From Humisphaera sp. (GTDB taxonomy: Bacteria > Planctomycetota > Phycisphaerae > Tepidisphaerales > Tepidisphaeraceae), in assembly GCA_025351525.1 (NCBI GenBank), contig JANXVV010000544.1:1-32377 (forward strand): a DNA stretch of 32,377 nt, read 5' to 3'. Of the stretch, positions 1 to 32,377 are shown piece after piece. The position numbers were made by a program, and so were the translations under genes. The notes under the pieces are model-generated. The model searched no databases. It was not told the origin of the DNA and was given only the letters and a program-made list of their open reading frames with translations. Each line of letters opens with the position of its first letter. Position 1 is the stretch's first letter.

Positions 1-153
1 GAAGCAAAGGATGCAATATTCGAATGGATCGTGGTATGGTACAACCGCAAGCGAAGGCACAGCTCACTGGGCTACGTCAGCCCGGAAGCCTTCGAGGCTA
101 AGGCCGCGCGCATTTATAACCTGTCCAATTTCACCTTCGGCATTATTGAATAA
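1..153 (+). pseudogene. IS3-family transposase, C-terminal fragment (runs off window start)
   Basis: Frame +1 from base 1 reads EAKDAIFEWIVVWYNRKRRHSSLGYVSPEAFEAKAARIYN..., the classic IS3-family rve C-terminal signature. Followed by an IS3-like right-end sequence 'tgtccaatttcaccttcgg' that runs into the next IS. Confidence 0.8.
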
Positions 154-1358
154 TTCCACTCTCCGTGGAAGTCAATTCGTTTGATATTCACTGCTTCGAG
201 TTCCTTGTTTGTCACTTTGATTCCGCTTGCATATTTCGCCGTGTCCAGCTCTGCCTTGACCTTCAGTCCAGCCTTGGTCTTTGTGCCGCCGATCAGCTTT
301 ACAATCAGATCGTGGCTGACCAGCGGGCGGCCCCGCCGGTTTTGCGTGAGATGACAGAACAGCCGATGTTCAATCTTGTTCCACTTGCTGGTCCCGGGTG
401 GAAAGTGGCTGACGTTCAGCGTCAGGCCGGTTTCGTCGGCCAGTTCCTGAAGCGCGATTTTCCAGAGTCGGCACCGGCTTGAATTGGACCCGCCGCCGTC
501 GGCGGTGATCAGAATTTCCTTCGCGTTCGGATAGCGCAACCGGCCCGTTTCCCGCCACCATTTCAGAATGGTCCGGGCCGCGAATCGGGCCGTGTCATGG
601 TCCGTTCCGACACTCACCCAGCCTTCGTTGGCGGTCAGGTCATAAACGCCATACGGCGTCACGCGGCCCTTGTCCGGAGCCTTGTCGATGAAGTCGTACA
701 CCCGCACTTCTTCCGGGCGACCCTTGGGCCGCCATTCCTTGCCGGGATTCTTGAAATCCCCGACCCATTCCTTCTTTTTGGCATCGACCGACACCACCGG
801 CTGGCCGCGCGACTGCATGTCGGCGACCCGCGCGTTGATGTGGTTGAACTGCGCGTTGCGATCGACATGGGCACCGCCTTCCCGCGTCTTGCAATTGCCC
901 TGCAAACTGTAGTCGGCCGCCTTGAGCATCGTCGCCACGGTCCGTGCCGAAACCGGGTGACCGCGCCGGGTCAGTTCCGCCGCAAGTGTGCCTGTGCTTT
1001 TGAGCGTCCATCGCAACGGCGACATCGGATCGCCTCGTGTCTCCGGGGCGACCAGTTCCTCCAGAACTGCGGCGATGCCGGGATCGGATTCCGTCAGCGG
1101 CTTGGCGCCTCCACCCCGACGACGAATGCGCGCCGCCGGCAATATCGCATCGGGTTTTTCCCGTTCCTTCAACTCGCGCATCCCCGCCTGGATCGTTGTT
1201 CGGGAGATGCCCGTCACTTTGGACACCAGAGACACGCCGCCCCAGCCAAGCGACTTTGCCTCGGACGCCGCCCACTGCCGGCGAACGCGTTCATCCATCA
1301 CCGGATCCAGAGACTCGAACTTCCGCCGAATCCCTTCAGCAACGGTTGCATCATGCAT
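114..1358 (-). CDS. ISAzo13-family transposase
   Basis: 414-aa ORF with KKKEWVGDFKNPGKEW, ITADGGGSNSSRCRLWK, HFPPGTSKWNKIEHRLF and GEWNYSI motifs typical of ISAzo13-type DDE transposases. Confidence 0.88.
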   Translation of the reverse strand: MHDATVAEGIRRKFESLDPVMDERVRRQWAASEAKSLGWGGVSLVSKVTGISRTTIQAGMRELKEREKPDAILPAARIRRRGGGAKPLTESDPGIAAVLEELVAPETRGDPMSPLRWTLKSTGTLAAELTRRGHPVSARTVATMLKAADYSLQGNCKTREGGAHVDRNAQFNHINARVADMQSRGQPVVSVDAKKKEWVGDFKNPGKEWRPKGRPEEVRVYDFIDKAPDKGRVTPYGVYDLTANEGWVSVGTDHDTARFAARTILKWWRETGRLRYPNAKEILITADGGGSNSSRCRLWKIALQELADETGLTLNVSHFPPGTSKWNKIEHRLFCHLTQNRRGRPLVSHDLIVKLIGGTKTKAGLKVKAELDTAKYASGIKVTNKELEAVNIKRIDFHGEWNYSIMPKVKLDRL

Positions 1359-1404
1359 TCATTCAATATACCACAGCCTCAGTTTTTGAACAGTTTATTA
1401 TTGC
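140..1404 (-). mobile_element. ISAzo13-family insertion sequence
   Basis: Contains an ISAzo13-like transposase. Imperfect terminal inverted repeats gcattattgaataattc (140-156) and the reverse complement of gaacagtttattattgc (1388-1404), 11/17 identical. Boundaries are approximate; CGG on both sides may be a short target duplication. Confidence 0.65.
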
Positions 1405-2118
1405 GGGACGCCTAAGCAGAACTGACCCGAACCGAGGCGCGCCAAGTTTTGGTGGGGAAGATCACCTACGCTCCACTGGCTGGGCCACGTGTTGGTCGGC
1501 CTGGCAACGACCGGCTTGAGGATCGGCGAGTTGGCCAGCCGCAAGTGGAGCGATTTCGATTTGGACAAGGGTGTGATCCGCCTTGCCGACCACCGCCTGC
1601 GCACCGTCCGCAGCAGGCGGGACCAGGCGCGCACGACCAAGGGGAAGCGCGACAGATCGTTCCCGATCCACCCGCACCTGCGCGCGGTTTTGGGACAACT
1701 GTCGCGGCACCCCGACGGGTACGTCTTTCGCGCCGCCTGCGGCGGCAGGCTGGACGACGACAAGGTTCGAAAGGTGCTGATTCGGGACGTACAGAAGCCT
1801 CTGGAGAAACGCTTCCCGAAATGTGACGCCGACGAGCTGGAATTTGCCGACGGGACGCCGCACTCGTTTCGGCACTACTTCGTCGTTGCCGCCGTACATG
1901 CCCATGTGAACCAGCGGACGATCCAGGACTGGCTGGGGCACCGCGACTCAAAGATGGTCGCTTGGTACTACCACCAGTTCTCCAAGCAGTCGCAGGAAGA
2001 GATGAACAAACTAAACAGTATCGCGGGAGGGTCCGACGCCGCGTGGCGTCAGCTCCTCCCGCCGGTCAACAAGGAAGGGAGCACGCCGAGGCAGAACGAC
2101 ATCCTTGAGAACCCATAA
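1405..2118 (+). pseudogene. Tyrosine recombinase/integrase, 5'-truncated and frameshifted
   Basis: Catalytic-domain motifs present: ATTGLRIGEL (R), HSFRHYF (HxxR), LGHRDSKMVAWYYH (GH...Y). N-terminal core-binding domain missing at the IS edge. 'AELTRTEARQVL' (typical domain-linker sequence) is in a different frame from '...WLGHVLVGLATTGLRIGEL'. Confidence 0.75.
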
Positions 2119-2185
2119 CCTGAATGGCCCCAAGACGTCTTCTGATTGGCACACTCTTGGCACACTTCGCTGTGCCAAAAAACAA

Positions 2186-2230
2186 CCGGAGGTTACAAGG
2201 GTCGATAGATTCGATATTTGTGACCTCCGG
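2186..2230 (-). terminator. Stem-loop next to the left att core, terminator-like on the minus strand
   Basis: ccggaggttaca (2186-2197) pairs with tgtgacctccgg (2219-2230), 12 bp with one G-U. On the minus strand it is followed by TTGTTTTTTGG. Confidence 0.6.
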
Positions 2231-2238
2231 CAGGCAAT

Positions 2239-2259
2239 CAACGGAGAGGGGGAGATTCG
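2239..2259. repeat. Left att core repeat, tRNA 3'-end-like
   Basis: caacggagagggggagattcg, identical to 19876-19896. The reverse complement CGAATCTCCCCCTCTCCG resembles a tRNA(Ser) T-loop/acceptor 3' end. Confidence 0.8.
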
Positions 2260-2387
2260 TGAACCCGTTTCCCGCCTGCTGAGTCAGAATTGAGGTTTTC
2301 GTCCGCATCTGCTGTCTTTCCACGCAATTACGTTCTGCGTATTCGTTACTCTGAAAACACGATTCGTTACTGTTCGTGACTGCCAAA

Positions 2388-2406
2388 GGGGGTCAAAAAG
2401 GGGGTC
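2388..2406. repeat. GGGGGTC x2 direct repeat (candidate integrase arm-type site, left)
   Basis: gggggtc aaaaa gggggtc, 12-bp period. The same heptamer pair occurs at 19783-19800. Confidence 0.6.
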
Positions 2407-2953
2407 AATTTCCGAGGCTCTCGGGAAAGTGTTCTTCAATGATCCGCGCAGCCACGTCGTCATCGAAGTGGCTCAGAACACCCAGAAGCGCAACGGCCAG
2501 AGACTTCGCATCGCGTAGTTTCAGCAACATCGGCTGCTCGACTTCACCGTCATGTCCCATCGAAATCATCGCAATGGGTTCGCCGACACCCGGAATATCA
2601 GCACGACCGGGCGCGACATGAAGAAGGCTCACGCATTTCAAGGATGCACCGCGATCTTCAGGGCATATTCCCCTCTCCATGAGATGGCTCCGGTTCCAGT
2701 TCTCGGTCCCCACCAGCCCGGCGAAGTACCAGATCATCTCGGTCCACTGGACTTCTTGGCGCTCAAGATGCAGGTCAACTCGTGATCTACATCGTGGACA
2801 TGCGACTTCGATGAAGAGTCGCATGTCCGTGCCGTGTGCGATGGCGATCATGCTGATATGCACGATGTCCCTCGCAGTCGCATGAACGACCTTACGGCAC
2901 TTTTGGCAGTTCACGTTGCGAAGCCTCTCCACGAGGAAATCTGGGCAGTTCAC
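2405..2953 (-). CDS. Hypothetical protein with CxxC pairs
   Basis: 182-aa ORF; CQKC and CPRC suggest a zinc-binding N-terminal region. No family recognised. Confidence 0.55.
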   Translation of the reverse strand: MNCPDFLVERLRNVNCQKCRKVVHATARDIVHISMIAIAHGTDMRLFIEVACPRCRSRVDLHLERQEVQWTEMIWYFAGLVGTENWNRSHLMERGICPEDRGASLKCVSLLHVAPGRADIPGVGEPIAMISMGHDGEVEQPMLLKLRDAKSLAVALLGVLSHFDDDVAARIIEEHFPESLGN

Positions 2954-3115
2954 CTATGTTCCTTTGTTTATGCCGCGAAGGGTCTGCGAACGCAGACCAA
3001 GCATCGCATTTAACGGTAATCATTTATGCCGAGCATGTACTCGGTGGCTGCACAAGCCGCTAGGTTTCCATGCGAGGGAATCACACGGTTCCGTTGTCCG
3101 CGATCATGAGCGGAA

Positions 3116-5101
3116 TTACGCAGCTTTCGACAATCTGCTGCACGTCAAGCATGGACTTCGACTGACGCGACCGTGCGAACACCTGTATTTAGTGAGAAAA
3201 ACGCGGTTTTCGATGTGCGTCCGACGCCTCTTCTCGGCAGCGAGATCAGGCAACGGACGCACTTCATCCAACACCCGATTTTCTTTGGACAACGCCCATG
3301 AGGGCAGGCCGACCTCGATTTCGACTTCCCTCGTCTCAAGGTCGAACGTTGCCTTGGACACGAACGTCTCGACGACTCGCTTCAGCGCACTGGTCGACCG
3401 GTCGCCCAACATCCCAACTACGTCACTGCACTGCGATCTCACTGACTCGGTAATCGCCTCTACGTCCAGCGGTGCGAATGAGACCGAGGACGACGCCGAC
3501 TTGATCTTCAGGTCGAGATCGTCCAAGAGTCGTTCCAGTTCGGCAACACGCTTCGCCATCAACTCCTGACCCCGCTTGCCATAAACATGATGGAGATTTC
3601 GGTACTCGTCCTCCAACTGAGCCTTCTGGTTCACCAGCGGGGGCAACGGGTCGCCGTCCGCACGTTGACGCTTTACACAGGAATCAATGTAATCCCTTAC
3701 GCCAGCGCTAACGACGTTGGGATCGGAGAGCGTCTCCGACAGAGCGGCGATAACTTCCTGCTCGACGTGATCGGCCCGCAACCTTGCGGTCAGCTTCTCG
3801 TTGACGCCGGGACTGTTCGCAACACGGTGAAGCGCGTAGTAACGATACTGCTTTCCATGCTGGTTCTTTGAAGGCAAGCCGTTCATTGATAAGTCGAACT
3901 GCTTGGTGCGGAGTACACCGGTTAGAAGATAGCTGCTCTGGGAGTACCGGCGTTTTTTGGTGGCAGGTTTCTTCGGCTTGTTGCGCAGTTGTTCAATTGC
4001 CTGACGCGCGATTCCACGGATATGAGGTTCGAGCAGGTCGGTCAAGTCGGGGTAGTGAATGCCAAGATGCTCTCCCCAAGGTCGTGGGATGGACTGAATA
4101 TTCTCACGCTGCCCCATCCCGTCTTTCCGTTTGCCCGGTGTCCTGCGTTCTGGCAACTCGATGGGAGCGTTCGGTGATCGTTTCACATACACGCCGGTGG
4201 TCGCCTGATTCGCATATCCGATTCCGAGGTACATCCAGTTACGCCATATGTGTTCGATGGTGCAACGAGTCCATCCTCTGTCGTCGGAAGGAACAAGACC
4301 TGAGGGAGTTACAACACGCCTTTCATTCAGTTCACGGACGATTCGGCCAGAACCCCAGCCATCAATGTAACGACGGGCGAAAACCTCGTTTATGATCTTC
4401 ACTTCCTCCGGTGGGCCTTTGACGAGGACTATCTTCTGGTCGGATTGTTTGATCACCGCAGGATCGTACACCGTGTGTTTCAAAACCTTCACCACTTCCC
4501 GAGTGACCGGATCGAGTTTTGCCTTTTCGCCCGGTCCACAATCCCTCAAAATAAACAGGGGAGTACCGTCGTCAGACGTGTAGCATCTGTCAGTGCCGTA
4601 GGGGGCAATAGTGCAATGCGGGATTTCGCCCTTTTCCATAGCGTCTTCCACGCCCTTTGACGTGTTGTATGCGACAGCTTCAGCATACGCCTCCGAGTCC
4701 CGCAGATTCTGGTCAGCCCTGCTCTCCCCCTCCTTGCCGACGAGCAGGCCATCTTTGACTGTGACGACCATAATCTCTTCGTCCGCCAACTCAGAAAGCA
4801 TTCGATGTCCGTCTGTTCGGCCGGTTCTGGTAAATCTCGAATGGTCGGCGAAGAGGAGAACGTCGAAGTCCAGTGTGCCCCGTTTTTTCTGGGCGAGCAG
4901 TTCATATATAACCTTCTTGTGTTTCTTAACGCTGGCAGATACCGCCGGCGCTTCAATCTCCTTGACGGCAATGAGTTGGTACTTGGCGATGAAATGGCTC
5001 GTCGCCTTCCGTTGCTGATCCATGTCCTTGATTTGCTTCTCGTCGCTGCACCGGTGAATGACTACGCACTTCAGACCGATCAATGGTGTGTTCTTGTCCA
5101 T
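3116..5101 (-). CDS. Large serine recombinase
   Basis: VVIHRCSDEKQ (catalytic-Ser region), ADHSRFTRTGR, and recombinase domain VFARRYIDGWGSGRIVRELNERRVVTPSG...GWTRCTIEHIWRNWMYLG. Start placed at MDKNTPLIGLK (ORF extends to 5185). Confidence 0.85.
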   Translation of the reverse strand: MDKNTPLIGLKCVVIHRCSDEKQIKDMDQQRKATSHFIAKYQLIAVKEIEAPAVSASVKKHKKVIYELLAQKKRGTLDFDVLLFADHSRFTRTGRTDGHRMLSELADEEIMVVTVKDGLLVGKEGESRADQNLRDSEAYAEAVAYNTSKGVEDAMEKGEIPHCTIAPYGTDRCYTSDDGTPLFILRDCGPGEKAKLDPVTREVVKVLKHTVYDPAVIKQSDQKIVLVKGPPEEVKIINEVFARRYIDGWGSGRIVRELNERRVVTPSGLVPSDDRGWTRCTIEHIWRNWMYLGIGYANQATTGVYVKRSPNAPIELPERRTPGKRKDGMGQRENIQSIPRPWGEHLGIHYPDLTDLLEPHIRGIARQAIEQLRNKPKKPATKKRRYSQSSYLLTGVLRTKQFDLSMNGLPSKNQHGKQYRYYALHRVANSPGVNEKLTARLRADHVEQEVIAALSETLSDPNVVSAGVRDYIDSCVKRQRADGDPLPPLVNQKAQLEDEYRNLHHVYGKRGQELMAKRVAELERLLDDLDLKIKSASSSVSFAPLDVEAITESVRSQCSDVVGMLGDRSTSALKRVVETFVSKATFDLETREVEIEVGLPSWALSKENRVLDEVRPLPDLAAEKRRRTHIENRVFLTKYRCSHGRVSRSPCLTCSRLSKAA

Positions 5102-5240
5102 GTTGCTCCTGTAACCTTTCGACTTCCATGTCCACGACCGTAGTGAGGAATATGTCCAAAGCCGAACGAAACCTCTGCTCTTCATCCGGCGTCATGGGAC
5201 GACGAACAATGCGAATCACAGGGTGCTTGCGGGATGGCAC
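4953..5240 (-). CDS. Small ORF overlapping the recombinase start
   Basis: 95-aa ORF, MPSRKHPVIRIVRRPMTPDEEQRFRSALDIFL..., co-directional, overlaps the recombinase by ~150 bp. Confidence 0.3.
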   Translation of the reverse strand: MPSRKHPVIRIVRRPMTPDEEQRFRSALDIFLTTVVDMEVERLQEQHGQEHTIDRSEVRSHSPVQRREANQGHGSATEGDEPFHRQVPTHCRQGD

Positions 5241-5302
5241 GGAAGGTCACCTTTCATTTCCAGATTCACGATGAGCGTTCCTTCTCGAAAACGAGGAGAA
5301 AC

Positions 5303-5842
5303 CTACTTGATGTAAAAACGTTCTCGCTCGGGTTGGAGAGTGGTCCCTGAATTCGGCATCTCTCCCGTCGTCTCGAAATGCTCGTTTATCGGCGTCTTGA
5401 GCAACCTTTCCACTGTCTGCACTGCCCTCGGGCAGTGTGCTTTGGCCCACGACAAGACGGCCTCTTCGTCCGTGAAGATCAATTTCGTCGGTTCGTGACG
5501 AAAATTCACTGTGCCAGCGGGCAGAGAGATCGACTTCCGGCGACTCTTGATTCGTTGAAGTTCGCAGGTTGCCCACACTTCGAGTTGTGCGCCGAAGAAA
5601 TAGAGGAGACGTTCTTCGTCGCGCTCCGAGCGGGCAAGCTCTTGGGCAGCCCAGATTTTGACTCGCTGGCCGTACTCACGGGCAGCGATGATCTTTTTCA
5701 CGACCCAGTTCGCCGTCCTCTCGTCGCACACGCTGAACGTATCCAGCCTCGTTGACGTGTCGGTCACCGGGGCATCTGCCAATAGGGCCGCCGTGTCGTC
5801 GTCTGTAACTTCGTCGATCTGGATGGTGGTGTTATCACTCAT
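5303..5842 (-). CDS. Host-nuclease inhibitor Gam-like protein
   Basis: Gam-like layout: long helical segment (KIIAAREYGQRVKIWAAQELARSERDEERLLYFFGAQLEVWATCELQR) followed by KSISLPAGTVNFRHEPTKLIFTDEEAVLSWAKAHCPRAVQTVERLLKTPINEHFETTGEMP...ERERFYIK. Start at MSDNTT with upstream AGAGGT. Confidence 0.6.
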   Translation of the reverse strand: MSDNTTIQIDEVTDDDTAALLADAPVTDTSTRLDTFSVCDERTANWVVKKIIAAREYGQRVKIWAAQELARSERDEERLLYFFGAQLEVWATCELQRIKSRRKSISLPAGTVNFRHEPTKLIFTDEEAVLSWAKAHCPRAVQTVERLLKTPINEHFETTGEMPNSGTTLQPERERFYIK

Positions 5843-5857
5843 ATTTACCTCTGACCA

Positions 5858-5879
5858 AAAGATAACAACTGTTATCTTT
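5858..5879. promoter_or_regulatory. Perfect inverted repeat AAAGATAAC-aact-GTTATCTTT, likely operator
   Basis: 9-bp arms in the intergenic region between divergent Gam-like and XRE genes. Extra GTTATC half-sites at 5831-5836 and 5915-5920. Confidence 0.6.
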
Positions 5880-5946
5880 CCAGTCAAGGCAAAAATGCCG
5901 CTGATGAAACTTTAGTTATCACGCATGCTTGGCCGATCAGGTCCGC

Positions 5947-6162
5947 ATGAAGTCTGCTTTCGGCACGCTGCTCAAAGATATGCGCGAACAGTCAGGTCTG
6001 ACTCAGGCCGAGTTGGCGGCGAAGGCTCGGATCACCAGAGTACATGTGGGATTTCTGGAACGGGGCGACCGTTCGCCAAGCCTCGAAGTATACGTGAAAC
6101 TCTGTCGGGCGCTTCAGGTCGCTCCGTCGAGTCTGATGGAGCGGCTTGAGAAGCTTATGTAG
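5947..6162 (+). CDS. XRE-family HTH regulator (size and layout like R-M controller proteins)
   Basis: MKSAFGTLLKDMREQSGLTQAELAAKARITRVHVGFLERGDRSPSLEVYVKLCRALQVAPSSLMERLEKLM; canonical HTH_3. Confidence 0.8.
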   Translation: MKSAFGTLLKDMREQSGLTQAELAAKARITRVHVGFLERGDRSPSLEVYVKLCRALQVAPSSLMERLEKLM

Positions 6163-6509
6163 CGGCTTCCTTCAACACTCCATCCAACAGGTTCCTGATG
6201 TATGTGCCCTTGTCTTCCTGCTGGAAGAGAACGTGGCACTTCTCCAGAGCGGACTTCTCGATGCCGCCATCCCGTCAGCCAACCACTTTTGATGGGGTGT
6301 TCGAGAAGAGGGATGAGTTCAAGATATGCCGGGATCGGCAACGCAGGTCACGATTCGTCGTCCAAGAGCATTGGCTCCTCTGCCAAAGAAGGCGGCAGTT
6401 TCGCGCGGCCTCAATGTCGAATCGGATGGACCTGCATATCCGAGTTAGCGTAGACCTGCGTCTTCATCCCTTTCCCCGCCTGAGGTTTTTCAAGAAGCAT
6501 GGGAGGGCG

Positions 6510-7361
6510 CTATGGGGATTTGCCGATACGTCGAATGACCTCCTCTACGGCCATTCTCATGTCGCCGCTGTCATCTTTTGTCCGTTTGACCGTGGCATAA
6601 TCATCAACATCTATCCCCGCCACCCGCTTGGTTCCTATCTTCTGGTTCTCAGACACCTCCGTCGATGAAGTGACATTGAAGAGCGCCCACGCGCTCCCCT
6701 TTAGCTGAAACTGCACCTGCGTTTGATGCGTGGAAAACCCATCCCAGACGACGGTCCTTAGAGTTCCGAGATACGGGGACATTAGACTGTCCGATTTGGT
6801 CACATCAACTGACATGCGCTGCGAGTCAAAAGAGTAAGACATACGCCCTGCCGATTTGTCTGCTTGCGCTCGGCGGGATGCGGCATCGTTGAATTTGGCT
6901 ACAAACTCACCGAAGGAAGTGACCGGATCGTTGGCAGCACCCGGCATTCCGCTGGCAGAAGTTCGATCTGCTTTGCTCTGAGAGTCTGCATGCGCATCCT
7001 TGTTGGCCCCGTGTTTCCATACCGCAACGACGACGAGCGCAGTGACCACGCCGACAGCGGTCACAATAAGGCCGGTGGTTTTTCGACGGGAGGTAGGGGC
7101 CACTCTTTGCGAGGAGGTGCTTGCCTCCATGACATCGGAGGCCAAGCCTTGTCCCATAGCCTTCATATCCATCTTTGTCGCTCCACGCGGGGCTGGCACT
7201 TCAGCGTTTGCCCCTTGCGCGGTTGTTGGGGTGGAAGTCTGAGATGATCTGTTCGACCAGCACGGATGGCAGTAATACCGTCCCTGCTCATCCTTGACGC
7301 GCTTCTGCTGCGACACATCGACTCCGCAGATCGAACACACCTTAATCGCCATCGTGGTCAT
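6510..7361 (-). CDS. Zinc-ribbon, single-TM membrane protein of unknown function
   Basis: CSICGVDVSQQKRVKDEQGRYYCHPC zinc ribbon, then TM GLIVTAVGVVTALVVVAVW, then a soluble C-terminal domain. Start placed at MTTMAIK (GAGG upstream). Confidence 0.55.
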   Translation of the reverse strand: MTTMAIKVCSICGVDVSQQKRVKDEQGRYYCHPCWSNRSSQTSTPTTAQGANAEVPAPRGATKMDMKAMGQGLASDVMEASTSSQRVAPTSRRKTTGLIVTAVGVVTALVVVAVWKHGANKDAHADSQSKADRTSASGMPGAANDPVTSFGEFVAKFNDAASRRAQADKSAGRMSYSFDSQRMSVDVTKSDSLMSPYLGTLRTVVWDGFSTHQTQVQFQLKGSAWALFNVTSSTEVSENQKIGTKRVAGIDVDDYATVKRTKDDSGDMRMAVEEVIRRIGKSP

Positions 7362-7408
7362 TGCAGCCCTCGCCGTGTCGAGCACCTAAAATCCTTGTTC
7401 TCGTTTTA

Positions 7409-7429
7409 TGAACAACCTTAGCTTGTTCA
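7409..7429. promoter_or_regulatory. Inverted repeat TGAACAA-n7-TTGTTCA, candidate operator
   Basis: Lies between the divergent zinc-ribbon/TM gene and an XRE gene. A third TTGTTC is at 7395-7400. Confidence 0.5.
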
Positions 7430-7460
7430 GAAAACCGAAGCAAGGGCTTCAGGGCTGACA

Positions 7461-7715
7461 GTGCGGTACATGCCCAAATCCTTGCAGGCACAGCGATATC
7501 GCCACCTTCCCGGCTTTCTGCGAGCGATGCGCGAGAAGGCGAACCTGACCCAACGTGATCTTGGCAAGAAGCTCAGGATGAACCACACGATGGTCCACAA
7601 CTCTGAAACGGCCGAGCGGCGGGTTGACCTTGCCGAATTCATCGACTGGGCGGCGGCCTGCGACGTGGACCCCTTGGATGCGTTGAAGGAGTTCCTGAAG
7701 CACCGGAAGGGCTGA
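7461..7715 (+). CDS. XRE-family HTH regulator
   Basis: FLRAMREKANLTQRDLGKKLRMNHTMVHNSETAERRVDLAEFIDWAAACDVDPLDALKEFL; HTH_3-type. Confidence 0.75.
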   Translation: MRYMPKSLQAQRYRHLPGFLRAMREKANLTQRDLGKKLRMNHTMVHNSETAERRVDLAEFIDWAAACDVDPLDALKEFLKHRKG

Positions 7716-7852
7716 GACAGCGGGGAGCCGCCACAGCGATCTGATCGCCCCTCCTAGCGCTCAGCCCGTTGATCGCACGGGAACACGTCGCCCAGCAAGG
7801 CCAGTCCCAAAGGGACCACACCACCCTTGACGGACGGCAGAACTCGGTTGAA

Positions 7853-8479
7853 ATGATCGACATGCCCGACCGCATCTTCGTCTACATCGACGGGGAGTCT
7901 CATTACATCCGCACGGAACGTGCATGGCGCAATCTTCACGGCGCTGACGCATCCCTCGAATGCCTCAGATTCACTGGGCAGACTAACGAACACATGCCGC
8001 TCATCAAGCCTGACGCGACGGTGTTCTGGTCGCGCAAGATGAGCGCAGGCGCAACCCGAAGCGTCTACTTCACCTCCGCAATGACCGATGCCCAAGGACT
8101 TCATCAGATCAGAGTCGATCTCCGCGATTTCGATCTGGAGCCGCATGTCGTACTCGAAAAGAAACAGGCTTTTGAACGGAGAAAGAACAAACTTCGGGAT
8201 GCTGGCGTGATAGAAAAACCTAAAGGCGTGGACATCGCCCTCGCCGTGCGGATGCTGGAGGATGCTCATCGGGACACGTATGAGAGATGCCACCTGTACA
8301 CCAGTGACGCGGACTTCTTGCCGGTGATCAAGGCGGTGATGGGCCAAGGAAAACGGGTATACGTGTATGGATACAAGGAAAGTTTGGCTGACCAGTCAGA
8401 ACTCCTCCATGTGCCCGACCTCTTCATTGACCTCGGTAGAATGCTTCGAGACGAATGTGAACTCGCCCCATCGAAGTGA
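7853..8479 (+). CDS. NYN-domain (PIN-like) protein, putative RNase
   Basis: RIFVYIDGES (first Asp), KGVDIALAVRMLEDA, HLYTSDADFLPVIKAVMGQGKRVYVYGY; NYN/LabA-type acidic motifs in order. Confidence 0.8.
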   Translation: MIDMPDRIFVYIDGESHYIRTERAWRNLHGADASLECLRFTGQTNEHMPLIKPDATVFWSRKMSAGATRSVYFTSAMTDAQGLHQIRVDLRDFDLEPHVVLEKKQAFERRKNKLRDAGVIEKPKGVDIALAVRMLEDAHRDTYERCHLYTSDADFLPVIKAVMGQGKRVYVYGYKESLADQSELLHVPDLFIDLGRMLRDECELAPSK

Positions 8480-8501
8480 ATTGGTTCGACATCAGGTAAA
8501 C

Positions 8502-9449
8502 ATGAGCCAAAAACAGACCATCCTCCGCTTCAAGTTGAACGCCACCGGGAATTCGATGGACATCATGTCCCGTTTTCACCCAGAGGGTAAAACCGTCCTG
8601 AATCGCACGAAATGGCGGGGCAAGGAGCCTCGGTCCTGTGGAGTCACGCGGGTCAACGGACACGCCGGGGGGGCCGTCCCTCACGGCACGATGGTCGTTG
8701 ATCTGGAGGTGTCGTATCGCCCAAAGGGCTGCATCACGTTCGTCGGTGACACCAAATACGATGGTTGGACAGCGATGATGGTGGATCGCATGAAGGACGG
8801 CACGCTGCTCGATGGGCATGGTAAGCACCTCCCCGAAGGCCAGCCGCCCGTCTATCTCCCATTCGAGTTGTACGAGGATATTGAGTTCAACGACCTCGAC
8901 TTCGGCGAGTTCATTGGCGAATCGGTGCTCGAAGGCGTCCGGCATCAGACGTACGACGAAGTGATGAAGGAAATTCACGAACAGACGGAGAAGACCGGGC
9001 GGTTCAACGCTTCGGGATCATCGACGTTCATGGCCCCACGTCGTCAACGGCCGAGCGTGAAGATCGTGCTCTCGAATGCGCCATCCGGCGTTGGCCGCGA
9101 CGGTTTTGGCACGCGGATCATCAACGTCAACAACTTCACTCCGCAGGTACAGCAGGTAGTTCTGGACCACCTGACTGAATTGGTCAACGGCTTCATCGAA
9201 GGACGATACTCGATCAAGAACATCAGCACCGATGATTTCGTGTTCGCGGAGTTGGACGATGTTCTGGTGGACTGCACGCCGAATGAACAGGGTGAGGGTT
9301 CGCGGTTCAATATTCTTCATGAATACGTGCCAAAGACCTTCCTCGAAGATTTGGCGATCAAACTCATGGCAAACTACGAGGTCGAAGTCGGTGTGGTTAA
9401 TGGGCCAAAGGGCGGCCTCGTGCTGAAGCGTGTAACGAAGGGGGACTGA
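8502..9449 (+). CDS. Hypothetical protein
   Basis: ~315-aa ORF from MSQKQTILRFKLN, 22 bp downstream of the NYN gene. No family recognised. Confidence 0.6.
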   Translation: MSQKQTILRFKLNATGNSMDIMSRFHPEGKTVLNRTKWRGKEPRSCGVTRVNGHAGGAVPHGTMVVDLEVSYRPKGCITFVGDTKYDGWTAMMVDRMKDGTLLDGHGKHLPEGQPPVYLPFELYEDIEFNDLDFGEFIGESVLEGVRHQTYDEVMKEIHEQTEKTGRFNASGSSTFMAPRRQRPSVKIVLSNAPSGVGRDGFGTRIINVNNFTPQVQQVVLDHLTELVNGFIEGRYSIKNISTDDFVFAELDDVLVDCTPNEQGEGSRFNILHEYVPKTFLEDLAIKLMANYEVEVGVVNGPKGGLVLKRVTKGD

Positions 9450-9579
9450 GCGCAAGCCTGCGAGTTTGCTGGTCGCGCTCCCCTGTGTCGTCCGTGTTGC
9501 CCCAGTGCATCTGGGGATCGCGGCGATGTTCTGCACAATCGCGCCCGTTGTGCTCCCGAGTGATCGGGATGTGCTGTAA

Positions 9580-12570
9580 TCACGTCGCCGCACCCGGCGA
9601 CTGAAAATGCTCAAACACCTTCTTCATCATCCACTCCATCGCCACGGCCCGTAGCTGCTCGTTGGAGGCAAATTGCGATGAGATGCCCTCATTGCGCTCC
9701 ATTCGCGCAACGAACGCAGCCATTGCCTTGGGATCGAAGGCGTAGCGAAACTGCTCGATGTTGTTGCTGCGGGCCTGATCGGCAAGCTGCTGATCGTTTG
9801 TCAGATCGCCCACGACCTGATCAAACAGAAGTTGATCTTCGGGTTTGAAATCCGTCCCGAACTTTTCGTTCAGGACATTCACGATTTCCGACAGCCTGAC
9901 CAAATCCTCTTCCTTGGCACGGCCAGTGCCCACGTCCGTGGGGCCGGAAACAGTGGCCGTCTCGCCAGCCGCCAACGACGTGGAACCCTCAAAGGTCTTG
10001 TTCAGACGGAAGTACGCAAGCTTTACCTCGTCGTCGATGCGCACCGGGCCGCCGTTGTCGATCTCAAGCTTCGTGATCAGCAGCCGTCCGTAAGCATAGA
10101 GCTTTTCCAGATCGGCATCTCGAAAATCCACCATCTGGGACAAGAACGCATAGAGCCGCAGGTACTGGCCCAATTGATGTCGAAAATCCACCTGCCGTTC
10201 TTCTGGCTCGGCATTGAACCTCGCCACAGCGAGATCAACGTGCTTGTGGAGCATTCCCTTGTCCTGTTCGCGCTGCTTGTCCGCTGATTTGAAGAAGACC
10301 TTGGCGAAGTCCTCGACCTCCTGCCTCCAATAAATCTGGAAGGCATCCAGCTTGTGCTTCAGAACGTACAGCAGGTTGGGGTCTACGCGCTGTTCGACCT
10401 TCGTCTGGTCGTAATAGGGCTTGAACGACTCCTTGATCTCTTCGGCCTCATTCACGAAGTCCAGCACGAACGTGTCCTCTTTACCGCTGGCCGTCCTGTT
10501 GAGGCGGGAGAGCGTCTGAACGGCTTGCAGCCCTTCGAGCTTCTTGTCCACGTACATGGTGTGGAGCAGTGGCTGGTCGAAGCCGGTCTGATATTTCTCG
10601 GCCACCAGAAGGAGTTGGTATTGATCGCTGTCGAACTTCTTCGGAAGCTCCTTCTCACCAAAGCCGTTCATGCCGGCTTCGGTGTAGTCGGTCTCCCCAT
10701 CCGTGACCGTTCCCGAGAAGGCCACCAGCGCCTTCGTATCGTGATACCCCTTCTCCCTCAGGTACTTGTCGCATGCCAGCTTGTACCTGACGGCATGCAG
10801 CCGGGAGCGGGTGACGACCATCGCCTTCGCTTTACCACCGATGTTCTGGCGGGTGAAATTTCGGAAGTGCTCGATGATCACCTCGGTCTTCTGCGCCAGA
10901 TTGTGAGGATGAAGACTGACGAACCGGGCCACCGCCTGTGTCGCTCTGGCTCGTTCCATCTCAGGATCATCCTGAATCGCCTTCGCCAGCCGGTAGTAGG
11001 TCTTGTAGGTCGTGTAGTTCTTCAGCACATCCAGAATAAAGCCTTCTTCGATGGCCTGTCGCATCGAATACAGATGGAACGGCTGTGGTTTGCCATCTGG
11101 ATCGTTGTGCCCAAACAGTTCCAGCGTCTTGTGTTTTGGCGTGGCGGTGAAGGCAAAGTAGCTCAGGTTCTTCTGGGGGCCACGGACTCGCATGGCCCTC
11201 AGGATTTCCTCTTCGGCAGCGTTCTCGGTCGGGTCGATTTCCTTCTCGGCCTCCTCCGCCTCCTCCAGATTGGCCGCAGCCAAGGCGTTCTTGATCCCCT
11301 GCGCCGACTCGCTCCCCTGCGACGAGTGCGCCTCGTCAACGATGATCCCGTAACGGCGCTTGGGCAGGTCTTTGATCTTGTCCAGCACATGCGGGAACTT
11401 TTGCAGGGTGGTGATGATCACCCGTGAACCAGCCCGGATCGCATCCGCCAGTTGGCTGGAGTTCTCGTCGATCTTCTGCACGATCCCCTGTTTGTGCTCA
11501 AACTGATAGATCGTGTCCTGCAACTGCTTATCCAGCACCCTACGATCCGTAATGACGATGATCGAGTCGAACACGAGCTTGTCCTGATCATCATGCAGGT
11601 TCGACAGCCGGTGGGCCAACCACGCGATGGAGTTGCTCTTCCCGCTGCCGGCACTGTGCTGAATCAGGTAGTTCGTTCCGGGGCCATCCAGTTTTGCGGC
11701 CGCCAGAAGTTTTCGCACGCAATCAAGTTGGTGATAGCGTGGAAAGACCAACGTTTCCTTCTGAATCCGCTGGCCGTTCTTGATCTCTTCCTTCACCTCC
11801 AGATGAACAAACCGGGCGAGGATGTCCAGCCAGCTATCCCGCTCCCAGACCTGCTCCCACAGGTACGCCGTCTTCCAACCGGAGACCGGGTTCTCCGGGT
11901 TCCCCTTGCCGCCGTTGCGTCCCTTGTTGAACGGCAGGAAGAACGTGTTCTTCCCAGCCAGACGGGTCGTCATGTAAACGGCATCGGGATCGACGGCGAA
12001 ATGAACCAATGCCCGCTTTTTGAACTGGAGCAGTGGCTCCCTCTGATCACGATCTTCACGGTACTGCCGAAGCGCATGTTCCACAGTCTGGTGAGTGAAT
12101 GGGTTCTTCAATTCCGCCGTCGCCACCGGCAGCCCGTTCACGCTGAGCAGCACGTCGATAGATAGCTTCGGGTTCTTCTCACTGAAATGCACCTGCCGTG
12201 TGAAGGTCAGGATGTTCTGACTGTAAAGCTCCAGTGTTTCGGGATTCAGGCCGCTGGCCGGTTTGAAGTGGGCAAGCCGCAATTTGACGCCTCGGTCCAT
12301 CACGCCGTGGCGGATGCAATCCAACATGCCACGGCCATCCAGATCACGGGCGATGGTCTGGATCACCTTCGCCCCAGCATCATTGCCATAAACGCCCTCC
12401 AGTCTGGCCCACTCCTTGGGCTGCGAGGTCTTTAGGAACTGAATGAGCATCTTGGCGTCGAGGGCGATCTTGGGATCGAAATCGGCCGGATCACCCTTGG
12501 TGTACCCGTGCGCCAGCAGGTGCGATTCAATGGCCTGCTCAAAGCCCTTCTCGGAGTGATCCACGGGCAT
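9580..12570 (-). CDS. hsdR: Type I restriction enzyme, R subunit
   Basis: N-terminal nuclease-like region (IDVLLSVNGLPVATAELKNP), Walker A HSAGSGKSNSIAWLAH, IIVDEAHSSQ, FTATPKHKTLELFG, TGFDQPLLHTMYVDKKL. Confidence 0.93.
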   Translation of the reverse strand: MPVDHSEKGFEQAIESHLLAHGYTKGDPADFDPKIALDAKMLIQFLKTSQPKEWARLEGVYGNDAGAKVIQTIARDLDGRGMLDCIRHGVMDRGVKLRLAHFKPASGLNPETLELYSQNILTFTRQVHFSEKNPKLSIDVLLSVNGLPVATAELKNPFTHQTVEHALRQYREDRDQREPLLQFKKRALVHFAVDPDAVYMTTRLAGKNTFFLPFNKGRNGGKGNPENPVSGWKTAYLWEQVWERDSWLDILARFVHLEVKEEIKNGQRIQKETLVFPRYHQLDCVRKLLAAAKLDGPGTNYLIQHSAGSGKSNSIAWLAHRLSNLHDDQDKLVFDSIIVITDRRVLDKQLQDTIYQFEHKQGIVQKIDENSSQLADAIRAGSRVIITTLQKFPHVLDKIKDLPKRRYGIIVDEAHSSQGSESAQGIKNALAAANLEEAEEAEKEIDPTENAAEEEILRAMRVRGPQKNLSYFAFTATPKHKTLELFGHNDPDGKPQPFHLYSMRQAIEEGFILDVLKNYTTYKTYYRLAKAIQDDPEMERARATQAVARFVSLHPHNLAQKTEVIIEHFRNFTRQNIGGKAKAMVVTRSRLHAVRYKLACDKYLREKGYHDTKALVAFSGTVTDGETDYTEAGMNGFGEKELPKKFDSDQYQLLLVAEKYQTGFDQPLLHTMYVDKKLEGLQAVQTLSRLNRTASGKEDTFVLDFVNEAEEIKESFKPYYDQTKVEQRVDPNLLYVLKHKLDAFQIYWRQEVEDFAKVFFKSADKQREQDKGMLHKHVDLAVARFNAEPEERQVDFRHQLGQYLRLYAFLSQMVDFRDADLEKLYAYGRLLITKLEIDNGGPVRIDDEVKLAYFRLNKTFEGSTSLAAGETATVSGPTDVGTGRAKEEDLVRLSEIVNVLNEKFGTDFKPEDQLLFDQVVGDLTNDQQLADQARSNNIEQFRYAFDPKAMAAFVARMERNEGISSQFASNEQLRAVAMEWMMKKVFEHFQSPGAAT

Positions 12571-12571
12571 G

Positions 12572-14443
12572 TCATTCTCCTCGATGCAAAGTGGGCTGAC
12601 CGAAGCCGTAGGGAACCAAGCCCTTCGTCCTCATCCAGTCGAGTGCTTTGAACCACCGCTCTGACGAAATCCGCTTCTTGGATTCATCCCAATTAGTGAG
12701 GACATCATTCACGATCTTGGCATCATCGAACGGAACTTTCTGAATGATGAAGTCATTCCACACCGCATACAGGGTCGCCACGATTTCTGCCTGCTCCGTC
12801 GTCATAGGCTTCAGGATGTTCACCAGTGCTGTGAACTTCTCCTCGAACGGCCCCCAGTAAGTGCCGAAGTAGGTCCGATGGCCGCCAACCTTCTCCAGTG
12901 CCTGAAACGACATGCGCCCGTCATGTCGAAATGGCTTGTACCAGCGTGATCGTTCAAGCTGGCTCTCGACCGAGCGGATCAACTGGTTATCAAATGGACC
13001 GGCTGCCGCACGACGATATTTGCTTCCGATCTCGGGAAGACCCAGATGATGCTCTGCGAGAAAAAGCGCCTTCTGGAATTTGATCTGGCCGAAGGTCTCA
13101 TGTGCGTGCAATCGGTCCACAATTTCGGCTGCGAGAACGGTTCTCCTGAAGTAAGGGTTTGCTTTGACTTTATGGGTTGATATTGGAACCGCCTCCTGCA
13201 CAATTATCATTCCAGTGACAGCGGACGAGATTAGCGATTGTCGGTATTCAACGAGCATTTCACTATGTCGGGAAACGGTTTCGATAAGCGCATCTAGCTG
13301 GCCCAATCGCCGATCAAGGAAACCGGCAATGGCTTGCTGCTCGTCAAGAGGAGGCTTTGAAATCGTAATTCGGTGCAGGTGATTGCGGTTTACACCCGGA
13401 ACCGCAGACTTATCCGAATCACTTGTGTACGGAATTGTCATCAGAAGGTAATACGCAAAACGAGGATGGTTGCCTTTGAAATCAACGACATACAATGTCG
13501 TGTTGAGAGGCCAATAGTCTGTATCGACGTAGAATACATCACCAATCGTGCCGTAGCGCCCAGTAATAACGCCCGGCCCTTTCGCCTTGGTCACGTTGTG
13601 CGTTCCTGAAATGCCCGCCGAGGAAATAATGGGAATATTGCCTGCACGCCTATCTTGCTGGGGCAAGTCGTGACCACGTTGAAGTTGAAGAAATCGTCCG
13701 AGATTTTGAATCGTCCAGTGCGCGGGCGTAGAACCAACCCAAGGAACCTGTGAATCGTTCATGGAGACGTTGCAGTTCAGCCCTTGTGTGACGGCGCATT
13801 GAATCATGGCTTTTCGTTTTTCACTGAGCACCTCGATCAATCGTCGCTTCTTGGCTATGAGTTGGTCGATCTGCGCCGTCTTGCGGTCCAGAAACGCAGC
13901 GATGGCCCGCTGCTCAGAAAGGGGAGGGACTGGAAAGAGCGCATTCGTTATATCGTCAGTGCTGAGACCATATCGGGTGATGCCGTTCGCCGAAACCCGG
14001 AACTGATCGGCCAGACCTTCAGCGGCAAATGCTCGGAAGAGATAGCCTCCAAAACTGACATCTGACTTCGGCCGAATGTGGGCAAGGTGGTATCCGCACA
14101 CCACACCATCCAGATCAACGGGTACGAACGCAGGAACGGCGATGTCGCTCCATTCTTCTGAGTCCTTGGTGATCAGAACATCGCCTGCCTTCAGCGTGAA
14201 TGTGGCGATCTGGCTGGCGGTGGCGGTAGCCTCCATGAAGGTCATGTTAGATGTGATGAAGTCGTTCTTGTACACATCGACGTAATTGCAAAGCCGGACG
14301 GCCTGTTCACCCTCAACGGTTTTCTTGTCCACATTGCTGGGCCGGACAGTAGCGACCCACTTGAGCTTCTTGATCTCCCAATGGGAAGGGACATCAAGCG
14401 TCCAAGGCAGGCCGATGGTCTTGTACGGGGGAGCCGATTTCAT
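12572..14443 (-). CDS. hsdS: Type I restriction enzyme, S subunit with C-terminal extra domain
   Basis: Two target-recognition halves each ending PPLSEQRAIAAFLDRKTAQID / PPLDEQQAIAGFLDRRLGQLD, plus a ~200-aa C-terminal extension. Start overlaps the hsdM stop by 4 bp. Confidence 0.92.
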   Translation of the reverse strand: MKSAPPYKTIGLPWTLDVPSHWEIKKLKWVATVRPSNVDKKTVEGEQAVRLCNYVDVYKNDFITSNMTFMEATATASQIATFTLKAGDVLITKDSEEWSDIAVPAFVPVDLDGVVCGYHLAHIRPKSDVSFGGYLFRAFAAEGLADQFRVSANGITRYGLSTDDITNALFPVPPLSEQRAIAAFLDRKTAQIDQLIAKKRRLIEVLSEKRKAMIQCAVTQGLNCNVSMNDSQVPWVGSTPAHWTIQNLGRFLQLQRGHDLPQQDRRAGNIPIISSAGISGTHNVTKAKGPGVITGRYGTIGDVFYVDTDYWPLNTTLYVVDFKGNHPRFAYYLLMTIPYTSDSDKSAVPGVNRNHLHRITISKPPLDEQQAIAGFLDRRLGQLDALIETVSRHSEMLVEYRQSLISSAVTGMIIVQEAVPISTHKVKANPYFRRTVLAAEIVDRLHAHETFGQIKFQKALFLAEHHLGLPEIGSKYRRAAAGPFDNQLIRSVESQLERSRWYKPFRHDGRMSFQALEKVGGHRTYFGTYWGPFEEKFTALVNILKPMTTEQAEIVATLYAVWNDFIIQKVPFDDAKIVNDVLTNWDESKKRISSERWFKALDWMRTKGLVPYGFGQPTLHRGE

Positions 14444-16365
14444 TCGACGACCCCTTTGAGCATCTCCTGAATCTCATTCTCCAGCATCTTGATCTCGGCC
14501 CCGATCTCCTTCAGGGGCCGCAGAGGCGTATACTGATAGAAGTGCCGGGTGAAAGGAATCTCGTAGCCCTTCTTCGTCTTCTCCTCGTCAATCCACGCAT
14601 CTGGAACATGGGGAAGAACTTCCCGTTTGAAGTAGTCGTGGATGTCTTCCTTCAACGGCACGTTCTCATTATCCCTCAGGTCGGCATCGGGTTCAGGGTT
14701 GCCTTTGGCGTCGGTGCAGATGTCGGCTGCTTCGTCCCGCTCGGACAGGGCTGAAAGGACCGCTTTGAACTGTCTGGGAGTGAGCGTGATCTTCTTGGTC
14801 TTGCAGTGTTCCTTCAGGCACTGGATGAACTCCTCTCGGTTCTTGAAGACTCCTTTCGCGCCCATCGGCTTGAGGGATGCGACAAGCTTCGGATCGTCCA
14901 ACCGGGCGAGGCGATCATCGGATGCCGCGAAGTTCAGGCGTAGTGGGCGCTCGACGGTGAGACGCCAATACCCGAAATCTTCGTTGTCGAAAATCTTGCA
15001 GAACTCACCCTCCTTGAAGTGGCAATATATCTGGGTGATCCGTTTGATCTGCTCCTCGGAAATCTCATTGCGCTTGTTGCCCAAGCTCTTCCGCATCTTG
15101 GTGGAGAAACTGACCGCATTGACGAGTTGGACTTTCCCCTTTCGCTTTCGACTCTTGCGATTGGTCACGATCCAGAGGTAGGTGCTGATGCCGGTGTTGT
15201 AGAAGAGTTGATCTGGCACGGCGACGATGGCCTCCAGCCAGTCGTTCTCGATGATCCATCGTCGGATTTCACTCTCCCCTGATCCGGCCCCACCAGTGAA
15301 CAGAGGAGAGCCGTTGAAGACGATGGACAGCCGTGAGCCGCCATGATCCTGTTTGAACTTCGAGATCATGTGTTGGAGGAACAGGAGCGAGCCATCACTG
15401 ACACGGGGAAGTCCGGCCCCGAAGCGCCCGCTCATGCCGAGGTTCTGGTGCTCGTCGGTGATGTACTGCTCGACCTTCTTCCACTCCACGCCGAACGGGG
15501 GGTTCGAGGCGAAGTAATCGAACTTTTCGCCAGCCAGACCGTCCTGCGTGAAGCTGTTTCCGAACTTGATGTTACTGGCATCCTCGCCCTTGATCAGCAT
15601 GTCACTTTTGCAGATCGCATAGGACTCGGGGTTCAGTTCCTGTCCAAACGTCTTGAGCGTGGCTGACGGATTGAGTTCGTGCAGGTAGTTTTCGGCCACT
15701 GAGAGGATGCCGCCAGTGCCGCACGCCAGATCATAGATGGTGCGGATGATCCCCTTTTTCCGAAGGCCGTCATCGTCTTCGGCGAAGAGAATGTTCACTT
15801 TGAGACGAATTACTTCACGGGGGGTAAAATGTTCGCCTGCTGTTTCGTTGGATTGTTCTGAAAACCGGCGAATCAGTTCCTCGAAGATGTACCCCATCTG
15901 GAGGTTGTTCACGGCGTCGGGGTGCATGTCGATCTCGATGAACTTCGACATCACCATGAATAGCAGATTGCCGGCGTCCAACCGGTCGATCTGATCGCCG
16001 AACTTGAACTTCTCAATGAAGATTTCGCGTGCGTTGGCCGAGAACCCAGTGATGTAATTGTTCAGGTTGGCGGCCAGATGTTCCTGATCACCGAGGAGGG
16101 ACTGGATGGTGAATTTGCTCAGGTTGTAGAAGGACTGGCCTGCCGTCTGGCAGAGGATCATGTCCCTCATCTTCTCGTCGGCGTGCTTCGGTAGCGCCTT
16201 GGCCTTCTCCAGCACCTTGGCCTTCGTTGGCTCCAGCACGCAATCCAGACGCCGCAGGACGGTGAGAGGCAGGATGACCTTGCCGTATTCGGACTGCTTG
16301 AAGTCGCCTCGCAGGAGGTCTGCTACGGACCAGATGAAGCCGACCTTTTCTTGGAAATTGTTCAT
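14440..16365 (-). CDS. hsdM: Type I restriction enzyme, M subunit (N6-adenine MTase)
   Basis: MNNFQEKVGFIWSVADLLRGDFKQSEYGKVILPLTVLRRLD, DLACGTGGILSVAENYL, FASNPPFGVEWKK. ORF extends upstream to 16407. Confidence 0.93.
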   Translation of the reverse strand: MNNFQEKVGFIWSVADLLRGDFKQSEYGKVILPLTVLRRLDCVLEPTKAKVLEKAKALPKHADEKMRDMILCQTAGQSFYNLSKFTIQSLLGDQEHLAANLNNYITGFSANAREIFIEKFKFGDQIDRLDAGNLLFMVMSKFIEIDMHPDAVNNLQMGYIFEELIRRFSEQSNETAGEHFTPREVIRLKVNILFAEDDDGLRKKGIIRTIYDLACGTGGILSVAENYLHELNPSATLKTFGQELNPESYAICKSDMLIKGEDASNIKFGNSFTQDGLAGEKFDYFASNPPFGVEWKKVEQYITDEHQNLGMSGRFGAGLPRVSDGSLLFLQHMISKFKQDHGGSRLSIVFNGSPLFTGGAGSGESEIRRWIIENDWLEAIVAVPDQLFYNTGISTYLWIVTNRKSRKRKGKVQLVNAVSFSTKMRKSLGNKRNEISEEQIKRITQIYCHFKEGEFCKIFDNEDFGYWRLTVERPLRLNFAASDDRLARLDDPKLVASLKPMGAKGVFKNREEFIQCLKEHCKTKKITLTPRQFKAVLSALSERDEAADICTDAKGNPEPDADLRDNENVPLKEDIHDYFKREVLPHVPDAWIDEEKTKKGYEIPFTRHFYQYTPLRPLKEIGAEIKMLENEIQEMLKGVVE

Positions 16366-16561
16366 TCGCAGTCTCGTCGGCGCGATACGGGGCCACGAAT
16401 GGGGCATACACCGGACTCACGCAGTCCAGAAGGTCAAAGTACACCGGGAGGGTTCCTCCACTCCGCGTGATCCGAAGCTCAAAATCGCGCAAGTGAAGAT
16501 TCTACGGGGACGTACATCGGGCGTACAGGGGGATTGGAACGATGGCCGTATGGGGCCGCCG

Positions 16562-16589
16562 AGGCCGCTGACGCCATGTCGTCAGCGGC
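16562..16589. other. Perfect 11-bp inverted repeat between hsdM and the Rep-like gene
   Basis: GGCCGCTGACG-ccatgt-CGTCAGCGGCC; no U-tract on either strand. Confidence 0.6.
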
Positions 16590-16609
16590 CCCGTGACGGG
16601 GGCGGATTG

Positions 16610-17356
16610 TCATCCGCTGGAGTCCGTTCCCTGTGCGGAATTGATGCGATCCGCTGAGAGGATCAGTTCTGCTTCTATCCTCGCTTCCAGCAGTTGTTCA
16701 GGCGTCAAACCGGGGCCATCGTCGATTGGGACGCCAACGAATTCTGAACGACGTGCCTCGCGTCGGTCACGACGTGCCTGCCGAACGATGGGTCGCCAAC
16801 GGTCGAAGGGGTGGTGCAAATGCAGACCAGCGCACTGGGCTGCAAACTCGGCGACAGCATCAGCATCGCGGAAGAATTCTGTCATTGCGCTTTTGACCTG
16901 ATAGCCGACGCGATCTTCCACGTTCGTCTGGGCAATTGCCTTTGCGTAGACCACGAAACTCCCCTTGGTGATTGAGGCCCATCCCGCGATCAACGCCGGC
17001 GTCTCCACCGCTTCAGCCTCAACCACGCAGTGAAGATGGGGACTCCAGCGGGGGCCATGATATGCGTGACCGAGGCCGAGGTTATAGACGCCGCCCACGA
17101 TCTGTCGCCGCCATGCTGCCCTGCGGCGCAACTCTCGAAAACACCTGAGCAGCGTCTGGACCTGTCTCCGCAGGGTCTGGTGGGTCGGCCGGATTGTCAG
17201 GTTGAGTTCCCATAGCCGCTGTTCACCGAAGTGTTGGATCACGTCCTGCTTTAAGATGAAGGCGTTCGTGCAAGAACAGCGCCAGCAATTTCGCTTCTTA
17301 CAGCGGATCACCCATTCCTCGAACACTTTCCGTTGCCGGCTGAAACCCCGGATCAC
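16610..17356 (-). CDS. HUH endonuclease, rolling-circle Rep-like
   Basis: HUH motif WSPHLHCVVEAE, downstream candidate Tyr motif VEDRVGYQVKSAM, N-terminal CKKRNCWRCSC. Proposed GTG start at 17356, overlapping a short leader ORF; the ORF is open upstream to 17524. Confidence 0.7.
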   Translation of the reverse strand: MIRGFSRQRKVFEEWVIRCKKRNCWRCSCTNAFILKQDVIQHFGEQRLWELNLTIRPTHQTLRRQVQTLLRCFRELRRRAAWRRQIVGGVYNLGLGHAYHGPRWSPHLHCVVEAEAVETPALIAGWASITKGSFVVYAKAIAQTNVEDRVGYQVKSAMTEFFRDADAVAEFAAQCAGLHLHHPFDRWRPIVRQARRDRREARRSEFVGVPIDDGPGLTPEQLLEARIEAELILSADRINSAQGTDSSG

Positions 17357-17382
17357 ACGGCGGCAGTCCCGAAGATGCTCAT
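17353..17382 (-). CDS. Candidate 9-aa leader peptide (MSIFGTAAV) for the Rep-like gene
   Basis: AAAGGAG-aaacaa-ATG with near-ideal spacing. The stop TGA overlaps an in-frame GTG of the Rep-like ORF (GTGA). Confidence 0.45.
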   Translation of the reverse strand: MSIFGTAAV

Positions 17383-18171
17383 TTGTTTCTCCTTTAATCA
17401 AGTTAGGGGGAGGACTCTCTTGGCTCCCTTTCGGTACGCTCGCAAGCGTGTGCTGGACAAAATGCGGATCATGGGATACTGATCTCATGTACAAGTCTGA
17501 GGATCGCGTAGACATCGGAATCATTATGCAAGAATCTTTTCACCCGCCTACAGCGGATCGTGCAGCAGCCTGCAAATAAACTGCGTGAATCGTGATTTTG
17601 CGGCCGGACAGTTGATATTGGGCATGGCGACTTGCACCCGGTAGGGCAATGACATACCTATGTAACCTACTTACCACGGTCCCTCGTAGCTGGGATCGGA
17701 ACGAGAGCGTAAGTACAGCTAAAAAACCGACTTGGAGCGGTATCATGGACCCCCATAACCCACTGAATGTCACGGGGCCGGTTTTCGGCCCTCATCCGCA
17801 GGAATCGGACGCCGTTTTCGCCCTCGACCAGATGATCCTTCTCGTGCCGCCCTTGAACCAGTTCAGGGTCTCGATGGGCAGGGAGAGGGGCGCAGAAAGC
17901 ATCGCAGTAGATTCTCCAAAGGAAACGACACTTCCGTTCTCGAAGAATCAGGCATGAACTGGTATGCCACAATGACGAAAGCTGTCCCGATGTCCCGGCC
18001 TCGAAAGCGGCCCGTGAGAAGCCGACCTCCTTTGCCGCCCGCCCCCACGCCTCCAGTGGCAACGGTGGCCCCGCCAACCCCCACAAAGCTACGTCGGCTT
18101 CCTGATGGTGGTTGTCGCGGCTGGCGGCCTCCAGCGAAGGCGGCAGGAATTGGCCGTTGCCGAAGGATTGG

Positions 18172-19386
18172 TCATACGGCCGTATTTGAGGGAGAGTAGA
18201 CCAGCGTCTTCATCGCCTTCTCAGCGTCAGGGTCGAACAGTTTGATGTAAAGGTTGAGGATGTCACTGTCTTTGTGTCCCATCCAGCCCAGTGCCTGCTT
18301 GTATGCGACATTGTTCCTCGCCAGCATGCTGGCGAAAGCATGACGGAATGTGTGAATCTTGTACTGCTCGGGATTCGGGAATTTGCACCTCTTGCAAAGC
18401 CGTTTCAGCGATTTGAGCAGTTTGTCACCGTTGAGCGGCCTTCCACCATTGGGATACTTCTTAGATGGGCGCTGCGAGAACATTCGCCCCTCACGAGGAC
18501 CGGGAACTTCGTCCAGAATCTGTCGAAGTGACGGATTGACGGGAATGCGACGGTTGGTCTTCCCTTTCGTCCTGCCCGATGAGCCACCTCTCTGGATCGT
18601 GACCCAACCATGATCTCCCTGCTTAAAATCGAAGTCCGACCATTCCAAATCTCGGACCTCTCCGAATCTTAACCCGAGATATGAAAATACGGCGAAAATC
18701 ACCCGTTCGTGATCTTTGCAGGCGTTCTCCAACAAAACGGACACCTGCTCAGGGGTGAAACATGGCTGCGGCGACGATTCGGCTTCCTCAATCTCCTCCC
18801 CGACGATTGGATTGACTGCCAGCATGGGTGGCTTTGTTTTGACGGTGGCGAATTTGAACCACTGCTTGATGATGGTCAGGCGATCTCCCCGTGTCTTCCC
18901 ATGTAATCCGGTCTTCGGCATCCCCGCTCTAGGCTTACACTTTCTCTGCTGCATCATGAGTTCGTTGAATGCCCAAAAGTCTTGGGCGTTCACAGTATCG
19001 GGATGCAACCGCTTGCGCCTTTTGGCGAAGTCAATGAAATCCGTAAGGACAACTTTGTACTTTTCGATGGTCTTCCCGGCTCGACCCTTCGACCGCAGGA
19101 AAGCGATGTATGGGTCGAACATCTCCTGCCACCCAACACGGCGTTGAACATGACGCTCTTCACCCCGCTGGAGTCGTTGATGAATGACATGGGCGGCACG
19201 TTGGGCTGCCATTTTGTTGGTGGTCTTCAGCGGTTCGTGGAGCCGCTGGCCCTGATGGCTATAGGCAGCGTGCCACTTCTTGCTCACTTTGATCTTCCCG
19301 CTCTTGGCGTCCTGTTGGAAACGGTGGCCGATGTAGATGATCGGGTCTTCGGTGGCTGGGACAGGTTCTCGGTCTTTGAGTTGCAT
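18172..19386 (-). CDS. Tyrosine recombinase/integrase of the island
   Basis: FSYLGLRFGEVRDLEWSDFDF (R), HTFRHAFASML (HxxR), LGWMGHKDSDILNLYIKL (GH...Y); SAM-like N-terminal domain. Confidence 0.92.
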   Translation of the reverse strand: MQLKDREPVPATEDPIIYIGHRFQQDAKSGKIKVSKKWHAAYSHQGQRLHEPLKTTNKMAAQRAAHVIHQRLQRGEERHVQRRVGWQEMFDPYIAFLRSKGRAGKTIEKYKVVLTDFIDFAKRRKRLHPDTVNAQDFWAFNELMMQQRKCKPRAGMPKTGLHGKTRGDRLTIIKQWFKFATVKTKPPMLAVNPIVGEEIEEAESSPQPCFTPEQVSVLLENACKDHERVIFAVFSYLGLRFGEVRDLEWSDFDFKQGDHGWVTIQRGGSSGRTKGKTNRRIPVNPSLRQILDEVPGPREGRMFSQRPSKKYPNGGRPLNGDKLLKSLKRLCKRCKFPNPEQYKIHTFRHAFASMLARNNVAYKQALGWMGHKDSDILNLYIKLFDPDAEKAMKTLVYSPSNTAV

Positions 19387-19404
19387 GGCGTCACGCCTTT
19401 GTGT

Positions 19405-19680
19405 TCAGGAGAAGAGGTGTTTAACAAAACGGGGTAGCCAGAAGCGAAGCGGCTTGCCTCGCGCAACGCAGTCAGCGAAGTCGCCCTCGGAGACCTTCCG
19501 TTTGAGGGTGGATGGCTTCAGCCCTGCAAGCTTGGCGGCCTTCTCCAACGACAGGATCGGTGGGTACTGGTCGGCGAGTGGCTTGAAGGCGTCTTCGATT
19601 TCGTGCGTGGACAGCCTGACGGCAGACCGCCTTGGCGTGGCGTGATCGGCGGGGCGATGATGTGCGGACACTGGTGACAA
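19405..19680 (-). CDS. Excisionase-like (AlpA/MerR-type HTH) protein
   Basis: 91-aa ORF with LSLEKAAKLAGLKPSTLKRKVSEGDFADCVARGKPLRFWLPRF, immediately upstream of and co-directional with the integrase. Confidence 0.65.
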   Translation of the reverse strand: MSPVSAHHRPADHATPRRSAVRLSTHEIEDAFKPLADQYPPILSLEKAAKLAGLKPSTLKRKVSEGDFADCVARGKPLRFWLPRFVKHLFS

Positions 19681-19782
19681 CCTCTGGAGGACGGCAGCGC
19701 ACGCTTCTCATGTCGTGCGGCGTCATCGTGCGCGAACTTACGAGATTCTTTTTCACCCGCCTAGACGTGGCGGTGAGACTGA

Positions 19783-19800
19783 GGGGGTCAAAAGGGGGTC
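19783..19800. repeat. GGGGGTC x2 direct repeat (candidate integrase arm-type site, right)
   Basis: gggggtc aaaa gggggtc, 11-bp period; matches 2388-2406. Confidence 0.6.
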
Positions 19801-19841
19801 GATTGGCCTGTGGGGCTAGAGGGGTGGTTTTGTAAACGACG

Positions 19842-19867
19842 CCGCCCACCGTGTTTACGGTGGGCGG
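19842..19867. terminator. Perfect stem-loop next to the right att core
   Basis: CCGCCCACCGT-gttt-ACGGTGGGCGG. Ends 8 nt before the core, the same spacing as the left hairpin. Confidence 0.5.
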
Positions 19868-19875
19868 TTGATTTG

Positions 19876-19896
19876 CAACGGAGAGGGGGAGATTCG
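19876..19896. repeat. Right att core repeat, tRNA 3'-end-like
   Basis: caacggagagggggagattcg, identical to 2239-2259; continues 'aactc', giving the tRNA T-loop complement gattcgaactc. Confidence 0.8.
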
Positions 19897-20021
19897 AACT
19901 CGGGATATCGCCGTTTTCGATACCAAAAACGCCATTTTTGAGTGAGTTTTTGCCAGCGTTTTTGCCAATCGGACGGTAGGGGGAGAAATCGCGTCCCCCT
20001 ACCAATTGTTATTCGTGCCTG

Positions 20022-20246
20022 CTACTCAGAGTCCTCGATCATTACCCGAACTTTGTTGCTCTTGCTGTACGGAATCGAAATCTCAACACGTCGCCCATCT
20101 TCGGCGGTCGCCGAGATGAGAAGGCGTGTCGGGGGTGCGCCCCAGTCGTCAGTGAGGAGCTGCTCAATCATCTCCTTGCCATTCTCGAAATCAAAATCCT
20201 GTGCACCGCCATCTACGAGCGAAACTGACATTCGAATGTTCTGCAT
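20022..20246 (-). CDS. Small protein downstream of the caspase-like gene
   Basis: 74-aa ORF, MQNIRMSVSLVDGGAQDFDFENGKEMIEQLLTDDWGAPPTRLLISATAEDGRRVEISIPYSKSNKVRVMIEDSE; co-directional, 53-bp gap. Confidence 0.6.
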   Translation of the reverse strand: MQNIRMSVSLVDGGAQDFDFENGKEMIEQLLTDDWGAPPTRLLISATAEDGRRVEISIPYSKSNKVRVMIEDSE

Positions 20247-20299
20247 GGTACTCCAACTTCTTTAGCAGAGGGGGACGACAACACCCACGCCGTGGCTTA

Positions 20300-21073
20300 T
20301 TACGATGCAAACACGGCAAACGGGAAATACGGACCACTCTTCGGCTTCTCGATGTAGGGCTTTTGCTTGCCCGCGCGACGGCGTGTAGTTTCAGGAGATG
20401 CCACATCGTGCGCCACCACCACCGACATAGCCACGTTGTTTCTCCACGAGGTCTCCGCTACTTCCCCCGCCCACTCGTCCGCGCATCCGATTACACTCGA
20501 CGTGTAGTGACCGCCCACACGTTCATCATCACCAGATTTCTCGGGTGGCGTCGAACTGTGAAGGATAACCGCCTCGTTACCAGCCTTTACAATCTCCTGA
20601 TCGAAAAGCGACCGGCAGAGTTGCCCCACTGGTTTACGTTTGACCTCTGCGCGCGAAAGATTCAAGCTGCGAAGTTCGGCAACCTTTTCAAGTGCGGATT
20701 CATTATGGATCTCCCGGCAACAGTCGAGAATGATCGTCCTTTTCGCACCACCGATCAGAAGTTCCAACGAGCTCAGTTCCTCGCCTTTTCGAAGTGTAAG
20801 CACCGTTGCATTGTCTTTGGATGAGAACCATCCATGTCCGGCGAAACCAATGAACAGATAGTCGGCAGATGACATCTCCTTCACGAGTCGTCGTACTTCG
20901 TCCCTTGATGGACGCTCACGAGCAACAATCTCTTGTGCGAACCACCACCCGCCATGCGCGGCGTTGAGGAATCGGTCGTAGTTGCGCATGTCAGCGTAAA
21001 CGCCCTTGCAATAGTTCTCCGCGCCGGCTTCGCCGGGATTAGAGATTAGCAATGCTCGCCGCGTGACAGCCAT
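20300..21073 (-). CDS. Caspase-like (clan CD, C14-type) peptidase
   Basis: Catalytic His in YLFIGFAGHGWF, catalytic Cys in RTIILDCCRE, and a later AVILHSSTPPEKSGDDERVGGHYTSSVIG strand/loop as in bacterial caspase homologues. Confidence 0.85.
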   Translation of the reverse strand: MAVTRRALLISNPGEAGAENYCKGVYADMRNYDRFLNAAHGGWWFAQEIVARERPSRDEVRRLVKEMSSADYLFIGFAGHGWFSSKDNATVLTLRKGEELSSLELLIGGAKRTIILDCCREIHNESALEKVAELRSLNLSRAEVKRKPVGQLCRSLFDQEIVKAGNEAVILHSSTPPEKSGDDERVGGHYTSSVIGCADEWAGEVAETSWRNNVAMSVVVAHDVASPETTRRRAGKQKPYIEKPKSGPYFPFAVFAS

Positions 21074-21117
21074 AAGTTCTCCAAAGAAAAGAGCACACCT
21101 CAGCCGAACACAACTCG

Positions 21118-21939
21118 CTATTTCTTCTCTGACCTCTTCTGTGCGGCTTTGTTCAACGTCGTTTCAACATGTTCGATGATACCGGATGCCAATCGCTCAC
21201 TCGCACCGGCGACGAAACATGCCAATGCGATCCCATGTCGGTTTCGGAGCTGGGGTAGAACCAACCCAGAGCGAATCGCGCACAGTACAATGATTGCGCC
21301 AATCACACCAACAGCGATCCTCGCTGCGCCTTCCAATCGGTGAATCGCCGCACCAGCAGCGGGATCGAGTGGCGCACGCCCGACGCGAAGTAGGATTGAA
21401 AGTAGCGCGCCAGTTGCTCCCGCCATCCCAGCAGTCAGAATGTCCGCTTTCGCGTCATCGGGTGGGGTATACATCCGAGCATATAACGATGCTGCCGCCC
21501 AAGTCGCACCGACGAACGCTATAGTCGCCCATACACTTGCCCACACATACCACTGCCTCGCGTGTTCATGGTTTCGGGCGGTGATGAACTCTTCTGCCTT
21601 GCCCAGCAGTGATTGCGCGCCTTTCATGTCTCCATCGAGAGCGACGCACATGGATTCGCCAAGAATAGAGCGAAATGCTCGCCTGATAGATTCCGATAGG
21701 TGATCTATCGGCACGGCTTCAAGGCAGGTGATTCGACCTTGGATCTTTCCAGGATCGACCTTCTGCGCGTCGAGTAACTTCTCGTGTTCGGGCGTATTCT
21801 CCCAATCAACTTCCAAGCTTTTGTCCAGAAACACAATGAAGTTCATGTTCCGGCGTAGTAGTACGTGGATAGCGGCATCATGTCGCTGCCAGAGCATCTC
21901 GTCAGGGGTATGCGAAGTCATCTCAGCCATTTGCGTCAT
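21118..21939 (-). CDS. Multi-spanning membrane protein
   Basis: 273 aa; soluble N-terminal half, then hydrophobic segments WYVWASVWATIAFVGATWAAASLYA, ILTAGMAGATGALLSILL, IAVGVIGAIIVLCAI and HGIALACFVAGASERLA. Start overlaps the Res stop by 4 bp. Confidence 0.75.
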   Translation of the reverse strand: MTQMAEMTSHTPDEMLWQRHDAAIHVLLRRNMNFIVFLDKSLEVDWENTPEHEKLLDAQKVDPGKIQGRITCLEAVPIDHLSESIRRAFRSILGESMCVALDGDMKGAQSLLGKAEEFITARNHEHARQWYVWASVWATIAFVGATWAAASLYARMYTPPDDAKADILTAGMAGATGALLSILLRVGRAPLDPAAGAAIHRLEGAARIAVGVIGAIIVLCAIRSGLVLPQLRNRHGIALACFVAGASERLASGIIEHVETTLNKAAQKRSEKK

Positions 21940-24662
21940 TTAGAGAGCACCATCAAGGAGGCACTTTTCTCGTACATCGCCGCCAATCCCGCCAGCGTCT
22001 TGGCGTCGTCGATCTGCTCATGGGGGATGAGCAGGTACTTCCACGGCTTGCCGCCGCCGTGTTTCGTGGCATGTTCACACCACGTTGCCGCCGCTCGGGC
22101 TTTGGCTTCGACTGACGATGCGTGCATCTCATCGGATGACTTGCTCTCGCAGATGTACTTCGCCGTCTCCGTCTCGACCACGAAATCGGGCTCGTAGACC
22201 TCGCCTTTCGCGTAGTCGATTTTTAGTGCGTCCCTCGGGGGCTTGCACCATTTTAGAACGCTGTGGTCCTTCTCGAAGATCGACGCCAGCCGCCGCTCCG
22301 TGTCCGAGTCGAACTTTTGCACCTGATACAGGCATTTACTGAACCCGCCGAACAGCATCCCTCGGATGTTCCGCTTCATCTCAACGGGCGTCCGGTAGTC
22401 GCGGACCTCATCATCGGCGGCGGTGCCGTTCACGGGACGCATGGTTGTGAACCCTTTGGAGACGTGAACCTCGTATGCCGTCGCCTTCTCGAAGTAATGG
22501 GCTTCCATCTGGCTGTAGATGTTCCGAACGATGAGCTGCTGATGGACCAGCAGAACGTTCAGCACGTCATCGTCCTCGGGAAGATTGGTTTTCAAGCTGG
22601 CCACGGCTTGTTGCGCCAGCTTGTAAAGCAGGTCGGCGTGTTCGTCGTAGTTGATGTCCGGATAGTCGATCAGTCCGCGAACGATGTAATCCTCGAACTT
22701 CTCCTCAACGGCGATGGTCGAGCCGCTTTCCAGCGTATGCCGCTGTCCGTCGCCAAGGTTTTGGATGAGCACCCGCTGACGAATGGGCTTCAAGGATTTG
22801 ATCGGGTCGGTATCCAAGTCGAAATCCTTGAACCCGCTCGTCACGTCGCCGGTGGGGACGACGACGATGCGGGGGATGTCGATGGACATGTCGATGTGCA
22901 GATCGACCGTCTTGGCGACGACTTGCGCGAAATCCACCTGGGTCTTGAACTGCTCGAACTCGGTCTGCGTCCCGCCCTGCGCGGCGATGGCGGCTTGCAC
23001 CTGCTCGATAATCTTCTGCTGAACTTCGGGCTTTCGCAGATCAGCCGACGATGGAAGACGCTCGAACTGCTTGAGCACCTGATACGTCACCTGCGCCGCC
23101 TTCTGCTCCTCGGGCTTGGCGAAAAGGGTCGGCTGCGGCTGGGCATTGCCGGTCCCAATCGACTGAATGCCGAGCCGCTGGGCGACGTTCGACTCCATCA
23201 CCACGACCTTCGACTTCGTATCGGGGATGTCGCGCCCGATGACGATGCCCTTGCGGATGATCGAGTTCGGGTCGTTGGCGTGGTCGATGATCTCCTGAAA
23301 CTTATCGTGCGAGATGATCGTCAGCCGGTCTACCGCCGCGACCCCGGTTCGCTTGCCATAGGGCAGGCGCAGTCCGCGACCGATGGATTGTTCCACAAGC
23401 GTCCGCGAGTTCGCCGCCCGCAAGGGGACGATGGTGTACAGGTTCGTCACGTCCCAGCCCTCTTTGAGCATGTTGACGTGGACCACGATCTCGATGGGGT
23501 TGTTCGGGTCTTCGACCGTGAGCAACTGCTGAACGATGTCGTCCTTCTCTTCGCCTTTGGTTTGCGAATGGACGGTGATGACCTTTCCCTTGTACTGGCC
23601 ATCAAAGAACGCCTGATCTTCGATCAGCTTGACGAGCGCGTTGGCATGGTCAGTGTCCTTCGCCACAACCAGCATGAACGGCTTCACGCGGCGTTCGCTG
23701 AAATCACGGGCGTAAACGTCGAGTTGGGTCTTCGCCTCCTCATGCACGCGGATGCCGTCTTCCAGCTTCAGGCGTTCGAGTCCTTCCTCGTCATACGCCC
23801 GCGCGTCGAAGTTTTCCCGCGTGGCGACCGCCGGCTCTTTCACGAAACCATCATTGAGTGCCGCCGACAGCGGGTACGAGTAGACGACGTTTTTGAACGG
23901 CGTACTCCCCTTGCCGCTCTCGACCTGCGGCGTTGCGGTCAGTTCCAGCCCGATGATCGGCTTGAGCTCGTTTATCGCCTTGACGCCCGCCGACGCGCGG
24001 TAGCGGTGGCTTTCGTCCATGAGCAGCACGAGGTCGTCGAGTTTCGACAGGTACTCGAAGTAGCTCTCGCCGATGTATTCGTGCAGCCGCTTGATGCGTG
24101 GCTGCTTGTCGCCGCGTACCTCGGAGTTGATCTTGCTGATGTTGAAGATGTTGACGTGAATCGCGCCGGGCGCACCGGGATCGAACAGCCGCCCCTGGCG
24201 AACCGGCACGCCAACGTCGCCGCGAACACCGCGCCCATCTTCATAGGTGTCGCCGGTGATGATCTCGGGCGGGTTCAGGGCAAAGTCCGAGATGCCTTGG
24301 AACACATACTTGGGTGTGTTCGGCGTAAAGTCGGCGATCAGCTTGTTGTAGATCGTCAGGTTCGGGGCGAGCACGAAGAAATGTCGGATGCCTTCGGCTT
24401 TGTAAAGGTAGCTGATGAACGCGCCCATCAGGCGTGTTTTGCCGACGCCCGTGGCCAGCGAGAAGCAGAGCGACGGGAACTCACGCTCGAAATCCTCCAC
24501 TTGCGGATACTTCGCCCGGATCGACGCCAACGATGCCTTGGCGTCCGCACCCTTCTCAAGTGGGATCAGATCGCAGACCTCCGCCAGTATCTCCAGTGAC
24601 TCGCGTTGCGGCTGTCGCAGGCTCAACCGATTGGCGACCATGTTCAGAATCGACTGGTTCAT
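21936..24662 (-). CDS. Type III restriction enzyme, Res subunit
   Basis: SLATGVGKTRLMGAFI (Walker A), VLLMDESHRYR, ELTATPQ, and C-terminal EPDFVVETETAKYICESK (PD-(D/E)xK). Confidence 0.9.
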   Translation of the reverse strand: MNQSILNMVANRLSLRQPQRESLEILAEVCDLIPLEKGADAKASLASIRAKYPQVEDFEREFPSLCFSLATGVGKTRLMGAFISYLYKAEGIRHFFVLAPNLTIYNKLIADFTPNTPKYVFQGISDFALNPPEIITGDTYEDGRGVRGDVGVPVRQGRLFDPGAPGAIHVNIFNISKINSEVRGDKQPRIKRLHEYIGESYFEYLSKLDDLVLLMDESHRYRASAGVKAINELKPIIGLELTATPQVESGKGSTPFKNVVYSYPLSAALNDGFVKEPAVATRENFDARAYDEEGLERLKLEDGIRVHEEAKTQLDVYARDFSERRVKPFMLVVAKDTDHANALVKLIEDQAFFDGQYKGKVITVHSQTKGEEKDDIVQQLLTVEDPNNPIEIVVHVNMLKEGWDVTNLYTIVPLRAANSRTLVEQSIGRGLRLPYGKRTGVAAVDRLTIISHDKFQEIIDHANDPNSIIRKGIVIGRDIPDTKSKVVVMESNVAQRLGIQSIGTGNAQPQPTLFAKPEEQKAAQVTYQVLKQFERLPSSADLRKPEVQQKIIEQVQAAIAAQGGTQTEFEQFKTQVDFAQVVAKTVDLHIDMSIDIPRIVVVPTGDVTSGFKDFDLDTDPIKSLKPIRQRVLIQNLGDGQRHTLESGSTIAVEEKFEDYIVRGLIDYPDINYDEHADLLYKLAQQAVASLKTNLPEDDDVLNVLLVHQQLIVRNIYSQMEAHYFEKATAYEVHVSKGFTTMRPVNGTAADDEVRDYRTPVEMKRNIRGMLFGGFSKCLYQVQKFDSDTERRLASIFEKDHSVLKWCKPPRDALKIDYAKGEVYEPDFVVETETAKYICESKSSDEMHASSVEAKARAAATWCEHATKHGGGKPWKYLLIPHEQIDDAKTLAGLAAMYEKSASLMVLSK

Positions 24663-26365
24663 TTCGCACCCCCATTTTCATTGCCAAAGAGAGACGGTTC
24701 GGCGACCCGCGACTTCCGTTGCTTGCGCTGTTCGCCTGGCGGAAGTTTTGGCAGCGGCGGCGCATCGAGATCGTCGGCTGGCTGCGCCTTGGGTAATGCC
24801 GCAATTTGGAGGCTGTAGTCATCCTTGCCCCATTCGCACCGGGACATGACCGCCTTGGGGATCTTTTTCAGCGTCAGGTTGGGGAACTCCGTCGCCCCGG
24901 CGCGGAACGCGCCGCAGCAGATCAAGAGCGACCGATCTTCACCGACTTCATCGCTCAACTTGGCAAGCATTTGTCGCGTGATCGTTTGCGTCGTGATGTA
25001 GATGTAATCTCGCTCGGTCGAACGCCCATGCTGCCAGTAAATCTCGTTGCTGGGCGCGTACGCGAAACCTTCCAGCTTACACATCGCCTCGGCGAGCATC
25101 GCCGCGTTGTATTCTTTGCTGACGACCCAGTTGCCGAACTTGTCCTTTTCCAGCAGGGAGGGCGCGAGGCGGTAGTAGCGAAATCCGCCACCCCCTTTCC
25201 ACCCCGTGGCTTGGGTTATTCCACCTAAATCAGTTCCGCTAATAACCTTCGTCAAGCGAGGCAGAATGTATGTATCGCAGTGTTCTCCCAACTCCACCAT
25301 AATCCATTGCCGTGCCATCTTGTGCGCAACAGCACCTGTAGTTCCTGACCCCGCAAATGAATCCAAGACGATCTCGCCAGGCGAAGTAGCAATCTCCAAG
25401 ATGCGAGCTATGACGGCTTCCGTCTTGGGCGTTGCAAAGGGGACTCCGAATAGAGCCTTCGATTCCAACATTGCACTCTGTGTATGTCCGACCTCCTCGT
25501 GCAGCCAGACACTGCGAGGAACCACCGGCTGCGCGACATCCAGAAACCGCTTCAACCTCGGCATTCGTGCTTTACCGTCCTTGCCCCAATACAGTAGGTT
25601 GTTTCGCACGTTTTCGGCATGCGTCTCGGGACCGCATCGCCATGTCACGGTTCCACTCGGCCAGATCTCCTCGTTCGTATTCGGATTGGTTATCCCGTAG
25701 AACAGATTTGGGCGTTCATTCTTTGATTTATTGCTTGTATAGGTGACTGAGTTCCAGCTTCCACGCGGATCATTGTCTGGATTTGTATAGTAGGCATTTT
25801 GAGAATCCGTGCGTGTTAGCCGATTGGGACGCCATGACTGCTTATCTCGGGCGTAGAGAAGTACAAAATCATGGTCATTGCTTATCCACTTTGCATCGTT
25901 AGCGGGCGATGCTTTGCGCTGCCAGATAATCGTCTGGACATGATTAGCACGACCGAAAATCTCATCGCAAATCACCTTGAGATAGTGAGCCTCATTATCG
26001 TCAACAAAAATCCAGACTGTCCCATTGAGAGCAAGTAGACGCCGTATCAAATCCAAGCGATCCCGCATCATGCTCAACCAAAGTGAGTGCTCGATTCCGT
26101 CGTCATAATGTTCAAACGCCGAGCCCGTGTTGTATGGCGGGTCAATGCACACGCATTTGATCTTGCCTGTGAACTCCTGTTCAAGTGCCTTCAAAGCCAG
26201 CAGGTTGTCGCCGAAGATGAGGCGGTTATCGAAAAGATCGTGGTCCGTAACGCGCTGCGCGGCATGGTAAGATTTCGACGGGTCTTCGAGCAGAATGCGC
26301 GGCTCCAGCCGGGGGCGGTTTTCTTTACCGATCCAAGTGAGTTCGAGTTTCGTCTTTCCAGCCAT
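24659..26365 (-). CDS. Type III DNA methyltransferase, Mod subunit
   Basis: CIDPPYNTGSAFEHYDDGIEHSLWLSMMRDRL (DPPY) and IVLDSFAGSGTTGAVAHKM (motif I). 4-bp overlap with Res. Confidence 0.93.
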   Translation of the reverse strand: MAGKTKLELTWIGKENRPRLEPRILLEDPSKSYHAAQRVTDHDLFDNRLIFGDNLLALKALEQEFTGKIKCVCIDPPYNTGSAFEHYDDGIEHSLWLSMMRDRLDLIRRLLALNGTVWIFVDDNEAHYLKVICDEIFGRANHVQTIIWQRKASPANDAKWISNDHDFVLLYARDKQSWRPNRLTRTDSQNAYYTNPDNDPRGSWNSVTYTSNKSKNERPNLFYGITNPNTNEEIWPSGTVTWRCGPETHAENVRNNLLYWGKDGKARMPRLKRFLDVAQPVVPRSVWLHEEVGHTQSAMLESKALFGVPFATPKTEAVIARILEIATSPGEIVLDSFAGSGTTGAVAHKMARQWIMVELGEHCDTYILPRLTKVISGTDLGGITQATGWKGGGGFRYYRLAPSLLEKDKFGNWVVSKEYNAAMLAEAMCKLEGFAYAPSNEIYWQHGRSTERDYIYITTQTITRQMLAKLSDEVGEDRSLLICCGAFRAGATEFPNLTLKKIPKAVMSRCEWGKDDYSLQIAALPKAQPADDLDAPPLPKLPPGEQRKQRKSRVAEPSLFGNENGGAK

Positions 26366-26373
26366 TACCGCAC

Positions 26374-27216
26374 CTACTTCTTGTTGCTGCTCAACATGTA
26401 CAGGATAAAGCTGACGATTCCGAGGATCGACGACAGGAATGTGATGATCGCCATTACGGGGTGATCTCGTGACAACTCCATGAAGTACCCGAGCGTCGTC
26501 CCATAGATTTCCAGCCTTCGCGCGTTCGTCTTCAACGTGCCTGATGCCAGACGATTCACGATGTTGCCGATAACATCCACCTTGCGGAGCGTCGATTGGT
26601 GGAGTTTGACGTAATCCTTCTGAACAAATGCGTCGGCTTCGGTTTGCCCGGTGAGGAAATCTTTGTCGCTGATGCTGTTCATTTTCATCAGCATCGTGAG
26701 ACGGGGGTGACCGGCGTATGTGGGGCTGTAAAGGGAAATCAGCAGCCGTGCAAAGTCGTACAGGTTGCTCTCATGGACGTCCATGGGCGTGCCGCCAAGT
26801 ACCCGATAGCGGTGCGCGATTGCGGGGAATCCGTAGTTCGTGTCGCGCATGTTCCAGTGCAGCCAGTAGGAGTCCTTCTTCTCGGCGACATACTTGTAGA
26901 ACTCGTCGAGCATCTCCCGTTCAAGGTCGTTGTACCGCGCTTCAATCTGATCGCGTGCGACGTGATCCCGCTCGGCAACGTGATGAATCGAAAATGAGAC
27001 GGTCTGTCCCGTTGCAAGGTTGCGGACGGCGATGGACGTTATTCGAGGCGATGCGCCATCCGGTCGGTCGTAAAAGCTCTCGCAAGAGTAGTGGATGATT
27101 ACGGTGTTCTTGGAATGCGCAAGGAGATTCGCCAAGTCCTTCTTTGCTTCTAATCGTCGTCGGTGTCGTTCGCTCGCTGATCCCATAGGTTCCGCCGCCC
27201 TTATTTCAATGCCCAT
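26374..27216 (-). CDS. C-terminally membrane-anchored protein, possible RNase H-fold/DEDD-like domain
   Basis: VIIHYSCESFYDRPDGASPRITSIAVRNLATGQTVSFSIH...YWLHWNMRDTNYGFPAI..., then a C-terminal hydrophobic segment VMAIITFLSSILGIVSFILYML. Starts inside the helicase 3' end. Confidence 0.6.
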   Translation of the reverse strand: MGIEIRAAEPMGSASERHRRRLEAKKDLANLLAHSKNTVIIHYSCESFYDRPDGASPRITSIAVRNLATGQTVSFSIHHVAERDHVARDQIEARYNDLEREMLDEFYKYVAEKKDSYWLHWNMRDTNYGFPAIAHRYRVLGGTPMDVHESNLYDFARLLISLYSPTYAGHPRLTMLMKMNSISDKDFLTGQTEADAFVQKDYVKLHQSTLRKVDVIGNIVNRLASGTLKTNARRLEIYGTTLGYFMELSRDHPVMAIITFLSSILGIVSFILYMLSSNKK

Positions 27217-30032
27217 TGGAACGAACAGATTGGCGAAACCTCGGGCTGCATCGTCAGCTGACGTTCGATGTCCCCGATCAGATCGTTTCGGCGGTCGTCA
27301 ACCTTGTCTTGCTCCAGATACAACTCCGCACGCTTCTTCTTTCGGGTCGATTCAAGGTCTTTGATGCGCCGCTGCGCTTCGAGTTTCTCTGCCAGCCCGG
27401 CGGCGAGTGCGCTTGCTTTGCGGGCTTCGCGGATGGCGAGGTCGATCTCCTTGATCTCGCGCTCCAGACCTTGCTTGAGGTCGTCCGACCAGCGGTCGAG
27501 CTTCTCGACCTCCTCATCGAAGAACTTCGCGTTGCGTTGGCTGACTTCACCCAGCCGCGCCTTGACCAGCGCATCGCGGCACGCCGTGAGGTCGATGGGT
27601 TCCGATGGCGCGGCACCGGCGATCCGCCCGGGTAGTGCAAATAGTTTTCGCGCCGCTTCCTCGTCGAGCATTTCGCCTGCGTCGGTCTGGGCGGACAGCA
27701 GAAGGAACTCCTCCGTATCGAGCGATGAGACCGTGAGCTTCGACACTTCGAGCCAGCCCGAGACGCCGACGAGCGGCTTGAGTATGCTGACGACCTGACG
27801 ATGAGCGGTGTAGTCGAAGATGACTGCGGACGGCGTAAGCGAGCGGGTGATCGCCCATTCGACCAGCGTGAGGGCGAGCGGATGATCTTGGCGGTAGAAG
27901 GTATCGCCGTTGCGCTCGGCGACTTTCCAATCGAGATGGTAATGCCCGGCTGGGGCGTCGGAGCCGGTGTATTCGAAGCGCGGTTGATGCGGGTCGAAAG
28001 ACGCCTGACCATCCAGTTCGGCACGCGTGAGCGCGAGGAGCGTTCGCTCCCGGTCGGACAAGCTTTCGAGCGTCTTGTCCTTGTTGATCCGCAGCCGCTC
28101 GGCGACATCCTGATCGAAATGCTCAAGCAGCGTTTGCCGCGTGACCGCCATGCGCGCCTTGATCTGCTCATCGAGCTCGGCTTGTAGCTGGTCGAAGGCG
28201 CGCTTGATCTCCTCTTGATTGCGGCAGGTTTGATAAACGTCGGCGATGCGGCGTTCGATGTCCACGCCGGACTCAATGGTTCCGAGGACTTCATCACTGG
28301 CACCGAAGACGCCGTTGAACAGGCTGAACTTCTCACTCAATCGTTCATAGACGCGCTGATCCGCGTGGTTGCGGGTGTTGATGAAGTTCAGCACCACGAC
28401 ATCGTGCTTCTGCCCGTACCGATGGCAGCGACCGATCCGCTGCTCGATGCGCTGTGGGTTCCACGGCAGATCGTAGTTGACGACGAGGGATGCGAACTGG
28501 AGATTCACGCCCTCGGCGGCGGCTTCCGTGGCGATCAGGATCGACGCGGTCTTCTCGAAGTGCTCGACGATGGCGGCTTTCATGTCCACCGGCTTGGAGC
28601 CCGAGACGATCTCCTGACCTTCGTGACGTTTCACCCAGTCCTGATACGTGGCGCGGGAGGATGGATCGTCGTTCGATCCATTCATCATCACGAGCTGGTT
28701 CTCAAAGCCGTTGCGCGACAGCAACTCGAACAGGTACGCCTGCGTGCGCCGGGACTCCGTGAAGATGACCGCCTTGCGATTGGCACCCAGGGCGACGGCG
28801 CGGTTGAGCGCGGTAGCCAGTGCGGGGAGAAGGGCTTGCCCCTTCGCATTGGTCTTGATGGCGGTTGCCATCGCCCCGAAGCGTTGCAGCTCCGCCAGTT
28901 CGTCTTTCAGCAATGCCGGGTCGATGACGGGGGCATCTTCTTCACCAGGATCGCCATCGGCTTCCGCCATTTCGTCGGCGAGTTCGTCGATGCCTTCGAG
29001 GTCTTCGTCATCGAACACGCGAATCTGCTCGCCCAGGCGTTCGAGCCGCCGGGTGAGTCCCGCGATGGTTCCGGCGACGGCGAAGGTCGAAGACGCCAGA
29101 AGTTTCCTCATGACCAGCGTGATCAGATGACGCTGGCTTTGCGGCAACGCGAGGAGTTTCTCACGCTGGAGGTATGCCGAGATACTCTCGTACAGGGCGA
29201 ACTCTTCATCGCTCGGACTGAAATCCTGCGTGATGGGGATGCGCTTGGTGAAGGGGATGTACTCGACGACCTGCTTTCGAAGCGTGCGGTTGCAGACTGG
29301 CTTGAGGCGATCCCGAAGCAAGGTGTTGCGGATGGTGTCGTCGCCGGATTTCACGAACTGATCGCGGAAGGATTGCGCATCGCCGAAGAGATGATCGTCG
29401 ATGATGCTGACGAGACCGTAGAGCTCCATGAGCGAGTTTTGCAGCGGCGTGGCGGTCAGGAGTAGCTTCGGCGCGGCATGGATCGCCGTGACGATGCTCC
29501 GCGCCATCTTGGAGTCGTTCTTGAAGACGTTGCGGAGGCGGTGCGCTTCGTCGATGACGACCGTATCCCAGCCGACGCGGCTGATTTCCGCACTGCGCGC
29601 GGCGGCGAACTGATAAGAACAGATCAGAAGGGTATCGGTTCGGTCGAACGGGGAGGGTCGCCCAGCGGCGATTTCGGCGGCGTAGGCGCGCGAATCCAAA
29701 ACGTTCGTGGGCAGGTAAAACTTCTCGCGGAGTTCCTGCTGCCATTGCTTGCGAAGGGTTGCGGGCACGATCAGAAGGATGCGCCGCCGCCGTTCCGCCC
29801 ATCGCTGGGCGAGAACGATGCCGGCTTCGATGGTTTTGCCGAGCCCGACCTCATCGGCGAGCAGGACGCCACGAGACAGCGGCGAGCGGAGGGCAAAAAG
29901 AGCCGCCTCGACCTGATGTGGGTTGAGATCGACGCGCGAGTTGGCGATGGAACGAGACAGGTTCTCGACGCTGCCCGAGGAGCCTTTCAGCGTGAGCAGA
30001 TGCGCCCAGTATTTGGAATGGAATGGCGTCAT
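27201..30032 (-). CDS. SNF2/RapA-like helicase
   Basis: LADEVGLGKTIEAGIVL, VIDEAHRLRN, LLTATPLQNS, RIEQRIGRCHRYGQKHDVVVLNF, coiled-coil C-terminus. Start placed at MTPFHSKYWAHLL (ORF open to 30179). Confidence 0.9.
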   Translation of the reverse strand: MTPFHSKYWAHLLTLKGSSGSVENLSRSIANSRVDLNPHQVEAALFALRSPLSRGVLLADEVGLGKTIEAGIVLAQRWAERRRRILLIVPATLRKQWQQELREKFYLPTNVLDSRAYAAEIAAGRPSPFDRTDTLLICSYQFAAARSAEISRVGWDTVVIDEAHRLRNVFKNDSKMARSIVTAIHAAPKLLLTATPLQNSLMELYGLVSIIDDHLFGDAQSFRDQFVKSGDDTIRNTLLRDRLKPVCNRTLRKQVVEYIPFTKRIPITQDFSPSDEEFALYESISAYLQREKLLALPQSQRHLITLVMRKLLASSTFAVAGTIAGLTRRLERLGEQIRVFDDEDLEGIDELADEMAEADGDPGEEDAPVIDPALLKDELAELQRFGAMATAIKTNAKGQALLPALATALNRAVALGANRKAVIFTESRRTQAYLFELLSRNGFENQLVMMNGSNDDPSSRATYQDWVKRHEGQEIVSGSKPVDMKAAIVEHFEKTASILIATEAAAEGVNLQFASLVVNYDLPWNPQRIEQRIGRCHRYGQKHDVVVLNFINTRNHADQRVYERLSEKFSLFNGVFGASDEVLGTIESGVDIERRIADVYQTCRNQEEIKRAFDQLQAELDEQIKARMAVTRQTLLEHFDQDVAERLRINKDKTLESLSDRERTLLALTRAELDGQASFDPHQPRFEYTGSDAPAGHYHLDWKVAERNGDTFYRQDHPLALTLVEWAITRSLTPSAVIFDYTAHRQVVSILKPLVGVSGWLEVSKLTVSSLDTEEFLLLSAQTDAGEMLDEEAARKLFALPGRIAGAAPSEPIDLTACRDALVKARLGEVSQRNAKFFDEEVEKLDRWSDDLKQGLEREIKEIDLAIREARKASALAAGLAEKLEAQRRIKDLESTRKKKRAELYLEQDKVDDRRNDLIGDIERQLTMQPEVSPICSFQWALK

Positions 30033-30315
30033 TCTTGCTTCCGAACGATTACATTGGGGCACGCGTCCCGCACGTCCCCGAGGGCTACGCATGTTGCCGC
30101 CAACATGCGTCCAGCCCATCAACGGCGACATCGTGATCTGGCAGTTTTGGCTTCTGTCGCTTCCCGCACAAGTCCGCAACGCAGAAGAGGATACGAAACG
30201 TCGGGAAGTATACCGGACCCAGCGTGAAACGCTATTTTACCCACCCCCGGTGACAGCGTATGGTCAGCGAGACAGCACCCATTCAACTTTCGGGCACGAT
30301 TGGGACGAAAAGCGT

Positions 30316-30942
30316 TCAATCGTCAGGCGCGAATCGAGCGTTCTTGGGTAAGTGGTTCTCCGCCTCGTATGCACTTCGTTCTTCATAGAAGTAATCTACG
30401 GGCGTGTACAGTCGGCTGAGGTAGTCGAGCAGCTGATGCGTGGTTTCATGCAGTGCTCGCACGTTGACGTGTCGGAGGGTCGGGTGGGTTCGCTGAAGCT
30501 TCGAGCTGAAGGGGTACCGGAACGAGTCGGACGACGGGTCATGTTCTTCAACATTGGCGATCAACGCCTTCACGGCTTCGGTCTCCTCGGCGTTGAGCGG
30601 AAAATCCGATCCACACAGCGACTTCGTGCGCGCATAAACGTCATTCCACAGGTGTCCGAGCCGATGGGTCTTGGCAAAGCCCTTGTCCCCCGTCGCGGCG
30701 TAGTTGCTCTTCCACGCCAAGTCCTTTAGCAGCAGTTCGCATGAGTGGCGGTAAAGGAAACAGATCGCGTAAACGTGACCGTCGAGGGTTCTCGGCTCGT
30801 TGACGGCGCACATCAGCAAGGCATCCGCCGACTCCAGAAAGCATTGCGCGAGCTCACCGAACTGCATGTAGTTGTCGATGCAGGCATTGTTATGCCAATC
30901 GGGATGTGCTTCAAACGGATCGGGCGGTTGCGTGGGCGTCAT
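30316..30942 (-). CDS. HEPN-like all-helical protein
   Basis: Start MTPTQPPDPFEAHPDW. GHVYAICFLYRHSCELLLKDLAW...KTHRLGHLWNDVYARTKSL resembles HEPN/AbiV-type helical domains. Confidence 0.5.
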   Translation of the reverse strand: MTPTQPPDPFEAHPDWHNNACIDNYMQFGELAQCFLESADALLMCAVNEPRTLDGHVYAICFLYRHSCELLLKDLAWKSNYAATGDKGFAKTHRLGHLWNDVYARTKSLCGSDFPLNAEETEAVKALIANVEEHDPSSDSFRYPFSSKLQRTHPTLRHVNVRALHETTHQLLDYLSRLYTPVDYFYEERSAYEAENHLPKNARFAPDD

Positions 30943-31051
30943 TCGGTCCTTTCGATCATCTACATCCTGGGACCATGTATTTATGCACTCGACCGCCGTG
31001 GCATCCGCGATCACCCATCCAAGATTCCAGGCGCGGTTGGCGCGGGTCGAA

Positions 31052-31390
31052 TCAACGCGCGGTCGGCGGCGGCAACTGTCCCGCATCGGCGTCGAGAGTG
31101 TAGATGATTTCCCGTTCGGAATGAACGGCGTCGGCGATGTAGCCAAGGAACATTTCCGCATTCTCCCGGATAAACTGTTCCTCGTCGGCGGCTTGCGCCG
31201 GCAGTGATTCGCAGAGCGATGTCACCAACTGGCGCATCGTCATGTCCAGCAACATCGCCGGCGCGCCGGGGAGGATGGCATGGGCGGTGGCTTTGGGATC
31301 GGCGAACACCCATCCGTCCGCAGACCAGCCAACATCGGCGGCGATCACGCCGGATTCGTTCGAAAAACGAATGATAAGGTACGGCTCCAT
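31052..31390 (-). CDS. Hypothetical protein
   Basis: 112-aa ORF in a compact minus-strand series (MEPYLIIRFSNESGVIAADVGWSADGWVF...). Confidence 0.5.
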   Translation of the reverse strand: MEPYLIIRFSNESGVIAADVGWSADGWVFADPKATAHAILPGAPAMLLDMTMRQLVTSLCESLPAQAADEEQFIRENAEMFLGYIADAVHSEREIIYTLDADAGQLPPPTAR

Positions 31391-31393
31391 CGC

Positions 31394-31582
31394 TCAGCCC
31401 TCGATTCCCATCTCGCGCATTTGGCCAGCGACGATGAACGACAGCCAGAGCGGGAAGTGGTCGTCTTCCCAAAGGTCGAACTTGTCAGCAGTTTGGCGGC
31501 AGACATCCCAATGGGTTGCGCCAGCGATCAAACTGACCTCGACGAACGCCGTCAGTTGTCTCATTTTCGCGGCAAGGTTCAT
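31394..31582 (-). CDS. Hypothetical small protein
   Basis: 62-aa ORF, 3-bp gap to the next gene; GAG upstream of the ATG. Confidence 0.45.
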   Translation of the reverse strand: MNLAAKMRQLTAFVEVSLIAGATHWDVCRQTADKFDLWEDDHFPLWLSFIVAGQMREMGIEG

Positions 31583-31607
31583 TTTTGATTCTCCTCAAAA
31601 CGGGAAA

Positions 31608-31637
31608 GATGGGCGGGCGATTGTCCGCCCGCCCATC
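31608..31637 (-). terminator. Strong stem-loop after the 31652-32254 gene
   Basis: GATGGGCGGGCG-n6-CGCCCGCCCATC, perfect 12-bp arms. On the minus strand it is followed by TTTCCCGTTTT. Confidence 0.6.
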
Positions 31638-31651
31638 AGGATCGTTGGCGA

Positions 31652-32254
31652 CTACTCCGCTTCCGTTGTCGTCCGGGGCGTCCGTGTCGAGTTCCGGGGC
31701 GTTTTGCGTTTCCCAGCCCCCTTTCCCTTGCGTTTTCCGCCGGTCGCCTTCCCGTTCTTCCCAGACGGCTCCCGAGCGACCTTGGCGGCGGCAGTGGACC
31801 GGCCAGGTTTGATAGGCGAATCGGAATCGGTATTCAGAGAGACAACGAGCCGCCCCTTGGCATCGCGGGTCATGTCGATAACGACGCCCTTCGTTCCCGT
31901 GATCTTCTGGCCAGTTTCCAGAAGTTTGAGCCCGTAGTCGGAAGTGCGCTGGAGAACCCGGAGGTTCTGGATCAGTCGCCCCTGCGCGTCCAATCCGGTC
32001 TCTTCGTTCCGCTTTTCCTGACTCGCCCAGGCGGCGTACCATTCCCCGCCCCCCGCCCGTTTGAACGCTTGATGCACCTTTGCGAGCGAGTGCGGCGTGT
32101 TCGCGCCAAGAGTGACGAGCGCGCTGACCGCGTGGGCATAAGCACCATTGCGATAGGGATTCGGCAGTCGTTTTGTTTGCTCGAACTCCGCCGTGAGTTC
32201 GGCAATGTTTTCGAGGGACAAGCCAAATGAACGCTTATGTTTCTTCGTAGCCAT
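31652..32254 (-). CDS. Hypothetical protein with basic, low-complexity C-terminal tail
   Basis: Start MATKKHKRSFGLS with GGAGG upstream; C-terminus SGKNGKATGGKRKGKGAGKRKTPRNSTRTPRTTTEAE. Confidence 0.6.
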   Translation of the reverse strand: MATKKHKRSFGLSLENIAELTAEFEQTKRLPNPYRNGAYAHAVSALVTLGANTPHSLAKVHQAFKRAGGGEWYAAWASQEKRNEETGLDAQGRLIQNLRVLQRTSDYGLKLLETGQKITGTKGVVIDMTRDAKGRLVVSLNTDSDSPIKPGRSTAAAKVAREPSGKNGKATGGKRKGKGAGKRKTPRNSTRTPRTTTEAE

Positions 32255-32377
32255 GACGACCTCCATTGAGTTAGTGGTTTCTGATACGTTCACTCCGCAG
32301 ATGTCGGTGTGTACAGTGGGGACGGCGGGCTTGCTAAGGAGGGCGCGACGACCCGCAGTATTTCCGAAGAAAGGAGT

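Follow-up and report, generated by a model that had tools for sequence, protein, structure and literature searches.

A type III restriction-modification operon of Humisphaera sp. with an SNF2 helicase gene and two putative embedded immunity modules, one of them a caspase-membrane protein pair

Among type III restriction-modification (R-M) systems, a variant has been described in which a third gene, located directly 5' of mod, encodes a helicase-like ATPase; the relevant passages of PMC8259958 report it from more than 500 genomes and characterise the ATPase as dispensable for methylation and not detected in the purified Eco86II enzyme. The placement of defence genes inside other defence loci is also on record: guilt-by-embedding is cited in PMC12255303, where DarTG2 was shown inside type I R-M, the HEC and PDC candidates of PADLOC derive from embedding (Hma-embedded candidates; PMC10855318), and backup effectors are found inside BREX loci (PMC12839542). 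As for prokaryotic caspases, a membrane protein acting as a tether or sensor was proposed for the EACC1-caspase pair (PMC7159879).

The DNA analysed here (32,377 nucleotides, contig JANXVV010000544.1 of Humisphaera sp., hereafter the window) carries seven tightly packed minus-strand ORFs, all of which could be read from the sequence at the coordinates given in the initial annotation. Three of them form the restriction core: an SNF2-family helicase of 943 aa (27201..30032), closest to the DISARM DrmD_b type, the type III methyltransferase Mod (24659..26365) and the type III helicase-nuclease Res (21936..24662). Mod matches PADLOC MTase_III (701 bits) and PF01555 (143 bits), and Res matches PADLOC REase_III (776 bits) along with the ResIII and RE_endonuc domains. 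Their genes are adjacent and co-oriented. The SNF2 gene lies 5' of mod with one ORF in between; its product matches SNF2-rel_dom (118 bits), and Pfam reveals in it only helicase/ATPase domains and no nuclease motif. SNF2 relatives, about 44-60% identical, precede Mod/Res on many plasmids, and SNF2-Mod-Res loci with SNF2 homologues are also present on E. coli chromosomes. That clusters of an SNF2 helicase with type III Mod/Res are known, as had been stated initially, is borne out by the type III variant with a helicase gene 5' of mod in the cited passages of PMC8259958. In such a core, Mod would shield the host DNA and Res would cut DNA that lacks the modification; SNF2 would probably assist on DNA. 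Membership in DISARM was considered and rejected: the SNF2 protein resembles DrmD_b (NF038318), but its score of 707.7 bits is below the cutoff of 950, and by best PADLOC match none of the seven ORFs of the window is drmA, drmB or drmC. As to MADS, an HTH gene ahead of SNF2 in the E. coli relatives is annotated as MAD1, and the other MADS genes are absent from the operon of the window.

The genes are joined closely. The stop codon of the SNF2 gene and the ATG of the next gene overlap by 16 nt, the latter gene is separated from mod by 8 bp, and both the Mod/Res and the Res/TM junctions are ATGA overlaps, where TM stands for the multi-TM membrane protein encoded after Res. The two last gaps, before the caspase gene and the small ORF, do exist; the lengths initially assigned to them (45 and 54 bp) are differences of coordinates, and the true gaps are 44 and 53 bp, respectively. 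A promoter or terminator separating the TM and caspase genes from Mod/Res, which the initial annotation had named as evidence against a single unit, was looked for; no terminator-like site was seen between the seven genes on the minus strand, and the sole promoter-like match lies inside mod. Co-transcription of the seven genes is plausible, and all of them would be transcribed from the operon promoter. This unbroken packing, together with the Res/TM ATGA overlap and the lack of terminator-like sites, speaks for the proposal that the whole run is one dedicated composite, in which failure, sensed by the core or by SNF2, would lead to activation of the caspase and, through it, of a membrane killer; the tight Res/TM overlap could reflect selection for coupling. 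The base composition at third codon positions (GC3) of the TM (0.56) and caspase (0.58) genes is far from that of SNF2 (0.77) and Res (0.81), which fits a separate origin of the pair; however, the value of Mod (0.62) is also unlike those of SNF2 and Res, so that cargo cannot be told from core by composition alone.

The composite should be recognizable in other genomes, and we compared the window with related loci. One genome per species was scanned, which gave 80 loci, to which six plasmid loci and the window were added; 38 loci, in which SNF2 was followed by a Mod scoring above 150 bits against the Mod of the window, were retained. In 28 of these 38 loci, SNF2 and Mod are separated by one or several ORFs with a length of 100 aa or more. 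Res is found downstream in 27: in 7 of them ORFs separate Mod from Res, and in 14 Res is followed by contiguous co-oriented ORFs. The gene content of these slots is variable: the 79 cargo ORFs (called mechanically; 6 of the 76 outside the window are on the opposite strand) fall into 58 homology clusters, and among the 61 compared with Pfam and PADLOC there are OLD/AbiEii-type ATPases, DUF4276, AIPR, SIR2, Abi_2, GmrSD and Schlafen domains, as well as relatives of HEC, PtuA and AriA. Two E. coli strains, whose SNF2 proteins are 96.7% and 97.2% identical to the same query, differ in cargo, one carrying Abi and AIPR and the other an IS, an Abi of different length and a small ORF; such unlike cargo next to closely similar SNF2 genes indicates that the slot turns over quickly. 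Homologues of the TM protein or the caspase were found at none of the 37 other SNF2+Mod loci, which speaks against the composite. A search for TM relatives in 50 census genomes was also empty, which is weak evidence.

The ORF between SNF2 and Mod (26374..27216) encodes a protein of 280 aa, whose matches are phrog_8766 (224 bits) and, at a weak level, a DNA polymerase family; it has none in PADLOC. Its relatives (45 in viral contigs, six on plasmids and others in Streptococcus phages) stand alone among mixed neighbours. Judging from these homologues, it is a free-standing mobile gene, widespread in prophages and plasmids, and its occurrence as a free-standing prophage gene is a further argument against the composite. 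With the AlphaFold model of the protein (mean pLDDT 86.7), Foldseek retrieved DEDD exonucleases (T7 polymerase exo, 3'hExo) with a probability of 0.99, although the E-values (best 0.0045) and TM-scores (about 0.3-0.4) are modest. According to our reading of the alignment, the DxE of motif I is degenerate, HY[S/A]C[E/Q] ([S/A]CE or SCQ) being present instead, which makes catalysis uncertain; the C-terminus is a single hydrophobic helix. The protein is predicted to have a DnaQ-like fold, in which the active site is degenerate, and to end in a membrane helix. Since its homologues begin at Met11 (27186, the likely start), the overlap with the SNF2 gene may be a start-codon artefact.

Downstream of Res, a membrane protein with about four predicted TM helices (21118..21939) is followed by a caspase of peptidase family C14 (20300..21073). 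The caspase gene has a good ribosome-binding site (TTTGGAGAACTTATG), and its product matches PF00656 with 38.3 bits against a cutoff of 21.4. His80 and Cys119, put forward initially as catalytic residues, are both invariant across the six caspases aligned, as are the GHG and DxCR motifs. No match to the caspase was obtained in PADLOC or in phage records, and the only plasmid relatives retrieved were those of Leptospira (26%), which adjoin a DEAD helicase; viral scans for relatives of the TM protein and the caspase, run with poor automatic search patterns, gave none. The TM protein has no match in PADLOC, NCBIfam and PHROGs and none above the cutoff in Pfam. Hydropathy and a model of low confidence (pLDDT 47.5) give three to four hydrophobic helices; the low confidence of the model means that the role of the protein has to be judged from its sequence, in which two motifs rich in small residues, GAxGALxSxL and VAGxSER, are conserved. 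Among open-licence papers, we found none on a gene pair of a caspase and a multi-TM protein.

Searches with the TM protein in genomes from several phyla yielded six strong copies, including that of the window, and all six adjoin a caspase of the same subfamily, in either gene order. The TM gene precedes the caspase gene between copies of a recombinase sequence (G133/L007) and beside integrase-like remnants (G1264/L168); the order is reversed where the two genes overlap by 4 bp (G875/L159) and where a transposase-interrupted TM gene lies upstream of an HsdR-like gene (G235/L023); in the remaining genome (G1194/L169) a degenerate caspase, the TM protein and a caspase follow each other beside a ThsB_TIR-like protein. 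A weaker relative (G1212/L170, 5258-7156) is a fusion of 632 aa, in which residues of about 113-287 form the TM part and residues 349-624 the caspase domain (PF00656, 91.9 bits); the latter keeps the GHG and DSC motifs. In four still weaker TM relatives (G018, G942, G1077, G1322) a caspase is absent from the stretch read. Repeated adjacency and the natural fusion confirm that the TM and caspase genes belong together, as the initial annotation had it.

The same survey speaks against the larger unit. In the DNA examined, neither the five other genomes nor the fusion has Mod/Res beside the TM gene, so that the pair of the window is the only one near Mod/Res and its occurrence is independent of them. 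The conserved co-occurrence with Mod/Res/SNF2 that a composite was expected to show did not appear on either side, and the situation named in advance as refuting it, the pair never being near Mod/Res elsewhere, is largely what we see, one pair being located beside an hsdR-like gene. Restriction failure as the trigger of the pair is likewise unsupported. The sample is small (six copies and one fusion), and an occasional association with Mod/Res elsewhere is possible. On these comparisons, the seven ORFs are not one dedicated system, and we regard the composite as improbable. We consider it likely that a mobile SNF2-Mod-Res operon has two immunity modules embedded in it, each mobile in its own right, namely the DnaQ-like TM gene and the pair of the caspase and the multi-TM protein.

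In the embedded pair, the TM protein and the caspase would form a membrane-bound complex, quiet until infection or membrane damage; once it is triggered, the cell would be arrested or killed by the protease activity, which would constitute a second layer of defence with a trigger of its own. By analogy with the proposal for EACC1, we lean slightly towards the TM protein as a tether or sensor and the caspase as the effector, because in the fusion of L170 the two form a single chain whose His/Cys dyad is intact. A pore-former activated by cleavage is almost as likely, if slightly less so. The latter role would leave the architecture the same and make the TM protein the executioner: cleavage by the caspase would free a pore-forming or depolarising domain, in the manner of gasdermins. 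Membrane effectors occur in abortive infection and offer a precedent; the conserved pairing with the caspase and the bundle of about four helices with its GAxGALxSxL and VAGxSER motifs also agree with an executioner. However, similarity to gasdermins was not found, no cleavage site was identified, and one would less readily expect an enzyme to be fused to its substrate; we treat this alternative as tentative.

The pair could, on the other hand, have no defence role, the genes after Res merely adjoining an integration site. A perfect 21-bp direct repeat resembling an att site is present at 2239-2259 and 19876-19896, the second copy being located just past the 3' end of the operon, at a distance of about 125 bp; it is the only perfect direct repeat of at least 18 bp in the window. 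Just inside the copy at 19876-19896 are genes for an integrase (18172-19386) and, probably, an excisionase; a search for tRNA genes near the repeats gave none. Integrase and repeats fit a neighbouring integrative element that ends at the operon. A type I R-M set is located between the two repeat copies. Passive accretion at this border would also agree with the differing GC3 and with the doubtful status of the last ORF (20022..20246; 74 aa), which may be spurious. The initial annotation had counted the latter as a small protein of the operon; the ORF is present, and its status as a gene is doubtful, as about 21% of simulations give an ORF of this length by chance and it has no family match in PADLOC, Pfam, NCBIfam or PHROGs. 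It is favoured only by a plausible ribosome-binding site (upstream GGAG) and codon-position GC. As for the TM and caspase genes, they are conserved together across several phyla, the catalytic residues being retained, and the pairs often have recombinases, a ThsB_TIR-like protein or an HsdR-like gene in their vicinity, which makes passive accretion rather unlikely.

The preferred reading, an SNF2-Mod-Res operon with embedded modules, can be extended. The caspase and the multi-TM protein may be an undescribed two-gene (sometimes fused) immune module, widely but thinly spread, and the SNF2-type III operons a general docking site at which such modules are exchanged; to this broader proposal we would give an even chance. 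The conserved pair is absent from the defence catalogue searched (PADLOC), can be cloned and is directly testable. More generally, new defence genes could be sought in a common and unexplained SNF2-type III variant whose fixed slots hold variable accessory genes; one may ask, too, whether it is the SNF2 gene that coordinates this cargo or the fact of being embedded.

Compared with the caspase-containing systems, the locus shares with EACC1-caspase the pairing of a gene for a small membrane protein with a caspase gene. We rejected membership in that group: the caspase scores 21 bits against NF047832 (cutoff 140) and lacks the variable C-terminal domain of the EACC1 caspase, and its partner has about four TM helices and no NCBIfam match, in contrast to the one conserved TM helix of the EACC1 partner. 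Bacterial gasdermins, too, are encoded with a caspase-like protease, so that here as there a protease stands beside a putative membrane-acting partner; the gasdermin is soluble, whereas the partner in the window is a polytopic membrane protein. The type III systems Eco86II and BspHIV resemble the operon in gene arrangement, with an SNF2/SF2-type ATPase, Mod and Res in the same order and on the same strand, and the passages of PMC8259958 on them contain no variable cargo between the genes, unlike the operon of the window. The locus also resembles the architecture of embedded defence. In both cases accessory immunity genes, putative ones in the window, are nested in a modification-type operon, and several cargo genes from our census match HEC models of PADLOC. 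In the window, the cargo is contained in a defence operon or placed at its end, and it is also found independently elsewhere. The host operon, of the SNF2-type III kind, differs from the type I R-M and BREX hosts, and the caspase-TM and DnaQ-TM cargo matches nothing in PADLOC-DB 2.0.0. By its sequence, then, the operon represents a known embedding architecture that carries an apparently undescribed caspase-membrane module.

A perfect 21-bp direct repeat, CAACGGAGAGGGGGAGATTCG, is present in the window at 2239-2259 and again at 19876-19896, and the 17.6-kb stretch bounded by the two copies encodes a type I restriction-modification set and a large serine recombinase (at 3116-5185), together with an integrase at 18172-19386 and, at 19405-19680, a likely excisionase. 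The reverse complement of CAACGGAGAGGGGGAGATTCG resembles the 3' end of a tRNA, and no tRNA gene was called at the repeats; the two copies are probably the att sites of an integrative element. The type I set (9580-16407) is complete, comprising HsdM, HsdS and HsdR, and adjoins the type III operon on the same strand; its HsdS, a long protein of 623 aa, carries an extension at the C terminus that resembles a MTase_I model. At 114-1358 lies a DDE transposase of the Rhodopirellula type (ISAZ013 family), a sign that the host may be a planctomycete. The ORF at 30316-31161, about 280 bp upstream of the SNF2 gene, may possibly be a further defence gene, its sole match being a sub-threshold one to HEPN (14 bits).

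At a Schaalia locus, L084, Mod-like and Res-like genes stand before the SNF2 gene, not after it. In L170 (5258-7156) the TM module and the caspase domain form a single chain of 632 aa. The L169 cluster (5532-9376) contains a caspase-like protein without the GHG histidine, the TM protein and an intact caspase, together with a ThsB_TIR-like protein and one more caspase. The Leptospira plasmid caspases (L005:7538-11069 and L006:8001-11075), which are related to that of the window (26%), have a DEAD/DEAH helicase and a small ORF directly behind them, a pairing which is different from that of caspase and TM protein.
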